DNA of 61,326 nucleotides from a virus, in the IMG/VR virus record IMGVR_UViG_3300027896_002454, positions 1-61,326 of that record; one strand, given 5' to 3'. Each line of letters opens with the position of its first letter. The first letter of the stretch is position 1. The position numbers were made by a program, and so were the translations under genes. The notes below the pieces were generated by a model, which had not been told where the DNA came from, ran no database searches, and saw nothing but the letters and a program-made list of their open reading frames with translations. Shown piece by piece: positions 1 through 61,326 of the stretch.

Positions 1-2628
1 TATATATGGAATGCCATCTTTACTTATAGCTTCTTTATAAAGTTTATAAGCTTCATATTTATCTTCTAAATCTTTGAATTTTTTAAAGCTTTCTTCAAAA
101 TTCTTTAAATTTTCTTCTCTAAGTTTTATTTCAGATTTCGTATTAATTAATTCTTCATTCTTCTTGTTTAATTTTTCGTTTACTATAGCTAATTTTTTAC
201 TATTTTCTTTTAAACTTTTAACATCTTCTATCTTGTCGTTAGCTTTTTCTTTCTTTTCTTTTAATTCTGCTAATCTAACATTATATAAAAATAAGTCATC
301 TTCTGCTTGTTTAAGTTTTATGTTTGCCATTTCAAACTCTTTTTTCAAAGAAAAATCAAACATTTTTATTTTTTCGTACTTTTGTAATTCTTCTCTTTTG
401 TTTCTTAAATCTTCTGGACTATTAGCATAATTTATTAATACATTTTCTAATTCATTTATTTGTTCTTTAGCGTCATTTAACTCAGATTTTATTGTTTTTG
501 CTTCTACAAAGAATTTACAATTTTGGCAAATTTCTGTAGTTTGCATCCATATTTGCTCGTCAAATGCATTTACAGCTTTGTCATCTCTATTTAATAAAGC
601 TTTTTTATCTGCTAACTCTACAAGAAGATTATGATAGTTTTCGACATTTTTTTCTAATTTTGATATTTCATTTAATATATTCTCTTTGTTGTATTTAGCT
701 AGCTCATTCGAAACAATTTCTAATTTATTAGTTTTATTTTGGATGTCACTAGAAATTGTCTGTATATTTAAAAATTCTATATCAATTCGTTCATTTACAG
801 CTTTAATTTCGTAATCATAATCTGTTAAATCTTCTTGATTAACTTTAGATTTTAATTCAATTATTTGATGTTCTAATATAGATTTTTCATCATTTACGAA
901 TTCAATATCAAAATTTAATTCTTTTAAAATATGATTTGCTGCTTTTAATTTTCTATCATTTTCTGCTATTTGTTTAGAAAAATCTAAATCTGCGTAAACT
1001 TTTAAAGCAGATTCTAATTCTTTAGCTTCCTCTTTAACTAAATTAAACATTGATTCAAAAACGTCTAAACCGAGAAATTTAGAAAATGTTTTAATTCTAT
1101 AAGATTCTCCAGTATTTTCTACAAAATTAGTAATTTTTCCTTGTAATCCAAAAGAAGTTAAAGTTAATTCTTCATAATTACCAAACATTCTTCGTATTAA
1201 TTTATCTGTATCTGTCTTTTGTTGTTCGTTTTCTGGATCTCCGTCAATTTCATAGAATCTTAAAGTTGTACTAGATGATTTCTTTTTCTTGTCTCCTCTT
1301 ATTACAGTCCTCTCTATTTTATATCTTTTGTCTCCTATAGAAATTACTACACTTCCAATACATTCAGACTCTTTATTGTTTACTACATTATAACTCTTCT
1401 TAAATTTACTATTTTTTCCAGTAATAATATGCAAAATAGAGTCTATTATACTACTTTTGCCAGTTCTGTTTGGCGCGAATATACCAACTATACCATTATA
1501 ATTTCTAAAATCTATTTTATTATTTAACCCATAAGAAAACATATTAGATATTTCTAATTCTTCTAAATTCCAAACTACATTTCTTAAAGAAATATCAGGT
1601 ACTTTCCAATACACTTCTTTATTTATGTCAATAATTTTTCTTATTATTTCGTCTTTTACTTTATCTTTTAAATGTTCGTTTAAAAGTTTTTCAATATTCT
1701 CTAATGTCGAAACATCTTCTAATCTAGATAAGGCATTATCTTTTTCTTCTTTTTCGTCTTTATGCTTTATAACTATTTCTTCTACATTATTCCATTTTTT
1801 TCTAATGTCTGCATAAACTTTTTGTATTTCAGAAACTGTAGGACTACTTAATATAACTCTAATTCTTGGTTTTTCATTTAATTCTATATTTGGTAACTCT
1901 TGATTATTTGATAGATCTATAGTATTATAAGTCCATTTGTTATGTATAATAATAAACTTGTTAGAAAAATTAGCTAAATTCCACAATAGATATCCTTTAT
2001 CTAAACTCTCACCATAATTTTGTTGGATAAGACTACCACAATAAAAAGCTTTTCCTATTTGTTGCCTTTTATGTATATCACCACATAATGCCAAATCATA
2101 ATTATCAAATATTCTTACATTATCATCTGGTGATTTTGATACTTGTTCATTTTCGTATACAGCTCCATTTAAAGAACCATGATATAAAGCTATATAATTT
2201 CTTAATTTATCTTTATCAAAATTAATTGGAAAATTTTCTCTATCAATTAAAGAAAATATACCAAAAGCTAATGACTCATCTATGTTTATAATACCACTAT
2301 TAGTATAGTAATGAATTCTTTTAGAATTTATATTTTTAACTATTGGAGTTAAAGCGTCTAATCTACTTTTATTTATAACAACTAAATCATGATTTCCAGG
2401 AATCATGTAAACCTCTGAATGTTCAGATAACATTTTTAAAAAATCAGAAGTTAAATCTACAGATTCTGGGCTTAATGATACTTTATTATGAACTACATCT
2501 CCACAAACTACTATAATATCTGGTTTATGTTCATGAAGTGAATCATTTAATTTAGAAAATATATATTTGTATTCTTCTTTTCGTTTAAATAAACGAATTT
2601 GAATATCTGCTAAATGCGCAATTATCAT
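1..2628 (-). CDS. Mre11-Rad50 (SbcD-SbcC) single-chain fusion, 3' end beyond window
   Basis: The frame is open without a stop from its ATG to the window edge (876 codons visible). Residues 1-240 are a metallophosphoesterase of the Mre11 type: HLADIQIR (D8), GDVVH, GNHD, then GDIHKRQ (H186) and GSLIQQNYGE. After a linker of about 100 residues a Rad50/SbcC ATPase head starts near residue 350, with Walker A APNRTGKSS near 386-394. A long charged coiled coil follows, with a zinc-hook CQNC at 701-704 and a returning coiled coil that reaches SKDGIPY, which in Rad50 precedes the signature motif; signature and Walker B would lie beyond the edge. In T4 these are separate proteins (gp47, gp46) that process DNA ends for recombination. 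The start overlaps the primase stop as ATGA. Motif I has Gln where Mre11 normally has a metal-binding His. Confidence 0.9.
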   Translation of the reverse strand, partial: MIIAHLADIQIRLFKRKEEYKYIFSKLNDSLHEHKPDIIVVCGDVVHNKVSLSPESVDLTSDFLKMLSEHSEVYMIPGNHDLVVINKSRLDALTPIVKNINSKRIHYYTNSGIINIDESLAFGIFSLIDRENFPINFDKDKLRNYIALYHGSLNGAVYENEQVSKSPDDNVRIFDNYDLALCGDIHKRQQIGKAFYCGSLIQQNYGESLDKGYLLWNLANFSNKFIIIHNKWTYNTIDLSNNQELPNIELNEKPRIRVILSSPTVSEIQKVYADIRKKWNNVEEIVIKHKDEKEEKDNALSRLEDVSTLENIEKLLNEHLKDKVKDEIIRKIIDINKEVYWKVPDISLRNVVWNLEELEISNMFSYGLNNKIDFRNYNGIVGIFAPNRTGKSSIIDSILHIITGKNSKFKKSYNVVNNKESECIGSVVISIGDKRYKIERTVIRGDKKKKSSSTTLRFYEIDGDPENEQQKTDTDKLIRRMFGNYEELTLTSFGLQGKITNFVENTGESYRIKTFSKFLGLDVFESMFNLVKEEAKELESALKVYADLDFSKQIAENDRKLKAANHILKELNFDIEFVNDEKSILEHQIIELKSKVNQEDLTDYDYEIKAVNERIDIEFLNIQTISSDIQNKTNKLEIVSNELAKYNKENILNEISKLEKNVENYHNLLVELADKKALLNRDDKAVNAFDEQIWMQTTEICQNCKFFVEAKTIKSELNDAKEQINELENVLINYANSPEDLRNKREELQKYEKIKMFDFSLKKEFEMANIKLKQAEDDLFLYNVRLAELKEKKEKANDKIEDVKSLKENSKKLAIVNEKLNKKNEELINTKSEIKLREENLKNFEESFKKFKDLEDKYEAYKLYKEAISKDGIPYI

Positions 2629-3584
2629 GTTAATTTAGCTTTCATTAATTCATACTTATCATCTAATAACTTTGCGCTTTTAATATTTTCTAATATTTCT
2701 TGTCTAGTCATAGATCCTGGATCTTTTTTATTTATAATTACATTGTAAACTTTTATTCCAAAACTTAAAAATTTTTCAATTATATCAAGTTGTTTTTCAT
2801 ATGCATCATTATCAAGCATTAAATAAACAGTTGTTTTATGTTGCATTATTCTATCTTTAATTACAGAAGACTCTAATGCTGTCCCTAATATTGGAATGCA
2901 ATTATAATCAACTTTTAAAGCATCAAAAACACCTTCTACTAATATTACAGGACTTTCCCAACTTATAAATAATTCATTAAATACTATTAAAGATTTTCTA
3001 ATACTTGGATTAAGGTATTTTATACCTTCTCTATATATATTTCTTGCTATAAAGAAATTTATTTTTGCGTCTATGTCAAAACTTGGTACTATAATCCTAT
3101 TTTTATATCTTCCTTCATCACAATATTTTATTTGATATTTTTCGATTAACTTATCTGTAATACCTCTAGAATTTAGATAATTTTTAAAAGGATTTAAAGA
3201 ACTTTTATTATCAAGTATATTTTTACACTCATCTGGTAATTTAATTATTTCTGGTATTGGTTCTATTATTTCAGATGTTAATGAATTTTCTATTAATGAT
3301 TTCAAATCTACGTCTAATTGCCTCTCATTAGTTAAAGCTAACCACTCATTTAATAGATTTTGATCACCAAATCGTTTTATAAGAGGAACTACAGACTTGC
3401 CAGCAAAAGCTTTACCGCAAACCCAACACTTATAATAATTTTTGTCTATATTTATCATCAACTTCTTTTTTCTATGATGACAATTTGGACAATAAAAAGC
3501 TATTTCTGGTTGTGGGTATCTATAATCGCAATCACCAAGACATGATTCTAAAACTCTTACTTTTTTATAGTAATTTTCTATCAA
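2625..3584 (-). CDS. DNA primase (zinc ribbon + TOPRIM)
   Basis: Makes RNA primers for lagging-strand synthesis. The N-terminus has a CHC2-like zinc ribbon (C32, C35, C53, C56: CPNC and CWVC). The TOPRIM domain shows VILVEGVFDALK (E217), LMLDND (258-260) and DPGS (288-290), the acidic residues that hold catalytic metals. At 319 residues it is primase only, with no helicase domain, consistent with the separate DnaB-like helicase gene at 31.5-32.9 kb (a T4 gp61/gp41-style split). It overlaps the RuvC-like gene by 20 bases upstream and the Mre11-Rad50 start by 4 bases. Confidence 0.88.
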   Translation of the reverse strand: MIENYYKKVRVLESCLGDCDYRYPQPEIAFYCPNCHHRKKKLMINIDKNYYKCWVCGKAFAGKSVVPLIKRFGDQNLLNEWLALTNERQLDVDLKSLIENSLTSEIIEPIPEIIKLPDECKNILDNKSSLNPFKNYLNSRGITDKLIEKYQIKYCDEGRYKNRIIVPSFDIDAKINFFIARNIYREGIKYLNPSIRKSLIVFNELFISWESPVILVEGVFDALKVDYNCIPILGTALESSVIKDRIMQHKTTVYLMLDNDAYEKQLDIIEKFLSFGIKVYNVIINKKDPGSMTRQEILENIKSAKLLDDKYELMKAKLT

Positions 3585-4086
3585 TAAGTCCTACTTTCGC
3601 CATTGTATAAGAATCACACATGTCATAAGCTTCGTTTCTAATGTTATCTTTTGTATTTTTTAACCAAAAAATTTGTGGTTCTAATTTTACAACTTCTTTG
3701 AATACTTCTTTTTTGATGTCAAGACCTCTTGCATATGATCTACTATATGCTAATCTTCTTGCAGAAGATGCTGGATAATAAGTTGGCTTTATATTCTTTA
3801 ATTCATACATCATATAACTAACAATACCATTAAATCTAGCTAATGTAGTTATAACACTAGCAGAAGAAAAACCTTCATGAAATTTCTTAGAAATATCTTC
3901 TATATAAATATATTTTATATCATAATCTCTTAAAATATCTTCAAGCATAAATTTCAAAAATCTTGCTTTTTCTAAAAGATCTTCAAATCCACCAATTGAT
4001 ATGAATCCTATTCTTTCTAGTTTTCCTTTAATATCTAATATTGTATATCCTACAACAGAAGTACTAACGTCTAATCCGAGAATCAT
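3565..4086 (-). CDS. RuvC-like Holliday junction resolvase
   Basis: An RNase H-fold nuclease of RuvC type. The first strand has GLDVSTSVVGYTILD (D6). A second acidic patch, YIYIED, lies at 60-64, and a C-terminal pair D155/D158 sits in AYDMCDSYTMA; together these make the usual four-acid metal site. The length (173 residues) matches RuvC. It probably resolves recombination and replication junctions, standing in for T4 endonuclease VII. It lies between a small unknown gene (ATGA overlap) and the primase, in a repair block. Confidence 0.8.
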   Translation of the reverse strand: MILGLDVSTSVVGYTILDIKGKLERIGFISIGGFEDLLEKARFLKFMLEDILRDYDIKYIYIEDISKKFHEGFSSASVITTLARFNGIVSYMMYELKNIKPTYYPASSARRLAYSRSYARGLDIKKEVFKEVVKLEPQIFWLKNTKDNIRNEAYDMCDSYTMAKVGLIDRKLL

Positions 4087-4466
4087 TTATCACCCGTTAT
4101 ACTTGTTTCTACTAAAAATTTAGCATCAATTTTATTTTGCTTATCTGTCTCGTCTAAATCTCTTAATAATTTATTATAATTTTCTGATGTTAATAAATTA
4201 GCTTTTTTACTTGTTATTGTATTAGTCTGAAGTCTTTGAATAACTCCAGCTAATCTAACAAGTATTTCACTATTTTTATTAGCTGTTTGTAATAAAAAAT
4301 TTGCTTTATCCATAAGGAATATAGCATCAGGACTACCATCAAGAATTTTTTGTTTTACTAATTCGTATATTTGTAAAGCTTCTTCTCTATCTTTAACAGC
4401 ATTTTCATAAACTTTTTTCAAAACAGTATTAACATCATCATTTGTATATCCAGTTACTTCATTCAT
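4083..4466 (-). CDS. Hypothetical helical protein
   Basis: 127 residues, charged and predicted mostly helical, with no cysteine cluster, signal peptide or membrane segment. I do not recognise a family. It overlaps both neighbours by four bases (stop/start ATGA), so it is very likely translated with the RuvC-like gene and the membrane-anchored protein before it. Placement in the repair block is the only clue to its role. Confidence 0.6.
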   Translation of the reverse strand: MNEVTGYTNDDVNTVLKKVYENAVKDREEALQIYELVKQKILDGSPDAIFLMDKANFLLQTANKNSEILVRLAGVIQRLQTNTITSKKANLLTSENYNKLLRDLDETDKQNKIDAKFLVETSITGDK

Positions 4467-4819
4467 TCTGGTCCTCTATTTGCGCCTGTTCTTACTATTC
4501 CTAAAAATGCTTTTTCTTCATCTTCGACATCGTCTGTATAAACATAATTTTTATATTCATCATATTTTGTTAAATATGAATCTAATTGAGTTTTTACATT
4601 TTTACATTGTGTCATAACATCAAAAAATATTTCATCATAAACCATTATATTAGAATTAGTTATTCTATCTATAGATGATTTAAACCCATTTATATCATCA
4701 TTAAAATTTATTATAAATTTTTCTAAATCATTAATTTTTTGATTAAATTTATAAGCAACAAAAGATGCTATTGCTGTTGCTAAACCAAATAACACTGTTA
4801 ATGTTATTAATATCCACAT
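4463..4819 (-). CDS. Membrane-anchored small protein
   Basis: The first 25 residues form one hydrophobic segment (starting MWILITLTVLFGLATAIAS) that should anchor the protein in the inner membrane. The rest is a charged, probably helical domain of about 90 residues. No family recognised. A single N-terminal anchor with a soluble helical tail is common in phage host-interaction proteins, but nothing here proves such a role. It sits one base after the HD-domain gene. Confidence 0.55.
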   Translation of the reverse strand: MWILITLTVLFGLATAIASFVAYKFNQKINDLEKFIINFNDDINGFKSSIDRITNSNIMVYDEIFFDVMTQCKNVKTQLDSYLTKYDEYKNYVYTDDVEDEEKAFLGIVRTGANRGPE

Positions 4820-4820
4820 A

Positions 4821-5414
4821 TTAAACCTCGTCTAAAAATGCTACTTTTAAGTCTGCAAAATGCAACATATGAGATAATTTACTCATTTTATATTTAAAAC
4901 ATATATTTTCATCTGTATAAATGCTATCATGAGCTAATATTGCTAAATATTCATCATCAGTTAAATCAATACCATAATGAGATAACAATCTAACACTTCT
5001 CTGAGCATGAGTTAAACCATCTCTAATGATAGGATTTTTAATATACATCTTTCCTAATTTATCTTTATGCCATTGACTATCATTATCTATGTAAACATCT
5101 TCACCTTTTACAGTAGTTGCTTTTCCTAAATCGTGAAATAAAGCACAAATTATAGCAGATTCTAAATTTACATCTTTATACCATATAGAGCATATTTCTA
5201 ACATGCTCTTAGCAACTAAAATTGTATGTTTTATTAATCCACCAGCAAAAGCGCTATGTTTATTTAAATCTCCTGAAGCTGGAGCTGTATAAAATTGAGT
5301 TCCAATTTTTTCTAACATCTGTAAAATCTTTTCTTTTCTATCAGATATTATATATTTTTCTATTAATTTTACTACTATTGCTGCATTATCAGCTATTTCT
5401 TGTTCAGTTAACAT
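4821..5414 (-). CDS. HD-domain phosphohydrolase
   Basis: An HD-superfamily metal-dependent phosphohydrolase. The first metal His is in the GGLIKHTILV helix (H63) and the doublet is ALFHDLGKAT (H94, D95). A later HAQRSVRLLSHYG stretch supplies the expected third region, and LAILAHDSIY a further His-Asp. At 197 residues it resembles phage and bacterial HD hydrolases acting on nucleotides or RNA ends; substrate cannot be told. It overlaps the RmlA-like gene by 11 bases. Confidence 0.75.
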   Translation of the reverse strand: MLTEQEIADNAAIVVKLIEKYIISDRKEKILQMLEKIGTQFYTAPASGDLNKHSAFAGGLIKHTILVAKSMLEICSIWYKDVNLESAIICALFHDLGKATTVKGEDVYIDNDSQWHKDKLGKMYIKNPIIRDGLTHAQRSVRLLSHYGIDLTDDEYLAILAHDSIYTDENICFKYKMSKLSHMLHFADLKVAFLDEV

Positions 5415-6132
5415 TTATAACCCTTTCTCTTATTGTTTTACTTGCATTATATAAACTTTCAAAAGTACCAGCATCAATCCAATCTCCTTTTATTACACCA
5501 TATGTAGTATGTCCTCTTTTCATTAACTCATTATTTAAATCAGTTATTTCGTATTCTCCTCTTCCTGATGGTTGTAATTTATCAATAATTTCAAAAGCTA
5601 TTGGAGAATAAAAATATAGACCAACAACAGCATAATTTGATTTTGGTTCTTTTGGTTTTTCTTCTATTTTGATTAAGTGATTATTATCATCGAACACTGG
5701 TACTCCGAATCTTTCTGGATCATTTACTTCTTTGAAGAAAAACATAGCTTCTAATTCATCTATTCTTTTAAAAGAAGGAGGTCCAAAATGACTATTTTCA
5801 AAAATATTATCTCCTAATATAACCGCAAACTTATCTTTTCCAACAAAATTTCTTGCTAATGAAACAGCATTTGCAATTCCAATTGGTTTACTTTGATATC
5901 TATATGTTAAATCTACTCCTAAATCTTCTCCATCTTTTAACAAATTTATTACGTCTCCAATGCTATTACCACCAACTATAATTAAAATTTCAGTTATCCC
6001 AAGTTCTTTTAATGTATTAATAGGATAATAAATCATTGGTTTGTTATAAATAGGCAGGATATTTTTATTTACAACCCTTGTAAGAGGATCAAGTCTTGTA
6101 CCAAGACCTCCACTAATGACTACGCCTTTCAA
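5404..6132 (-). CDS. rmlA: Glucose-1-phosphate thymidylyltransferase-like (RmlA)
   Basis: A sugar-1-phosphate nucleotidyltransferase. The N-terminal signature GGLGTRLDPLT (9-19), the NKPMIYYPINTL stretch and the metal site GDNIF are those of RmlA, which makes dTDP-glucose. It is 242 residues against about 290 in cellular RmlA, the missing part being the C-terminal dimerising segment. dTDP-glucose is a precursor for dTDP-sugars; the sugar epimerases and C-methyltransferase at 48-58 kb are plausible users, though far away. UTP-dependent activity cannot be excluded. Confidence 0.82.
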   Translation of the reverse strand: MKGVVISGGLGTRLDPLTRVVNKNILPIYNKPMIYYPINTLKELGITEILIIVGGNSIGDVINLLKDGEDLGVDLTYRYQSKPIGIANAVSLARNFVGKDKFAVILGDNIFENSHFGPPSFKRIDELEAMFFFKEVNDPERFGVPVFDDNNHLIKIEEKPKEPKSNYAVVGLYFYSPIAFEIIDKLQPSGRGEYEITDLNNELMKRGHTTYGVIKGDWIDAGTFESLYNASKTIRERVINVN

Positions 6133-6140
6133 TGTTCACC

Positions 6141-6644
6141 TTACCATTCCCAAAAATTACCAAAGATATTCTTTGGAATTGTTGTTTTAGTTAATTGTTC
6201 GATATAATCATCTGGCAATGTAGATTTTATATCTGGTTTTGTTGTATATCTCTGCTCTACTGGTCTTTTAAACATATCTTCTGGCTTCTTTTCTATACCA
6301 GTATCTTTTTCTATTGTTTGGACTTTATATCCAATTTTGTTTAATCTTATCATCTTTTCTGGCTTATATGTTCTATAAGCAAAGCTCAAATTATAATTTT
6401 TTATTTGTCTATCATAGAAATATTTAGGATTATCTATCATATGAATATTATATAATTCATTTCCTAATATAACTTTAAGATATGCTATTTGAGCAGCAGA
6501 AAGATAATGCAAATTTATACCATGCACTAAATTTCTATATAAATTTAGAAATAACACAACAGGCCTTTGATCTGTCCCTGACATATAGTTAAAAGTAACA
6601 ATATCTCCTCGTGTTAATTGACTTACTTCTATTTTTTCTACCAT
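6141..6644 (-). CDS. Conserved-looking phage protein of unknown function
   Basis: 167 residues. The first half reads as a small beta-rich domain (GDIVTFNY ... RPVVLFLN ... GINLHYLS), a pattern I associate with uncharacterised proteins of large myophages. The second half is basic and proline-rich, ending in an aromatic FGNFWEW. No catalytic motif, signal or membrane segment. The gene starts one base after the stop of an inserted endonuclease gene, so its original upstream context has been changed. Confidence 0.6.
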   Translation of the reverse strand: MVEKIEVSQLTRGDIVTFNYMSGTDQRPVVLFLNLYRNLVHGINLHYLSAAQIAYLKVILGNELYNIHMIDNPKYFYDRQIKNYNLSFAYRTYKPEKMIRLNKIGYKVQTIEKDTGIEKKPEDMFKRPVEQRYTTKPDIKSTLPDDYIEQLTKTTIPKNIFGNFWEW

Positions 6645-6645
6645 G

Positions 6646-7236
6646 TTATTTATCCCATATTATAATAAAATCACAAGATAATTTTTTACATATTTCATTT
6701 TCTCTATCTAAATCTTCAAAAACTTTTTTATCATGTGCTTTCTCATATACTTCATAGACTGTATTAGTTTCTTTACAATATCCATCAACAACATAAACTG
6801 AGATTTGATATTGTCTTAAAATTTTACAATTATCTTTTACTTCTTGTTCATCTAATAATTGCTTTTCATGTTTACCAATTTGATACCAGGCTCCAGACTC
6901 TATATTTTGTCTTATTCGCGACTCTTTTAATCTTTGTCTAATCTCTGGTCTTTTTGAAACATTTTTATCACCTAATTTATTGTCTGCCATTTTTTTAATT
7001 CTACTATCTATTTGTTTTGTCAAACCTTTCATCCATGATTTATGTCCTTTTCGACCTATAATTTTTTTATTTTTAAATTGTTTGCTAACTCTATTTCTTT
7101 CTTTTTGTGTCCAAATATGATTATGATTTTTATTAGAGATTTGACAGCTTTTTGAACAAAATTTTTGATTTTCACGCCGCCATTTAAATGGCTCTTTACA
7201 CCATAAACAAAATTTTACTTTTTCAGCCATTTTCAA
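6646..7236 (-). CDS. Free-standing homing endonuclease, Vsr-like family (copy 1)
   Basis: 196 residues. The N-terminus holds a treble-clef-like zinc motif (CLWC ... FCSKSC) and basic linker repeats including KSWMKGLTK. The C-terminal nuclease half has the marks shared by four genes here: IGKHEKQLLDEQE, YVVDGYC, VYEVYEKAH, a D..RE.E helix and the final FIIIWD. The spacing of acidic and His residues suits a Vsr-related (EDxHD) nuclease, a family predicted for phage homing endonucleases. It sits between the nucleotidase and an unrelated gene with no intron visible, so it looks like an intergenic insertion. It overlaps the upstream gene's stop by 14 bases. Confidence 0.75.
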   Translation of the reverse strand: MKMAEKVKFCLWCKEPFKWRRENQKFCSKSCQISNKNHNHIWTQKERNRVSKQFKNKKIIGRKGHKSWMKGLTKQIDSRIKKMADNKLGDKNVSKRPEIRQRLKESRIRQNIESGAWYQIGKHEKQLLDEQEVKDNCKILRQYQISVYVVDGYCKETNTVYEVYEKAHDKKVFEDLDRENEICKKLSCDFIIIWDK

Positions 7237-7759
7237 TCATCTCTATAAATTCTTTATATTTTTTAATTCTTGGACCTTCCCAATCTTGATTCCAAGTTCT
7301 ATCCATACAAACTGCTAATCTATTTGTTTTTGCAAATTCTTCTAAATTTTTTGTTGAATCATCTAATAAAACATCTACATTAACTTTAAATTTTTCTGAT
7401 TCAAAAATCAATTTATCATATTCTATTTCATTATTTTTCAACCATTCTAATGTATATAATTTTGTTTCTTCATTTGGTTGACTTGTAACAATAATAATTT
7501 TATGACCAGATTCTTTTAATAATTCCATAAATTCTGCAGCTTGTGGATATTGATTTGCTTTCAAATATATTTCTTTTGCATGTTCTTTAAATGCAAAATC
7601 ATAAATTTTTCCACCAATAGGAAACCAACTTTTTAGATCATATTGAGTTCTATCTAAAATTTCATGATCTGGATAGTGTTTTTTGTATACTTCTTCAACC
7701 ATTCCCATAAAATTTCTTAAGACACCATCAACATCAATTCCTAGTTTCTTCTTCTTCAC
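7223..7759 (-). CDS. HAD-family 5'(3')-deoxyribonucleotidase-like phosphatase
   Basis: HAD motif I is DVDGVL (D9, D11), motif II is IIIVTSQ, and the motif IV acids are LLDDS, in a protein of 178 residues. The size, and the cap between motifs I and II, fit the NT5C-type nucleotidases that dephosphorylate dNMPs. In a phage this would tune nucleotide pools, matching the dNMP kinase, dUTPase-like protein and ribonucleotide reductase in this window. The start overlaps the metallopeptidase-like gene by 26 bases. Confidence 0.78.
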   Translation of the reverse strand: MKKKKLGIDVDGVLRNFMGMVEEVYKKHYPDHEILDRTQYDLKSWFPIGGKIYDFAFKEHAKEIYLKANQYPQAAEFMELLKESGHKIIIVTSQPNEETKLYTLEWLKNNEIEYDKLIFESEKFKVNVDVLLDDSTKNLEEFAKTNRLAVCMDRTWNQDWEGPRIKKYKEFIEMIENG

Positions 7760-8276
7760 TATTATTTTCTTTCTTATTATTGTCTATATATTGCGGTATA
7801 GTATCTTTTAATGGATGTTTCTTATAATTCATACCAGAATGATCTGTAGCATAAATTATAGCATCAGATTCCATTGGTAAAATATCATGAAATGCTTCAT
7901 AAAAATCATCATCATTTAATGGCTTTATTCTATCTATTAATTTCTTTAATTCAATAGAATCTTCTTGATTATGTGTTGCCATTTCTAATTCTGGAATATT
8001 TTTTTGCATAAAATGTCTAAATTCATGCATAAAACTCCATTTTATTTGTCTTAATGTAGTCTTTGGAATTATTTTAATATGCATAGTATTTTCATCTGGA
8101 ACGAATTTACTATGCTCAAAATGATCTTGTTCTTCATCGTATTCAGATATAGACACTATAACATGAATAGGATATCTATCTTTAGGTATTCTATCAATAT
8201 CTCTTTTTATTTCTTTAATCCATTTATTAAATGGAATTTTTAATCCAGACTCATTTTTTATTTCAAGATATTTCAT
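7734..8276 (-). CDS. HExxH zincin-like protein
   Basis: 180 residues with a zinc-protease motif HEFRH (H84, E85, H88) in a helix and a candidate third ligand E136 in PMESDA, spaced as in gluzincin-type enzymes. The tail is acidic and low complexity. It could be a virion or host-directed metallopeptidase, or an inactive relative; no signal peptide is visible. It overlaps the following nucleotidase gene and the preceding unknown gene, consistent with one transcript. Confidence 0.6.
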   Translation of the reverse strand: MKYLEIKNESGLKIPFNKWIKEIKRDIDRIPKDRYPIHVIVSISEYDEEQDHFEHSKFVPDENTMHIKIIPKTTLRQIKWSFMHEFRHFMQKNIPELEMATHNQEDSIELKKLIDRIKPLNDDDFYEAFHDILPMESDAIIYATDHSGMNYKKHPLKDTIPQYIDNNKKENNSEEEETRN

Positions 8277-9157
8277 TCTATTTTACCTGGTTTTAGAGTG
8301 AAATTTTCGTCACTTTTAAATGCTGGCAATTCTAACAAACCTTTTGCAAAATTTTCTGCTTTCCAAGCTACTAATTCATTTATTTGTTTATTTGTTTCAA
8401 GCTTTTTTGGCAATTCAAATCTTATAACATATCCATATTTATTAAATGACTTATCTGCTGTTTGAAATGATTTATGAGAAACATCACTTGGTGTCGGATC
8501 ATCTTCATTTTCTTCTGATCCTCTAATAAAAATACTTCTATAGTGTTTTTGATTTAAATAAGCTATTTTTGGTTCTCCCCAATCCCAAAGTGGATATGCT
8601 CTAAAAAATGTTGGATTATTTTCTATCTTCTTTTTAAGTGTTTCTACTTGATCAAACACATAGCTTTTACCAAATTTTTTACCAACATCTTTCAAAAACG
8701 CTAATATATTTTCTGGAGCTTCTAGATAGTCTTTATATCGATCTCTTTTATATTGAACTGGTTTATGTTTATTAACAAATTGTTGAGTTGGTATAAAATA
8801 GAAAAATACTTCAAATTCTAAAGTATATGGTTTTGGACCCTTATTCAATACATATCCGTGTATTGTAACATCTTTCTTTATTGGTCTAACTACTGTAACA
8901 TAATCTGCTTCTTCTTTTTCTCTTTTATCAGATAATTTTTTATAAGCAGAAGTGTCTAATGGATTCTCAAATTTAGTAGTATCATCATCTTTATCAATAT
9001 AGCTTTTAATGCTTGGTTGTGGTATATCTTTTTCGTCTCCTGGGTCATATTCATCTTTTGGTAACTCTGGAGATTCTACATCATCTTCTTCGTCGTCATC
9101 TTTAACTTGTTCAAACAAATATTTCGGCAATAATTTCTTTAAACTAAATTTAGCCAT
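8273..9157 (-). CDS. Hypothetical protein with acidic N-terminal region
   Basis: I place the start at the internal ATG (reading MAKFSLKKLLP), because GAAGAG lies seven bases before it; an upstream ATG would add five residues. The protein has about 294 residues. After a basic amphipathic start comes a strongly acidic, disordered stretch (runs of D and E, residues 20-60), then a mixed alpha/beta domain rich in aromatics. A leading acidic linker followed by a compact domain suggests a binding or structural protein. No family recognised. It follows the amidase gene with a short overlap. Confidence 0.55.
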   Translation of the reverse strand: MAKFSLKKLLPKYLFEQVKDDDEEDDVESPELPKDEYDPGDEKDIPQPSIKSYIDKDDDTTKFENPLDTSAYKKLSDKREKEEADYVTVVRPIKKDVTIHGYVLNKGPKPYTLEFEVFFYFIPTQQFVNKHKPVQYKRDRYKDYLEAPENILAFLKDVGKKFGKSYVFDQVETLKKKIENNPTFFRAYPLWDWGEPKIAYLNQKHYRSIFIRGSEENEDDPTPSDVSHKSFQTADKSFNKYGYVIRFELPKKLETNKQINELVAWKAENFAKGLLELPAFKSDENFTLKPGKIE

Positions 9158-9686
9158 TTCTATACTCTTCAATAAATTTCATTAATTCATCACCCGGACA
9201 AACTGGTTTATCTTGCAATTCTCTATGTCCATAGATTTCTTTATTCGTTACTCTAGTTAATAATTCTTTTGTAAGATAATCTAATAATTTCTTAAGGCTA
9301 TCTAATTGATCTTTATTTGGTTTTTTATTTTTACCTTTATGTTTTGCGTCTACAGAATCAAAATCACCTTGTAACATTATTCCAATAGAAACTGTATTAT
9401 AATTTTTAACATGCCACGTAACATCATCTAATTCATTACATTGACATATTTCACCATTTTTTCTTATAGCAAAATGATAACAAATATGCGGAGCACCATT
9501 TTTATCTAAATGATTATCTTCTGCTGGAGTTATATGATAATTATTTACAGATTCTATAGTTCCATCTGCTAATTCTTGATGAACTACAATCTTACTTATC
9601 TTAGATATAATTCTTTTATTCCATCGTCTTTTTGGATCTTTGTTATATGGAAGAATTTTTATTAAATCTTTAATGTCTAATTTCAA
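9150..9686 (-). CDS. N-acetylmuramoyl-L-alanine amidase (endolysin)
   Basis: An Amidase_2/PGRP fold of the T7 lysozyme type. Zinc ligands are H36 (IVVHQE), H92 (VTWHV) and C163 (PVCPGDEL), and GHRE (153-156) is the usual conserved block before the last ligand. At 178 residues it is catalytic domain only, without a cell-wall-binding domain, which suits a Gram-negative host. It cuts the bond between MurNAc and the stem peptide during lysis. The next gene upstream is a two-helix membrane protein that could act as its holin. Confidence 0.88.
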   Translation of the reverse strand: MKLDIKDLIKILPYNKDPKRRWNKRIISKISKIVVHQELADGTIESVNNYHITPAEDNHLDKNGAPHICYHFAIRKNGEICQCNELDDVTWHVKNYNTVSIGIMLQGDFDSVDAKHKGKNKKPNKDQLDSLKKLLDYLTKELLTRVTNKEIYGHRELQDKPVCPGDELMKFIEEYRNG

Positions 9687-10030
9687 TGGGGTCCGTCCTT
9701 TTCATCATCTGAAACTTCAATATCAGTGATATTTTGCGAAAGCAAATTCAACTTTGTTACTATATATTGTTTTCCAATTATATATCCAAGCAATGAAAGA
9801 CCAACTGTCCACCAAGCAAGTGGAAGGCCTGCAATTACAACAATATCATGAGTCATCAACGAATCTCTAACTATCCAGCAAGTTAAATAGAACCAAACTA
9901 TAAATGATGTTCTACCTAAACTAAATTTCTGTCCATTATGACTTTCATAAAATATGTCAGTTAACAGCTTGGTTATCGCTCGAAATAGATGAGTCAACCA
10001 ATGGAATCTCACTTTGCTCTTTAATGTCAT
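9683..10030 (-). CDS. Two-helix membrane protein, holin candidate
   Basis: 115 residues with a basic N-terminus, a hydrophobic segment near 45-58 and a second near 68-88 (AGLPLAWWTVGLSLLGYIIG), then a charged tail. A conserved-looking GQKFSLGRTSF precedes the first helix. The position directly before the amidase makes a holin or other lysis protein likely, but sequence alone does not prove it. AGAGGAAA lies close upstream of the ATG, so the 74-base overlap with the preceding gene is probably real. Confidence 0.6.
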   Translation of the reverse strand: MTLKSKVRFHWLTHLFRAITKLLTDIFYESHNGQKFSLGRTSFIVWFYLTCWIVRDSLMTHDIVVIAGLPLAWWTVGLSLLGYIIGKQYIVTKLNLLSQNITDIEVSDDEKDGPH

Positions 10031-10223
10031 TGTTTTCCTCTTTTATATCAACATATTTTGCATCAATTATATGTTGACAAAAATAATAGATACCATCTTT
10101 ATGCAAAACAACATTAGAACCTGTATTAAATTTTATCTTTTCGACTAATTCTTTATTATCAAAGACTTTATATCTTCTATTTATTACAAATTTTTCGTTA
10201 TTAAAATCAATAATTTCTATCAT
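9957..10223 (-). CDS. Hypothetical small protein
   Basis: 88 residues. The first 60 look like a small beta-rich domain (EIIDFNNEKFVINRRYKVF); the last 25 are acidic and serine-rich, likely disordered. That tail is encoded by the same DNA as the N-terminus of the holin candidate, in another frame. No family recognised. Confidence 0.55.
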   Translation of the reverse strand: MIEIIDFNNEKFVINRRYKVFDNKELVEKIKFNTGSNVVLHKDGIYYFCQHIIDAKYVDIKEENNDIKEQSEIPLVDSSISSDNQAVN

Positions 10224-10237
10224 AAATAAATATTGTT

Positions 10238-11110
10238 TTATACATCATGAATAACTGCTCTTCCCTCTTGCCGTTCCCAGTTTCGATCTTTTCTGATCTT
10301 ATCATTTATGCTATTAGCAGCTTTAGCTAATTCATCTGGAAATATAGGCTCTGCAAACTGAATAAAGTTATTAGAATCTTTTGGTAAGCAGTGGCCTCCA
10401 AATCCAAAATCTCCATCCCAACCAGGAACTACAGTATGTGATTCTCCAATTCTTGGATCAAAAAACATGATTTGTTTGACTTCGTCAAAATCTGCTCCGA
10501 GACCTTTAGAGACAAAATAATATTCGTTGAATAACGCTACTTTAACTGCAAAATACGTATTCATGAAATATTTACTCAGCTCTGAATTAATAGTTTTTGT
10601 ATGAAACATTCCTTCGCATTTCATTAATCCTCTATTATAAGCTCCAATAAAAATATCTTCTATTTGTTTCTTATAATATTCAGACATTGATTTTTCATAC
10701 ATTTCACTATCATGCCCAAGAACTATAGCTTTTCCACTTTTAAAATCTTCTACAGCTGTTTTTTCTGTTAAAAATTCTGGCATGTGAAATAAACAAACTT
10801 TATATTTTCCTGCTAAATATTTTGTAGTTCCAGGAGTTATAGTTGATCTTATAATAACTGGAGCCATTTGTCTAAGTTTTTCTATTTGAGATACAACAGT
10901 TTCTACAATAGAAAAATCACATGTTTTATTAGACATCTTCATTGGTGTTGGAACACAAACGAAAATTATATCTGAATTTTTTACTGTATCTTCAAAAGTG
11001 TGAGTTGATAATGCAGGATTTTTATCATACATTTTAAAATCTACAAAACTTTCTAAAACTGTCTTTAATGTACCGCCGAGAAATCCAGCGCCAATGCAAC
11101 CTATAGTCAT
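10238..11110 (-). CDS. UDP-glucose/GDP-mannose dehydrogenase-like protein, short form
   Basis: An NAD-dependent nucleotide-sugar dehydrogenase. The Rossmann motif GAGFLGG is at 7-13, the central helix region carries the conserved NSELSKYFMNTY, and the catalytic Cys is C241 in GFGGHCLPKD. Cellular enzymes of 390-450 residues have a third, NDP-sugar-binding domain after this; this protein ends at 290 residues, soon after the catalytic loop. It may be a shortened phage type or have a changed substrate. It would supply an uronic-acid precursor for glycan synthesis. Confidence 0.8.
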   Translation of the reverse strand: MTIGCIGAGFLGGTLKTVLESFVDFKMYDKNPALSTHTFEDTVKNSDIIFVCVPTPMKMSNKTCDFSIVETVVSQIEKLRQMAPVIIRSTITPGTTKYLAGKYKVCLFHMPEFLTEKTAVEDFKSGKAIVLGHDSEMYEKSMSEYYKKQIEDIFIGAYNRGLMKCEGMFHTKTINSELSKYFMNTYFAVKVALFNEYYFVSKGLGADFDEVKQIMFFDPRIGESHTVVPGWDGDFGFGGHCLPKDSNNFIQFAEPIFPDELAKAANSINDKIRKDRNWERQEGRAVIHDV

Positions 11111-11115
11111 AATGA

Positions 11116-11448
11116 TTACCTTTCTTTATATTTGTTTAAGTAATTATCTACTGCAATTGAAACAATTTCTGCTTCATGATCTATATGATAGTAAGATAAA
11201 TTTGGTGTTTTAGAAAATTCTTTTTTGAGTTCTTCTACTAACAACAATATGTCGACGTTATTATTTTGTCTATATAATCTTGCTATAGCAGGTAACAAGC
11301 ATTGTAGAACTTGTTTTTCTAAAATATCTTTGTATTCTATTAAAAAATTACGAGCTTCATCTAATTTATTTGATAATTCTATTTTTTGATTATCATCTAA
11401 ATCTTTTAGTAAACCAGTTTTTTCCCAAGTTATATATTTTTCGATCAT
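11116..11448 (-). CDS. Hypothetical helical protein
   Basis: 110 residues, predicted all-helical and charged, with no cysteine motif or membrane segment. No family recognised. It lies five bases from the dehydrogenase gene and three from the next gene upstream, so it belongs to the same operon. Confidence 0.55.
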   Translation of the reverse strand: MIEKYITWEKTGLLKDLDDNQKIELSNKLDEARNFLIEYKDILEKQVLQCLLPAIARLYRQNNNVDILLLVEELKKEFSKTPNLSYYHIDHEAEIVSIAVDNYLNKYKER

Positions 11449-11451
11449 ATT

Positions 11452-11817
11452 CTATTTATATTTTGTCAAAACGTCTAGTAAATTTTTATAAAAAATCATC
11501 AATTTTGCTATATATTCATCTTCTTCTAAATTTGTATCTTTAAAGATTGTTATATTATAAGCTTTAACATTAGTAGAATTTAATTCGTTAAAAGAATCTT
11601 CATGTCCACTAAAAACTAATTCTCCATAAGGATGTTTATTTTTTAATATTTCGTTCAAATCACGAACAAAATCATAAGATCTATTATCATAAGTTAATAT
11701 GATAAATCTTATATTATTAGCTTTATTATTAATTCTAGAGAGTCTAGAAAAGCCCATATTACCCCAGCTTTTTCTAACTTTGTCAATTTGTTTATTCAAT
11801 TCACTGTATTTGTTCAT
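11452..11817 (-). CDS. Hypothetical protein
   Basis: 121 residues. The middle resembles an alpha/beta core (NIRFIILTYDNRSYDFVRDL ...), with helical ends. No motif I recognise. The start overlaps the end of the following paralogue-family gene by 17 bases. Confidence 0.5.
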   Translation of the reverse strand: MNKYSELNKQIDKVRKSWGNMGFSRLSRINNKANNIRFIILTYDNRSYDFVRDLNEILKNKHPYGELVFSGHEDSFNELNSTNVKAYNITIFKDTNLEEDEYIAKLMIFYKNLLDVLTKYK

Positions 11818-12136
11818 CTTCTTTTGGAACCAATTCTGGTATTTTCATACCTTTTTCTTCTTTCCACTTTATTTCAAAAAGACTTAAAAGTTTGTCTACA
11901 TTATATTCACATTGTTCTTTTACTAAAATGAAAAATGTTTCAAAACTAGCTCTAGTAGAATTTATAGATGCTAAAATAGCAGCAATTTTCATACAAACAT
12001 TAAAATCTTCATTCCCATCAAGTTCATTTTCGGCAACTCCTTGTAAAAGAGTCCTTTTTGTGGTATATAATTCTCTTAATTGTTTTATGAAATTTTCTAA
12101 TTTTTTTAATTCAATTTCTTTTTGATTTTCTTCCAT
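11801..12136 (-). CDS. Small helical protein, paralogue of the gene at 21.5-22.0 kb
   Basis: 111 residues, helical. It shares a clear pattern with the C-terminal two thirds of the protein at 21535-22011: a DL/EL-Y..KR..L..VAE..L..NEDFN-CMKIA block, then an alternating Ala/Asn/Ser helix, then KWKEE.G.K-P.LV at the end. The two are duplicates within this genome, one soluble (this one) and one with two membrane helices added. Function unknown. It is the first gene after the strong hairpin at 12.2 kb. Confidence 0.65.
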   Translation of the reverse strand: MEENQKEIELKKLENFIKQLRELYTTKRTLLQGVAENELDGNEDFNVCMKIAAILASINSTRASFETFFILVKEQCEYNVDKLLSLFEIKWKEEKGMKIPELVPKEDEQIQ

Positions 12137-12153
12137 TTTTATCTTTCTAAAAA

Positions 12154-12236
12154 AATAGGGAAACGTGTAATCGTAATCAAATTTTTAGTTGTTTAGACTT
12201 TTAGGAGAGTTTGATTACAATACAAATTTCCCTATT
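12154..12236 (-). terminator. Two-part hairpin followed by a T-run
   Basis: On the transcribed strand a 10-base arm AATAGGGAAA pairs perfectly with TTTCCCTATT, with a second perfect 9-base pair (GTAATCAAA / TTTGATTAC) inside and a loop of 28 bases. The outer arm is followed directly by seven T residues. This fits a Rho-independent terminator after the 37-residue gene, or an attenuator setting expression of the genes below. The next gene's ATG is about 18 bases on, so it must be read through or have its own start. Confidence 0.7.
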
Positions 12237-12237
12237 G

Positions 12238-12351
12238 TTATGTAAAAAGAGGATCAACTTCCTCTTGTTCACTAGATTGCTTTAGTATTTTCTTAATTAT
12301 AAATATTGATGCTACACTTAACAAAGCAACTATTATAATACCTTTTTTCAT
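12238..12351 (-). CDS. Small membrane protein (37 residues)
   Basis: ATG lies directly after the stop of the transglycosylase gene (TAAATG). The product has a Lys-Lys start, one hydrophobic helix (GIIIVALLSVASIFII), a basic flank and an acidic tail ending EEVDPLFT. The single-helix design next to a peptidoglycan-cutting enzyme suggests a lysis or envelope accessory protein. The gene ends two bases before the terminator-like hairpin. Confidence 0.55.
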   Translation of the reverse strand: MKKGIIIVALLSVASIFIIKKILKQSSEQEEVDPLFT

Positions 12352-12933
12352 TTAATTATCTTTTAATTTAGACCAAAATTCAAATACTTTATTAACATAT
12401 TGCCAATTTCTAGGCGGTTTGTTATTTTTATAATCTTCTTTTATAGCAACTGGTCCTGCTTGATAAGCTGCTATACCATATAATATGTTTCCATGAAATA
12501 TATTAGTGTAATCTTTTAACACAGAACATGACGTGAATCCATTAATTATAGGATTCATCAAACTATCTGCTGTTAATTTTGGATTTATTCCTTTAGCTGT
12601 TGGCAGATGAACTTGTCCTAAGCTAAAAGCTTTTCCACCATCTCCTTTAGCATTTGGATCCATTTTACTTTCTACCATCCATATACTATAAGGAATTTTC
12701 CAATCAAGTGTGTCTCTTCTCCCTGCTTCTTTTGCTAATTCATAGTAAAGTTTTTCTTGTAATGATGCTTTTGTTGAATCTAAAACTTTAATTTGATTTA
12801 CTAATGAATAAAAATCTTGTCTATTTATAGTGTTTTCTTTTTTTGTTTCTGCATTAGGATTATATATAATAGCAAATCCAATTATAAATGCAATACTAAA
12901 TAATCCTGCAAGAAATGTCTTTATCTTACTCAT
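12352..12933 (-). CDS. Lytic transglycosylase (SLT family) with N-terminal anchor
   Basis: 193 residues. Residues 5-25 form a hydrophobic anchor or signal (FLAGLFSIAFIIGFAIIY). The SLT domain has the catalytic Glu in WMVESKMDPNA, the FSLGQVHLPTA block (usual GLMQ) and GIAAYQAGP (usual AYNAG). It cuts the glycan strand of peptidoglycan with anhydro-MurNAc formation. It could serve DNA entry, release or local wall remodelling. AGGAGAAATT precedes the ATG, and the 46-base gap before it may hold a promoter. Confidence 0.82.
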   Translation of the reverse strand: MSKIKTFLAGLFSIAFIIGFAIIYNPNAETKKENTINRQDFYSLVNQIKVLDSTKASLQEKLYYELAKEAGRRDTLDWKIPYSIWMVESKMDPNAKGDGGKAFSLGQVHLPTAKGINPKLTADSLMNPIINGFTSCSVLKDYTNIFHGNILYGIAAYQAGPVAIKEDYKNNKPPRNWQYVNKVFEFWSKLKDN

Positions 12934-12979
12934 TAATTTCTCCTATGTTAGTGTGTAGATAAGATAAATATAGAAAAAA

Positions 12980-13390
12980 TCAATTTAATGACTCTTTGAA
13001 ACTTTCTATATAGAAAGCTAAAGCATTTTCGACCACTCTAAGTACATCTTCGTCAACATTATCAAATTTTATTTCATTAGTTATTGAAACATATTTCAAC
13101 GCATTATGCAATTTACCTTTTTGATCTAATGGTAAATTTTCATAAACATTAATCATTTTTTGTGTGTCATCTTTCTTAAAACTTTTTACACCAAGAATAA
13201 ATTTATTAAGTTTTGGATGCAAAGAAACAAATAACAAAAATTGTCTTGGTGTCTTTGAAGACTTATGTAATAAAATTGCATGATTTTCTTCGTCTTCTAC
13301 AAGCACGTCTGAAAATTTTGATAGTAAAATGTCTTTATAAGTTTTAAGTCTAGTTGCTAATTCTTCTTCACTGACTATCGGCTTTGCCAT
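12980..13390 (-). CDS. Hypothetical protein
   Basis: About 136 residues starting MAKPIVSEEE. I chose this ATG because AAAGGAAG lies five bases before it; an earlier TTG would add five residues. The fold looks alpha/beta (helical N-terminus, strands around FLLFVSLHPKLNKFILGV, then helices). No family recognised. The start overlaps the end of the TS-family gene. Confidence 0.55.
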   Translation of the reverse strand: MAKPIVSEEELATRLKTYKDILLSKFSDVLVEDEENHAILLHKSSKTPRQFLLFVSLHPKLNKFILGVKSFKKDDTQKMINVYENLPLDQKGKLHNALKYVSITNEIKFDNVDEDVLRVVENALAFYIESFKESLN

Positions 13391-14375
13391 GTAACTTCCT
13401 TTCAAAATATTTTTTGTATATTTCTGATTGAAACTGATTTAAATCTACTTTATCTGTTTCTTTTCTTTTTATTTGTAGTTGATACTTCATTACTAATAGT
13501 AAATCATTCCAATATGGATTTAATTTACGTTCTTTAAAAATATTTATATATTTTTCTGGGTGGAAAAGATCGTCAAAGCTTTTAAATGTTTCTTCTGCAT
13601 TATTTAATCCACCAATCATTTTTGGCATTTCATATGTATCAAAATTAACATTATCAATAATTCTTTTTGCTTTTTCTATATCTTTTTCATATAAATGAAA
13701 ACTTCCAGCAATATGATTATATTCTCCTAATTCACAATTTAATTCATTTGCTATTAATTCTTGAATCATTGTAAATGAAAATACATCTATAACATGTCCA
13801 AGCATAGCATCATTACTTCTCATATAAACATTCATATTTAATTTATTATCTCTTATCATAAAATGAAACATTACTGTACAAGGAACGTCTTTAGTCTTAA
13901 CATAATCTTTTGTAGGATCAAATATAGTCATTATTGCTTGCCTTGAATCTTTATCTGTTTTTAATTTGTGTATAACTTCTTGAAATTGATCTATTTTATA
14001 TTCTATCGGAGTATCGCTAAGTTTTAATTCCCATTTATCCATATATGATAATGATCTTAATCTTGGTCCATAAGCCCCTCTAAATACTTTTCCATCATCG
14101 CTAAATTGTTTTATGTTTGGAGTTAATGCAGCTAACATTTCGACTCTATCGTCTCCGATAACCATAGATAAAAATTCTAATATATTAAAACCAAGATTGA
14201 TATTTCTTACTTCATTATAGATTATTCTATTTCTAGGATTCTTTAAAGTAAAACAAAAAGGAGATAACTCAATAGTCTTTAACCCTCTTGGCTCTACTAT
14301 TGTTCCTTTATCTAAGAGTAATTTTAAAGAAGATTGATAACCATAATCAAATATTTCATGTTCAATTGTATACAT
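13368..14375 (-). CDS. Thymidylate synthase-family enzyme, possibly dCMP-specific
   Basis: A 335-residue ThyA-fold protein. Present are DSRQAIMTIFDP (143-154), the catalytic Cys C166 (DVPCTV), the phosphate/base block MRSNDAMLG (185-193) and SFHLYEKD (H227, Y229). The residue at the TS Asn177 position is Asp (D197, in HVIDVFSF). In established work Asn selects dUMP, while Asp is found in T4 deoxycytidylate hydroxymethylase and shifts TS mutants toward dCMP. The enzyme could therefore make 5-hydroxymethyl- or 5-methyl-dCMP rather than dTMP; this is inference. A dNMP kinase gene lies nearby. Confidence 0.85.
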   Translation of the reverse strand: MYTIEHEIFDYGYQSSLKLLLDKGTIVEPRGLKTIELSPFCFTLKNPRNRIIYNEVRNINLGFNILEFLSMVIGDDRVEMLAALTPNIKQFSDDGKVFRGAYGPRLRSLSYMDKWELKLSDTPIEYKIDQFQEVIHKLKTDKDSRQAIMTIFDPTKDYVKTKDVPCTVMFHFMIRDNKLNMNVYMRSNDAMLGHVIDVFSFTMIQELIANELNCELGEYNHIAGSFHLYEKDIEKAKRIIDNVNFDTYEMPKMIGGLNNAEETFKSFDDLFHPEKYINIFKERKLNPYWNDLLLVMKYQLQIKRKETDKVDLNQFQSEIYKKYFERKLHGKADSQ

Positions 14376-14653
14376 TATTTCTTTTCATAAAAAATATGTC
14401 CACAACTATCACAAGTTTTAAATCCATTTATTAAAATTGATTGTTTTTTATAAGCTTCACTTAATTTTAAATTTAATTCATTAAGTAAATCATAATCATC
14501 TTTAAACTTTTCTGTTAAAGCTTTTTGAGCTTTTTCTTCTTCTTTCCATAATCTTCTATCTACTGTATTATACTTCTTATTTAATTTAAGAATTTCATTT
14601 CCTAATGATTTATATTCTTCTTTTTGAGCTTTTGTTAAATTTACTTTTTCCAT
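14375..14653 (-). CDS. Small coiled protein with C-terminal CxxC
   Basis: 92 residues. Mostly charged helix (probable coiled coil, residues 5-70), ending in a half zinc-ribbon TCDSCGHIFYEKK. With only one CxxC it may dimerise around zinc. No family recognised. It shares one base with the TS-family gene start and follows the small KOW-like gene by three bases. Confidence 0.55.
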   Translation of the reverse strand: MEKVNLTKAQKEEYKSLGNEILKLNKKYNTVDRRLWKEEEKAQKALTEKFKDDYDLLNELNLKLSEAYKKQSILINGFKTCDSCGHIFYEKK

Positions 14654-14656
14654 TGT

Positions 14657-14833
14657 TTACCTCAATTTAAGTTCTGATTCGTGAAATGTTCCTAATTTAT
14701 TACCATTTTTATCTTCAAGTTCTACAGTACCATCTCTATTAACTTTTTTAACTTCTCCTATAACTTTTGCAGTTACAAAAGATGTTACATCGACTCTTTT
14801 TTCTACTAAATCACCTTTTTTAAGTTTATTCAT
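14657..14833 (-). CDS. Small KOW/SH3-like protein (58 residues)
   Basis: A compact open frame with ATG, filling the gap between two genes. The sequence (KGDLVEKRVDV ... VIGEVKKVNRDGTVELED ... GTFHESELK) alternates short strands in the way of KOW or SH3-like barrels, with GDLV at the start and an acidic NGNKLG turn. Such domains bind RNA, DNA or protein. It overlaps the dNMP kinase stop by eight bases and ends three bases before the next gene. Confidence 0.6.
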   Translation of the reverse strand: MNKLKKGDLVEKRVDVTSFVTAKVIGEVKKVNRDGTVELEDKNGNKLGTFHESELKLR

Positions 14834-15347
14834 TATATATTTCTTTTAGCCTTTCTGTTATTTCTTTTACTTGTTTGTTTAAATCTTGATCAGTTGTATC
14901 TAAATATATATGCTTACATTTAGTAACTATAAAAAATTGAGTATAATTAAATTTTAACATATTATATTTATCAATATCAAATCTTTCATCTTTTTCTTCA
15001 TTATTAACTTTTTCGCAATAAACAATCGTAGTATTTAAATTAGAAAACATTTTATCAAGTTTTCCTATTAAATCTAAATCTACATTCCTATTAAACGTTT
15101 TACCATAAGCATATTCAGAAGGATATCCTCTATCTATAATCATTGAATATCCAGTTTGTCTTAATAATTCTGCTAAAAATGGTTGATCAAATTTTGTTGC
15201 TAATTCATATTCTGATTTATCCCAGTAATCATGAGCCGTAAACTTAAAATATGGTATATCTAAGACTTTAGATAATTCTTTAGCAATTGTGCTTTTTCCT
15301 ACTTTGTCCGGGCCCTCCATCAAAATTATTTTCTGCTTATTTTGCAC
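14826..15347 (-). CDS. Deoxynucleoside monophosphate kinase (thymidylate kinase-like)
   Basis: P-loop kinase: MEGPDKVGKST at the N-terminus, then the LIDR-type MIIDRGYPSEYAYG (the DR-x-Y/P block of thymidylate kinases) and a conserved KDERF region. I choose a GTG start (VQNKQKII) seven bases after AGGAG; a longer ATG start inside the inserted endonuclease gene has no such site. It would phosphorylate dTMP or, if the TS-family neighbour makes a modified dCMP, that product, as T4 gp1 does. It overlaps the endonuclease stop by 11 bases. Confidence 0.78.
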   Translation of the reverse strand: MQNKQKIILMEGPDKVGKSTIAKELSKVLDIPYFKFTAHDYWDKSEYELATKFDQPFLAELLRQTGYSMIIDRGYPSEYAYGKTFNRNVDLDLIGKLDKMFSNLNTTIVYCEKVNNEEKDERFDIDKYNMLKFNYTQFFIVTKCKHIYLDTTDQDLNKQVKEITERLKEIYNE

Positions 15348-16137
15348 TCTTAATCTCCTCAAGTTTCTTATTAAATCTATCAGTTAATTCTAAATCTTTA
15401 TTTTCTTTCATCAAAAACAAATCATCAAAAGTTACTTGTTCAAAATCATTTTCTGTTAAAATCTTAAACTTTTTTCCAAATTTCTTTTTTGCTGCATTAG
15501 TTTTAACTTTAATCTCTTTGATATTAAGCATTTTAGAATTTTTTATTTCTATATATAAATCTTCATCTATTAAATAAAAATCTGGATAATATGTTCTATC
15601 TTTTTTATTAACTTTATATTTGATTCCGTGTTTGCTAAGTTCACCAGTTTCAAAATTTATGCTATTGTCAATTAAATATTTTAAGTATGCAAGCTCCATT
15701 AAACTTCTAAAAAAATGTCCTTTATATCGTCCAGTCCATCCTTTACCAGCTTTAATTGACGGTGGTTTACCATACATAGGATTATTTTTTCCACTATTAG
15801 CTATTGACAATTTTAATTTTATATCTTTAGCTTTTTTAATACCATATTGTGATTCTAACGTTCCTAATCTTGGATTATCACCAAAACCATGCGTATACTT
15901 TGCGCCATAATTTGGATTACCTTTTCCAGAAAATCGTATCGATATTTCATTTTTTCTTTTCTCAGCTTTATTTGGTGATATTTCTTCAAACGTGTGTCCT
16001 TTGCAAACTTTTGCTGCATTCTTTATCATTTTTTCATGAATTTCTGGCATGTTTTCATATCGCCATTTATTAGAACAATGTTTGTCACAAAATCTCCATT
16101 TAGCTTTTTTCTTTCCACACCATTCACATTTATTCAT
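15337..16137 (-). CDS. Putative homing endonuclease, NUMOD3 + PD-(D/E)xK nuclease
   Basis: 266 residues. A zinc-finger start (CEWC ... FCDKHC) is followed by two NUMOD3-like DNA-binding repeats (GKGNPNYGAK, SGKNNPMYGKP). The C-terminal domain reads as a restriction-type nuclease: YYPDFYLI then LYIEIKNSK, i.e. PD...ExK. This is a different nuclease fold from the Vsr-like copies in this window. It is inserted between UDP-galactopyranose mutase and dNMP kinase genes; no intron or intein is visible around it. Its 3' end contains the kinase's Shine-Dalgarno site. Confidence 0.7.
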   Translation of the reverse strand: MNKCEWCGKKKAKWRFCDKHCSNKWRYENMPEIHEKMIKNAAKVCKGHTFEEISPNKAEKRKNEISIRFSGKGNPNYGAKYTHGFGDNPRLGTLESQYGIKKAKDIKLKLSIANSGKNNPMYGKPPSIKAGKGWTGRYKGHFFRSLMELAYLKYLIDNSINFETGELSKHGIKYKVNKKDRTYYPDFYLIDEDLYIEIKNSKMLNIKEIKVKTNAAKKKFGKKFKILTENDFEQVTFDDLFLMKENKDLELTDRFNKKLEEIKSAK

Positions 16138-16182
16138 TTTTCAATCTCCATAATGATAAATATATCGAAGGTCTTGATAAAG

Positions 16183-17307
16183 CTATATATTTTCTATAAA
16201 TTCATTGAATTTTTTAGCTGCTGATGCTACAACTTGATCCATATCATAATACTTATATTGTGCTAATCTACCTACAAAAATAACATTCTTTAAATCTTTA
16301 GTTAATTCTTCGTATTTATTATATATTTCTATATTTCTTTGATCTCTTATTGGATAAGAAGGATTTTCTCCTTCATCTTCTTTTGAATATTCTTTAGATA
16401 TAAATGTCTTATCAAATCTCTTTTCTGGAGTGAAATATTTGTGCTCAATTATTCTTGTCCAAGGAAAATCCATATCTGCATAATTCATAATTGAAGTTCC
16501 TTGATAATCTCCATCATGTATTTCTGTGCTCCAATAAGAAGACCTATAATCTAATTTTTCAAATTGTCTATCAAAATATTCATCAATTGGTCCAGTATAT
16601 ATAATATAATCAAATTTCGATGATTTGTAAACTGAAAAATTAGTTTCTAATTCTATTTTTATCTTTGGATGATCTAACATGTATTTTATCATTTCGGTAT
16701 AACCAGTAGATGGAATACCTTGATATTTAGCATTGTTAAAATATGTATCATCATAATTAAATCTAACTGGCAGTCTTTTTATAATAGATATTGGCAAATC
16801 TTTACATTTTCTTCCCCATTGTTTTTCAGTATAAAATCTATAAAACACATGATACATGTTATTACCAACAATAGAAATAGCATATTCTTCAAAATTCTTT
16901 GGTTCTACTAATCCAATTCTATCACAATCTTCTTTTGCAACTTTCTTTATAAATTCTTCAGCTTCTTTTGGAGTAAAAGTAGCGTTATATAATTGATTTA
17001 TTGTATGAAGATTAATTGGTAAAGAAAATATCTCGTTAAAAGAATTAACTTTTGCTCTATGTTTATATTCATTAAAATGAGTAAATCTATTTAAATAATT
17101 CCAAACACCATCATCATTTGTATGAAATATATGAGGACCATAAGCGTGTACATCTATTCCAGTTATCTGATCTTTATAATTAAAACAATTACCAGCTATA
17201 TGTTTTTTCTTGTCTATAACAAGAATTTCACAATCTACTTTTTCTGCAAGTAAATTTGCAAACACAGAACCCGCCAAACCCGCTCCAACAATTAATATCT
17301 TTTTCAA
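16183..17307 (-). CDS. glf: UDP-galactopyranose mutase
   Basis: 374 residues, full length. It has the FAD motif GAGLAGSVFANLL, the DKKKHIAGNCFN flavin loop, GPHIFHT, and WGRKCKDLP, all typical of Glf, which interconverts UDP-galactopyranose and UDP-galactofuranose. This implies galactofuranose in a glycan made with phage help. The start is a TTG (MKKILIVGAG in the protein) overlapping the TGA of the broken endonuclease gene as TTGA, so the insertion appears to have replaced its leader. Confidence 0.93.
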   Translation of the reverse strand: MKKILIVGAGLAGSVFANLLAEKVDCEILVIDKKKHIAGNCFNYKDQITGIDVHAYGPHIFHTNDDGVWNYLNRFTHFNEYKHRAKVNSFNEIFSLPINLHTINQLYNATFTPKEAEEFIKKVAKEDCDRIGLVEPKNFEEYAISIVGNNMYHVFYRFYTEKQWGRKCKDLPISIIKRLPVRFNYDDTYFNNAKYQGIPSTGYTEMIKYMLDHPKIKIELETNFSVYKSSKFDYIIYTGPIDEYFDRQFEKLDYRSSYWSTEIHDGDYQGTSIMNYADMDFPWTRIIEHKYFTPEKRFDKTFISKEYSKEDEGENPSYPIRDQRNIEIYNKYEELTKDLKNVIFVGRLAQYKYYDMDQVVASAAKKFNEFIENI

Positions 17308-17864
17308 TTTTTATCCCAAATTATAATAAAATTACATTTTAATTCTTTTTGTATCTCTTTTTGTCGTTTTTTATCTCGTTTTTTCTTTCCTTCATGTCAT
17401 TTTTCATACACTTCATAAATTGTATTCGTTTCATGGCAATAACCATCAACTGTGTAACCTAACCCTTTTACTAAAAATTGTCTTTTTATCTTACAATTAT
17501 CAATTTTTTCTTGTTCATTTAACAATTGCTTTTCGTTTTTGCCTAATTGAGAATAAAAACCATCTTTCTTAATTTGTTTTACTCTTATAAGTCTATTCTT
17601 TTTGGATATTTCTGCTAATATTTTATTGTTATCTTTTGTTAAATTTTTATTCCAAATTTTTATTTCATTATTTTTATATTTTTCTTTTAATGTCTTTTTT
17701 ATCTTTGACTTAGTTTTTTCATTATGCCATTCATTACCATTTTTTAATCTTGTTTTCACAGCTTTATTAATAGAATCATTGTCTACTTTTTTTAGACCTT
17801 TATTCCACGGAATACAGCCTTTTTTAAATCTACCAGAGGCTTTATACCCTATAGCTTTCTTCAT
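17304..17864 (-). pseudogene. Vsr-like homing endonuclease, broken by in-frame TGA (copy 2)
   Basis: The frame carries NUMOD3-like repeats (IPWNKGLKK), then LGKNEKQLLNEQE, YTVDGYCHETNTIYEVYEK and, immediately after, a TGA (17397-17399). The same frame then continues with the rest of the family's C-terminus: basic helix, ELKC, NFIIIWDKN and a final TGA. In intact copies the TGA position is Ala or Lys. So this copy has lost its last 30 residues to a nonsense change, or needs TGA readthrough. The start overlaps the glycosyltransferase stop (ATGA). Confidence 0.75.
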
Positions 17865-19015
17865 TTATTTAAAACATCCTCTATATGATCTACAAAAAAT
17901 CTTGCATCAAATGAAAACAAATTTTCTGCTTGATCCCAAATTCTATCATTTCTATAATAATCATTATTTTTTAATTCATCTACTACTTTCATAAGTTCAT
18001 ATGAATCTTTAACTTTTAATGGTATATAACATTGTGGGTCATGATGTTCATTAAACGCAACTGGAACTGATCCAAACATTATAGCTTCTGCTGGTCTTGG
18101 TGTAGTAAATCCGTGTCTAAAGTAATCTCTTTTGCCAAGCAAAGGAACGCATACAGCATCTCTATAAACATCATGAAAATCTTTTGTTGTTATTCTTTTA
18201 TTGAAAACTATGCCGGGCCATCTTTGTTCTGCTTCGGCTAATTTATCTGGATAATCTCTCCAATTACCATAAAAATGAACTTTACCATGTCTTTCTTTTG
18301 CATAAGGTTTTATATATTGATCTATTACGTCATCTCTTTCATATCTTGAGCCTATATACACTAACTCTTTATCTGCAGACCATTTTTCTGTTCGAAATTG
18401 TACTAAATCTTCATATAAACAAGGAGCATTTACAGAAGTCCTATGTATATATTGATGCATTGGATCAAATGCAGTTTCAAATATTGCATCAGGACACCAA
18501 TCTTTTTCATCTTTATACGTTAATTTATGATCTAAATCCCATAAAATTATTTTTGTTCCAGCTTCTTTGTAATGATGAAGCAATCTTTCTTGTATAAATA
18601 AATCAGGTTGATATCTTAAATCAAATTTTCCATTTTCAATTGGGTATATAAATCCATCAGCTAAACAATTTCTTCCTGGTATTGGAAAACGCCATTCAAC
18701 TAATAGAATGTCTAACTCTGGCAGATTTAATCCTTCTTTTTCAAAGAAATCATATTTTTTAGTTTTACTATAAGCATTCCATCTTTTTTCTTGAGAGAAA
18801 GCTTTGAAAGCATCTTTTCCATATAGTTCAACGGCCTCGAAATCCCTATCAGGTTGTAGTTGCCACACTTCATAATTACGTTTTAGCAATTCATGTATAA
18901 GAGCGTAAGAAAAAGTTGCATTACCACAAGGTGTAGATATCTCTTCTCCGTCTTTTATTTTGTAATCACTTGTGAATCCCCAAAAGCTGTATCCCAAACG
19001 AAATCTTTTATTCAT
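17861..19015 (-). CDS. GT-B-like glycosyltransferase
   Basis: 384 residues. The C-terminal half has the look of a GT-B donor-binding domain: ELVYIGSRYERDD, HFYGNWRDYP and a final PRPAEAIMFGSVPVAF block with the acid/glycine pattern of GT4-type enzymes. It resembles the protein at 19.3-20.4 kb in layout (YIG..Y.R, YGNW, ..EA.M.G.P), so the two look like diverged copies. Substrate unknown; neighbours (Glf) suggest a surface glycan, but a DNA glucosyltransferase role for a modified-base genome is also possible. The start overlaps the tail of an endonuclease remnant. Confidence 0.7.
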   Translation of the reverse strand: MNKRFRLGYSFWGFTSDYKIKDGEEISTPCGNATFSYALIHELLKRNYEVWQLQPDRDFEAVELYGKDAFKAFSQEKRWNAYSKTKKYDFFEKEGLNLPELDILLVEWRFPIPGRNCLADGFIYPIENGKFDLRYQPDLFIQERLLHHYKEAGTKIILWDLDHKLTYKDEKDWCPDAIFETAFDPMHQYIHRTSVNAPCLYEDLVQFRTEKWSADKELVYIGSRYERDDVIDQYIKPYAKERHGKVHFYGNWRDYPDKLAEAEQRWPGIVFNKRITTKDFHDVYRDAVCVPLLGKRDYFRHGFTTPRPAEAIMFGSVPVAFNEHHDPQCYIPLKVKDSYELMKVVDELKNNDYYRNDRIWDQAENLFSFDARFFVDHIEDVLNK

Positions 19016-19190
19016 TTATGTCCCAAATTATAATAAATTTGCATTTAAGTTCTTTTTGTATCTCTTTTTGACGTTTTTTATCGTGTTTCTCATTTTTTAA
19101 GTGAGCCGACTCATATATTTCATAAATAGTATTAGTTTCTTGGCAATAACCGTCTACAACATAACCTTGATGTTTATCTGTTTCATTCAT
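19008..19190 (-). pseudogene. Remnant of Vsr-like homing endonuclease (copy 3, catalytic tail only)
   Basis: 60 codons matching only the last part of the family: YVVDGYCQETNTIYEIYESAH, a basic D-K-K-R-Q helix, and KFIIIWDINE. The N-terminal zinc and DNA-binding parts and the first catalytic region are absent. The short N-terminus (MNETDKHQG) comes straight after a promoter-like block that is repeated at 22.0 kb, which suggests a deletion joined that promoter to the tail. Its stop overlaps the ATG of the next gene (ATAAATGAATAA). Confidence 0.7.
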
Positions 19191-19212
19191 ATTAAAACCT
19201 TTCTAAATTTAT

Positions 19213-19240
19213 AGTATAATATAATACATTTTTCGTTAAA
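19213..19240 (-). promoter_or_regulatory. Sigma70-like promoter, repeated cassette
   Basis: On the minus strand TTTAAC, 16 bases, TATACT, within a block of about 55 bases that is almost identical to one at 22012-22067 and related to one at 27.9 kb. AGAAAGG follows as ribosome site before the ATG of the endonuclease remnant. It would drive the remnant and the glycosyltransferase, Glf and downstream genes. Confidence 0.6.
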
Positions 19241-19255
19241 AGTAAATATTTCGTT

Positions 19256-20395
19256 TTATTTTTTAAATACTTCATTCAACATATTTTCGAAAATTGTGTC
19301 TACTTTCAATTTTCTAAATATTTTTCTTTGTTCTTCTATCATATCTTGCTTTTGTTCAAAAGACTGTGATTTAAATTCTTCTAATTTTTTGAATACATCT
19401 TCTTTACATGAAACTATATTATCTTTTAAAATATATTCTTCGATTGTATTAATAGCCTTATCTGCCAATAACGGACAACCAACCATTACAGCTTCATGAA
19501 ATCCACCAGTTATATGACCATAATCTTCAGCCCATTTTGGTATAACTTTGCATGTTGCTAAAGCTTTATTTAATGTATCAAATCCCCAGTATTGAGCTAT
19601 AGGACCTTTTAATACATCTTTTGAATATTTTTCTGCGTATTTTTTAGTATTTAACCATTTTTCCCAATTACCATATATTTCAACTTTATATTCTGGATAT
19701 GTAGTTGCAAAATTGAAAAAGAATTCAATCATTTTTTCTCTTCTATCATAATCATGACCAATATAAACATAATCGTGAGTTCTATTATAAGCTGGAATTA
19801 ATTGCCATTCTTTAGATTCGTCATATGGTAAAGGAAAGAATAATTGATTTGGAAAATTCTTTTTCTTATATCTTGTCGCAACATATATATCTTTTGCTAT
19901 ATCAAATCCTAAAGCATGTGAAAATCTTGGTAATATCTTTTCTGTATGGTTATCATCATCTAATAATATAACTGGAATCTTATCTTTATAAGCTAACATA
20001 AGCATTAATTTATATGTAAAAATAGGAAATAAAGGATATCCAGCATTATCGATTATCAATAAATCTAATTTTGGCCATTTATATTTTTTAACATCTTTTT
20101 GTAATTTGATCCAAGATTCTTCTAAATTTATAGAACCGTCTAATGAAACCCATTGTATTTTAAAATTGCTTGGACTAAAAAATGTAGATTTAGATAAACA
20201 ATCAAATATTTTTCCTTTATGCCAAGCTCTTTTATCATTCATTACAACTATTTCATGACCCGTTCTATTAAGATAATCTAATTGTAACTCTCTATACCAA
20301 ATCGAAGATTCTATTTTTCCGTTCTTTTGAACAGTGTTGCCCTCGTCTCTAGAGAGAGCGCCATATGTATAATATCCTATGACCATTGATACCAT
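19256..20395 (-). CDS. GT-B-like glycosyltransferase
   Basis: 379 residues. The N-terminus YYTYGALSRDEGNT looks like an acceptor domain; LDLLIIDNAG and PVILLDDDNHT follow; the donor domain has YVYIGHDYDRREKM, EIYGNWEKW and GGFHEAVMVGCPLLAD. It parallels the protein at 17.9-19.0 kb. The family assignment rests on fold-level pattern, not on a named enzyme. It overlaps the PnuC-like gene by 19 bases and is followed by the repeated promoter block. Confidence 0.65.
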   Translation of the reverse strand: MVSMVIGYYTYGALSRDEGNTVQKNGKIESSIWYRELQLDYLNRTGHEIVVMNDKRAWHKGKIFDCLSKSTFFSPSNFKIQWVSLDGSINLEESWIKLQKDVKKYKWPKLDLLIIDNAGYPLFPIFTYKLMLMLAYKDKIPVILLDDDNHTEKILPRFSHALGFDIAKDIYVATRYKKKNFPNQLFFPLPYDESKEWQLIPAYNRTHDYVYIGHDYDRREKMIEFFFNFATTYPEYKVEIYGNWEKWLNTKKYAEKYSKDVLKGPIAQYWGFDTLNKALATCKVIPKWAEDYGHITGGFHEAVMVGCPLLADKAINTIEEYILKDNIVSCKEDVFKKLEEFKSQSFEQKQDMIEEQRKIFRKLKVDTIFENMLNEVFKK

Positions 20396-20586
20396 CCGAA
20401 TATGTTAGAAATTAAAAAAACTACCCATAATGTTATGCTTGCTTTTTCTTTTTTGTCCATAAAATAACTTATCCATAAAAAATTACTTAATATCCATACT
20501 GGCCAACAATATATGATTTTATAAGCATTTAAAATTATACCAATTATAGACAATCCTGTTGCTATCCAATCTATTGTTATGTCCAT
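20377..20586 (-). CDS. Small PnuC-like three-helix membrane protein
   Basis: 69 residues from an ATG preceded by AGAAAGG. Three hydrophobic segments, with CWPVWILSNFLWI in the middle and NIFGWYQW at the end, match the short PnuC/nicotinamide-riboside-transporter-like proteins seen in phages. The full PnuC has about twice as many helices, so this would have to dimerise. A role in NAD precursor uptake is inferred from family resemblance only. Confidence 0.6.
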   Translation of the reverse strand: MDITIDWIATGLSIIGIILNAYKIIYCWPVWILSNFLWISYFMDKKEKASITLWVVFLISNIFGWYQWS

Positions 20587-20587
20587 A

Positions 20588-21508
20588 TTAACCTTTCTGA
20601 TATACAAAATAATCACCTGCAAGATTAAAACCAAAATCGCTTTTATCTAATTGAGTTAAAACTATGTTTCCTTTTACTAAAACGTTTGGTTTCCATTGAT
20701 TTCCCCAAACTATAAATGATAAAGTGTCTATACCATCATCTAATCTAGCTATATAATAAGGTTTGTTATTTTTAGTTGTTTTTTGAACAACATCTACAAC
20801 TTTACCGTATACCATATCGTCTTTAGATTCCCATTCAGATACTTTTTTAAAACCATATTTATCTAATTCACTTCCAGAAAATGTAGAAATACCAGTTATA
20901 TCATAATACCATTTCTCTTTTTCTACTTCATTTGGTTCTGGAATGCTAATAGATCTATCAACTTTTTTTCCGTTAGCTAGCCAATATAACAATAGATTTC
21001 TATTATACTCTAAGCTATCTAAAGCACCTGTTTTCATTAAACAATCTACAACTTTTTTATTTACTTTGCTCCATTTTATTTTTGATGCAAAAAATTCTTC
21101 CATTGTATTGAATGGACGATTATTCTTTATTTCTTCCCAAGCTTTCTCTCCAAATGATTTTATTACTTTTAATCCAATTCTAATTTTTCCATCATCTATC
21201 TTAAAATTAAAATCTGACTTATTTATATCTAGCGGAAGTATTTCAATGCCATTTCTTTGAATTAATTTTATATAATGAGGAACTTCGTCAACACCAGCTA
21301 ATGTCAAAAGACTTGTATAATACTCTAATGGATAATAATTTTTAAGATATAATGTTTGTATAGCCAAATATGCATATGAAAAACTGTGAGAATTTGAAAC
21401 GCAGATGTCATTAGCAAAAAACCAATGATTAGGATTTTCTAATTCTAAATCATAAGTTGGATGTGTACCGGCTTCTTCTATTTCTATTATTTTTTCGTAT
21501 TTAGTCAT
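20588..21508 (-). CDS. dnaE: DNA polymerase III alpha, C-terminal part, preceded by C-intein
   Basis: The first 39 residues are a C-terminal split intein ending NHWFFANDICVSN. The C-extein begins SHSFSYAYLAIQTLYLKNYY, the conserved DnaE segment that in cellular enzymes follows GYGFNK. The remaining 267 residues hold the helix-hairpin part and an OB-fold (VYGKVVDVVQKTTKNNKPYY ... FIVWGNQW). Joined to the N-part at 23.2-25.8 kb by trans-splicing it would complete a DnaE of about 1043 residues. No beta-clamp or tau-binding motif is evident at the end. Confidence 0.92.
   Translation of the reverse strand: MTKYEKIIEIEEAGTHPTYDLELENPNHWFFANDICVSNSHSFSYAYLAIQTLYLKNYYPLEYYTSLLTLAGVDEVPHYIKLIQRNGIEILPLDINKSDFNFKIDDGKIRIGLKVIKSFGEKAWEEIKNNRPFNTMEEFFASKIKWSKVNKKVVDCLMKTGALDSLEYNRNLLLYWLANGKKVDRSISIPEPNEVEKEKWYYDITGISTFSGSELDKYGFKKVSEWESKDDMVYGKVVDVVQKTTKNNKPYYIARLDDGIDTLSFIVWGNQWKPNVLVKGNIVLTQLDKSDFGFNLAGDYFVYQKG
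21392..21508 (-). other. C-terminal half of split intein (IntC, 39 residues)
   Basis: Blocks F and G of an intein: TYDLELENPNHWFFAND then ICVSN, with terminal Asn and Ser as the first extein residue. The penultimate residue is Ser rather than the usual His; Ser at this place is also known in cyanobacterial DnaE split inteins. The fragment has its own ATG. Its length is typical of naturally split inteins. Confidence 0.9.
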
Positions 21509-21534
21509 TTTAATAATTTTTCATATACAAATTT

Positions 21535-22011
21535 TTATTTTTTTAATACTAATTTTGGAACTTTTATGCCATTTTCTTCTTTCCACTTTACATCAAACAT
21601 TTCTAAAAACACATCTGCATTATAAGAACAATTTTTTGCTTCAATAGCAAATGTTTGAAACGCTATTTTGTTAGAGTTTGCTGTTGCTAAAGTAGATGCA
21701 ATTTTCATACAAATATTAAAATCTTCATTTTCGTATAATTTATCTTCTGCGACGTTGTTTAAAAATTTTCGTTTTAAATCATACATATCTCTTAAATTTT
21801 TGATAAAAACATCTATTTTTTCTTTATTATATGCGTCTGGTCGTTGATAACTATTATTTTTACTATTATTAATGTTAATAATAATTTGTGCTATAGAATA
21901 AAATAAAAGACCAGCAAATACGCAAATCATTAAAAACATGCTATCAAATATTGCTGCAAGAAACAACAATAGTATTCCTTGTATATATACAATTGAATAG
22001 TTGTTAGTCAT
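21535..22011 (-). CDS. Two-helix membrane protein, paralogue of the 11.8-12.1 kb protein
   Basis: 158 residues. Two hydrophobic segments fill residues 7-45. The soluble part repeats the pattern of the 111-residue protein at 11.8 kb (NEDFNICMKIA, KWKEENGIK, VPKLVLKK). Function unknown. It lies between the two halves of dnaE, after the endonuclease gene and its own promoter, so it is cargo in the fracture rather than part of the intein. Confidence 0.65.
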   Translation of the reverse strand: MTNNYSIVYIQGILLLFLAAIFDSMFLMICVFAGLLFYSIAQIIININNSKNNSYQRPDAYNKEKIDVFIKNLRDMYDLKRKFLNNVAEDKLYENEDFNICMKIASTLATANSNKIAFQTFAIEAKNCSYNADVFLEMFDVKWKEENGIKVPKLVLKK

Positions 22012-22033
22012 ATTAAAACCTTTCTAAATTATT

Positions 22034-22061
22034 AGTATAATATAATACATTTTTCGTTCAA
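22034..22061 (-). promoter_or_regulatory. Sigma70-like promoter, second copy of repeated cassette
   Basis: TTGAAC, 16 bases, TATACT on the minus strand, in a block from 22012 to 22067 nearly identical to 19191-19245, followed by AGAAAGG. It should drive the membrane paralogue and the dnaE C-part, giving the second polymerase half a transcript start of its own. Confidence 0.65.
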
Positions 22062-22070
22062 AGTAAACAA

Positions 22071-22289
22071 TTATTCATATTTTTTAATATTTTCAAGAAG
22101 TTTAGTAAGATGTCTTTCATATTCGTCATACACTTTTTGATTAACTTCTTCAATTGGAATTTTTAATTGTTCAGATGCTAAAGCTACAAGCATATCTTTT
22201 ATTGCAAAAATACAAGCTAACAAATGTGCATTAATTTCATCTGGTGATTGTGTGTTAAAATTTATATTAATTTCATTTTGCGTTGACAT
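22071..22289 (-). CDS. Hypothetical small protein
   Basis: 72 residues, with a beta start (NEININFN) and two helices (LLACIFAIKDMLVALASEQ, then a charged one). No family recognised. Its ATG lies inside the end of the homing endonuclease gene (17-base overlap), GGAAACG being the likely ribosome site. It is one of two non-intein genes caught between the dnaE halves. Confidence 0.55.
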   Translation of the reverse strand: MSTQNEININFNTQSPDEINAHLLACIFAIKDMLVALASEQLKIPIEEVNQKVYDEYERHLTKLLENIKKYE

Positions 22290-23121
22290 TAGCGTTTCCT
22301 TTTATTTTGTTTATCACTTCTTCTTTATTGTTTTTGAAATCGCTTTCCCAAATTCTTATCACAATATAATTTTGATTTTTTAAATAACTATCTTTACGTT
22401 TTTGATTTTTTACATTTTTATTTTGAACTTCTGACAATCGTGTGTGGCCTCTTTTTTTCATCCATTCTGGATTTGCATGCCAATAATCACCGTCAAATTC
22501 TATACAAATATTTGGCTCTATGAATACATCTACTGTATAATATCCTATTTGTTTATTTAATTCTGCATTATTATAAAATGACTTTATGTATTCATAAAAT
22601 TCTAATTGAACTTTGCTCGTTTTACTAAACTCGCCATTTGCAATTCTTGCAGATGTTTTTGCTCTTTGAATATTTTTTGACTCTTCTGTGTGCTTATGAC
22701 CGGTATGACCATGAACTTTTCTTTTTTTAGCACTATTTGATAATCTTTTTCTTAATTCTGTTGCTTTTTCATCTCCCATTATTTGCTCTAATGTTCCTCT
22801 TTTTTTACCTTTAAGAGCTTTTCTTATGTTTTCTCCCCATTGTTCTTTATCTTTAACTTTATGAACAGGATTATTTTCTCCCATTCTATCTTCTGACATT
22901 TGTTTAAGAGTTTCATTTGTTTCTTTCGTTAATCCAGTGTTCCAAGGCTTATTTCCTTTTTTCCATGTATATGGAGGCTTTTTATCTTTCCAAGGATATG
23001 GGCTACCTTTTTCATTTGTTTTCCATTTTTCATTGTATTCTTTGATAGTTAGATTATGCTTTCTTAAATGTTTCCAAGTCAAAAACTTATACTCATTATT
23101 ACATTCTAAACATTTTGACAT
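22273..23121 (-). CDS. Vsr-like (EDxHD) homing endonuclease in the dnaE fracture
   Basis: 282 residues. The N-terminus has a MucR/ROS-like CLEC ... LRKHNLTIKEYNEKW segment; NUMOD3-like repeats follow (GENNPVHK, GHTGHKHTEESK); the C-terminal nuclease has VDVFIEPNICIEFDGDYWHAN and VIRIWESDF, the E-D-x-H signature and closing strand of the Vsr-related family. Genes of this type between split-intein halves were described as fractured genes in metagenomic phage DNA (Dassa et al. 2009). It would cut an unbroken dnaE allele and spread the arrangement. Confidence 0.85.
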   Translation of the reverse strand: MSKCLECNNEYKFLTWKHLRKHNLTIKEYNEKWKTNEKGSPYPWKDKKPPYTWKKGNKPWNTGLTKETNETLKQMSEDRMGENNPVHKVKDKEQWGENIRKALKGKKRGTLEQIMGDEKATELRKRLSNSAKKRKVHGHTGHKHTEESKNIQRAKTSARIANGEFSKTSKVQLEFYEYIKSFYNNAELNKQIGYYTVDVFIEPNICIEFDGDYWHANPEWMKKRGHTRLSEVQNKNVKNQKRKDSYLKNQNYIVIRIWESDFKNNKEEVINKIKGNANVNAK

Positions 23122-23150
23122 TTATTTCTCCATTTTAAGTAAATGTATGT

Positions 23151-23168
23151 ATATTATTAAATATAGAG
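23151..23168 (-). promoter_or_regulatory. Possible promoter ahead of the dnaE-fracture endonuclease
   Basis: The 62-base gap between the IntN stop and the endonuclease ATG reads CTATATTTAATAATATAC on the minus strand, an AT-rich -10-like stretch, with TTAAAA about 15 bases before it and GGAG as ribosome site. Similar TATATTTAT cores occur in the gaps at 12.96 kb and 16.16 kb. Weak call in such AT-rich DNA. Confidence 0.3.
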
Positions 23169-23183
23169 AAGTTTTAATAAAAG

Positions 23184-25805
23184 TCATGCTATAGTTAAAA
23201 TTTTATCATTGTTTTCAATTATATCTTTTAGCGTTTTTAACCCATTTTTCGTCATTATCTTATGATTTAATGTACATATCAATTGCTTTCCAGACTCTGT
23301 CGTCAACTTATAAACTTCTTTTTTACCATTTATATGTTTATTCTTTATAGTATTATAAACTATATCATTGTTTTTATCAACAGTTTTAATTTTTCGTCCT
23401 ATATCTTTATTAGATATCTTTGATATTTTTTTCTTTTGTCCATTTTCGAATTCGACCTCAGAGTCTCCGTGTAAACATTTGTTAAATGAATATCCACTAT
23501 ACGATTCAATCCATTCAACAATTTTATCTACTTCATCATCAGTCATATCATTGTATGTTTTGATATCTTCTTTCAATTTCTTAATATATGAAGCATATTT
23601 TTCTTGTGCTTTACCTCTATCTAATAATTTTCTACCAGTTTCTGCTTGTGCGTATGAATAACCAGTCAATTTAGAAAGGATATAAATTAAAGTTTCTTGA
23701 TATACTAATATACCATGAGTTGATTTCAAATATTCTTTAAGAATTGGATGTGGTAAATCTATTTTACTCGGGTCATTTTTCCATTCTGCATACCTATAAG
23801 CCATACCATTACCTAACGTAGCAGGTCTATCTAATGCATTGATAGCTCCAATGTCTTCCCAACAGTCTGGCTTGACCTTCTTAATCAATTTTGACACGCC
23901 GGGACTTTCAAATTGAAACACTCCAACATTTTCTGCTTTAGCAAAGTCTTCTATTAATTTTTTATCATTAACATCTATATTATCAATAGCTTCTCTTAAA
24001 TCTATTCCCTTTGTTTGTTTAACAAGAGCCATAGTATACTTAAATAATGTCAAAGTAGACAATCCTAATGCATCAATTTTTAAGATTCCTAAATCTGATA
24101 AAGCTTTATTAGTCCATGATTCTTCAAATCCAGATACAATTTCTCCATGTATTCTATTAATTGGCATATAATTCCAAATTTGTTTTGGAGTGATTACTAT
24201 ACCACCAGCATGAGTTCCAAAATGTCTAATATTATTAAGCATTCTATCTGCATAGTGAACTATATCCTTATTCTCTTCTAGCCAAGTTTCTAATCTTAAT
24301 AATTCATAATGTTTATCTTTTAAAGACTCTCTTGTGTAATCAAGAATATCTTTAACTTTCCATTTTTTAATATCTGGATTAAAATCTGGAATACTTTTGC
24401 ATACAAAATCAACTTCTCCCTTTGATCTATTCAAAACTCTAACTAAATCTCTAAGAACTCCCTTTATTTGATATGTTCCAAATGTTATAACTTTAGTGAC
24501 ATGTTCTCTACCATATTTGTTTATAACATATTCACTTAATTCTTCTCTTCTTTCAGACTCGATATCAAAATCTATATCAGGATTTGCTACTCTTTCAGGA
24601 TTTAAAAATCTTTCAAAATATAAATCATTTACAATTGGGTCAATATCTGTAATACCAATCAAATATGATATCAAACTTCCGGCAGCAGAACCTCTACCAG
24701 TTCCTACTAAAATACCGTTCTTTTTTGCATAATCAATAATATCCCAAATTACTAAAATGTAATCAGTATAACCTTTGCTTACAAGAATATCATATTCGAA
24801 TTTTATTCTTTTTAGATAAATGTTTATTTTATTTTTATCTATTTTACCACTATCTATCTTTTTCTTTAAACCTTCTTTAGTAATTCTTAATATAAATTCT
24901 TCAGGTTTTTCTTCAGTTCCAGTAATATATATTGGAAAATTATTAACTCCAGTTTCTAATTCATAGTTGCACTTATCATTTATTTCTAAAGTATTATTTA
25001 AACAATCATCTATAAATGTTTCATGATAATCATACCCAAATTGAAGATTAAGCTTTTGAAAATCTTCTCTTGTTTGAAAGAAAAGATTTCTTGCATTAAG
25101 TTTCCAAGATTTTTCATCATCAGGATCTGTATTTCTTTTGATAGCGATAACTAAATCTTGAACTCTATCATCACCTCTTTGAGCATAATGGATATCACCA
25201 GTTAAAATTATTTTTGTCTTAGACTTAGTTGCCCAATCTATAAGTTTTCTATTTAATATTTTTTGATCAGATAATTCGTTTAATTGAATTTCTACATAAA
25301 AATCATCATTAAAATTTTCTTTATATTGATATAATAATTGTATTGCTTCTTCATCTTTGTCTTTTCCAAACAACTGATTAATTTCAGATATAGCACAAGT
25401 TGAAGTAACTATAAGACCTTTTCTATTCTTATATAATTCACTTCTTCTAACTAATGGTTTTCTATAAAAAGTCTTAGTAAATGAATCATAATTTAACTTA
25501 TTTGCATTAACAAAACCATCTTTATTTTTAACTAATACAATTTGATGAGATGTCGGAACTTTTAATTCATATGAATCATCAAACATAAAATCATTATATA
25601 AATAAAATTCACAACCAATTATAGGTTTCACACCATTTTTCTTCATAGTAGTGCAGAAATTATATACATTAGACATGTTGCCATGATCTGTAATACACAT
25701 AGCTTTCATGTCATTTTTCTTTGCTAATTCTGCATACTCTTCAATATTACCAGGTGAATCTAATGTAGATGCTGATGTGTGAGCGTGACAATGAACAAAA
25801 GACAT
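23184..25805 (-). CDS. dnaE: DNA polymerase III alpha, N-terminal part, ending in N-intein
   Basis: Residues 1-776 are DnaE: PHP domain with HCHAHTS (5-11) and DHGN, polymerase palm acids D410/D412 (PDIDFD) and D578 (LKIDALGL), and a fingers/little-finger part that stops exactly at SYSGYSFNK. The last 97 residues are an N-terminal split intein. The PHP metal residues look intact, so it may proofread or hydrolyse pyrophosphate. Use of a C-family polymerase beside T4-like helicase, SSB and UvsX is unusual. The 43 residues closest to the fracture match the SHS-type C-part at 20.6-21.5 kb. Confidence 0.94.
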   Translation of the reverse strand: MSFVHCHAHTSASTLDSPGNIEEYAELAKKNDMKAMCITDHGNMSNVYNFCTTMKKNGVKPIIGCEFYLYNDFMFDDSYELKVPTSHQIVLVKNKDGFVNANKLNYDSFTKTFYRKPLVRRSELYKNRKGLIVTSTCAISEINQLFGKDKDEEAIQLLYQYKENFNDDFYVEIQLNELSDQKILNRKLIDWATKSKTKIILTGDIHYAQRGDDRVQDLVIAIKRNTDPDDEKSWKLNARNLFFQTREDFQKLNLQFGYDYHETFIDDCLNNTLEINDKCNYELETGVNNFPIYITGTEEKPEEFILRITKEGLKKKIDSGKIDKNKINIYLKRIKFEYDILVSKGYTDYILVIWDIIDYAKKNGILVGTGRGSAAGSLISYLIGITDIDPIVNDLYFERFLNPERVANPDIDFDIESERREELSEYVINKYGREHVTKVITFGTYQIKGVLRDLVRVLNRSKGEVDFVCKSIPDFNPDIKKWKVKDILDYTRESLKDKHYELLRLETWLEENKDIVHYADRMLNNIRHFGTHAGGIVITPKQIWNYMPINRIHGEIVSGFEESWTNKALSDLGILKIDALGLSTLTLFKYTMALVKQTKGIDLREAIDNIDVNDKKLIEDFAKAENVGVFQFESPGVSKLIKKVKPDCWEDIGAINALDRPATLGNGMAYRYAEWKNDPSKIDLPHPILKEYLKSTHGILVYQETLIYILSKLTGYSYAQAETGRKLLDRGKAQEKYASYIKKLKEDIKTYNDMTDDEVDKIVEWIESYSGYSFNKCLHGDSEVEFENGQKKKISKISNKDIGRKIKTVDKNNDIVYNTIKNKHINGKKEVYKLTTESGKQLICTLNHKIMTKNGLKTLKDIIENNDKILTIA
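23187..23477 (-). other. N-terminal half of split intein (IntN, 97 residues)
   Basis: Block A starts with Cys (CLHGDSEVEFENGQKKKISK), and block B has the TxxH motif in ICTLNHKIMT. No endonuclease domain is present; the gene simply stops after KILTIA. Cys as nucleophile, with Ser as +1 in the partner, gives the standard splicing chemistry. Confidence 0.9.
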
Positions 25806-25808
25806 TAT

Positions 25809-25901
25809 TTACTTTCTTTTCTTAAAATCGTATATTGCATAAATCATTATACAAATTAATACTAAAAACAAAGTGAAATCTAATGGTTCTGGCATTTTCA
25901 T
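25809..25901 (-). CDS. Small membrane protein (30 residues)
   Basis: ATG overlaps the stop of the preceding gene (TAATG). The product is an acidic start (MPEPLD), one hydrophobic helix (FTLFLVLICIMIYAI) and a basic tail (DFKKRK), an inner-membrane N-out, C-in design. It ends just before dnaE. Function unknown. Confidence 0.5.
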   Translation of the reverse strand: MKMPEPLDFTLFLVLICIMIYAIYDFKKRK

Positions 25902-26242
25902 TATTCTTTCTTATTAGTATCTTCTACTGTTAAATTACTTTGGCTCACAATTTTTACAGGAGGAGCTAGTTGGCCAGCTATACTCATGATCTTCAATCTT
26001 TCCATAGCATAAAATATTCTTTCTATTGCTCCGCAAAGTCTCCAATTCCACACTGTTCTTTTTTCTTTATCTTTACCAGTTGCTATGATAACAAAATCTT
26101 CAATTTCTTCTAATCCTAAAAGTGTTTTAAGATATCCTTTAACTATTTCATTTACGTCGTTATAATAAGCTATTTCTTGTTCTTTAGTCTTTACTTCTGC
26201 TTTAACTTCTTTTGTTTCTTCAACGACTTTTTTCTTTTTCAT
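25901..26242 (-). CDS. Hypothetical protein with Lys/Glu-rich start
   Basis: 113 residues. The first 25 are a charged low-complexity run (KKKKVVEETKEVKAEV). The rest is helical, with a Trp-containing VWNWRLCGAIERIFYAMERL. No family recognised. The start overlaps the next gene upstream by four bases. Confidence 0.5.
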   Translation of the reverse strand: MKKKKVVEETKEVKAEVKTKEQEIAYYNDVNEIVKGYLKTLLGLEEIEDFVIIATGKDKEKRTVWNWRLCGAIERIFYAMERLKIMSIAGQLAPPVKIVSQSNLTVEDTNKKE

Positions 26243-26592
26243 TTTATAAACCTTTCATAGTTTTTATTGTTCTTTTTTACAAATTCTTTATATAATTCAT
26301 CTGCGTCCATACCCCATATTAAAGCTAAATTTATAACAAAATGGAATACATCTATTATTTCTTCTTTAATCTTAAATCTATCAGTATCAAAATGAGCTCC
26401 TGTATCTTTCCATTTAACTTCTGATAATACTTCGTGTATCTCGCTAAATAATTGCAACACAGTGTCTTTAGTCAAATTCTGCAAATCTTGTTCAGAGAAT
26501 GCAGCTTTATCTTTTAACAACTTTCCCAAATTTTTATCTAATGCTATTTGGAAATTCTGTTGTCTTTCAAAAATATTATTTAATTTATCCAT
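26239..26592 (-). CDS. All-alpha NTP pyrophosphatase, dimeric dUTPase-like
   Basis: 117 residues. The paired metal motifs of the MazG/dimeric dUTPase superfamily are visible: FSEIHEVLSEVKW (ExxExxE type) and, about 30 residues on, KIKEEIIDVFHF (ExxD). The ending WGMDADELYKEF..KN..N..R is typical of phage dUTPase_2 proteins. It would hydrolyse dUTP (or dCTP) to the monophosphate, feeding the TS-family enzyme and clearing unwanted dNTPs. Confidence 0.8.
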   Translation of the reverse strand: MDKLNNIFERQQNFQIALDKNLGKLLKDKAAFSEQDLQNLTKDTVLQLFSEIHEVLSEVKWKDTGAHFDTDRFKIKEEIIDVFHFVINLALIWGMDADELYKEFVKKNNKNYERFIK

Positions 26593-26788
26593 TTAAAAGT
26601 TTTTTGTTTGGAGAGTTTGGACCTATATTAGATGTAAATACTTGATTACAATCAATGCATTTATATGTATATGTTCTTTCAGATATAATTTCTCCTTTTT
26701 CGTTTACTACAGTAGGAAATTTTTCTTCTGACATTAAAAAGAACTTAGTTGATTTACATCCAGACGTATTACATTTAAGTTTTTCCAT
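26585..26788 (-). CDS. Small zinc-ribbon protein
   Basis: 67 residues with four cysteines as a zinc ribbon: CNTSGC near the start and CIDC after a beta hairpin. The layout resembles small phage zinc ribbons that bind nucleic acid or act with RNA polymerase. No finer assignment possible. Confidence 0.55.
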   Translation of the reverse strand: MEKLKCNTSGCKSTKFFLMSEEKFPTVVNEKGEIISERTYTYKCIDCNQVFTSNIGPNSPNKKLLNG

Positions 26789-27311
26789 TATTTTCTACCG
26801 AATTTTGTTCTTTAAACTGCTTATCTTTATTTAATGACTCTATTAGATCTTCAGTAGTTTTAATTTTAGTATACATACCATCTAATAGATGAGTAGGCCA
26901 CAATATAGTAATTCTACCTTTTTCATTTATAGTTTTAACACTTGACATTTTCTCATAATATTTTCTAAAAGACGACATCTTAAAATAATATGTAGAATAA
27001 TCATCTTGATAATTTTTATATTTCAATCTAACATATTTTGATTCTGTATTATTAAATAAAGCTTGTGGAATCTTTGTATACATTTTATAATCACCATTTC
27101 TTAAAGTACCACAAACTTTACATTCTATTTTTGTATAATTATATTCTTCTAAAGGAATGATAATATCATAACCAGGATTTAAACCTTCTGCATGAGCAGC
27201 TTCTGGAATATGTTTCTTTATTTCATCTAAAGTTTCTTTAGAAAAGCTATCACCAATTATAGATTGTTCTGAATCTGGATCATAAGTTGATGCTTTTTCT
27301 TCTTCGTTCAC
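26775..27311 (-). CDS. Hypothetical protein with CxxC
   Basis: 178 residues, including one CKVCGTLRNGDYK motif, a Tyr-rich middle (KNYQDDYSTYYF) and an RITILWPTHLLDGMY stretch. Acidic start, basic end. No family recognised. It overlaps both neighbours slightly and belongs to the small-gene run between nrdJ and dnaE. Confidence 0.5.
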   Translation of the reverse strand: MNEEEKASTYDPDSEQSIIGDSFSKETLDEIKKHIPEAAHAEGLNPGYDIIIPLEEYNYTKIECKVCGTLRNGDYKMYTKIPQALFNNTESKYVRLKYKNYQDDYSTYYFKMSSFRKYYEKMSSVKTINEKGRITILWPTHLLDGMYTKIKTTEDLIESLNKDKQFKEQNSVENNGKT

Positions 27312-27520
27312 TTAATTTCTCCTATTAAATCTTTTTCGGTTATATCTTTTAATTGTTTAGTCCAAATAACATTTTTATCATCATCTACTAATGAAAACTC
27401 TACATTTTCCCAAAGTTTAGCGCTTCTAACATTAACATTATTTAATTCTTTAATATAATTGATAACATTAACGTTAAAGAATAATTCCATACCTTTTACT
27501 GTTTTATATAAAATTTTCAT
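27308..27520 (-). CDS. Hypothetical small protein
   Basis: 70 residues from the ATG that overlaps the preceding stop as TAATG; a longer version would have to overlap the membrane-protein gene by 100 bases and read that DNA as a Trp-rich helix, which I reject. Pattern: MKILYKTVKG, then a probable beta/alpha domain with FSLVDDDKNVIW. No family recognised. Confidence 0.5.
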   Translation of the reverse strand: MKILYKTVKGMELFFNVNVINYIKELNNVNVRSAKLWENVEFSLVDDDKNVIWTKQLKDITEKDLIGEIK

Positions 27521-27873
27521 TAAAATAATGATATAATAAATGACGCAATTAATAGCATAATATATGTATTTGGAATAAATTGTCCAAACAATTTGAATCC
27601 ACCATAACCACCAGTAACCCAATCTGTTGATTCTAATTGATCATTTTTATTAAAAAGAAAATATGTAATATCTTCTACTAAAATCCATAATGGCACTGCC
27701 CATAAACAATTATAACAAGTTACTAATGATACTAAAAACATCCATATATGATAATTAAAATTAAAAAATCCTAAAAAATCAGCAGGACCAGGATGAAAAC
27801 CATGATCAAATGCATACTGTTCTGTTCTTCCAAATCCTATCGCAGATAACATTGCTAATATAAAATTAGACAT
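27520..27873 (-). CDS. Membrane protein
   Basis: 117 residues with a hydrophobic central part (MFLVSLVTCYNCLWAVPLWILVEDITYFLF) and a C-terminal helix (NTYIMLLIASFIISLF). The N-terminus is His/Gly/Phe-rich (HGFHPGPADFLGFFNFNYH). Two to three membrane passes. Function unknown. It has its own promoter-like block just upstream. Confidence 0.55.
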   Translation of the reverse strand: MSNFILAMLSAIGFGRTEQYAFDHGFHPGPADFLGFFNFNYHIWMFLVSLVTCYNCLWAVPLWILVEDITYFLFNKNDQLESTDWVTGGYGGFKLFGQFIPNTYIMLLIASFIISLF

Positions 27874-27889
27874 TATATTCTCCTAATTT

Positions 27890-27917
27890 GTATTAATATA
27901 ATAAATTTTTTGTTAAA
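27890..27917 (-). promoter_or_regulatory. Sigma70-like promoter (diverged copy of the cassette)
   Basis: TTTAAC, 16 bases, TAATAC, within TTTTTAACAAAAAATTTATT..., which follows the pattern of the promoter blocks at 19.2 and 22.0 kb; AGGAG follows before the ATG of the membrane protein. Confidence 0.5.
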
Positions 27918-27923
27918 AATAAA

Positions 27924-28181
27924 CTAATCTTTTTTGATAAATTTTCCAGCTAAAATAGTTCCTATATATAAACCAAGAATCCAAAATAAAGCAGAATATT
28001 TATTGTTAATAATACTTACTGTATAAAACCATGTGCAAAAACCAATTAATGAACTATATATAGCTGCAATATTATATCTTTTAATAATTAAATTTTTATC
28101 ATAGAAAACCCATAAAAAATCTATAATCATTCCAGAAATAAAAACAACAAAACTACATAATATAAATTCTAAATCAAACAT
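27924..28181 (-). CDS. Small multi-pass membrane protein
   Basis: 85 residues with three hydrophobic helices (FILCSFVVFISGMIIDFLW, IAAIYSSLIGFCTWFY, SALFWILGLYIGTILAG), short polar loops and a C-terminal KKD. No family recognised. The start overlaps the end of nrdJ by 13 bases. Confidence 0.55.
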   Translation of the reverse strand: MFDLEFILCSFVVFISGMIIDFLWVFYDKNLIIKRYNIAAIYSSLIGFCTWFYTVSIINNKYSALFWILGLYIGTILAGKFIKKD

Positions 28182-30157
28182 GTTTCACCATCACAGTATT
28201 TTTCAGTTAGTTCGTGTACGTCTTCTTTCAACTTTAATGGCTTAATCTTTGATATTAATCTTTCGTATTCTTTTTCTGTGATTGGAATGTATGGAGCTTG
28301 TTCATAACCATGATCTTCTAAAGGTAAAAAACTAACACTTTTAATTCTTGTCTCATATAGCTCTAATGCATCTTTTATTTGGTTAGCTTCGTCTTTCTTA
28401 AAACTAATTGTTACACTTACAGAATTATCACTCCAATAATATTGCATTTGAGCTGTATTTTCCATTTGCTCCCAAAGAGTAACATCTTGCTTTCCTTTAG
28501 TAAAATATTTTTCTTTAATTGGAAAACTAATAACTAAAGAATCTTTAGAATACTTATCTTTTTCTATAATATATCCAGCTTCTTTACAAATCTCTACTAA
28601 AGGACTGTTATCTGATATTCTAATATTTCTAACATAAAATTCAGATTCTGGATAGTGTACACCTGGAGGAACTCCTGGAAGTAATGATACTGTTCCTGAT
28701 GGCTTTACTGTTGTTACTTTAATAGATTTTGGAACGCACAACCAATCAGAATACTGTTCGTCTAACTCTTTAATATAATTATATCCTTTATCACACATTT
28801 CAAGAAATGCTCTTCTTCCAAATTTCTTAAATGCTTGAGTTATTCCACTCATGCTGGTACCGATTCTTCTATTACGCATCATTACTGCGTTTGTTCTTGG
28901 ATCGTGAGTCGGAATAAGAGTTACTGTTTTTGCATAAAGATAGGCATATTTTAAAGTTTTTTGAAAATCATCATATGTTTCATGATTAGAAGGAAATGTT
29001 TCTACTAAATTACATAATTCAAATGATTCAAGTGACATTTCTACGCAAGGATTAAATCCTTTTACTCTAACATCTTTTCCATTTGGTTTATCTTTCATTC
29101 TAGCATATCTTCTAGCATTGTCTAGCCAAACATACCCTGGTTCTCCATTTATTGCTGTAAATTTTGTAAATTTTTCATAATTCATTCCTGCTATGCAAGA
29201 TATGCTATTATTACTTGCCCACCTATGAGAATTAAGTTTTTCTTTATCTTGTTTTAACAATATAAAGAATTCATCTTCTGAATCACCTATAGCTAATTCT
29301 GCAGAACGTCTAACATTTCCGCTAACAACACACTTACCAATACAATTAAATATATCTACTATTTGAGTAGACGTTATTTTTAAAGATATAAAATCTAGTT
29401 GTGATTGAGAAAATGTTTGAATGTAATCTTTTGAAAACTCTGATTTAGTATTGTTTCCAGTAACAATACACATTATTTCATTAACTAATTGTGCTAATGG
29501 CTCTGGTCCAGATGACGTGCCGCCAAAAGTCTTTATTGGTTCTCCTTTTTTCCTAATTTTAGAATAATCTATAGTGGCAGGAAAGTCTGTATTTCCCATA
29601 AAACTTTCTAAAACTGTTTCTACTAATTTTACCCATCCTTCTCTTGTGTCTTCTACTACAAAAGTTCCATTAACTTTGGGTTTTCTTAAAGTAACAGTAT
29701 TTTTTCCTAACGTGTCAAATCCAACGCCAACGCCTAGCATAAGCATATCCATAGCAAATGTAAACGGTGCAGCAAATGAAACATTTATTTCATCTGTAGA
29801 AACAAACGCGCAATTATTAAGTGCACCAGAACCTTTTTTCTCTATTAAATCTAAACTCATAGCCCATAAACCTCTACCAGGCGGTAGAAATTTAAAATCC
29901 CACATACGTTGAAACATTTCTTGCGCAGATTTTTGAGCTTTGTTATCTTTCCACGGAAGTTTTAGTTGCTCACAATGTCTTTTCTGTATTGTATAAACTG
30001 TTTCTATTACTCTTTGTAATGTTTGCCAAAATTCTTCTGATTTTCCATTTTGTAACGTTCTTGCATAAGTACGTTTAAAAACAAAATATCCTAAGGGTCC
30101 CCATTTAGGTTGCTTATTTTTGAATTGTTCTACAAATGATTCTGTTAATCTAAACAA
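28169..30157 (-). CDS. nrdJ: Adenosylcobalamin-dependent (class II) ribonucleotide reductase
   Basis: 662 residues, the single-chain RTPR type. By the Lactobacillus leichmannii scheme the active-site residues are all there: C116 (NNCAFVS), N369, C371 and E373 (NPCVE), C382 (ELCNL), plus the C-terminal thiol relay C655/C660 (CDGETC). It reduces ribonucleotides, most likely triphosphates, to deoxyribonucleotides, needs cobalamin from the host, and works with or without oxygen. No separate small subunit gene is needed or seen. Confidence 0.95.
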   Translation of the reverse strand: MFRLTESFVEQFKNKQPKWGPLGYFVFKRTYARTLQNGKSEEFWQTLQRVIETVYTIQKRHCEQLKLPWKDNKAQKSAQEMFQRMWDFKFLPPGRGLWAMSLDLIEKKGSGALNNCAFVSTDEINVSFAAPFTFAMDMLMLGVGVGFDTLGKNTVTLRKPKVNGTFVVEDTREGWVKLVETVLESFMGNTDFPATIDYSKIRKKGEPIKTFGGTSSGPEPLAQLVNEIMCIVTGNNTKSEFSKDYIQTFSQSQLDFISLKITSTQIVDIFNCIGKCVVSGNVRRSAELAIGDSEDEFFILLKQDKEKLNSHRWASNNSISCIAGMNYEKFTKFTAINGEPGYVWLDNARRYARMKDKPNGKDVRVKGFNPCVEMSLESFELCNLVETFPSNHETYDDFQKTLKYAYLYAKTVTLIPTHDPRTNAVMMRNRRIGTSMSGITQAFKKFGRRAFLEMCDKGYNYIKELDEQYSDWLCVPKSIKVTTVKPSGTVSLLPGVPPGVHYPESEFYVRNIRISDNSPLVEICKEAGYIIEKDKYSKDSLVISFPIKEKYFTKGKQDVTLWEQMENTAQMQYYWSDNSVSVTISFKKDEANQIKDALELYETRIKSVSFLPLEDHGYEQAPYIPITEKEYERLISKIKPLKLKEDVHELTEKYCDGETCLI

Positions 30158-30158
30158 T

Positions 30159-30371
30159 TTATTTCTCCGATTGATCTGTCTTTTTTATGGTCCACCCTCT
30201 ACGTTTCACTTTTTTAATTTCTTCAGATTCTAATTTATATATTAAATCTAAAATATCTTTTATCTCTTTGTGTATTTCTTTTTTAGTTTGTAAATTATTT
30301 CCACAACCTACAAATTTTTCTAAAAGATTATGTAATATATTTTGCAAATCTTTTGTACTATACTCTATCAT
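30159..30371 (-). CDS. Hypothetical small protein
   Basis: 70 residues from the ATG after GAAGGTAA; an earlier TTG would add five residues. Helical and charged, ending KKVKRRGWTIKKTDQSEK. One Cys. No family recognised. It ends one base before nrdJ. Confidence 0.5.
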   Translation of the reverse strand: MIEYSTKDLQNILHNLLEKFVGCGNNLQTKKEIHKEIKDILDLIYKLESEEIKKVKRRGWTIKKTDQSEK

Positions 30372-30564
30372 ATAGATTACCTTCAAAATCCTTTCTATAA
30401 GTTTTAAATTTGTAAGTTTTTTTATCTGTTCTTGTTATAGAAGTAACAAAATTTTTATCTTTATAAAATAAAAAATGCCCACAAAGATATTCTTTTCCTA
30501 TTTTCATTCTATTAGTGTTTTGTTCTATAAAATGTATTTGTTTTAATTCTTTAATGTTTCTCAT
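30358..30564 (-). CDS. Hypothetical small protein
   Basis: 68 residues with a beta-rich pattern (GKEYLCGHFLFYKDKNFVTSITRTDKKTYKFKTY). No motif recognised. It overlaps the next gene's start and shares one base with the FmdB-like gene stop. Confidence 0.5.
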   Translation of the reverse strand: MRNIKELKQIHFIEQNTNRMKIGKEYLCGHFLFYKDKNFVTSITRTDKKTYKFKTYRKDFEGNLYDRV

Positions 30565-30872
30565 TAATGATTATCCTTTGGCATAATATTTTGATAAACA
30601 TCTGAAGATTTTGTTCCTTTTGCTTCTTCTTTCATTAAAGAGGATGTATCTTTTAAAGATCCAGTTGAGTCTCTATGAAATTGTGGTGTCCATCCATCAC
30701 CTTTAAATGAAACCATAGCAGCTGTATATAGCCTTTTATGTTTAGCTTCAGCTCCACATTTAGGACATTTTAGTAATTTTAAAGTGTTTATGTAATCACT
30801 ATATTCACTAAATGGCATTAATTCTTCAAAAGAAGCACTACATGAATTACATAAAAATTCATAAATAGGCAT
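30564..30872 (-). CDS. FmdB-family zinc ribbon protein
   Basis: About 102 residues from MPIYEF, the typical FmdB start, with AAAGGTG upstream. CNSC and CPKCG form the zinc ribbon, and the following KHKRLYTAAMVSFKGDGWTPQFH matches the family's usual tail. FmdB-type proteins are widespread regulators or nucleic-acid-binding proteins of unclear role. Confidence 0.7.
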   Translation of the reverse strand: MPIYEFLCNSCSASFEELMPFSEYSDYINTLKLLKCPKCGAEAKHKRLYTAAMVSFKGDGWTPQFHRDSTGSLKDTSSLMKEEAKGTKSSDVYQNIMPKDNH

Positions 30873-30873
30873 A

Positions 30874-31254
30874 TTATGCTGCACCTTTCACAGTCAACAA
30901 TGTGTCTCTTACAAGTTCTAAATCTTGCTGTTGCTTTTCTAACATGTGATCTGCTTCAAAAAACCTATATGCAGTCTTTGAATCTAATTCTGAAACTTCA
31001 TATTTGAAATATATATCTCCGCCGCCTAATGCATAAAGAGTATATTTGAATAAACTAGATTTTTCGTCTAGTTTTCTAACTATCTTCAATTCTAAAAGTC
31101 TGCCGTGTACTCTATTCTGCAAATCTAATCTAGATGATATGTCAAATAAACAAGTAACTGTATCGTCATCCATTTTTGCAAATTTATCTGGTTGCTTTTC
31201 GAATAAGTCGTATATTAAAGAAACAATTTGATTTCTTATTGTAAATTCGTCCAT
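30874..31254 (-). CDS. Hypothetical protein
   Basis: 126 residues from the ATG after AAAAGGTAAT (protein start MDEFTIRNQI); a longer version would overlap the upstream gene. Helical first half, then a beta stretch around YTLYALGGGDIYFKYEV. No family recognised. Located after the helicase. Confidence 0.5.
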   Translation of the reverse strand: MDEFTIRNQIVSLIYDLFEKQPDKFAKMDDDTVTCLFDISSRLDLQNRVHGRLLELKIVRKLDEKSSLFKYTLYALGGGDIYFKYEVSELDSKTAYRFFEADHMLEKQQQDLELVRDTLLTVKGAA

Positions 31255-31258
31255 ATTA

Positions 31259-31498
31259 TTACCTTTTGCGTTGTGATGGGTCAAAATTGCCAGGCCCTGT
31301 TATGATACCACTATTTATTCTATTTTCTAATTGTTCTATTGCTTTCTTTTCTAAATACTGAGTAGCAAATTGTTTCATAAAATTTCTATATCTTTCTTCA
31401 ATAACAGCAGCTACTTCAATTCTGTTATTTTCATTTCTAAAATCTCTATCTTGAAAATCAGATAAAACTTCAAATGCTATGTCTTTTAATTTTGTCAT
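31259..31498 (-). CDS. Hypothetical small protein
   Basis: 79 residues, helical and charged. The tail GPGNFDPSQRKR looks flexible. No family recognised. ATGA overlap with the helicase stop suggests coupled translation. Confidence 0.5.
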   Translation of the reverse strand: MTKLKDIAFEVLSDFQDRDFRNENNRIEVAAVIEERYRNFMKQFATQYLEKKAIEQLENRINSGIITGPGNFDPSQRKR

Positions 31499-32859
31499 CT
31501 TGAACTTTCCTTCATTTCTCTATATCGTTGTCTCATGTGATCTTCTGTTGCTTTTTTATCTGAAAATTCTATCATTGGATTTATATCTTCTGGTTCTAAT
31601 ATGTCTATCTTTGCTGTAGTTGTATTCATTATAACTGGTAATACTAAACCGTCTTCACCAGCTCTATTTTTAGCTACATATATCTTGCCTTTGTTTAATC
31701 GTTTATCTTCATATCTTCTAGATAATGAAATTATAACATCTGCAACTTGAGCTTTTGCAAAAGATTCTGCTATACTTGATAAAACTACAACTTCTTCTTC
31801 CATTCCACCTCTATTAGTTTGAGATGCAGTTATAACAGGAATCTTTAACTCTCCACCCAAAGCTCTAAGATCTTCATAAACACTTTCTAATTCATATCTT
31901 TTTTGTTCATAATTCTTTCTAGAATTCATTAAATCTGCATAATCAACAATAACAATATCTGGATATATTCCATAATGATTTAACTTATTTATATGATTTC
32001 TAATTGTTACTACATTAGCTGTTTTAGTTGGGTATTCTTTAATTATAAGTTTACCATTTGTTTTTTCACTATGCTCTAATAATCTTGCTCTAACTAATTC
32101 TTTATTTGCAGTTATTTGTTGTATCGGAATACCAGATACTATAGCATCATATCTACCACCAACTTGATGTTCATATAATTCAAACGTATAATGTAATGCT
32201 GTCTTACCCTGATCAATAGCTGCTTTTCCAGCATAACACAATAACCATGATTTTCCAATTCCAGTACCAGCTAATATCACAGACAGCTCACCTCTACCCC
32301 AACCTCCATTAAGAACTTTGTCTAACACTTTCCAACCAGTACTAATAGTAGAACGATTTGCCATTAAAATTCTTTTATCAAAATGTTCGAAATAATTATG
32401 ACCAATATCATAATTTTCTCCAGCATTTAAAGCATCTTTAATAGTTTTATATATTTCTTCAAATCTACCTTGTTGTAAAAAATCAACAGATTCTAACAAG
32501 GCTTTTTTCATTTTTTGATTTCTACAAAATTCTAAAGCTTTATCTTTTATATATGTTAAATCACTTATTGGATTCTTTTTTATTTCAGAAAGTATTAAAG
32601 AAGATGATTCTCTTAATAAATGATCTTGTATTAAATTAACACTTACCTCTAATATATCTTCAGATGGTACAATTTTATATTTTTCATAATAATCAAGAAT
32701 TACTTTATACAAATTTGAGTGAGATTCTTGATCAAAATATTCTGATAACATTATACCATAAGTTTTTTCGAAAAACTGTTGATCTATAATAATAGCTTGT
32801 AAAACTTTTGTTTGAAAATTTGTTCCAAAAATACTAAAATTATCTCTTTTTTGAGGCAT
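31495..32859 (-). CDS. Replicative DNA helicase (DnaB/gp41-like)
   Basis: 454 residues. A helical N-terminal domain (1-150) precedes the RecA-like core: Walker A GTGIGKS (198-204), HYTFELYEHQVGGR, Walker B DIVIVDYADL near 290, and PVITASQTNRGG (sensor/H3). It unwinds DNA as a hexamer ahead of the fork and recruits the primase at 2.6-3.6 kb. Nearby recombination and exonuclease genes make this the replication core. Confidence 0.9.
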   Translation of the reverse strand: MPQKRDNFSIFGTNFQTKVLQAIIIDQQFFEKTYGIMLSEYFDQESHSNLYKVILDYYEKYKIVPSEDILEVSVNLIQDHLLRESSSLILSEIKKNPISDLTYIKDKALEFCRNQKMKKALLESVDFLQQGRFEEIYKTIKDALNAGENYDIGHNYFEHFDKRILMANRSTISTGWKVLDKVLNGGWGRGELSVILAGTGIGKSWLLCYAGKAAIDQGKTALHYTFELYEHQVGGRYDAIVSGIPIQQITANKELVRARLLEHSEKTNGKLIIKEYPTKTANVVTIRNHINKLNHYGIYPDIVIVDYADLMNSRKNYEQKRYELESVYEDLRALGGELKIPVITASQTNRGGMEEEVVVLSSIAESFAKAQVADVIISLSRRYEDKRLNKGKIYVAKNRAGEDGLVLPVIMNTTTAKIDILEPEDINPMIEFSDKKATEDHMRQRYREMKESSR

Positions 32860-32861
32860 AT

Positions 32862-33910
32862 TTATGCTAGGTCAGTTTCGTTTTTGATTTGATTAAATTG
32901 CCAATTTAAACGCAAGAACAATCTGTGCCAATCGTCCATCCGTTTTATTTGTGAATGTAAGCTATCTTTTAGGAATAAAATCATTAATTGTGAAGTAGAT
33001 AGCATAGGTTTTTGATTTATTAAAAGTGATTTAATTTTATCAACTGATTGTGAATTTATATTATGATTTCTTAATTGAACTAAATCGAAATTTCTTTCAA
33101 GAGTCTTTTTCGATTCTTCGGTGAGGAAAACTTGATATTTTTCTTCATCTTTGTGTTGCTCAGCGTAGTTTGTTAAATCTTCTAATGTATAAATATTATC
33201 TTCATTTAGAAAAGGAAACATTTTCACTAAAGTTTTTTCTCCGAGTCCTTTTTTTAATTTTGGGATTCCATCACTTGCATCACCAATTGCAGATTTAAGT
33301 AATGCATGATTTTTTGGATAAACAAAAGTTCTTTTTAATACTTCTTCTTTTGTTATGATCTCTTTTTTTACTGGTCTGTAAACTCTTGTTTTTTCATCTA
33401 TTAATTGATAATAATCTTTATCTGAACTAACAATAATTTTTTCATCATCTTTAAATAAATTGTTCGAAACATATGCTATAACATCATCTGCTTCTAAATT
33501 TTCAATTTCTAATTGATAAACTGGTAATATCGTAAAGTATTCTTTCGTTTTCAATAATTGAGTAACAAAATTTTGTTTTTCTTCTTCTGGAGTAGAAAAT
33601 TCAAATACTTTAGATAAAGAACCTCGTGTTTTTCTTCCCTCTTTATATTCTGCGAATACTTCTCTTCTCCGTTTTCCTGAATTTTTTCCTTCCCAGCACC
33701 AAATAACTACATTTGGATTAAATATTTCAACTAAATGTTTTATCGTTTGTAATACGCCAAATACTCCACCAAAAAATTCTCCATTGTCATTTACGACTCC
33801 AACAACAATAAAATTACGAATAAACTGATTTATAGACCGTCGATCAATAAAATCCTACGAACAGGTTTTATTGCGACGGTACTCTCCTTATGCTCGACTG
33901 CGTTATTCAT
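32862..33910 (-). CDS. 5'-3' flap exonuclease / RNase H (FEN-like), frame broken near the start
   Basis: The long frame reads INQFIRNFIVVG, NVVIWCWEGKNSGKRRRE (PIN/FEN metal and Lys/Arg block), YQLEIENLEADDVIAY, IIVSSDKDYYQL, and a helix-3-turn motif (IGDASDGIPKLKKGLGEKT). It removes RNA primers and flaps. But that frame has no ATG, GTG or TTG at the right place. The conserved beginning RRILLIDGL is in a second frame starting at an ATG that overlaps the upstream endonuclease stop. Removing two bases (33831-33832) joins them as IDGLNQFIRNF, which is what the family has. Either a frameshift, a sequencing error, or an unusual expression mechanism. Confidence 0.85.
33836..33880 (-). promoter_or_regulatory. 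Long hairpin at the flap exonuclease 5' end
   Basis: On the minus strand ACCGTCG-CAATAAAA-CCT, loop GTTCGT, AGG-(A)-TTTTATTG-(AT)-CGACGGT: 18 pairs with two small bulges, richer in GC than its surroundings. The 3' arm is the coding sequence for ILLIDG. AAGGAGAG lies just before the 5' arm. It would hide or pause translation at the place where the frame shifts by two bases. Confidence 0.6.
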
Positions 33911-34583
33911 TTATTTCCTTTTTAAATATCTTGTTTAGCAAAGCTTTATTTTTATTTATTATTTCGTCTATATCTCTACTATCTAATAATATTCTATAAA
34001 GTGTAAAATTATTTTTTGCTGCTATTTGTTCTTTTAATTCATCTACAATTTTAACTCCAGCTCGAGAATGCCAATACTCTCCATCACATTCTATAAGTGT
34101 GTTATTATACTTTCCATCATAATATTTATCATTTAAACAAAATTGTCTTTCTATCTTAACATTAAAAATGTTTTCTAATTTATTTAATAAATTGTCTTCT
34201 AACTTTGAAGATATTTTAAAATTTATTTTTCCATTACGCATTCTTTTTATTGCAGATTCACTCATTTTCTTTTTAGATTCTTCAGAATAAACTTGTAATT
34301 TTCTCTTCTCTCTCATCTTTTGCTTAGTTTCTTCACTATGTTTTTTACCATACATAGCATTATTTTTTCCACTAATCTTATCCTTTATCAAAAATAAAGC
34401 TTTTTTAACAGATTCACTATCTTTTCTTTTGTGCTCGTCTGTTAGAGTTATTCCAGTTTTCGTTTTCTTATTAACATAAGATATTACGCAACTTCTTGAG
34501 TGAAATCTTGTTCCTCTCTTTATTTGAGCTTCTGATAATTTTTCGCTGCAATATTCACAAAACTTTATAATTTGAGTTTCCAC
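33903..34583 (-). CDS. Vsr-like (EDxHD) homing endonuclease beside flap exonuclease
   Basis: 226 residues from a GTG with AGAGGAAG before it (start VETQIIKFCEYC). N-terminal zinc motif (CEYC ... FHSRSC), NUMOD3-like GKNNAMYGKKHSEET, then the nuclease: IERQFCLNDKYYDGKYNN and LIECDGEYWHSRAG, the E-D-x-H signature shared with the dnaE-fracture enzyme. It is inserted between a small gene and the flap exonuclease, whose start is disturbed. A longer start would run deep into the upstream gene without a ribosome site. Confidence 0.75.
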   Translation of the reverse strand: METQIIKFCEYCSEKLSEAQIKRGTRFHSRSCVISYVNKKTKTGITLTDEHKRKDSESVKKALFLIKDKISGKNNAMYGKKHSEETKQKMREKRKLQVYSEESKKKMSESAIKRMRNGKINFKISSKLEDNLLNKLENIFNVKIERQFCLNDKYYDGKYNNTLIECDGEYWHSRAGVKIVDELKEQIAAKNNFTLYRILLDSRDIDEIINKNKALLNKIFKKEINE

Positions 34584-34885
34584 TCTTCTTCCTCTTTTAA
34601 TCCATATTGCGCTTTTAATTTTACTATAGCTACTTTCCACATATCTGTAGTTATAGCAGTTGTAGAAAATAATCCTATTAAATCAGAAAGTTTTGGTCCA
34701 CCGATGTCTATCATTAATTTATCACATTGTTCTAGTGTGCTTTTTGATCCAATATGAACAATTTCATAAAATTTTTCTCTACATCGCTCATGCACTTCAT
34801 AGTGTTCAATGCTATGTTCAAAATAATATTGCAAATATTCATGGTTTCTAAACATCCTTTTGTTACATACGAAACATTTTTTCAT
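34565..34885 (-). CDS. Hypothetical protein with CxxC zinc knuckle
   Basis: 106 residues. It starts MKKCFVCNKRMFRNHEYLQ with later HYEVHERCREKF, so C4, C7 with His/Cys partners may hold zinc. The rest is helical. No family recognised. It begins directly after the DnaQ-like gene stop, and its last 19 bases overlap the endonuclease start. Confidence 0.55.
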   Translation of the reverse strand: MKKCFVCNKRMFRNHEYLQYYFEHSIEHYEVHERCREKFYEIVHIGSKSTLEQCDKLMIDIGGPKLSDLIGLFSTTAITTDMWKVAIVKLKAQYGLKEEEEWKLKL

Positions 34886-35437
34886 TTAATTATTCCATTT
34901 TATTTGAATTTTCTTTATAAGTTTAAAATATACTTCTTTCAAAAGTCTTGCATCTTCTAATGCTCCATGCTTTTGACTTCTAAGATTAGACATATTTAAT
35001 TTATCTAAACATTCGTCTAAACTAACTCTATCAAAATATTTAGCATCTCTAAACAAGTTTGCTAAAGTAACTGTATCTAAAAAATATTTAGGTTGATCTC
35101 TAACTCCGACTCCATGAGTAGATAAAAATGCTGACAAAAATGATCTATCAAAAGCTGCATTATGAGCATATATATTATCAGCATTTTTTAATATTCTATT
35201 TACTTCTAAAGCTATCTTATAAGGATTTCCAGCTTTGCTACCCCATTTACCGACATGATATCCATTAACTCTAGCAGCTTCTGGATTGATTCCTCTTGTA
35301 GCTTCCATGAAAAAATTATGTTCTTCTGTAATTTTTTCTGTTAAACTATCTGCTATTGCTATTCCTATTTCAATTACTTCGTCTCGTAAAAAATTAAGAC
35401 CTGTAGTCTCTATATCTACAAATGCTATCTTTGACAT
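34886..35437 (-). CDS. DnaQ/DEDD-family 3'-5' exonuclease
   Basis: 183 residues, the size of a stand-alone epsilon-type exonuclease. ExoI: FVDIETTGL (D4, E6 region); ExoII: YAHNAAFDRSFL; ExoIII: HGALEDARLLKEVY with the His-Asp pair of DEDDh enzymes. It is a plausible proofreading partner for the PHP-type DnaE made from the split genes, or a T4 DexA-like exonuclease. Confidence 0.88.
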   Translation of the reverse strand: MSKIAFVDIETTGLNFLRDEVIEIGIAIADSLTEKITEEHNFFMEATRGINPEAARVNGYHVGKWGSKAGNPYKIALEVNRILKNADNIYAHNAAFDRSFLSAFLSTHGVGVRDQPKYFLDTVTLANLFRDAKYFDRVSLDECLDKLNMSNLRSQKHGALEDARLLKEVYFKLIKKIQIKWNN

Positions 35438-35445
35438 ATTATTCC

Positions 35446-35577
35446 TTATGATGGCGTTAATCTAAATGATTCTAATTCTACTAACAATCTTTTAAGTGTT
35501 TCTGCAGGACTTTCATTGTTCTTCTTTTCTTCAGATAAAAGTTCTACTAATTCATTATAGTTTGCTTTATATTTCAT
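35446..35577 (-). CDS. Small helical protein (43 residues)
   Basis: An ATG overlapping the uvsX stop as ATGA opens a 43-codon frame: a charged helical peptide (YNELVELLSEEKKN, then AETLKRLLVELESFRL). It ends eight bases before the exonuclease gene. Function unknown; tight coupling to uvsX supports it being real. Confidence 0.55.
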   Translation of the reverse strand: MKYKANYNELVELLSEEKKNNESPAETLKRLLVELESFRLTPS

Positions 35578-36767
35578 ATTTCTACCTCATTGTCTTCCTT
35601 TAGTTTAGCATTTCCTGATTCATCTACATCTACTTTTGCTTCATCAAAATTAAGTATATTTTTTTCCATAACTTGTTTTCTTAAAAATTCTTCTAATCCT
35701 GGAGTATTTATAACATTCTCTCTCCATTGAGTAGTCCTAAATTTAAGAGTTTGACCATTGAACTCTAATTCATAAGATTGAGTAGTTGGTTTTCTAATTA
35801 CTTCTAAATCAACTAACGTGTTGAAATTACTTTCTAAATCATCGACTCCTTTATTAAAATAAACAGAAAAATGACAATCTCTACCAGGAGAAGAAACTCT
35901 ATTTTTTGCTATCTTTGCCTTTACTCCAGCACCAATAGTATTATCTTTATTATCTTTTATCACTCCACTTTTAAGTAATTGAATTCTAACAGATGCATGA
36001 AATTTAGGAGCATATCCACCAGGAGTTGTAGTTGGATCACCGAACATTACTCCAAATTTTGATCTAATTTGATTAGTGAATAATAAAAGAACTCTTTTCT
36101 TTCCAATTAATGGCATAAGTTTTCTTAAACCAAGAGATAACATTCTTGCTTTAACTGCCATCGTGTGTTCATCATATCCTTTTTCTATTTCTTCTTTAGT
36201 CGGAGTTGATGCAATAGAGTCCCAAACAATAGTTATAAGCTTGTCTGAATTTAATTCTCTAACTTTATTGATTATAGATTCTATTCCTTCAAACACTCCC
36301 TCAACAGAACCAACTTGAAGATAGACTAAGTTGTTTAATCCAGCATTTCTAGCTTCTTGTCCTATCTTCATACCCATTCTTCTCAAAAATTCTATAGATG
36401 TTCCGTTTTCTTCGTCAAATAATATAGGAACTCCACCTAACTTTTGAGTGTTAATTAAAACATGATTTGCTAACAAACTTTTACCAGTTTGATTATCTCC
36501 ATATATTTCAACAAGGCGGCCAACAGGAAGGCCGCCATTGTCTAATCCTAACTTTTTATATAAATCATTTGAAATAATGGAATCTAAAACTGTGCATCCA
36601 GTAGAAACTAATTCATCTAGATCTGTAGGAGTTGCTTCTTCTCCTAATGCATAAGCTATCTGTCCATATTTTTTATTTAAATCTTCTATTAAAGCTGAAG
36701 AGATAGCATTATTGTCTAGTGATGCCAGTAAATCATTGGCATCAGCCATTATTTTTTTTCTTGCCAT
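35574..36767 (-). CDS. uvsX: RecA/UvsX-like recombinase
   Basis: 397 residues. Walker A GDNQTGKS (90-97), PILFDEENG, Walker B ITIVWDSIAS, and LLLFTNQIRSKFG with TTTPGG (L2-like) are in RecA order. The acidic C-terminus (VDVDESGN, EDNEVEI) is as in UvsX/RecA. It pairs strands for recombination-dependent replication and works with the gp32-like SSB encoded directly upstream and the Mre11-Rad50 fusion. Confidence 0.93.
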   Translation of the reverse strand: MARKKIMADANDLLASLDNNAISSALIEDLNKKYGQIAYALGEEATPTDLDELVSTGCTVLDSIISNDLYKKLGLDNGGLPVGRLVEIYGDNQTGKSLLANHVLINTQKLGGVPILFDEENGTSIEFLRRMGMKIGQEARNAGLNNLVYLQVGSVEGVFEGIESIINKVRELNSDKLITIVWDSIASTPTKEEIEKGYDEHTMAVKARMLSLGLRKLMPLIGKKRVLLLFTNQIRSKFGVMFGDPTTTPGGYAPKFHASVRIQLLKSGVIKDNKDNTIGAGVKAKIAKNRVSSPGRDCHFSVYFNKGVDDLESNFNTLVDLEVIRKPTTQSYELEFNGQTLKFRTTQWRENVINTPGLEEFLRKQVMEKNILNFDEAKVDVDESGNAKLKEDNEVEI

Positions 36768-36772
36768 AGTAT

Positions 36773-37573
36773 TTAGCTCTTCTTAAATATATCGTCGAAT
36801 TCTTTATCTAAATCTGTAACTACTTCAGTTTTATCAGAAATAGTTTCTTTACTTGGAGCTATTACAACACCAACATCACCAGCTTCTTTTTGCTCTTCAG
36901 TAGGAGGATTTAAATAATTATTAAGAACTTGCTCTAATTCAGTATATGATTGTTCTGGATATACTTCAAATATATTTGGAACTTCTTTCAAAATCTTAAC
37001 AATCATAGCTTTATCTTGATGTAATGGACTGCTATTCCTCTTTGGAAATACTTCAGTTTTTCCATACAAAAGTTTATCACTTTTTCCAGTAAATTTAACA
37101 ACTATATCAGTTCCATCTATTGGATGAGTTATATCTCCGTACTCTGGATTTGTAAAGAAATTTAACAATGTTTCATAAACTTCTTTTCCAACTCCCCAAA
37201 ATTTAACACCTTCATCTTCTTTACCTCTAACTAGAATAGGGATATATACTCTTGTTTTAGCTGCAATTTTCTTAAATGAATTAAAATCTTCTTCAGTTTT
37301 CTTTGCTCTAAGTTTTTGAGCAAAATTACATATAGGACATTCTTTTGCAAAATTAGCTGCGCATAATGCTGTTCTATTACCAACATCATAATGAAACAAT
37401 AATTCATTAAAAGGATCTTTTGCATGTTTATAAGGAACAATTCTAACTGTAGATTCACCAACTGGTGCTTTCCAAGTCATGCTTTGACGTTTATTTGAAG
37501 AATTAAGTTGTTGAAGTTTCTTTTTGATTGAATCTAAATCGACGGGCGTAAATGTTGTTGACTGTGTAGACAT
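36773..37573 (-). CDS. Single-stranded DNA-binding protein (gp32-like)
   Basis: 266 residues with the T4 gp32 plan: basic N-terminus for cooperativity (LDSIKKKLQQLNSSNKR), OB-fold core with a zinc knuckle (LCAANFAKECPICNFA, three Cys), and an acidic C-tail (VTDLDKEFDDIFKKS) for partner binding. It covers ssDNA at the fork. It begins the replication block after a gap with a promoter-like sequence. Confidence 0.88.
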   Translation of the reverse strand: MSTQSTTFTPVDLDSIKKKLQQLNSSNKRQSMTWKAPVGESTVRIVPYKHAKDPFNELLFHYDVGNRTALCAANFAKECPICNFAQKLRAKKTEEDFNSFKKIAAKTRVYIPILVRGKEDEGVKFWGVGKEVYETLLNFFTNPEYGDITHPIDGTDIVVKFTGKSDKLLYGKTEVFPKRNSSPLHQDKAMIVKILKEVPNIFEVYPEQSYTELEQVLNNYLNPPTEEQKEAGDVGVVIAPSKETISDKTEVVTDLDKEFDDIFKKS

Positions 37574-37604
37574 GATATTTCTTCCTTGTTAGTTTTTATT
37601 TCTA

Positions 37605-37650
37605 TAGTTATTAAATTATGTTTAAATATAATAAATCTTTATTAATAAGT
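37605..37650 (-). promoter_or_regulatory. Probable promoter ahead of ssb-uvsX
   Basis: The 88-base gap between gmhA-like and ssb genes reads TTTACTTATTAATAAAGATTTATTATATTTAAACAT on the minus strand, following the pattern of the promoter cassette at 19.2 and 22.0 kb (TTTACTTTTAACGAAAAATGTATTATATTATACT). The exact -10 is unclear. AAGGAAG serves as ribosome site. Confidence 0.4.
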
Positions 37651-37661
37651 AAATAATTATT

Positions 37662-38210
37662 TTATTGTTTATTATTATTTTGTTCAATTATATGATCGAG
37701 TATAGTGTGAAGCAGATACTCGTGCGTTAATTCTACTACTCTATAAGAATTTGATTTTACATATATGTTTAATTTTCCAAGTCTCCTAAGAAGATTTCCT
37801 TCATGAAATCCACTAAGAGTTACTACATTCACCCCCTTTTTATTTGCTGTATTTGCTGCATTTAATATATCTTTTGATTTACCACTACTTGAGATGGCTA
37901 TCAACAAGTCTCCTGGATTGCAAAATAATTCAACAGTTTTTGAAAACATATTATCAAATCCATAATCATTTGCTAAACATGTAAGCATTGGTGCGTCAAA
38001 AAATGACGCTGCTCTAATATTTCCATTTTTTGTGTAATCTATAGCCATATGTGAACATATAGCATTAGACCCACCATTACCAATAAACACAATCCAATTT
38101 CCAGCTTTATGTGTTTCTAAAATTAAGTTTTCTAATTTATTTAAATCGTCTTCAGATACATTAAAAATAGAAGTAACAAAATCCATTTTTAAGTCAGCAT
38201 ATGTTTTCAA
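37662..38210 (-). CDS. gmhA: Sedoheptulose-7-phosphate isomerase-like (GmhA, SIS domain)
   Basis: 182 residues. SIS-domain marks are FIGNGGSNAICSHMAIDYTK, APMLTCLANDYGFDNMFSK and LIAISSSGKSKDILNAA; the C-terminal ELTHEYLLHTILD carries the GmhA metal-site Glu/His. It converts sedoheptulose 7-phosphate to heptose 7-phosphate, the first step toward ADP- or GDP-heptose. The kinase-nucleotidyltransferase gene directly upstream supplies the next steps. Confidence 0.85.
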   Translation of the reverse strand: MKTYADLKMDFVTSIFNVSEDDLNKLENLILETHKAGNWIVFIGNGGSNAICSHMAIDYTKNGNIRAASFFDAPMLTCLANDYGFDNMFSKTVELFCNPGDLLIAISSSGKSKDILNAANTANKKGVNVVTLSGFHEGNLLRRLGKLNIYVKSNSYRVVELTHEYLLHTILDHIIEQNNNKQ

Positions 38211-39643
38211 GATATAATTCCTTTGATATATGTATAAATATTAGAATAAGTTATGTAATTCTCATTTCCTACATATTTTGTGTCTAATCCACCTGCACAG
38301 TTCGAAATAAAAGCCAATAAATCGTCTGGACAGCCTACATAAACTAATAAAGATGCTATAGAAAATACAGCGTCACCAGCTCCGACTGTATCAATCACAT
38401 TCTTAGCTAAACTTTTCGAATTATTTATAGTATCTAATTCGAAATTATAATAATTTAAGCCACTTTCACCAAGTGTAACTAAAAATTTATTACAAGCTGT
38501 TAAAAATTTTAACTTTTTAGTTAAATCATCTACATTAGATTTTGCATCAGAAAATGGTAATCTTAATTCTCTTTCATCTAAACAAGCAAAATTAAAAAAT
38601 TTATATTTAGTTACTGGATTAAATCCAAAATTTGCTGAATTTGTTTGAACATTAACTGCAACAAATTTTTCTTTATGTCTTAAGCATAAATCTGTCATTT
38701 CTTTTGTTACAAAGCCATGTCCAAAATCACAAACTAAAACTAAATCTACTTCATCAAGATTATTATTAATATAATCTAACGCTTGTTTATTCTCTTCTTT
38801 TAATATTTCTTCTTTTGGATACGAACAAACCTCAAATAATTTAGTATTTTTATAATTTTTTGTAATAAATCTTTCTTTATAAGCCCAGATATCTTTTGAA
38901 CATGCTAAATAAACAAGATTGACAAAATCTTTCACATGATTAGCTATTGCGACAGCTCCGCCTTCCATTTCTTTTTGATCAATAGCCTCAACAGATAAAT
39001 TAGGAGATTTCATAGCCATATTTTTAGCATAAACATATGTATATATATCTAATATCGGATCTCCTATAACCATTACTTTAAGAGATTTTAGCTTTTTTAA
39101 CCAAAATTCTATATCATCAATAGTGTATTTAGATTTAATATCATCTATATATTGTTTTTGTTCTTTAGTAAAAATATTAAATTCACTATTTATAATATTT
39201 GTAGATGAAATATTTTTTGTTTCTGTAAATGCTAATTCTCCACCATATTTTTCGACACATTCTTTTTCAAATCCAATTTTATTAGTTACATCTACTTTAT
39301 CTCTATATTCTGCACCTTTAAAATAAAAATTTGGTTTTAATGCGTCTATAACATCACAAACAGATCTATCGTTATTTATAGAAACTACATCTATATAATC
39401 TATATGTGATAAGTATTCAGCTCTTATTTTTTCATTAAAAATTGGTCTTCCTGGTCCCTTATTTATAAACTTATCTGGAGTTATTGATACAACTAAAAAA
39501 TCACATTTTGATTTTGCTTGTCTAAAATGCTCTATATGATCAATATGAACTAAGTCAAAAGCACCATGACACAACCCAATTTTATAATCTTTCTTTTCTA
39601 ATCTATATGCGCTAAGTTCTTCTAATGTCAGTATTTTTGCCAT
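38207..39643 (-). CDS. HldE-like bifunctional heptose enzyme with reversed domains
   Basis: 478 residues. Residues 20-140 are a cytidylyltransferase-like domain (GLCHGAFDLVHIDHIEHF; H33/H36, then NEKIRAEYLSHIDYID). Residues 190-478 are a PfkB-type sugar kinase (VMVIGDPILDIYTYVY, MEGGAVAIANHV, DTVGAGDAVFSIASLL). In E. coli HldE the kinase comes first, so the order here is swapped. It should phosphorylate heptose 7-phosphate and activate heptose 1-phosphate with a nucleotide. ATGA overlap with gmhA supports a shared pathway. The usual phosphatase GmhB is not next door. Confidence 0.85.
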   Translation of the reverse strand: MAKILTLEELSAYRLEKKDYKIGLCHGAFDLVHIDHIEHFRQAKSKCDFLVVSITPDKFINKGPGRPIFNEKIRAEYLSHIDYIDVVSINNDRSVCDVIDALKPNFYFKGAEYRDKVDVTNKIGFEKECVEKYGGELAFTETKNISSTNIINSEFNIFTKEQKQYIDDIKSKYTIDDIEFWLKKLKSLKVMVIGDPILDIYTYVYAKNMAMKSPNLSVEAIDQKEMEGGAVAIANHVKDFVNLVYLACSKDIWAYKERFITKNYKNTKLFEVCSYPKEEILKEENKQALDYINNNLDEVDLVLVCDFGHGFVTKEMTDLCLRHKEKFVAVNVQTNSANFGFNPVTKYKFFNFACLDERELRLPFSDAKSNVDDLTKKLKFLTACNKFLVTLGESGLNYYNFELDTINNSKSLAKNVIDTVGAGDAVFSIASLLVYVGCPDDLLAFISNCAGGLDTKYVGNENYITYSNIYTYIKGIIS

Positions 39644-39644
39644 A

Positions 39645-40223
39645 TTATACCGTGCAGATTGCTATATAATTATAAGCACAAATGTAATTAAATGCTCCTA
39701 TTTCTGTATCTAATTGCGAAAATATAAATGATCTTTCAAAAGCATCATCTAAATCTTCTTTTAATTCACCTATTGTATATTCATGAACATGATATTTTTT
39801 TCTATTTTCAGATACTTTATCCATTTTTCTTGGAGTAGATATAAATACAATACCATTGTCTTTTGTCATTAATGACATCTTCTGCATTAATGTTAACGCA
39901 GTTTTTCTTGGCATATGTTCTATAACTTCTAAACATACTATTGCTTCATACTGTTTTTCTTCTGGATTGTAATCTGTAACATAATTAATGTTTGATTTCT
40001 TATAATTTTCGTTAGCATATTTTATAACTTCTTCATCAGAGTCTTGAGCTGTGATATAATGACAATAATTCGATAAATATCTTGAACCATATCCTGTTCC
40101 GCAACCTATTTCTAGTATGTCATCTGTTGGTTTCAAAAATTTTGAAACAAACCTATATCTTGCTAAATGGAACAAAATATCTTCTTGATTGTCTTTTGAT
40201 AATAGTAAATCTGTTCTTTTCAT
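39645..40223 (-). CDS. Class I SAM-dependent methyltransferase
   Basis: About 192 residues from the ATG after AAAAGGATT (protein start MKRTDLLL). SAM motif I ILEIGCGTGYGSRYL, motif II ITAQDSDEEVI, motif IV CLEVIEHMPR, and FISTPRKMD follow the Methyltransf_11 plan. Small-molecule or sugar O-methylation is likely from the neighbours. Confidence 0.8.
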   Translation of the reverse strand: MKRTDLLLSKDNQEDILFHLARYRFVSKFLKPTDDILEIGCGTGYGSRYLSNYCHYITAQDSDEEVIKYANENYKKSNINYVTDYNPEEKQYEAIVCLEVIEHMPRKTALTLMQKMSLMTKDNGIVFISTPRKMDKVSENRKKYHVHEYTIGELKEDLDDAFERSFIFSQLDTEIGAFNYICAYNYIAICTV

Positions 40224-40969
40224 TTTAATCCTTTTTCTATTAAGTCTATTATAACTTGATAACTTTCTTGTTCGAATGTTTTTATTTTCCAAGCTGGGTG
40301 CATGTAATAAGCTTGATGTTCATGTTTCTTCATTATAACAGGAACATTATTTGTAGATGCTACAAAATTTAGAAAACCCGCAAATCCTAAAAATAAATCA
40401 GCGTGTTTAACTATATTCATTTTTGTTCCTAAGTTCAAATCTTTAAGATTTGGTGCTTCTGTTTTTATGTCATCGTTACCTATAACATAAACATTTGCAT
40501 TAAACTTTTGTCTTATTAATTTTGATAAATCATTTATATATGCAACTGATGACCATGCTCTATCTGGTCTTTTATTTATCCCTAATCCCGCAGATGATTG
40601 AATTAATATATATGGCTTTATTAATATTACTTCTTGTGATTTTATTTTTATTCTATTGCCTATAAAAGGATCTGGCCATCCTTTATCTTCTATAATTCCA
40701 GATCTTTTACCGTCCCAAGATGTAGATAATGCTGTTAAATCACCTCTATGTTCTTTGAAATAACTTTCTGGTTCTGTTTTCTTTATTATTTTATAATCTA
40801 TTCCTTGCATATCTAAAAATTCTTTATGAAAACTATCATCATAATCTGCTAATCCTAAACAATGTTCATAATTAAATCTATAATCTAACTTATTATATGC
40901 TAGAGCTTTGCAAAAACAAATATAAAGATCACCAAGTCCTCCGGACCCGAAATAAGTTACAAATCCCAT
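40220..40969 (-). CDS. Glycosyltransferase family 9-like (heptosyltransferase type)
   Basis: 249 residues. It begins FGSGGLGDLYICF, the glycine-rich start of GT9-type enzymes, and ends with HADLFLGFAGFLNFVAS, the donor-site block. It is a diverged copy of the protein at 60.0-60.8 kb (same start, DRAWSS/RRSWSS, and the FSGF/FAGF block). ADP-heptose from the neighbouring genes is a possible donor. The start codon is inside the conserved tail of the upstream endonuclease gene. Confidence 0.65.
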   Translation of the reverse strand: MGFVTYFGSGGLGDLYICFCKALAYNKLDYRFNYEHCLGLADYDDSFHKEFLDMQGIDYKIIKKTEPESYFKEHRGDLTALSTSWDGKRSGIIEDKGWPDPFIGNRIKIKSQEVILIKPYILIQSSAGLGINKRPDRAWSSVAYINDLSKLIRQKFNANVYVIGNDDIKTEAPNLKDLNLGTKMNIVKHADLFLGFAGFLNFVASTNNVPVIMKKHEHQAYYMHPAWKIKTFEQESYQVIIDLIEKGLK

Positions 40970-41610
40970 ATAATTTTAACCTCACATTTCAATTTTTCTT
41001 CAATTTCTTTTTGTCTTTTTAAATCATATTCTTTGCGTTTTTTCTGAGAATGTTTCTTTTCATACACTTCATAAACGATATTAGTTTCTTGACAATAACC
41101 ATCTACTATATATTTGTCAATTTGATATTGGCGTAAAATTTTACAATTATCTTTTAATTCTTGTTCGTCAAGTAATTGCGTTTCGTGCTTACCTATAGAC
41201 AAGCACTGTCCAGATTTTATAAATCTTTTAAGTGATTCAATTTTTAATTTTTCTTTAGTTTTTTCATTATGTTTTTTATTATAAAAAGAATTATTAATTC
41301 CAGATGTTAATTCACTTCTAATAATTTTTTGTTCTTCTGTCAGATTTGCTTCGAATTTTTTCCCTGCAATTCTTAACTTTTCTTTATGCTCATCAGATAA
41401 TTTACGTCCTTTGCTATTCGTATTACCAATTCTAGCTTTAGACATATTTAATCTAGCTTCTTTAGAAAATTTTCTTCCGACTCCTTTACTTTTCCCCTTA
41501 AGTTTAATACTAATTTTTCTTTTGTGTTCTTCAGATAATTTTCTTCCTTTACGAGCCTCAGAAGCTTTTTTTCTGAATTCTTCTGTCCTTATGTAACTAC
41601 CATTTTTCAA
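40957..41610 (-). CDS. Vsr-like homing endonuclease (copy 4, intact)
   Basis: 217 residues: several NUMOD3-like repeats (GRKLSEEHKRK, GRKFSKEARLN, GRKLSDEHKEK, NNSFYNKKHNEKT) then the nuclease with SIGKHETQLLDEQE, YIVDGYCQETN, VYEVYEKKH and EVKIIWDL. Same family as the copies at 6.6, 17.3 and 19.0 kb. It sits in the glycan cluster between an unknown gene and the GT9-like gene. Its IIWD codons contain the ATG of the next gene. Confidence 0.75.
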   Translation of the reverse strand: MKNGSYIRTEEFRKKASEARKGRKLSEEHKRKISIKLKGKSKGVGRKFSKEARLNMSKARIGNTNSKGRKLSDEHKEKLRIAGKKFEANLTEEQKIIRSELTSGINNSFYNKKHNEKTKEKLKIESLKRFIKSGQCLSIGKHETQLLDEQELKDNCKILRQYQIDKYIVDGYCQETNIVYEVYEKKHSQKKRKEYDLKRQKEIEEKLKCEVKIIWDL

Positions 41611-41924
41611 TTTAACTCTTTCCTATTTTCTAATAAGCTTATCAATAAATCAACTTCTGAATCTTCCCAAACTGCGAATTGTTGTTCAAAATCAAACATA
41701 CCCCATCTTCCACTACAATCTTCAAAAACTCTTTTTTCATTTCCTTCATTATCTAATTCAAAACAAGGACTTAAATCTTGATAAAAAAAATCAATTGCAA
41801 CTTCGTCAACATCTTTAATAGTTTTTAATTTAATATGAATTTCATCAAATACCTCTGGTTCATAATATGAATAAACTGTTCCAGATGGTTGATCACAAAA
41901 TTCATAAAAATTCATTATTTTCAT
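41607..41924 (-). CDS. Hypothetical acidic protein
   Basis: 105 residues, strongly acidic, aromatic-rich (FYEFCDQPSGTVYSYYEPEVF; CSGRWGMFDFEQQFAVW). No family recognised. ATGA overlap with the GatZ-like gene and the endonuclease gene start on either side. Confidence 0.55.
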   Translation of the reverse strand: MKIMNFYEFCDQPSGTVYSYYEPEVFDEIHIKLKTIKDVDEVAIDFFYQDLSPCFELDNEGNEKRVFEDCSGRWGMFDFEQQFAVWEDSEVDLLISLLENRKELN

Positions 41925-43045
41925 AGGATCTCTAAATTTATGTAATATTTTAGTAATTTGTTTGATAAATATTGTACTATTTCTTCGTTTACGTTATAAC
42001 CTAATTTATTAGATAATTCTTCTTTTATCTCTAAACATTCTGGTTTAGCAAAAACATAATGACCAGCTATTAAAGCTTTTGATTCATCTGGTAATTTATC
42101 GTTAACAATCCATCTTTCCCATTTTTTCGACTCATAAGCTAATTTTAAGAATCTTCTATATAAATCTATTGATTTTGTTTCAAAGAATTTATTAACTAAG
42201 AAAATTGTCTCTGAATACCCGAACTCTGGAGCTATGTTTAAAGCATTGACTCCAACTGTTTTATGTAATTGCAAATTTTCTGTAGATAAATAATCTGCAT
42301 TATGTTCTTTTAGATGTACATAATCAAAATGATTTTTTATTTCAGATAGCAGATATGAATGTCCGGGAATAAGCTCACCCATATTTCTAGTTTCTTTTAC
42401 ATGCGTGCCAGTTTGAGCTACGCAAAATAATGGAAGTTTTAATCCATTTTCTGTAATATACTTCATAGATTTATTCAAAAATGAAGAAAATTCAGTCAAC
42501 GACATTTGCGTACCGTCAGACGATTCCATACCTATTTCAAATTCTATTCCTCTAAAATCTCTTCGAAGTATTGCTATTTGCTCAAAGCAATAATCATACA
42601 AATCAAATAAGCACTCCATCATTTCTGAGTTGTCTAAAAGAACATTATCTTCGGGAAAAAAATCTAATTTAACCTTAACTGTATCTATATGAATGATATC
42701 AAATCTACATTCTATATCTGTTTTAAATGAAGCTTTTGCATCAATTATAGATTCTTCATAATCGTCAAATTTTATAGAACCTTGATTTGGTCCACCATGA
42801 TCTCTACATAACACTATTCTATTCTCTTTATCTCTATCTTTAACATATTTAACGTATTCTTCAGTTGTCCAATTATTAACATATCCACCATTATAATCTA
42901 TCTGTCTTCTACTTGCTATTAATGGTAAAAATGTTTTAAAATCATAAGCAAATTTAATAGCAGCATCTACTAAGTTTTTACTTATTGGTCCAACAAATAA
43001 CACTGACTTATTATCAGCTAATCTTTGTTTTATTTCTGTAATCAT
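41921..43045 (-). CDS. GatZ/KbaZ-like TIM-barrel protein
   Basis: 374 residues. The layout follows the tagatose-bisphosphate aldolase non-catalytic subunit family: LVDAAIKFAYD, IDYNGGYVNNWT, then LCRDHGGPNQG (the family has GGDHLGPN), FDIIHID, FEIGMESSDGTQ, and HLKEHNADYLS...NIAPEFGYSE. Unlike GatZ it carries no partner GatY gene next to it. It probably acts on a phosphorylated ketose or related sugar. The start lies 32 bases inside the shikimate-dehydrogenase-like gene. Confidence 0.7.
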   Translation of the reverse strand: MITEIKQRLADNKSVLFVGPISKNLVDAAIKFAYDFKTFLPLIASRRQIDYNGGYVNNWTTEEYVKYVKDRDKENRIVLCRDHGGPNQGSIKFDDYEESIIDAKASFKTDIECRFDIIHIDTVKVKLDFFPEDNVLLDNSEMMECLFDLYDYCFEQIAILRRDFRGIEFEIGMESSDGTQMSLTEFSSFLNKSMKYITENGLKLPLFCVAQTGTHVKETRNMGELIPGHSYLLSEIKNHFDYVHLKEHNADYLSTENLQLHKTVGVNALNIAPEFGYSETIFLVNKFFETKSIDLYRRFLKLAYESKKWERWIVNDKLPDESKALIAGHYVFAKPECLEIKEELSNKLGYNVNEEIVQYLSNKLLKYYINLEIL

Positions 43046-43793
43046 TTAAACACTCTCTCATTCCATTATAAACTTGATAAAAATTTGTTTGTGTGTATCT
43101 TTCAAATTGTTTTGCTGCCTGAAGCAGTGTTATATCTATACCTGTTATAATCTCTTTCTTATATTCTTTTGCCATTTTTGTAAATGTTGGATCAAAATTT
43201 AATCCAACTGGACAATCTATAACTATTTTTGCATTTTTTATTAAATCATATACTCCAAAACTAGTATAATCATACTCGTTCATACCAATTGGAGTTGCAT
43301 TTATAATCATAGTATATGGCTTTTCGAATATAAATTCTTCAACCTGTTTATGGTTTAATATATCTAATTTATCATATTTTTTTTCTAATGCAATTTTAAA
43401 GTTTTTTGCCATTGCTCCATTACCAAATATGCAAATAGATTCAAACAAATTTGGATGAAGACTACTCAAAACTTTTTTTATAGCAAATAAATCAGTACTA
43501 TAACCCCACAATTCATCTTTAATTTTATATATTGTATTTATGTTATCATATTCTTTTTTATTTTTTACATATCTAATTGCTTCTTTTTTGTATGGCATTG
43601 ACACACTACAACCAATAACATTTGGAGTTGCATTAACCCATTTCATAGTAGATTTAAAATTTTTAGTAGCTAATGGTAAATAAACATAATTTAATCCAAA
43701 TTGTTCGTAACAATAATTATGAACTAATGCGCCAAAATTACCAGGTTTAGAAGCTACTGATACACATATTTTTGTATCTTTATTAATTACCAT
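43014..43793 (-). CDS. Shikimate dehydrogenase-like protein (AroE fold)
   Basis: 259 residues. GCSVSMPYKKEAI matches the AroE substrate loop (SVT.P.K), NINTIYK the next, GYSTDLFA the NTD region, and the NADP part has IFGNGAMAKN (GAGG-like), INATPIGM and GIDITLLQAAKQFERYT. All main blocks are there, though several are shifted from the cellular consensus. Placed among sugar genes, it may reduce a sugar-derived keto acid or ketone instead of dehydroshikimate. Confidence 0.75.
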   Translation of the reverse strand: MVINKDTKICVSVASKPGNFGALVHNYCYEQFGLNYVYLPLATKNFKSTMKWVNATPNVIGCSVSMPYKKEAIRYVKNKKEYDNINTIYKIKDELWGYSTDLFAIKKVLSSLHPNLFESICIFGNGAMAKNFKIALEKKYDKLDILNHKQVEEFIFEKPYTMIINATPIGMNEYDYTSFGVYDLIKNAKIVIDCPVGLNFDPTFTKMAKEYKKEIITGIDITLLQAAKQFERYTQTNFYQVYNGMRECLNDYRNKTKIS

Positions 43794-44256
43794 TTTCTTT
43801 CCTAAGAAATAAATTTATTTCTATACAAGCTTCAGCTAGACATCTATTACCGCCAGAATTATGAGTTACTACATTAGCTTTATTTCTAGTATATAACCAA
43901 CCGTCGTACGGACATACAGAAAATTTAACATACTCAAAAGTTTCTCCATCATGCCAACCATCACCAATATATATAGTTTCTTCTAATTTATATCCATATT
44001 GTTGCATATATTGCCATCTATGTTTTGATGGCATATATTCTATTCTATAACCCATATCTTCAACTCTTGCTTTACTTATTTCAAAACCTCTTTTATCAGC
44101 ACTAACAAAGACTATATTAAGATCTGGCCATTGTTCTTTAAGCCATTCTAAAGAATCTGTATCATCTGGACCGAATGATTTATATTCTTTTCCGTCTTTA
44201 GAATATATCATTTTGCCATCTGTTATAACACCATCTACATCAATTATTAGATTCAT
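43783..44256 (-). CDS. KdsC-like HAD phosphatase
   Basis: 157 residues. Motif I DVDGVITDG (6-14), FGPDDTDSLEWL, motif II VFVSADK, and IYIGDGWHD match the capless KdsC group, which removes phosphate from KDO-8-P or similar nonulosonate/heptose phosphates. The C-terminal THNSGGNRCLAEA resembles KdsC tails. It overlaps the AroE-like gene and the nucleotidyltransferase-kinase, suggesting one pathway. Confidence 0.78.
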   Translation of the reverse strand: MNLIIDVDGVITDGKMIYSKDGKEYKSFGPDDTDSLEWLKEQWPDLNIVFVSADKRGFEISKARVEDMGYRIEYMPSKHRWQYMQQYGYKLEETIYIGDGWHDGETFEYVKFSVCPYDGWLYTRNKANVVTHNSGGNRCLAEACIEINLFLRKENGN

Positions 44257-45862
44257 AGTGTTTCTCTACCCATTTATGTAGTTTTCTTTTACCTAAATAA
44301 TATAATAATTCTCTATATGGACTTGGATGCAATGGAGACATATTAATGTAAACTATAGCAGTTAAAAGCTCTACTCTACTCCAATCTAATCCTTCTCTAA
44401 TAGCAAACCATTCTAATTGCTTTGCATATTCTTTAAGTATATCATTCTCGTCATAACCATACCATATATGACCATTTATAGTTTTATCTACTACAAACTT
44501 ACCTTTTGATAATGATTTATGCGGTAAAATAAATGCATGTAACATTTTTGCTAAATCATAATACATATCACCAATATCAATTCTACCATTCATATTTTGA
44601 CGCCAATCTATCAAATGAAATTTCTTATCTTTATCAATTATAACATTTCCAATATGTAAATCTCCATGAAATGTTTTTGGTAGCATATATATCAAATGCG
44701 GTTTAACTAAGTCTAAAAGTTGTTCTAAATGTCTTGTTTTAACACCATTGATTACATCTTGCCCATCTTTTATATCTGTTGTTGAATATAATTGTTTCAT
44801 TCTTTCTAAAGTCTTAAAATAATAAAATTCTGCTGCTGTCTCTTTCATCAAATCTTCATCTATTATTATATCTATCCATAAATTTTCTGAACACCAATTT
44901 AAAAATTTTATAAACAATACAGTATCTAATTTTTCATTTAATAAATTAGAAAGCAATTCACCATCTACTTTATCATAATAAAGAAAACTTCCCCTTACTT
45001 TTGATTCTGGAACTAATTTATTAAGTATTTTAGATCTTATTAATCTGTCTGATATCCATTTTTTATTTGCATTAAATTTAATTATTTTGTTATCGGCTTC
45101 TACAGTAAATTCATCCATTTTTCTAAATGGATTTACATCATTTACACTTTTTCTTGCTTTTTCTAAACTTTCTCTCGTTCCGACATCTTGCCATGAATAA
45201 CATAATTTAGCGTCAGTTGTTAATCCTACAAATCCAGAAAGTATTTGAATTTCATTTCTTATTAACTTTGACTCTTTAAGATTTTTAAAGTATTGTTTAT
45301 AATCTCTTATACCAGCACATCCTATAAAAGCATAAGTGTCTTTGTTAACATCAGAAGACCAACTATAACTTTTTGCTTTCATTATTCCATGTATTAATCT
45401 TTTAGCATCACCTTTTCCAAAATCTTCACCTTCTGCTATCACTTTTGAATAAAAAGTGTGACTACCTTCAGCCTCACGAATTCCAACCCAATTATTTTCT
45501 AAATCTAACAAATCTTCTTTATCTATTAATGTATCACATGTAAAAAAATAAAATGGACATTGCAAATATTCTTCACATTTAAGCAAAGCATAACCAGGAC
45601 CGTATCCTTGTCCTATATTGTCTACTTCTACATAAGTAAAATTTCTATCTGGATATGCGATTTCAACAAAATCTTTAATAGTATCAGCTTTGTAATTATT
45701 TGCTAATACTATTTCAACATCGTCATCAAACAATTCTATAATCTTAGATAAAGCAGTTTTATTTCCAATAGTTATAAGAGCTTTATTATAATAATTAGTT
45801 TCTGGTTGGAGCCTTTCACCGCGTCCGGCAGTTAATATTACAACTTTATAATTTTTTTTCAT
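44240..45862 (-). CDS. Nucleotidyltransferase-kinase fusion
   Basis: 540 residues. Residues 1-235 are a sugar-phosphate nucleotidyltransferase (LTAGRGERLQPET, NKALITIG, FFTCDTLID). Residues 250-540 are a choline/aminoglycoside-kinase-like domain, with the catalytic loop FHGDLHIGNVIID and the DFG-like LIDWRQ. The pairing recalls LicC/LicA or sugar-anomeric-kinase plus nucleotidyltransferase systems. It would phosphorylate a small substrate and activate it with a nucleotide in one polypeptide. Confidence 0.82.
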   Translation of the reverse strand: MKKNYKVVILTAGRGERLQPETNYYNKALITIGNKTALSKIIELFDDDVEIVLANNYKADTIKDFVEIAYPDRNFTYVEVDNIGQGYGPGYALLKCEEYLQCPFYFFTCDTLIDKEDLLDLENNWVGIREAEGSHTFYSKVIAEGEDFGKGDAKRLIHGIMKAKSYSWSSDVNKDTYAFIGCAGIRDYKQYFKNLKESKLIRNEIQILSGFVGLTTDAKLCYSWQDVGTRESLEKARKSVNDVNPFRKMDEFTVEADNKIIKFNANKKWISDRLIRSKILNKLVPESKVRGSFLYYDKVDGELLSNLLNEKLDTVLFIKFLNWCSENLWIDIIIDEDLMKETAAEFYYFKTLERMKQLYSTTDIKDGQDVINGVKTRHLEQLLDLVKPHLIYMLPKTFHGDLHIGNVIIDKDKKFHLIDWRQNMNGRIDIGDMYYDLAKMLHAFILPHKSLSKGKFVVDKTINGHIWYGYDENDILKEYAKQLEWFAIREGLDWSRVELLTAIVYINMSPLHPSPYRELLYYLGKRKLHKWVEKHYESNN

Positions 45863-46163
45863 TCTCTTTTATTAATCCATTTAAAAGTAACAAATAATTA
45901 ATTGCATCTTGAATTCTTGTATCAATTTTTTCAGATTTTAATTCACCTTTTTTAACAAATGTCATAATAGCATCTACGTGTTTATGGAAATAAACAGACC
46001 AAACTTGTAATGGTGTCAACCCAGTTGTATGAGCAACTAATTTAAAATTAGCTAAAGCATCATCATCTGCAGCTCCTGTATAGTCGTGCCCTTTAAAATC
46101 AAGTAATTTAAGGCATTCTACTATTACCTCTTTATTTAAAGTATTAAATTCTTCTACTTTCAT
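45846..46163 (-). CDS. DUF1599-like/Nmad1-type small protein
   Basis: 105 residues, helical. The pattern GHDYTGAADDDALANF ... GLTPLQVWSVYFHKHVDAI ... RIQDAINYLLLLNGL looks like the phage proteins grouped as nucleotide-modification-associated domain 1 (DUF1599). I give this from pattern memory only. Function unsettled; overlaps both neighbours slightly. Confidence 0.5.
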   Translation of the reverse strand: MKVEEFNTLNKEVIVECLKLLDFKGHDYTGAADDDALANFKLVAHTTGLTPLQVWSVYFHKHVDAIMTFVKKGELKSEKIDTRIQDAINYLLLLNGLIKENEKKL

Positions 46164-46543
46164 TTTTCATATCCTTCATTTAACTTTTTTAATTTTTCAA
46201 TTGGAACGTCTGGTAACACTGTTCTTCCGTAACTGTCTTCTGTTCTTATAACATCATTTAAATGTGGTGTAGACGCTTCAAATAACAAAGAATCTTCTAA
46301 AGCTTCAATTCTATGCACTTTTCCGGGTTCTAAATCAATAATAGTTCCTTGATTTGCTTCTGTTGTTGTAGTTCCGATTGTTACTTTAATTTTTCCACTA
46401 AAAAGATAATTTGTTTCTTTTTTATAATTATGATATTGCAAACTTGTTTTAAATCCTTTTTTTATGAATATCTCTTTCATAACATATTGATCATTATGGG
46501 CTATCCATTTTTCATAACCCCAAGGTTTTTCGACTAAAATCAT
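46160..46543 (-). CDS. Cupin, mannose-6-phosphate isomerase type II-like
   Basis: 127 residues. It starts VEKPWGYEKW, the usual beginning of ManC C-terminal/PMI cupins, followed by LQYHNYKKETNYLFSGKIKV (metal His/Glu) and LEPGKVHRIEA (second His). It could isomerise or epimerise a sugar phosphate or bind a nucleotide sugar. It overlaps AsnB as ATGA. Confidence 0.75.
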   Translation of the reverse strand: MILVEKPWGYEKWIAHNDQYVMKEIFIKKGFKTSLQYHNYKKETNYLFSGKIKVTIGTTTTEANQGTIIDLEPGKVHRIEALEDSLLFEASTPHLNDVIRTEDSYGRTVLPDVPIEKLKKLNEGYEK

Positions 46544-48162
46544 GTTAATTGTTCCTTAATATTTTGTATTAACAACTTATTCCAGCTACTTCTATCAACT
46601 ACATTATTGCTATACCACTCATATGGTATAGCCATTCCTGTTTTCTTGCTATTGTATTCAAGAAATTGATTCATATTAAATTTAATACTTTCTGCCTTAT
46701 TTGTAAACAGTTTTTTTAGTATGATTTTTCCTTTTTTACTATTCCAAGTACAAATAGATGGTAATGAAAAAGCAAACTTTATGATATTTTTATCAAGATA
46801 TGGACACCTTAACTCTATTGAATGAGCCATCGTCATTCTATCTGATATCTGAAGCAATGGTTGTAATCCTATAGAGAACTCTAATTTTTTAATATTCCAA
46901 TGCAAAGGTCTATTATGATTCCACACAGCCCCTATTGTATTAATCATCCAATCTAAATCTTTACTGTCATTATGTCTTGTGTACAATCTAGCCAATCTTT
47001 CTATAATATTTCCCAGATACTTATCTCTAACTGGTTCATATCCTTTAAATTTGAAATCATTATACCACATATCATTTTCAAATAAAACTATTTCATTTCT
47101 TGTGTAACCGTTAAATAATTCATCTGCGCCTTCACCAGAATATACTACTGGAACTTTAAACTTTTTCATTGCTTCTGCTAATGCCCACCAAATAGGGACA
47201 GATAGATGACCAACTGGCATTTCTAAATGATAACATATTTCTGGTAATCTTCTTTGAAGTCCTTCTTTGCTATCATATGACATAGATATGAAAGCAGATT
47301 TTAATCTTGTCATTTCATCTACTATATCACGAGATTTATCTTTTAAGTCATAATAAGCAACAGTGTCTGGTTGTAGCATCAAATATATTAAGCTTGAGTC
47401 CCAACCACCAGATAAAAATTGTCCTATTTGAACATCTGATCTTTTTCTTAATTCTATAGAATTTTTAAGTAATCTATCTAATTCTTCTACAGCTTCATTA
47501 AAAGTTATTTTATAGTTTACATCTATATCATCTATATCAAAATATTTATATCTTTTATGAAGTTTATGTTTTAAACTTTTTGTAAAAAATGTGTAACAAT
47601 ATGCTGGTTCTATTTGATAAACATTTTCAAAACATGTTTCATCATCTACACAGAATTCCCAATATTTAACAAATTCTGTTTCTTTATATTTCAAATTATC
47701 AAAAGTTTTTATCTCAGAAGCAAATTCTATATAATTATTTGTCATTCTATAAAATAATGGTTTCTTTCCAGCTATATCTCTAAATGCGTAAACTTTATTA
47801 TTATCATGCCTATTAATTAAAACAATAGCAAACATACCAATAAATCTATTTACACATTCTTCTCCCCATTCTTCAAATGCTTCTAATACGACTTCGGCAT
47901 CACAAGTAGTTTTAAAAATATGTCCTAATTTTATAAGCTCTTCTTTTAACTCAATGTAATTGTAAATCTCACCATTATACAATAACCACCAATTATGATT
48001 ACACCAAGGTAATTCTTGTTTGTTAAGATCTAATATAGAAAGTCGCCATTGATATAAAGACAACTTGTCATCAATATGACTTCCATACTCATTTGGTCCT
48101 CTATGTTCTAATGAATGAGCTGACTTCTTATTTTTACCTATACATCCGTAAAATCCGCACAT
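46540..48162 (-). CDS. asnB: Glutamine-hydrolysing asparagine synthetase family (AsnB)
   Basis: 540 residues. The Ntn nucleophile C2 is in MCGFYGCIG; LEHRGPNEYG and LLYNGEIYNY are the glutaminase blocks; the synthetase half has the PP-loop FLSGGWDSSL near 240 and SGEGADELFNGY. It transfers ammonia to an ATP-activated carboxylate. In glycan clusters AsnB relatives amidate uronic acids or similar sugars, which fits here better than asparagine supply. Confidence 0.88.
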   Translation of the reverse strand: MCGFYGCIGKNKKSAHSLEHRGPNEYGSHIDDKLSLYQWRLSILDLNKQELPWCNHNWWLLYNGEIYNYIELKEELIKLGHIFKTTCDAEVVLEAFEEWGEECVNRFIGMFAIVLINRHDNNKVYAFRDIAGKKPLFYRMTNNYIEFASEIKTFDNLKYKETEFVKYWEFCVDDETCFENVYQIEPAYCYTFFTKSLKHKLHKRYKYFDIDDIDVNYKITFNEAVEELDRLLKNSIELRKRSDVQIGQFLSGGWDSSLIYLMLQPDTVAYYDLKDKSRDIVDEMTRLKSAFISMSYDSKEGLQRRLPEICYHLEMPVGHLSVPIWWALAEAMKKFKVPVVYSGEGADELFNGYTRNEIVLFENDMWYNDFKFKGYEPVRDKYLGNIIERLARLYTRHNDSKDLDWMINTIGAVWNHNRPLHWNIKKLEFSIGLQPLLQISDRMTMAHSIELRCPYLDKNIIKFAFSLPSICTWNSKKGKIILKKLFTNKAESIKFNMNQFLEYNSKKTGMAIPYEWYSNNVVDRSSWNKLLIQNIKEQLT

Positions 48163-49418
48163 TATACTATTCCTACTTCTCCTACTGGTATGATAAACTT
48201 ACCACCTCTATTTTTGAAATCTACTTCTTTATTCATTATAGTGTCTCTATAGTTCCAAGGAAGAATTATAATATAATCAAAATCTAATTTCTCTGCTTTT
48301 TCTCTTGATAAAATTGGTATATGATTTAACGGAACATACATATCTTGTTTAGCTGGCGAGTCATCAATACAACAAATTAAATCATCTTGTCCTAACTCTG
48401 ACATGTTAAGAATAGTAAATCCTTTAGCTGCAGCTCCATATCCAGCTATAGTTCCGCCATCATCTACAATTTGTTTAACAAGCTTATTCAATTTCTTAGC
48501 AGATTGTTTAACACTTTTAGCAAATTTCTTACAAGTTTTTAATGAACATAAATCTGTATCTACTTCTCTTGTTAGCCATGCATCAACTCTATGTAATCCA
48601 GTTATATTTGCTTCATAATCTTCTCTTGCTATTGTCATTCTCATTGAACCACCTTGAGCTGGTGTTACAATAGCATCAATTAATTTAAATCCAAATTTAC
48701 CTAAAAATCTATTCCATACACTAAATGTAAAATATGAAAAATGATCATGATATATTAATGAATAATTAGTATTATCAACCATTCCGCCCCAATAATTAGC
48801 TTCTACAATAAACACTCCATCTTTTGCTAATAGTTTATCTACACCTTTCATTAAATCATCTAAATCATTTAAATGAGCTATACAATTATTTCCTATAATA
48901 ACTTTAGCTTTACCCCATTCTTTTTCAATTTTCTTAGCTACATTTTCTGTAAAGAAAGCTGGAATTGTAGGAATTCCTCTTTTTAAAGCTCTGAGGACTA
49001 CGTTTGTTGCAGGATCTACTCCTAATACTCTATATCCAGGATTATGAATTTTGTAATCATGTTGTAATATGTTTAAAAGTATACCATCATTAGAACCTAT
49101 TTCAACGACTAAATTGTCGCTAATAAGATATTTTTGAACAGATTCTTTAATATATTGTGAAAAATAATCCCTTAATCCAGGCATATCACTAGAAAAATAT
49201 AGATAATCTACGTCTTGATATATTTTTGTAGCTACAATAGGATTGACTATTTGTACTAATCCACAATCATTACAATAAGAAACCACTAATTTATATGATT
49301 CTTCTGGTGATTTAAGTTCTTCTTTTGTTAAAAGACTATTAACTAATGGTTGTTCTCCCATGTTTAAAAACGGAATAACATTACTTGATTTACACATTCT
49401 ACAACGTTTAGTTTTCAT
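48162..49418 (-). CDS. Sugar C-methyltransferase (zinc-binding, TylCIII type)
   Basis: 418 residues in three parts: N-terminal zinc ribbon (CRMC, CNDCG), SAM-binding core (LVVEIGSNDGILL, VLGVDPATNVV, HDHFSYFT) and a C-terminal domain with GYGAAAKGFTILN. This is the full Methyltransf_13/11/14 layout of NDP-deoxysugar C-3-methyltransferases. It implies a branched, methylated deoxysugar in the product glycan. Confidence 0.88.
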   Translation of the reverse strand: MKTKRCRMCKSSNVIPFLNMGEQPLVNSLLTKEELKSPEESYKLVVSYCNDCGLVQIVNPIVATKIYQDVDYLYFSSDMPGLRDYFSQYIKESVQKYLISDNLVVEIGSNDGILLNILQHDYKIHNPGYRVLGVDPATNVVLRALKRGIPTIPAFFTENVAKKIEKEWGKAKVIIGNNCIAHLNDLDDLMKGVDKLLAKDGVFIVEANYWGGMVDNTNYSLIYHDHFSYFTFSVWNRFLGKFGFKLIDAIVTPAQGGSMRMTIAREDYEANITGLHRVDAWLTREVDTDLCSLKTCKKFAKSVKQSAKKLNKLVKQIVDDGGTIAGYGAAAKGFTILNMSELGQDDLICCIDDSPAKQDMYVPLNHIPILSREKAEKLDFDYIIILPWNYRDTIMNKEVDFKNRGGKFIIPVGEVGIV

Positions 49419-49633
49419 TTTTTACTCCATGAATTTTTACATATAAAGTGTAACTCTAACAACTCTTTTTCTGTCAATTTTTTAACTTCATTTGCTTCCC
49501 ATCGCCATTCGTCTACAAAACCACCGATCCAATGTCCACATTTTTTCACTAATGAGTTTTCAAGAACTGAATAATATGGAGAGCTGCCCAAAACTAAATC
49601 GACAAGAGATTCTTTGTCTAAATCAATTTTCAT
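49415..49633 (-). CDS. Hypothetical small protein
   Basis: 72 residues, starting MKIDLDKESLVDLVLGSSPYYS, with CGHWIGGFVDEWRW and a helical end. No family recognised. ATGA overlap with the C-methyltransferase start. Confidence 0.5.
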   Translation of the reverse strand: MKIDLDKESLVDLVLGSSPYYSVLENSLVKKCGHWIGGFVDEWRWEANEVKKLTEKELLELHFICKNSWSKK

Positions 49634-50534
49634 TCTTTAATACCTTTCTATATTCTTTAAGCCATTCTATGACTTCAGTTTTTGGTCTCCAATTCAAAAC
49701 ATCAAACGTATTTGTCATATCTGCTTCATGTCTTTCTACTTCAAAATTTCTTTTAGGAATAAATTTAACTTCTGCCCCTAAAGCTTCTGCTATTTCTTTC
49801 ATTGTATTAACTTTACCAGTAGCTATATTTAAAATTTCTCCATGACCAGTTCTATTAGATAGAGCAGCCTCTTCGCAAGCTTCTGCTAAATCTCCTGCAT
49901 ATATAAAATCTCTTTGACCAGTATCAAATGAAGATTGTGCAGTTGTTTTTGTTAAAGTTATTGGTTGATCATTTTTAACTGCTTCAAAAAACTTAAATAA
50001 GGCTGTATCATTTCTTTGATTTTCTCCATAAACTTGATAGAATCTAAATACTGTAGTTTTTAGTCCATAAAGTTTTGAATATAATTTACAATAATGCTCT
50101 ATAGTCAACTTTTGAAGACTATAAGGTTCTATTGGAAACGGTTTCATATCTTCTTTCCAAGGAGTTGGATTTTCACCATATAAAGAAGCTGTTGAAGCAA
50201 ATAAGAATTTTTTGATTTTAGCATTTTTAGATATCTCTAGCATATGCACAGACATATCAATGTTATCCTCTGTAGTTTCAACTGGATGTTCTATAGAATT
50301 TGGTATATTTGTAACAAATGCTAGATGAAATACATAGTCTATATTAAAATTTATTAAATTAGCATCTTTTAAGTGAAAAACATTCATTTTAAAGAATTTA
50401 AAATTTTCATGTTTTTTAATAAGAGGACAATCTCTAATGTCAATTCCTAATACTTTATGTCCATCTGCCAATAATCTTGGAATTAAATGTGACGCAATAA
50501 ATCCTGCACAACCTGTAACTAAAAAACTACTCAT
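49623..50534 (-). CDS. NAD-dependent sugar epimerase/dehydratase
   Basis: 303 residues, extended SDR. Glycine motif TGCAGFIASHL, catalytic YSLQK (YxxxK) and STASLYGE, then the RFYQVYGENQR substrate block. It is one of three SDRs in the cluster and differs from the other two in the glycine motif. It would epimerise or dehydrate a nucleotide sugar made by RmlA or the nucleotidyltransferase. Confidence 0.85.
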   Translation of the reverse strand: MSSFLVTGCAGFIASHLIPRLLADGHKVLGIDIRDCPLIKKHENFKFFKMNVFHLKDANLINFNIDYVFHLAFVTNIPNSIEHPVETTEDNIDMSVHMLEISKNAKIKKFLFASTASLYGENPTPWKEDMKPFPIEPYSLQKLTIEHYCKLYSKLYGLKTTVFRFYQVYGENQRNDTALFKFFEAVKNDQPITLTKTTAQSSFDTGQRDFIYAGDLAEACEEAALSNRTGHGEILNIATGKVNTMKEIAEALGAEVKFIPKRNFEVERHEADMTNTFDVLNWRPKTEVIEWLKEYRKVLKNEN

Positions 50535-51386
50535 TTATTTTACCTTTCTCAATGACACGTTAATAGTTGCATAATCTTCATAAATTCTTAATATTTCATA
50601 TTGATAATTTGCTCTATCTAAATAACCTAATATACAATGAATATCTTCTATATCAAATAAAGGATTTCCAGAAAACCAATCATAGTTAGACGATACACAT
50701 AAATCAAAATCTATATCTGGATTGTACCAACATCTGAATAAATTATTATGAACAAATCTTTGAAGATCTACTTCTTCTCCAAGTTTTATATTTAAATCAT
50801 ATAAAGCTTTCCCAAATTCAGTCACTGTTATAGCAAATTTCCATAATTGTTTTGGAGTCATTTTACTAGCTTTTTCGAAAATTAATTCATCAACACGATC
50901 TCTATTCGAATTTTTCTTTTTACATACAGAAAAAGTGACTACACCGTCATCATTTAGATGATCAAAAAAATGTACTAAAGTTTTGCCTGGATCTGGTGTG
51001 TGATGTATTACTTGATCACACGATATAAAATCAAATTTCTCGGGATATTTAAAATTAGTGACATCTCCTTGCAAAATTTCACAATTTTTAAACTCTTTTA
51101 AATGCTCTTTTGCAACTTTTAAAGCATTTTTACTTTGATCCATTGCGACTATATGAATTTTATCATTAAGTTGCGCAAACATTTTAGAATCTCTACCCAA
51201 ACCGCAACCAGCTTCAAGAACATATTTTTTATCTTTTAAAAATTTCTTTAAATTAGTTAACGTATTATATCCATATCTTTCAAGATACCATTCTCTATAC
51301 ATTTGTTCTGTATCTTTTGCCCAATTTGGTACAACTTTCCATTTATAATCAAAAAACTTAAATGTTATTTCTTTCTTTGGTTTCAT
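50535..51386 (-). CDS. Class I SAM-dependent methyltransferase
   Basis: 283 residues. Motif I VLEAGCGLGRDSKMFA, motif II IVAMDQSKNAL, DFISCDQVIHHTPDP. A long C-terminal part beyond the core (about 110 residues) may bind the acceptor. It probably methylates a sugar or a lipid-linked glycan. ATGA overlap with the upstream glycosyltransferase. Confidence 0.8.
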   Translation of the reverse strand: MKPKKEITFKFFDYKWKVVPNWAKDTEQMYREWYLERYGYNTLTNLKKFLKDKKYVLEAGCGLGRDSKMFAQLNDKIHIVAMDQSKNALKVAKEHLKEFKNCEILQGDVTNFKYPEKFDFISCDQVIHHTPDPGKTLVHFFDHLNDDGVVTFSVCKKKNSNRDRVDELIFEKASKMTPKQLWKFAITVTEFGKALYDLNIKLGEEVDLQRFVHNNLFRCWYNPDIDFDLCVSSNYDWFSGNPLFDIEDIHCILGYLDRANYQYEILRIYEDYATINVSLRKVK

Positions 51387-52447
51387 TTATTCCTCTTATA
51401 ATCTTGTTCTCTTATGTCTGATACTATTTGCAAATATTTTTCAAAATCATTCCAATCTCTAATATAGAATTCTTTCCAATTATTCCTGCCCCAAACTATA
51501 GGATTGTGCATTGGAACCCACGCATATATTTTACTTGCTTTTTCAAATCCATAAGTATTAAATAAATCTTTCATTAAATCTATTCTATAATCTTGCCAAC
51601 CTATAAATATAGTGTAATCTAAATCTTCATATAAAGTGAAACATTTATTTGGGAGCTTTATCATTATTCTGTCTAATAATGGTCTTGTGAACAAATCAAA
51701 TGTTGTATTTAATACATCAACATTAAACATTTTATTACCTTCTTTACCTAACATAGCATCCATTAATTTATAATGATAGTGCTTTATCAAAGTATCAGAA
51801 AACGAAATATATTGAAAATGTAATACGCAATAAGTATTATCACTTACAGTCTTTAAGTTTGCTATTGGAATCGGAATAGAAAGTATGCCGTATTCTCTTT
51901 TATCTTCAGTAAAGTTTAAAACATTTTTATATGAGACTTCTGGTCCGTCTTTAAATAAATACTGTTGATGCATAGATTGCCCATAATAATCATTTCTAAT
52001 ATTATTATCTTTATCTAATACATCATTCCATTTTAAAGTTATTCCGTATCCCTCTTTTATTGACTCAGTTATAGATTTTAATCCATTCTTTCCATTTCTA
52101 TAAAACATAGATGATGGTAATTCATCTAAACTTGGTCTATAAAATATAGTTCCACCATGTCTTCTACCAGCTTCTAATAATTTAGTGTATACTATATAAT
52201 CATTACTATATTTTGACGTATCTGCGTTGTTATCAAAGTCATTCTTAAAACTATGTTGTATAGGAACTTCAGAGTTTATGATTTCGACTATGTTACACTC
52301 TTCTTTTAGTCTATTAAGAACCTCTAAAGTATTATCAGAACTTGCATCATTATTAACTACAAATCCATCAACAAATAATTTAGTTTTTCTTAAAAAATAT
52401 TCTAAAAATTTACCACCATTTCTCACTGTTAAAAGAGCTAAAAACAT
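51383..52447 (-). CDS. Glycosyltransferase family 2-like
   Basis: 354 residues. N-terminal FLALLTVRNGGKFLEYFLRK, then VVNNDASSDNTLEVLNRLKE, the GT-A nucleotide-binding start. The usual DxD is replaced by SLDELPS. C-terminal YIFSF-like aromatic segments. Probably transfers a sugar in surface-glycan assembly. Confidence 0.7.
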   Translation of the reverse strand: MFLALLTVRNGGKFLEYFLRKTKLFVDGFVVNNDASSDNTLEVLNRLKEECNIVEIINSEVPIQHSFKNDFDNNADTSKYSNDYIVYTKLLEAGRRHGGTIFYRPSLDELPSSMFYRNGKNGLKSITESIKEGYGITLKWNDVLDKDNNIRNDYYGQSMHQQYLFKDGPEVSYKNVLNFTEDKREYGILSIPIPIANLKTVSDNTYCVLHFQYISFSDTLIKHYHYKLMDAMLGKEGNKMFNVDVLNTTFDLFTRPLLDRIMIKLPNKCFTLYEDLDYTIFIGWQDYRIDLMKDLFNTYGFEKASKIYAWVPMHNPIVWGRNNWKEFYIRDWNDFEKYLQIVSDIREQDYKRNK

Positions 52448-53115
52448 TAAACAAGTCTCCTAAGCCAAATCATTCCCCAGCGATTACTATCTGGATTAAA
52501 TCCCCAATCCCATTTTCCTTCATTTAAATCAACAAATTCTTTAACAGGCCCTCGATGATTTTGCCATTGATCAGGAGTATCACCGCCGTGATCTTCTCCC
52601 CATACTTTGTCATCCCATGAATTTCCCATATCATGTAAAGCAACAAATCCACCAATTTTGACCTTACTAAGACAATTTGATTCAAACATCCAATAATGCA
52701 TCTGTTGATAATTATGTGGAGATGTATCTATATGCATTAGATCACAAGTTTCTGGTAGAAATTTATTTATAAAAATTTCTCCGGCTTCTTGACTAAAATG
52801 AAATCTTTGATGTTCATGTGGTAATTGCGGAAAATTAGTTATATCACATCCGTACAATTGTCCATTTGTTACATCTAATGCATCTAACATTGCTCTTGTA
52901 GATGCTCCTTCTCCAACACCTAGCTCTATGACATATTTAATATCATGCAATACAATAAGCTTTTTAATAAACGAAGAATTGCCATCACCAAATGTCCCAC
53001 CAGAATCCCATGGATTAGCTGGTGGAGATAGTTGTCCTACTCTACCAGTTGTATGAGGTATAGGAAACTTTTTTGAAAATGATTCTTTATTATTATATAA
53101 TAATTTGTAATCCAT
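52447..53115 (-). CDS. SAM-dependent methyltransferase (CmcI-like)
   Basis: About 222 residues from the ATG after AGGTTAAC. YVIELGVGEGASTRAML (motif I), LYGCDITNFP, CDLMHIDTSPHNYQQM and FVALHDMGNSWDD follow the Methyltransf_24/CmcI pattern. It is followed at once by a second enzyme of the same general class upstream; the two may act in sequence on one sugar. Confidence 0.72.
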   Translation of the reverse strand: MDYKLLYNNKESFSKKFPIPHTTGRVGQLSPPANPWDSGGTFGDGNSSFIKKLIVLHDIKYVIELGVGEGASTRAMLDALDVTNGQLYGCDITNFPQLPHEHQRFHFSQEAGEIFINKFLPETCDLMHIDTSPHNYQQMHYWMFESNCLSKVKIGGFVALHDMGNSWDDKVWGEDHGGDTPDQWQNHRGPVKEFVDLNEGKWDWGFNPDSNRWGMIWLRRLV

Positions 53116-53119
53116 AGTG

Positions 53120-53773
53120 TTAACCTGCAAATTTAGTAAAAATTATTAAACCACAATAAAAATGTATTGAATTTATGTGTTCGTCTAATGCATTATATTC
53201 TGGTAATAGGACAGCTGCTACGCTTCTAGATCTTTTGAAATCATTAATTTGTGATTTTCCGTAAACGTTTAATCTATCTATCATTGCCTTAAATATTTCT
53301 ACTATTCTATTTTGATTCATAATTCCTCCACCATATCTTTCGTCATATGATGTTTGAATATCTTCGACAGCATATAAACCACCAGGACATAGCGTTTGAA
53401 AAAAGTATGCTATAGATTTTACTTGATCTTTAGAAACATGACTACCATCATCAATAATTATATCAAATCCAGTTTGATGATTTTCAAAAAAATGTTTTAA
53501 AAATTCTTCATCTCCTTGATCTGCAATTATTACTTCTGTTCTATCTGTCGCATATTGTGCACACCTTGGATTTATGTCTATTGCTGTTATTTTTGCATTT
53601 GGAAAATATTCTTCCCAAATTTTTATAGAATCACCTTTATCTATTCCTATCTCTAATAATTTAACAGGAAGATCTCTAGCACCTTTAAAATATGATTCAT
53701 ATATAGTCATATATGAATGTCCTAAGGAAGACCTAGGAGATTTGTATTTTACTGCTATTTCATCTAATGTCAT
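53120..53773 (-). CDS. SAM-dependent sugar O-methyltransferase (MycE/OleY-like)
   Basis: 217 residues. LLEIGIDKGDSIKIWEEYFP, ITAIDINPRC, FDIIIDDGSHVSKDQ and YAVEDIQTSYDERYGG are the blocks of the macrolide-sugar 2-O- and 3-O-methyltransferase group, where the DDG/ED acids bind magnesium. This suggests methylated deoxyhexose in the glycan. Confidence 0.82.
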   Translation of the reverse strand: MTLDEIAVKYKSPRSSLGHSYMTIYESYFKGARDLPVKLLEIGIDKGDSIKIWEEYFPNAKITAIDINPRCAQYATDRTEVIIADQGDEEFLKHFFENHQTGFDIIIDDGSHVSKDQVKSIAYFFQTLCPGGLYAVEDIQTSYDERYGGGIMNQNRIVEIFKAMIDRLNVYGKSQINDFKRSRSVAAVLLPEYNALDEHINSIHFYCGLIIFTKFAG

Positions 53774-53963
53774 TTTTTTCTCTATATAATTTTGAATTTT
53801 CTACTAAATCTTCAATTGCATTATGTAATTCTTTTCTTATGTCTAAAAAATGATACCATTTATTAATATCATCAATATTGTTGTTATTTTTATAACTGTC
53901 ATATGTCTTCATAGCTTCCCACCAACCTTCTGCTAACTTGCAAACAATTTCACTATATTTCAT
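53760..53963 (-). CDS. Hypothetical small helical protein
   Basis: 67 residues, helical, Tyr/Lys-rich. No family recognised. It overlaps the methyltransferase start by 14 bases and shares one base with the next gene upstream. Confidence 0.45.
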   Translation of the reverse strand: MKYSEIVCKLAEGWWEAMKTYDSYKNNNNIDDINKWYHFLDIRKELHNAIEDLVENSKLYREKNDIR

Positions 53964-54202
53964 TAGAATTTTATCCTTTTATATGTCTTAGGAATCTTTT
54001 TGCCAGTTAACCAATCCTCAACAATTTCGTCTAATTCTTTGCAAAAATCATTTCTTTGTTTATTAGAAGTCTCTATAACATTAAATAATTCTATTTTTTC
54101 TTTATCAGTTAAAGAAGTATCATTTTCTAATTTATCTCTTAATCTGATAATCTTAATTACTTCAATTACAAGCTTGTCAGTTAGAGTCGCTAAAGTTTCC
54201 AT
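53963..54202 (-). CDS. Hypothetical small helical protein
   Basis: 79 residues from the inner ATG (METLATLTDK). Charged helices with LRDKLENDTSLTDKEKIELF. It overlaps the end of the upstream glycosyltransferase gene by 26 bases. No family recognised. Confidence 0.45.
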   Translation of the reverse strand: METLATLTDKLVIEVIKIIRLRDKLENDTSLTDKEKIELFNVIETSNKQRNDFCKELDEIVEDWLTGKKIPKTYKRIKF

Positions 54203-55166
54203 ATTTATCAAATCTCTCGTCTGTTATTATTTTTCCTGTTTTATCTATATAAGGAGAAAAATCTAAAATTTTTCCATTATAACTCATTCCAAGCCAAGTA
54301 TCTTTTCCCATACAATAATCAGAATTTATATCAATATAATCTGCTATATCACCTTTTCCATGCATACCATGTGAAATTCCAGTTGGCCAACCGTTGCCAT
54401 GTATCATTTCTGGTCCGTGAAACAGTTGAACACCGTGAAGAGCAAATGGTTCGTCTAAATGAGCTTTGAATTTGTATTCATTATATAATTTAGCATTTTT
54501 TCTTTGATTAAAATCTTGATTATTAACAAATTGAGTTTGTAACCAATTCTCACATTCATTTTGATTTTTTTGATTAGGATATTTACCTATTCTTTTCCAT
54601 ATATTAGTTCTATAAATATTTGGACCATGAGAAAAAGGGACTTGCCAAAGTGGCCATAATAACTGATTATCTTTTGTTAATAAATGCGCTCTAACATCGT
54701 CTGAATAAATAGTCTTAATATACTTTTGTGAATTGTATTCTGTGAATATATCATGACCGTATAATTTTAATCCACCATAATATTCAAAACCTTCTCCTGA
54801 TATTAATGTTATCTCTTCAAATTTTAATAATAATTTAATAGCATCTTTTAACCAATTTTTATTTCTAGCTATACAGTATTGATCATCTTCTAATCTTAAA
54901 GCAAATGGAGTCTTTATACTATCAATTGCTCTATTAAAATCTGTTGAAGCTTTTCCGTCTATAGTATTTTGATAATCATAATCTAATTCTAAACTTTCTA
55001 ATACTTTTCTATTTCTATTTGTTATATCTTTATTATTATCACCATCTACTATTAAAATTTGAACATAATTTTGACTTAAATCTGTTCTTGCTACTAATCT
55101 TTTAAGATTTAACTCTAAAGATCTAGTACGTTTATATACTGGCAGGAATATAGTTACTAATTTCAT
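54177..55166 (-). CDS. Glycosyltransferase family 2
   Basis: About 329 residues from MKLVTIFLPVYKRTRSLEL, the proper GT2 start (a longer start would overlap the next gene by 95 bases). LIVDGDNN, then FALRLEDDQY with a DD pair at the DxD position. The second half is Trp/His-rich (HGPEMIHGNGWPTGISHG) and may bind the acceptor. Confidence 0.75.
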   Translation of the reverse strand: MKLVTIFLPVYKRTRSLELNLKRLVARTDLSQNYVQILIVDGDNNKDITNRNRKVLESLELDYDYQNTIDGKASTDFNRAIDSIKTPFALRLEDDQYCIARNKNWLKDAIKLLLKFEEITLISGEGFEYYGGLKLYGHDIFTEYNSQKYIKTIYSDDVRAHLLTKDNQLLWPLWQVPFSHGPNIYRTNIWKRIGKYPNQKNQNECENWLQTQFVNNQDFNQRKNAKLYNEYKFKAHLDEPFALHGVQLFHGPEMIHGNGWPTGISHGMHGKGDIADYIDINSDYCMGKDTWLGMSYNGKILDFSPYIDKTGKIITDERFDKYGNFSDSN

Positions 55167-56037
55167 CTTCGAATGATTTCCATAATTCTTTATTTTGATT
55201 GCAAACTGTAGGTCTTGAGTTGTCAAATCTTTCTTTTATCATTTCTAATGAATTATATTCTTCATATTTCTTAGACATGATACCTTTTTCTAAATCAGAT
55301 TCGACTAAAGTTCCTTTGAATTTATTCATACCATCATTTTCATGCTCTTGATGATATATCAGTGTATTGTATTCAGTTTCTTGTTTTACATTAAGTCTTC
55401 CAGTTCTTTCTTTTATATCGTCTTCTTCACTTAATGGTCCATAAAATCTTAAATCATATCCACCAATAGTCTTAAATAACTTTGTTTGAATTGCATAAGT
55501 TAAAAATATATGCGTATGAATACCATAAACATAAAGATTTTCAAAATTATGCCCTATGTTATGTGGTATCCTTTTAGCTAATGTTAACAATTCATTTTCA
55601 TGTATTTTTTCTAACCATTTATCATAATCTTCTATAACATTATCAACTATAGAATATTTTGTCCATACAAATGGTGGAGCTATTATTCTAAACTTATTAC
55701 CTAATTTGAAATTTTCGTCTATTGCTTCTACAGCATTTTTGCTTATCATTGTATCAGAACCAACAAAGAATATAGTATTTCCTTTAGCTTGATAAGCTCC
55801 TAAATTATTAGCCCATCCAAGCGAAAAATATTTATCTTTAAATTGAGGATAATATCGATAAGATGACACAAATCCATATTTTGAAACTATAGCTAATTGT
55901 TTTTCATAATTCTCTTTAGAAGAACCAAAATCAACTATAATTAATTCAAAATCTTTTGTTTGTTTTGAAAGAGATAATATAACATTTTCGAAACGATAAT
56001 CTGATCTGTTTCGAAACCCTAGTATAACACTAACCAA
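55132..56037 (-). CDS. Glycosyltransferase family 2
   Basis: 301 residues. VSVILGFRNRSDYRFENVI and LIIVDFGSS form the nucleotide-binding start; NTIFFVGSDTMIS holds the SD at the DxD place; GGYDLRFYGPLSEEDDI is the GT2 acceptor/catalytic ED block. It resembles chondroitin-polymerase-type transferases in layout. Confidence 0.8.
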   Translation of the reverse strand: MVSVILGFRNRSDYRFENVILSLSKQTKDFELIIVDFGSSKENYEKQLAIVSKYGFVSSYRYYPQFKDKYFSLGWANNLGAYQAKGNTIFFVGSDTMISKNAVEAIDENFKLGNKFRIIAPPFVWTKYSIVDNVIEDYDKWLEKIHENELLTLAKRIPHNIGHNFENLYVYGIHTHIFLTYAIQTKLFKTIGGYDLRFYGPLSEEDDIKERTGRLNVKQETEYNTLIYHQEHENDGMNKFKGTLVESDLEKGIMSKKYEEYNSLEMIKERFDNSRPTVCNQNKELWKSFEDEISNYIPASI

Positions 56038-57001
56038 TAGTTACTCCTCTCCATTTCAAAATATCATTAATTATATCATCTATTGTAAACCATTGCAAAT
56101 TATTTTCACCAAGCACTTCTTTTAACGTATCAATGTTAACAAGTCTTCTTGGCATATCTTCAAATGCATCATTATAATATAATTTTTCAGAATTTAATAT
56201 TATTTTTGATTCACTTTTTGTTATTTCTTTTACTTTGTTTGCTAATTCAAGAATAGTCATTTCTTGACCACTACCAATATTTATAACCTTTCCATAAGAT
56301 TTACTATTACCTATTAATCTAAATATAATCTCACATACATTATGTATGTGAGTAAATGTTCTTTTTTGTGATCCATCAAAAAATACTGGAATTGGTTCGT
56401 TTTTTAAAGCTTTATCAATAAATCTTGGAACAACCATACCATAATCACTTACTTGTCCAGGTCCAGTAATATTAAAAAATCTTAAAATAGTAGCTGGAAT
56501 TCTATACTTATTATACATGTCTAAAGTTAGAAATTCATCTATATATTTAGATGCAGCATAACTCCACCTGCTTTTATATGAAGTTCCGTATGTTACATCA
56601 CCAGCTTCTTTTAATTCATTATTATTCTTACCATAAACTTCAGAAGTAGAAGCTATCAAGCATCTTTTTCTATATTTTTTACAAGCTTCTAATATAGTCT
56701 CTGTTGCTTGAATGTTATTCATAATACATTCATATGGATTGTGCATCACTAATCCAATACCAACAGTAGCAGCTAAATGTAAAACAACATCTGCTTGTGA
56801 AACACATGATTCAACTTCTTCTTTATTTTCTTGACATACTTTAAATTGAACAAAAGCACAAGTTGTTCCAAATAAATTTTCTGCTCGTCCAGTAGATAAA
56901 TCATCTATAACTATGATTTCTATATCTTTAGAAAGTTTGTTTAAATAGTGAACAAAATTCGCGCCTATGAAACCAGCGCCACCAGTTACTAATATTCTCA
57001 T
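56030..57001 (-). CDS. NAD-dependent sugar epimerase/dehydratase (GalE family)
   Basis: 323 residues. TGGAGFIGANFVHYL, the ASTSEVYGKN loop, catalytic YAASKYIDEF, and RFFNITGPGQ. The best general match is the UDP-glucuronate decarboxylase/dTDP-glucose dehydratase side of extended SDRs; the exact reaction cannot be read. It overlaps a GT2 gene by eight bases. Confidence 0.85.
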   Translation of the reverse strand: MRILVTGGAGFIGANFVHYLNKLSKDIEIIVIDDLSTGRAENLFGTTCAFVQFKVCQENKEEVESCVSQADVVLHLAATVGIGLVMHNPYECIMNNIQATETILEACKKYRKRCLIASTSEVYGKNNNELKEAGDVTYGTSYKSRWSYAASKYIDEFLTLDMYNKYRIPATILRFFNITGPGQVSDYGMVVPRFIDKALKNEPIPVFFDGSQKRTFTHIHNVCEIIFRLIGNSKSYGKVINIGSGQEMTILELANKVKEITKSESKIILNSEKLYYNDAFEDMPRRLVNIDTLKEVLGENNLQWFTIDDIINDILKWRGVTIG

Positions 57002-57132
57002 TTTTTAACCTCTTCTAATGAAACAATTCTATACGGCCAAATCCAATCACCACAAACTCTTTTTATTTCTTGATAATTTGGCAATTTTTCAAATTTTATT
57101 ATATATTTTTTCTTTTCATTATTGTTTGTCAT
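56998..57132 (-). CDS. Small hypothetical protein (44 residues)
   Basis: An ATG-initiated frame ending in the ATGA that starts the next gene. Lys-rich start (NNNEKKKYIIKFEKLPNY), then CGDWIWPYRIVSLEEV, which could be a short strand-rich domain. Preceded by AGGTAAC. Function unknown. Confidence 0.5.
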   Translation of the reverse strand: MTNNNEKKKYIIKFEKLPNYQEIKRVCGDWIWPYRIVSLEEVKK

Positions 57133-57162
57133 ATTTGTTACCTAATTAATCATTTTTTAATA

Positions 57163-57198
57163 CCACAAGTGGCCTCAGCATCACGACGTTGACTGCTG
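57163..57198 (-). other. GC-rich structured intergenic segment
   Basis: The 77-base gap between the SDR stop and the 44-residue gene has about half G+C, roughly twice the window average. On the minus strand it folds into CAGCA-g-TCA/loop ACGTCG/TGA-TGCTG followed at once by CCAC-TT-GTGG hairpin. No run of T follows, so it is not a clean terminator. Possible processing site, small RNA or scar of an insertion. Confidence 0.45.
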
Positions 57199-57209
57199 CT
57201 AAACTTTAA

Positions 57210-58130
57210 TCATAAAGTGGAATAGTTTAATATACCCTCTTCTAGTGATACTCGGGGCATCCAGTTTAACATTTCACTTGTGTAATCTATGTCGGCTGCT
57301 AATGTTTCTTTTGCTTCTCCTTTTCGTTCTGGTATGAAAATTATGTTATCTGTAATCTTTTTTGCCAAATCAAATATAGAAATGTTTTCACCAGTTCCTA
57401 TATTAAAAACTCCAGAGATTATATCTGATTTAGCTGCTAACCAATTAGCCATTGCAACATCTGATACATGTATAAAATCTCTTTTTTGTAGACCATCTCC
57501 TGTTATGTCTGCTGGTAGTCCTCTTTCTCTTTCGTCTAGAAATATTCCTATTACACTACTATAAGCATTAAATTTATTTTTTGGATTATAACTTCTTTTA
57601 CCGTATACATTAAAATATCTTAAAGCAACTACAGGAATATTATATCTTTGTCCTAATTGTATTAAATATCTTTCTGCTGTATATTTTTGAAGTCCATAAG
57701 GACTCAATGGATCAACTGCATCTCCAACTTTTGATGGATAATTGTTGCCATAAACCGCTGAAGAGCCAGAATACACAATCTTTGTTTTTAATTTATTATC
57801 TATAACAGCTTTTATAATGTTTATAGAGCCAACAACGTTTACCATTTCATGAAGAATAGGGTCTTCAAATGATGGTTGAATTCTTGGTAAAGCAGCAAAA
57901 TGCCATATGACATCTGGTTCTAATTGTCCGATTATATCGTTCATACTTACTGCATCAGATATATCAGATTTAATTAATGTGATTCTACTATCATTACTAA
58001 GATAGTCTAAAGAACCTGTTGATAAATTATCTATGACGTATATTTTATCATCATCTTTTATTTTAGTTAACAATAAATCTACGAAATTACTGCCTATAAA
58101 ACCAGCACCACCTGTTACTATATAGTTCAA
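57210..58130 (-). CDS. NAD-dependent UDP-sugar 4-epimerase-like (GalE family)
   Basis: 306 residues. TGGAGFIGSNFVDLL, IDNLSTGSLDYL, SSAVYGNNYPS, catalytic YGLQKYTAE, LRYFNVYGKRS. The NLSTG and YFNVYG blocks place it with UDP-glucose/UDP-GlcNAc 4-epimerases. It would supply UDP-galactose or UDP-GalNAc, a substrate for the Glf at 16-17 kb. ATGA overlap with the upstream gene. Confidence 0.87.
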   Translation of the reverse strand: MNYIVTGGAGFIGSNFVDLLLTKIKDDDKIYVIDNLSTGSLDYLSNDSRITLIKSDISDAVSMNDIIGQLEPDVIWHFAALPRIQPSFEDPILHEMVNVVGSINIIKAVIDNKLKTKIVYSGSSAVYGNNYPSKVGDAVDPLSPYGLQKYTAERYLIQLGQRYNIPVVALRYFNVYGKRSYNPKNKFNAYSSVIGIFLDERERGLPADITGDGLQKRDFIHVSDVAMANWLAAKSDIISGVFNIGTGENISIFDLAKKITDNIIFIPERKGEAKETLAADIDYTSEMLNWMPRVSLEEGILNYSTL

Positions 58131-58519
58131 GCTGCATCCTCCTTTGGAACTATTGCGAAATATAATAATTTATAATTATAAACTTTACCATCTTTGCCTA
58201 TTTCTGCGATTCCTACTGGTCTAATCGCTGCCTTTTTAGCTTCTATAAAAGCTTCTGCATGATTAAATCCATATTTTATGTTGTTTATTGTTTCTATTTT
58301 TACTTTAAGAAAATTATCTTCTATTTTTGCTTCTTTTACAAGAAACATAACTTCTCCTAAATCTAAAGCTGCACTTTGTCCATATCCAACTCTTCCAAGC
58401 GCTCTTTTTTCATCTATCAATTTTTGATAATCTTTTAAGACTTCTTGCCATAATTCTGTTGTGTAAATTCTACCATTTAAATTAGGTTTATTTAACTCTA
58501 TTTTATCTTCAAACTCCAT
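58127..58519 (-). CDS. Prohead-protease-like small protein, catalytic residues not evident
   Basis: 130 residues. PNLNGRIYTTELWQEVL, LGEVMFLVKEAKIEDNFLKVKI and AIRPVGIAEIGKDG recall the start, strand core and RPxGxG turn of T4 gp21-type (S80) prohead proteases, which mature the capsid. The family's His (in ExDHP) and Ser are not at the expected places, and it is shorter (about 200 in T4). It could be an inactive relative or another phage beta protein. Low certainty. Confidence 0.4.
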   Translation of the reverse strand: MEFEDKIELNKPNLNGRIYTTELWQEVLKDYQKLIDEKRALGRVGYGQSAALDLGEVMFLVKEAKIEDNFLKVKIETINNIKYGFNHAEAFIEAKKAAIRPVGIAEIGKDGKVYNYKLLYFAIVPKEDAA

Positions 58520-59312
58520 ATTTTTCTTTCAGTTGTTTTGTAAATTCTAGATTTATATTATCTAGTCCTTGTTTTCCTAAAACAGATAACCAATCTATAA
58601 CTACTTCTTTATTCTTATCAGATAGATTACTTTCTTGTTTAAGCCAAAGATTAGAATCTCCTTTTTTATCATTAGAAATATTATCTGGTTGACAAGCTAC
58701 TTTGCCGATCCACGTTTCAGACTTACATGGTTCGAACCATGCTTTATCCCATTGTTGTCCAATTATTCGATTTCTAAATTCTATATCACATATTCTTAAC
58801 CATTCGTGAGGAGTTATATTTCTTCCTTCAAGATACTTTAATTCTCTATACTCTATGTCTCCATCAGAACCATCTTTACCTTGCAATAATAAATTAAAAT
58901 AACCCATTTTCAATATAACAGATTTATGATATCCTTTGCTACATCTACATAATTGAGCTATTCTATCAAAACCATTCTTAAGAATCCAAATCATTGTATT
59001 CTTCAACCAATCAGGTTGAAAATATACTTCATCATTATTATGTATAATATAATCATTTTTTGCATTAAATAAAATAGAATTGTGATTAAAAGATAAACTT
59101 TCTATTTTATTATTTCGTATAATCTTATACTCATTGTTTTTTAACCAGTGCTTAATTTTAGAATCTAGATCGAATTCGCAAGCATTATCTATAATAGTGA
59201 AACTAAGATCTTTAGATAATTTGTCATTTTCAAAACAAGAACCAAAAAATGTATCTATATTAAAGTCTCTCTTCGTGAATACTACACCTATTGTTATATC
59301 TTTAATATTCAA
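58509..59312 (-). CDS. Glycosyltransferase family 2-like
   Basis: 267 residues. DITIGVVFTKRDFNIDTFFGSC start, ESLSFNHNSILFNAKNDYIIH, then HNNDEVYFQPDWLK, where DE takes the DxD place. Beyond it QGKDGSDGDIEYREL is a possible acceptor ED. Diverged member; nearest neighbours are glycan genes. Confidence 0.6.
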   Translation of the reverse strand: MNIKDITIGVVFTKRDFNIDTFFGSCFENDKLSKDLSFTIIDNACEFDLDSKIKHWLKNNEYKIIRNNKIESLSFNHNSILFNAKNDYIIHNNDEVYFQPDWLKNTMIWILKNGFDRIAQLCRCSKGYHKSVILKMGYFNLLLQGKDGSDGDIEYRELKYLEGRNITPHEWLRICDIEFRNRIIGQQWDKAWFEPCKSETWIGKVACQPDNISNDKKGDSNLWLKQESNLSDKNKEVVIDWLSVLGKQGLDNINLEFTKQLKEKYGV

Positions 59313-59560
59313 ACTTTTATTTCCTTATAAAGTCTATGTAATTTATGACCGTAATCAATTTTCCACCCATCATCCCAAAGTTTATCAAGTTGAGGATCTT
59401 CTGAAATTAATCTACAATCACACATACAATGTTCTTCAAACCAAGCTTGAATTTCTTTATCATACTCTGATAAATAACTAGCTGTACAAGTTGGATTAGA
59501 TATGAAAAACGCTATAGATTCTCCATGTTTATCACACACTGCATGTAACCATTTTTTCAT
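59309..59560 (-). CDS. Hypothetical small Cys/His protein
   Basis: 83 residues with VCDKHG, TCTAS and HCMCDC, six cysteines in total, so a metal-binding or disulphide-bonded domain is likely. Trp-rich. No family recognised. ATGA overlaps on both sides. Confidence 0.5.
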   Translation of the reverse strand: MKKWLHAVCDKHGESIAFFISNPTCTASYLSEYDKEIQAWFEEHCMCDCRLISEDPQLDKLWDDGWKIDYGHKLHRLYKEIKV

Positions 59561-60018
59561 AATTTTTTTCTCTTATTACTTGAAGATTCTTTATGACTAA
59601 CCCATCTACAGTTAGCTGGTTCGTAATTGCCATTATGATTTATTCTATCTATACAATACCACTTTTCTCTTTGTCCCATATCTTTAAGAAAAGTTTCAAA
59701 ACTATTTATCCATTGCTCGCAAACAATTATTCCTCGAGCACCATAAGATTTATAATTGTGAGCGCTCTTATTATAACATCTTCTCTTCATTGCTTGCCAA
59801 GTTCTATATGTTGGAGTATTAGTCATATCATGAGTAGTTGCTTTAATCTTTATTTTCAATCTAACATCAGCGCGCTTAGCAGGATTTCCATCACCAGAAA
59901 ACATTTCTGATAATTTTCTTTTTACACTTTCTGGACATTTATCTTTTCCTGTTTTTCGTCTAACTTCCCAATTTTTTAAAACACTTTCGCTAATTTTCTT
60001 TCTTGTTTCTTCAGTCAT
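59557..60018 (-). CDS. HNH homing endonuclease
   Basis: 153 residues. A NUMOD3-like start (TEETRKKISESV, GDGNPAKR) leads into YRTWQAMKRRCYNKSAHNYKSY and GIIVCEQWINSFETFLKDMG, then YCIDRINHNGNYEPANCRWV, the H/N/H metal finger of phage HNH endonucleases. It differs from the Vsr-like and PD-ExK enzymes here. Inserted between GT9-like and unknown genes; no intron visible. Confidence 0.82.
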   Translation of the reverse strand: MTEETRKKISESVLKNWEVRRKTGKDKCPESVKRKLSEMFSGDGNPAKRADVRLKIKIKATTHDMTNTPTYRTWQAMKRRCYNKSAHNYKSYGARGIIVCEQWINSFETFLKDMGQREKWYCIDRINHNGNYEPANCRWVSHKESSSNKRKKL

Positions 60019-60788
60019 AATTTGTCCAAGATTTCAGTATATGACTCGTTGTACCAAAATTTTACATTGTTTTCTAACCATACTGGATGAAAGTAAAACT
60101 CTTTAGCCGCATCTCCCTCATATTTACATATAATTTTCTTATTCTCAAAACAAGAAAATAGATGAACAAATCCACTAAAACATATAACAGCTTCAGAATT
60201 AGCTATATAAACTAATTCTTCTGGTAGACTAAGATCTCTAATATCATAACAATAATCATATTTTTCATCATCTTGTATACCCATAAGATATATTTGATAT
60301 CCTAATTTTACATTTAAAAATTTAATCAAATCTTGCAAGAACTTTTTAGAACTCCAAGATCTTCTAGGATCATCTCCATTTCCTGCGAATGATGTTATAA
60401 CAATACGTTTTTTAGCATCAAGAAAAGTTTGATCATATAATTCTGGCAGTTTGAATTTTATATATGGTTGGCTGTCTGACCTTATAGAATTAGGTCTTAA
60501 AAGAAATTGATTTACTTCTCCATAAACTTGTGGACTAAATGCAAAATCATATTCTTTTCCATGATCTTGGTAATATTCAAATTGTTTTGCAGATATGATA
60601 TTATAATCTATATTCTGTAGTTTCAAAAATTCATCAGAATATTTTGTATAATCTACTTTTGTTCTTCTATTTGTTACTTCGTCGATATAAGTGTAATGGA
60701 ATCTTTCATCATCATTAATATGATTAAAGCACTTACTAAAACATATCAACATGTCACCTAAACCACCAGAACCAAGAAATGTTTTCAA
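60015..60788 (-). CDS. Glycosyltransferase family 9-like
   Basis: 257 residues. FLGSGGLGDMLICFSKCF start, IVITSFAGNGDDPRRSWSSKKF, and AVICFSGFVHLFSCFENKKIIC. A copy of the protein at 40.2-41.0 kb with the same glycine-rich start and FSGF block. The donor may be a heptose or another nucleotide sugar. ATGA overlap with the HNH gene. Confidence 0.65.
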   Translation of the reverse strand: MKTFLGSGGLGDMLICFSKCFNHINDDERFHYTYIDEVTNRRTKVDYTKYSDEFLKLQNIDYNIISAKQFEYYQDHGKEYDFAFSPQVYGEVNQFLLRPNSIRSDSQPYIKFKLPELYDQTFLDAKKRIVITSFAGNGDDPRRSWSSKKFLQDLIKFLNVKLGYQIYLMGIQDDEKYDYCYDIRDLSLPEELVYIANSEAVICFSGFVHLFSCFENKKIICKYEGDAAKEFYFHPVWLENNVKFWYNESYTEILDKL

Positions 60789-61052
60789 TTAAAAGTATAC
60801 TCCTCCAATTGATCCACTTTTTTCACAATCTGCATTTAAATCATTACCAGATCTATATGGAACTAAAAGTTCTCCATTTGCTCCATGTATGTGATTTGTA
60901 AGTTTTCTAATCTCTTTTCTCAAATCTTCGATTTGTTTATCTCTACGTTTAATTTGTTCTCTTAATCTTTCAATCTTTTTATCTTGAGATATTTCATCCC
61001 AATACCATGGTTCTTTTTTATCTTCACTCTTTATTTTTATATTTTCTTCCAT
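60789..61052 (-). CDS. Coiled-coil protein
   Basis: 87 residues. Residues 20-55 are a basic coiled coil with heptads (DKKIERLREQIKRRDKQIED ... IRKLTNHIHG), followed by a glycine-rich tail ending SGSIGGVYF. Small coiled-coil proteins with this kind of tail are often structural in phages; not provable here. One base from the GT9-like gene. Confidence 0.5.
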   Translation of the reverse strand: MEENIKIKSEDKKEPWYWDEISQDKKIERLREQIKRRDKQIEDLRKEIRKLTNHIHGANGELLVPYRSGNDLNADCEKSGSIGGVYF

Positions 61053-61326
61053 TCTTTTTCTATATCCTTATATCTTTCGTTTTGAAAAATCTGTTTAGCC
61101 TTGTTTTTAACATGGATAGAATGCAGCCCAGGTATAAAGTAAGCATTTTTAAATCCTATTACATGATGGTGAACTGGATGAATATCGTGTCTTAAATACG
61201 TTTTAAATAATCTTTCTTGAGGATCTGGATAATTAATCCATTTAAAAAATGGTTGCACATTCCAATTATATTTTCTAACTAATTCGTCGTCTAGATCTTC
61301 TATGATATTAATTCTTGGAGTTAAAA
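61037..61326 (-). CDS. C-terminal part of a protein running off the window
   Basis: The frame is open to the edge, so the start lies outside. The visible 95 residues read INIIEDLDDELVRKYNWNVQ, PFFKWINYPDPQERLFKTY, then HDIHPVHHHVIGFKNAYFIPG and a basic tail KNKAKQIFQ ... KEWKKI. A GTG inside it is not needed as a start. No family recognised; His-rich patch notable. Confidence 0.5.
   Translation of the reverse strand, partial: LTPRINIIEDLDDELVRKYNWNVQPFFKWINYPDPQERLFKTYLRHDIHPVHHHVIGFKNAYFIPGLHSIHVKNKAKQIFQNERYKDIEKEWKKI

Follow-up and report, generated by a model that had tools for sequence, protein, structure and literature searches.

The window analysed here, a linear IMG/VR contig of 61,326 bp that may be incomplete, carries a phage dnaE gene in two parts, both on the minus strand. 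dnaE-N (23184-25805) codes for 873 aa, of which the first 776 (residues 1-776 of DnaE, 23478-25805) belong to the polymerase and the last 97 form an N-terminal intein fragment (N-intein, 23187-23477, stop codon 23184-23186). dnaE-C (20588-21508) codes for 306 aa and starts with a C-terminal intein fragment (C-intein) of 39 aa (21392-21508, ending in ...NHWFFANDICVSN), which is followed by the C-terminal 267 aa of DnaE (20588-21391). The cut in DnaE falls at FNK|SHS: the N-part stops at YSFNK and the C-part begins with SHSFSYAY. A sequence-only reading of this DNA had described the same cut and the same two intein fragments, and the NCBIfam matches given below agree with it. According to Pfam and PHROGs, the PHP, polymerase and finger domains are located on dnaE-N and the HHH domain on dnaE-C, and in phrog_405 the match of dnaE-N extends up to position 793, from which that of dnaE-C begins. 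Pfam, PHROGs and NCBIfam concur in matching the two halves to neighbouring parts of shared polymerase families. The DnaE motifs HCHAHTS (PHP), PDIDFDIE (palm) and LKIDALGL are intact. Splicing of the two halves is predicted to yield one protein of 1043 aa; a single product had also been expected earlier, but at about 118 kDa, and the computed mass is 120.9 kDa. A second, complete dnaE had been raised as counterevidence; the record, as far as this possibly incomplete linear contig reaches, encodes only one dnaE polymerase domain.

Three further ORFs are located between the two halves on the same strand, and all five ORFs of the region are intact, with fairly uniform GC and GC3 values. The contig was assembled from a metagenome and has linear ends, so one might suspect an assembly error or a decaying pseudogene, but the intact ORFs and active-site motifs, the even base composition and the recurrence of the same order of N-half, endonuclease and C-half in independent contigs make this extremely improbable. 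Rfam gave no match within the window, indicating that a known group I intron does not account for the break.

The N-intein matches TIGR01445 (intein_Nterm, 3e-9) and the C-intein, which ends in VSN, matches TIGR01443, both above the NCBIfam cut-offs. When joined, the two fragments have the gp41-1 split intein as their top PDB match (E 1e-10), with Npu DnaE and further inteins ranking next, and they align nearly gap-free with cis mini-inteins present at the same DnaE site in loci L109, L023 and L064, the kind of unbroken dnaE with which a comparison had been proposed. In canonical split inteins, the break is found at the endonuclease insertion site, giving an N-fragment of about 100 aa and a C-fragment of about 35-40 aa (PMC11923092). 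With 97 and 39 aa and a break at the usual endonuclease position of inteins, the window intein fits this layout. All splicing residues are in place, namely Cys1, TxxH (CTLNH in block B), the block F Asp/His, the terminal Asn and Ser+1, and they are broadly kept across about 20 sister split inteins. We infer from these features that the intein halves would associate and splice in trans. Alternatively, the polymerase halves could act as separate subunits without splicing, in which case the intein pieces would be relics. Loci G016, G020 and G001 have a second dnaE break near phrog_405 617|630 that carries no intein, so that a non-spliced split DnaE seems possible; however, the retention of all splicing residues, here and broadly in the sister loci, and the location of the cut, midway through a conserved motif and not on a domain border, render this very unlikely for the window. 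The cyanobacterial split DnaE intein (Ssp, Npu) is likewise broken at the endonuclease position, into about 100 and 36-39 aa. Unlike the window intein, it has no endonuclease, its halves are far apart, and its native flanks are AEY|CFNK. Since FNK|SHS lies four residues downstream of this insertion point, we could rule out that the window contains the cyanobacterial intein.

The first of the genes between the halves (22273-23121) encodes a 282-aa protein with weak matches to MTES_1575 and DUF559, and a further weak match to Vsr. A profile constructed from five of its relatives retrieved I-Bth0305I (PDB 3R3P), the EDxHD prototype, with an E-value of 2.6e-5. In an AlphaFold2 model, the catalytic part is confident (pLDDT mostly 82-90), and the top Foldseek match of the model is again 3R3P (prob 1.00, TM 0.74 on target), at a modest E-value of 6.5e-3. 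Profile and predicted fold thus favour the EDxHD/Vsr-like assignment made in the sequence-only reading, and the protein is predicted to have a Vsr-like catalytic domain related to that of I-Bth0305I. Its N-terminus consists of a ROS/MUCR-like zinc-finger segment. The candidate catalytic residues D198 and H215 are both present; among the members of the family, D198 is invariant and H215 is found in most. I-Bth0305I is encoded by a group I intron of recA, whereas the window endonuclease gene is located in a split intein. We dropped the idea that the endonuclease of locus L014 is dead, which was based on altered Asp/His positions, as 3R3P varies near there too.

A tblastn search with the endonuclease against 50,697 phage records gave no match. 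A scan of IMG/VR with a profile of the endonuclease family provided the best 80 relatives among the matches listed, and 21 of the 22 nearest sit between dnaE halves that are cut at the same site; the one exception is L269. None of the weaker relatives among these 80 was seen between dnaE halves. The association of the nearest relatives with one dnaE site suggests that this endonuclease lineage is site-bound, the usual mark of homing specificity, and the enzyme presumably cuts uninterrupted dnaE alleles at this site and thereby promotes homing.

Fractured phage genes of eight enzyme types, with split inteins and Vsr-like endonucleases between the halves, were reportedly found by Dassa et al. 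in 2009 (NAR 37:2560). The window locus is similar to these in combining a DNA-synthesis enzyme, a split intein and a free-standing Vsr-like endonuclease in a phage, and it differs in the position of the break, dnaE FNK|SH, and in the two genes and the promoter that are also present in the gap. With complementary intein halves and a free-standing endonuclease between them, the window dnaE can be assigned to the fractured-gene class, as had been suggested before; sequence, structure and comparison with other loci all point the same way. The fractured genes of Dassa et al. 2009 are also cited in PMC7090010. The literature searched, to which Dassa et al. 2009 did not belong, contained no description of a fractured phage dnaE. 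The suggestion that the polymerase context may be new did not hold, as split PolB inteins are known from phages (PMC12707363), PolB of phage MIJ3 contains a split intein with an HNH endonuclease (excerpt of PMC6892783) and the dnaE site itself is fractured in many IMG/VR contigs. The MIJ3 gene resembles the window in that a DNA polymerase is fractured by a split intein plus an endonuclease, but the polymerase belongs to family B, the endonuclease is of the HNH type and no cargo is described in the excerpt (PMC6892783).

Between the endonuclease gene and the C-half, the window contains 0.75 kb of additional DNA, referred to here as cargo, which is unusual: the distance between the N- and C-junctions is 2.10 kb, compared to 1.27-1.50 kb in 18 sister loci. 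In agreement with the sequence-only reading, the cargo comprises a 72-aa ORF (22071-22289) and a membrane-type gene of 158 aa (21535-22011) with its own promoter, TTGAAC-16-TATACT, which is located together with a ribosome-binding site in the intergenic region 22012-22070, all on the minus strand. By inspection, the first 40 or so residues of the 158-aa protein are hydrophobic; its C-terminal part is paralogous to a 111-aa ORF of the same genome (11801-12136), with 53% identity over 95 aa and 70% at the DNA level. Similarly, the 80 bp that include the cargo promoter and its ribosome-binding site share 89% identity with positions 19187-19266, which precede a 60-aa Vsr-like fragment; no other equally close copy is present in the window, and the promoter sequence, with one wobble base allowed, was absent from all 250 loci searched. 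Neither cargo protein had a homolog in a tblastn search against the 50,697 phage records, nor was one found for the 158-aa protein in 14 related or fractured records; the 72-aa ORF is without found relatives and without a known source. PADLOC gave no defence match for the cargo, and GC and GC3 give no sign that the insert is foreign. The cargo promoter would also drive dnaE-C.

Both the paralog and the second promoter copy lie in this phage's own genome, and the gap is shorter in the 18 sister loci, which suggests that the cargo was acquired later; it looks like an insertion of local phage DNA that does not belong to the mobile unit, which is the simplest account. Two possibilities had been left side by side in the sequence-only reading, of which the later insertion fits these data. 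According to the other, the endonuclease and both extra genes entered dnaE together as a larger mobile unit, and the 17-nt overlap between the start of the 72-aa ORF and the end of the endonuclease gene, as if the two were translationally coupled, would agree with this. Most of the fractured loci that were examined closely have a C-half whose start overlaps the preceding inserted gene at its end, and in the window this coupled position is occupied by the 72-aa ORF. Nevertheless, a common entry is unlikely given that the 18 sister modules have the same endonuclease lineage and no cargo, that copies of the cargo gene and of its promoter occur elsewhere in this genome and that the cargo proteins are missing from the collections named above.

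A DNA pattern for the N-junction recovered 56 IMG/VR stretches and one for the C-junction 13, and in these the dnaE site either holds a continuous intein, which may be a mini-intein or a larger one, or is the break point of a fractured gene. Modules with the order N-half, endonuclease, C-half were found at about 20 loci. In L049, the endonuclease is fused to the N-intein, and in L055 and L067, Mom-type and DNA-methylase-type genes are present as cargo in a split dnaE. The halves are about 5 kb apart in G001 if the contig ends join (based on a single or few contigs), and in G002, a single assembly, they are 3.2 kb apart on opposite strands; a search for a second dispersed locus like G002 returned only the G002 contig itself. 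Continuous inteins occupy the same DnaE site in the Rhodococcus phages Weasels2, Grayson and Dorin and in the gut phage MT835601; the other gut phages examined have no intein at this site. The cis mini-inteins of these four phages share the insertion site and the intein family with the window, but are encoded in one continuous frame without an endonuclease. In bacterial and archaeal genomes, among the matches listed, the site nearly always contains a continuous intein where the far side is readable, and one of the 48 dnaE loci examined among these matches is split (L206). The dnaE FNK|SH site is a widespread, old fracture hot spot, which we present here as new. When IMG/VR was scanned with the C-half, the N-half or the endonuclease as single proteins, no close kin of the phage came up. 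As no relative with >50% identity to it was found, no empty or cargo-free allele is available from its own lineage.

Across 19 distinct loci, endonuclease, intein and polymerase diverge in a correlated manner (Mantel rho 0.66-0.73, p about 0.0005), which indicates that the module is old and cohesive. A DnaE extein tree of 40 flanks requires at least 11 changes between the split and continuous states, at least 7 of which are forced by well-supported branches, and the intein tree requires at least 8, of which at least 3 are forced by such branches. These repeated changes indicate that fracturing, re-sealing or replacement occurred repeatedly. On the extein tree, the window DnaE groups with the continuous-intein relatives L023 and L109 (97/89); the continuous relatives could instead be re-sealed forms, as the trees do not polarise a cis-first order.

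Based on these results, we propose, with a probability of about 0.8, that a mini-intein-containing dnaE was fractured by an endonuclease gene, that its halves are spliced in trans and that the cargo was inserted later. In this scheme, a phage dnaE with a mini-intein at FNK|SH would have received an EDxHD endonuclease gene at the point of the intein that an endonuclease normally occupies, giving rise to a fractured gene. The N-half and C-half would then be produced as separate proteins, and trans-splicing by the intein halves would restore an intact 1043-aa polymerase. The endonuclease, as a member of the dnaE-site lineage, would cut uninterrupted alleles, and repair would copy the module in. 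In this phage, the 0.75 kb with the 72-aa ORF, a phage promoter and the 158-aa gene, the latter a product of duplication within this genome, would have been added afterwards between the endonuclease gene and the C-half, where the new promoter can drive the latter. The phage may tolerate such an insert, as nothing of the gap appears in the spliced protein. It is further conceivable, though somewhat less likely than not, that the split-intein gap in dnaE serves as a safe harbour in which the essential polymerase gene gathers cargo, as in the window, L055 and L067, and that its halves may drift apart or invert, as in G001 and G002, since trans-splicing removes the cost of distance. If true, this would provide a path toward a dispersed split dnaE like the cyanobacterial one, four residues away.

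How naturally split genes with trans-splicing inteins originate is an open question, for which the cyanobacterial dnaE is the classic case. Here, one conserved DnaE site shows a whole phage series, from the continuous mini-intein through the N-intein-endonuclease fusion, the N-endonuclease-C modules and the cargo-bearing window to the dispersed halves of G001 and G002, and with all of these forms at a single site, the path to split genes becomes testable. The site also supplies many new split inteins for splicing work, including those of G014, whose polymerase is encoded in three pieces that two split inteins would join.

The arrangement of the two dnaE halves and of the endonuclease gene varied among the fractured dnaE loci that were compared. 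In locus L049, the N-intein is fused in frame to the Vsr-like endonuclease (8041-9078, minus strand), which is possibly an intermediate form. A GTDB genome contig, L206, contains a dnaE gene that is split at the same site as that of the window (3044-3583), with only about 0.1 kb separating the halves and no endonuclease; this split may be due to a frameshift or to loss of the endonuclease. The halves can also lie far apart. In L099 (contig G002), dnaE-N and dnaE-C, whose intein pieces complement each other, are found on opposite strands with 3.2 kb between them (2329-3579, plus strand, and 6772-8604, minus strand). Judged by eye, the genes behind its C-half are similar to those in L055, the halves of which flank an endonuclease. 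Provided that the contig ends join, around 5 kb with many small genes separate the FNK|SH halves in contig G001 (L100 and L101). The dnaE gene of these two loci holds three inteins, of which two are split and one is continuous and of the HNH type. More than one intein is also present in L245 (G014, 31500-39500), where three genes make up dnaE (544-6679) with two different split inteins, each having its own Vsr-like endonuclease. A second dnaE break, without an intein, is seen in L247, L249, L258 and L100, and the pieces are separated by a gene that we identified by eye as coding for a DnaQ-like exonuclease.

DNA-modification-type genes were found within the inserts of three other fractured dnaE genes, namely a Mom gene in L055 (10058-11395, E 2e-26), an N6/N4 DNA methylase gene adjoining a nuclease-like ORF in L067 (4917-6697) and, by inspection, a broken MT-A70-like frame in L026 (10260-10835).

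In the window, 86 of the 87 non-overlapping ORFs are located on one strand. Directly behind dnaE-C lies an ORF (20377-20634) matching PnuC-type NMN transporters over their C-terminal half only. The window has additional free-standing endonuclease genes, or fragments of such genes, of the Vsr/DUF559-like kind at 6646-7236, 17397-17864, 19008-19190, 33903-34640 and 40957-41610, which are mutually related, and an extended series of sugar-nucleotide and related genes, coding for asparagine-synthase-like, C-methyltransferase and epimerase proteins, spans 41921-61052.
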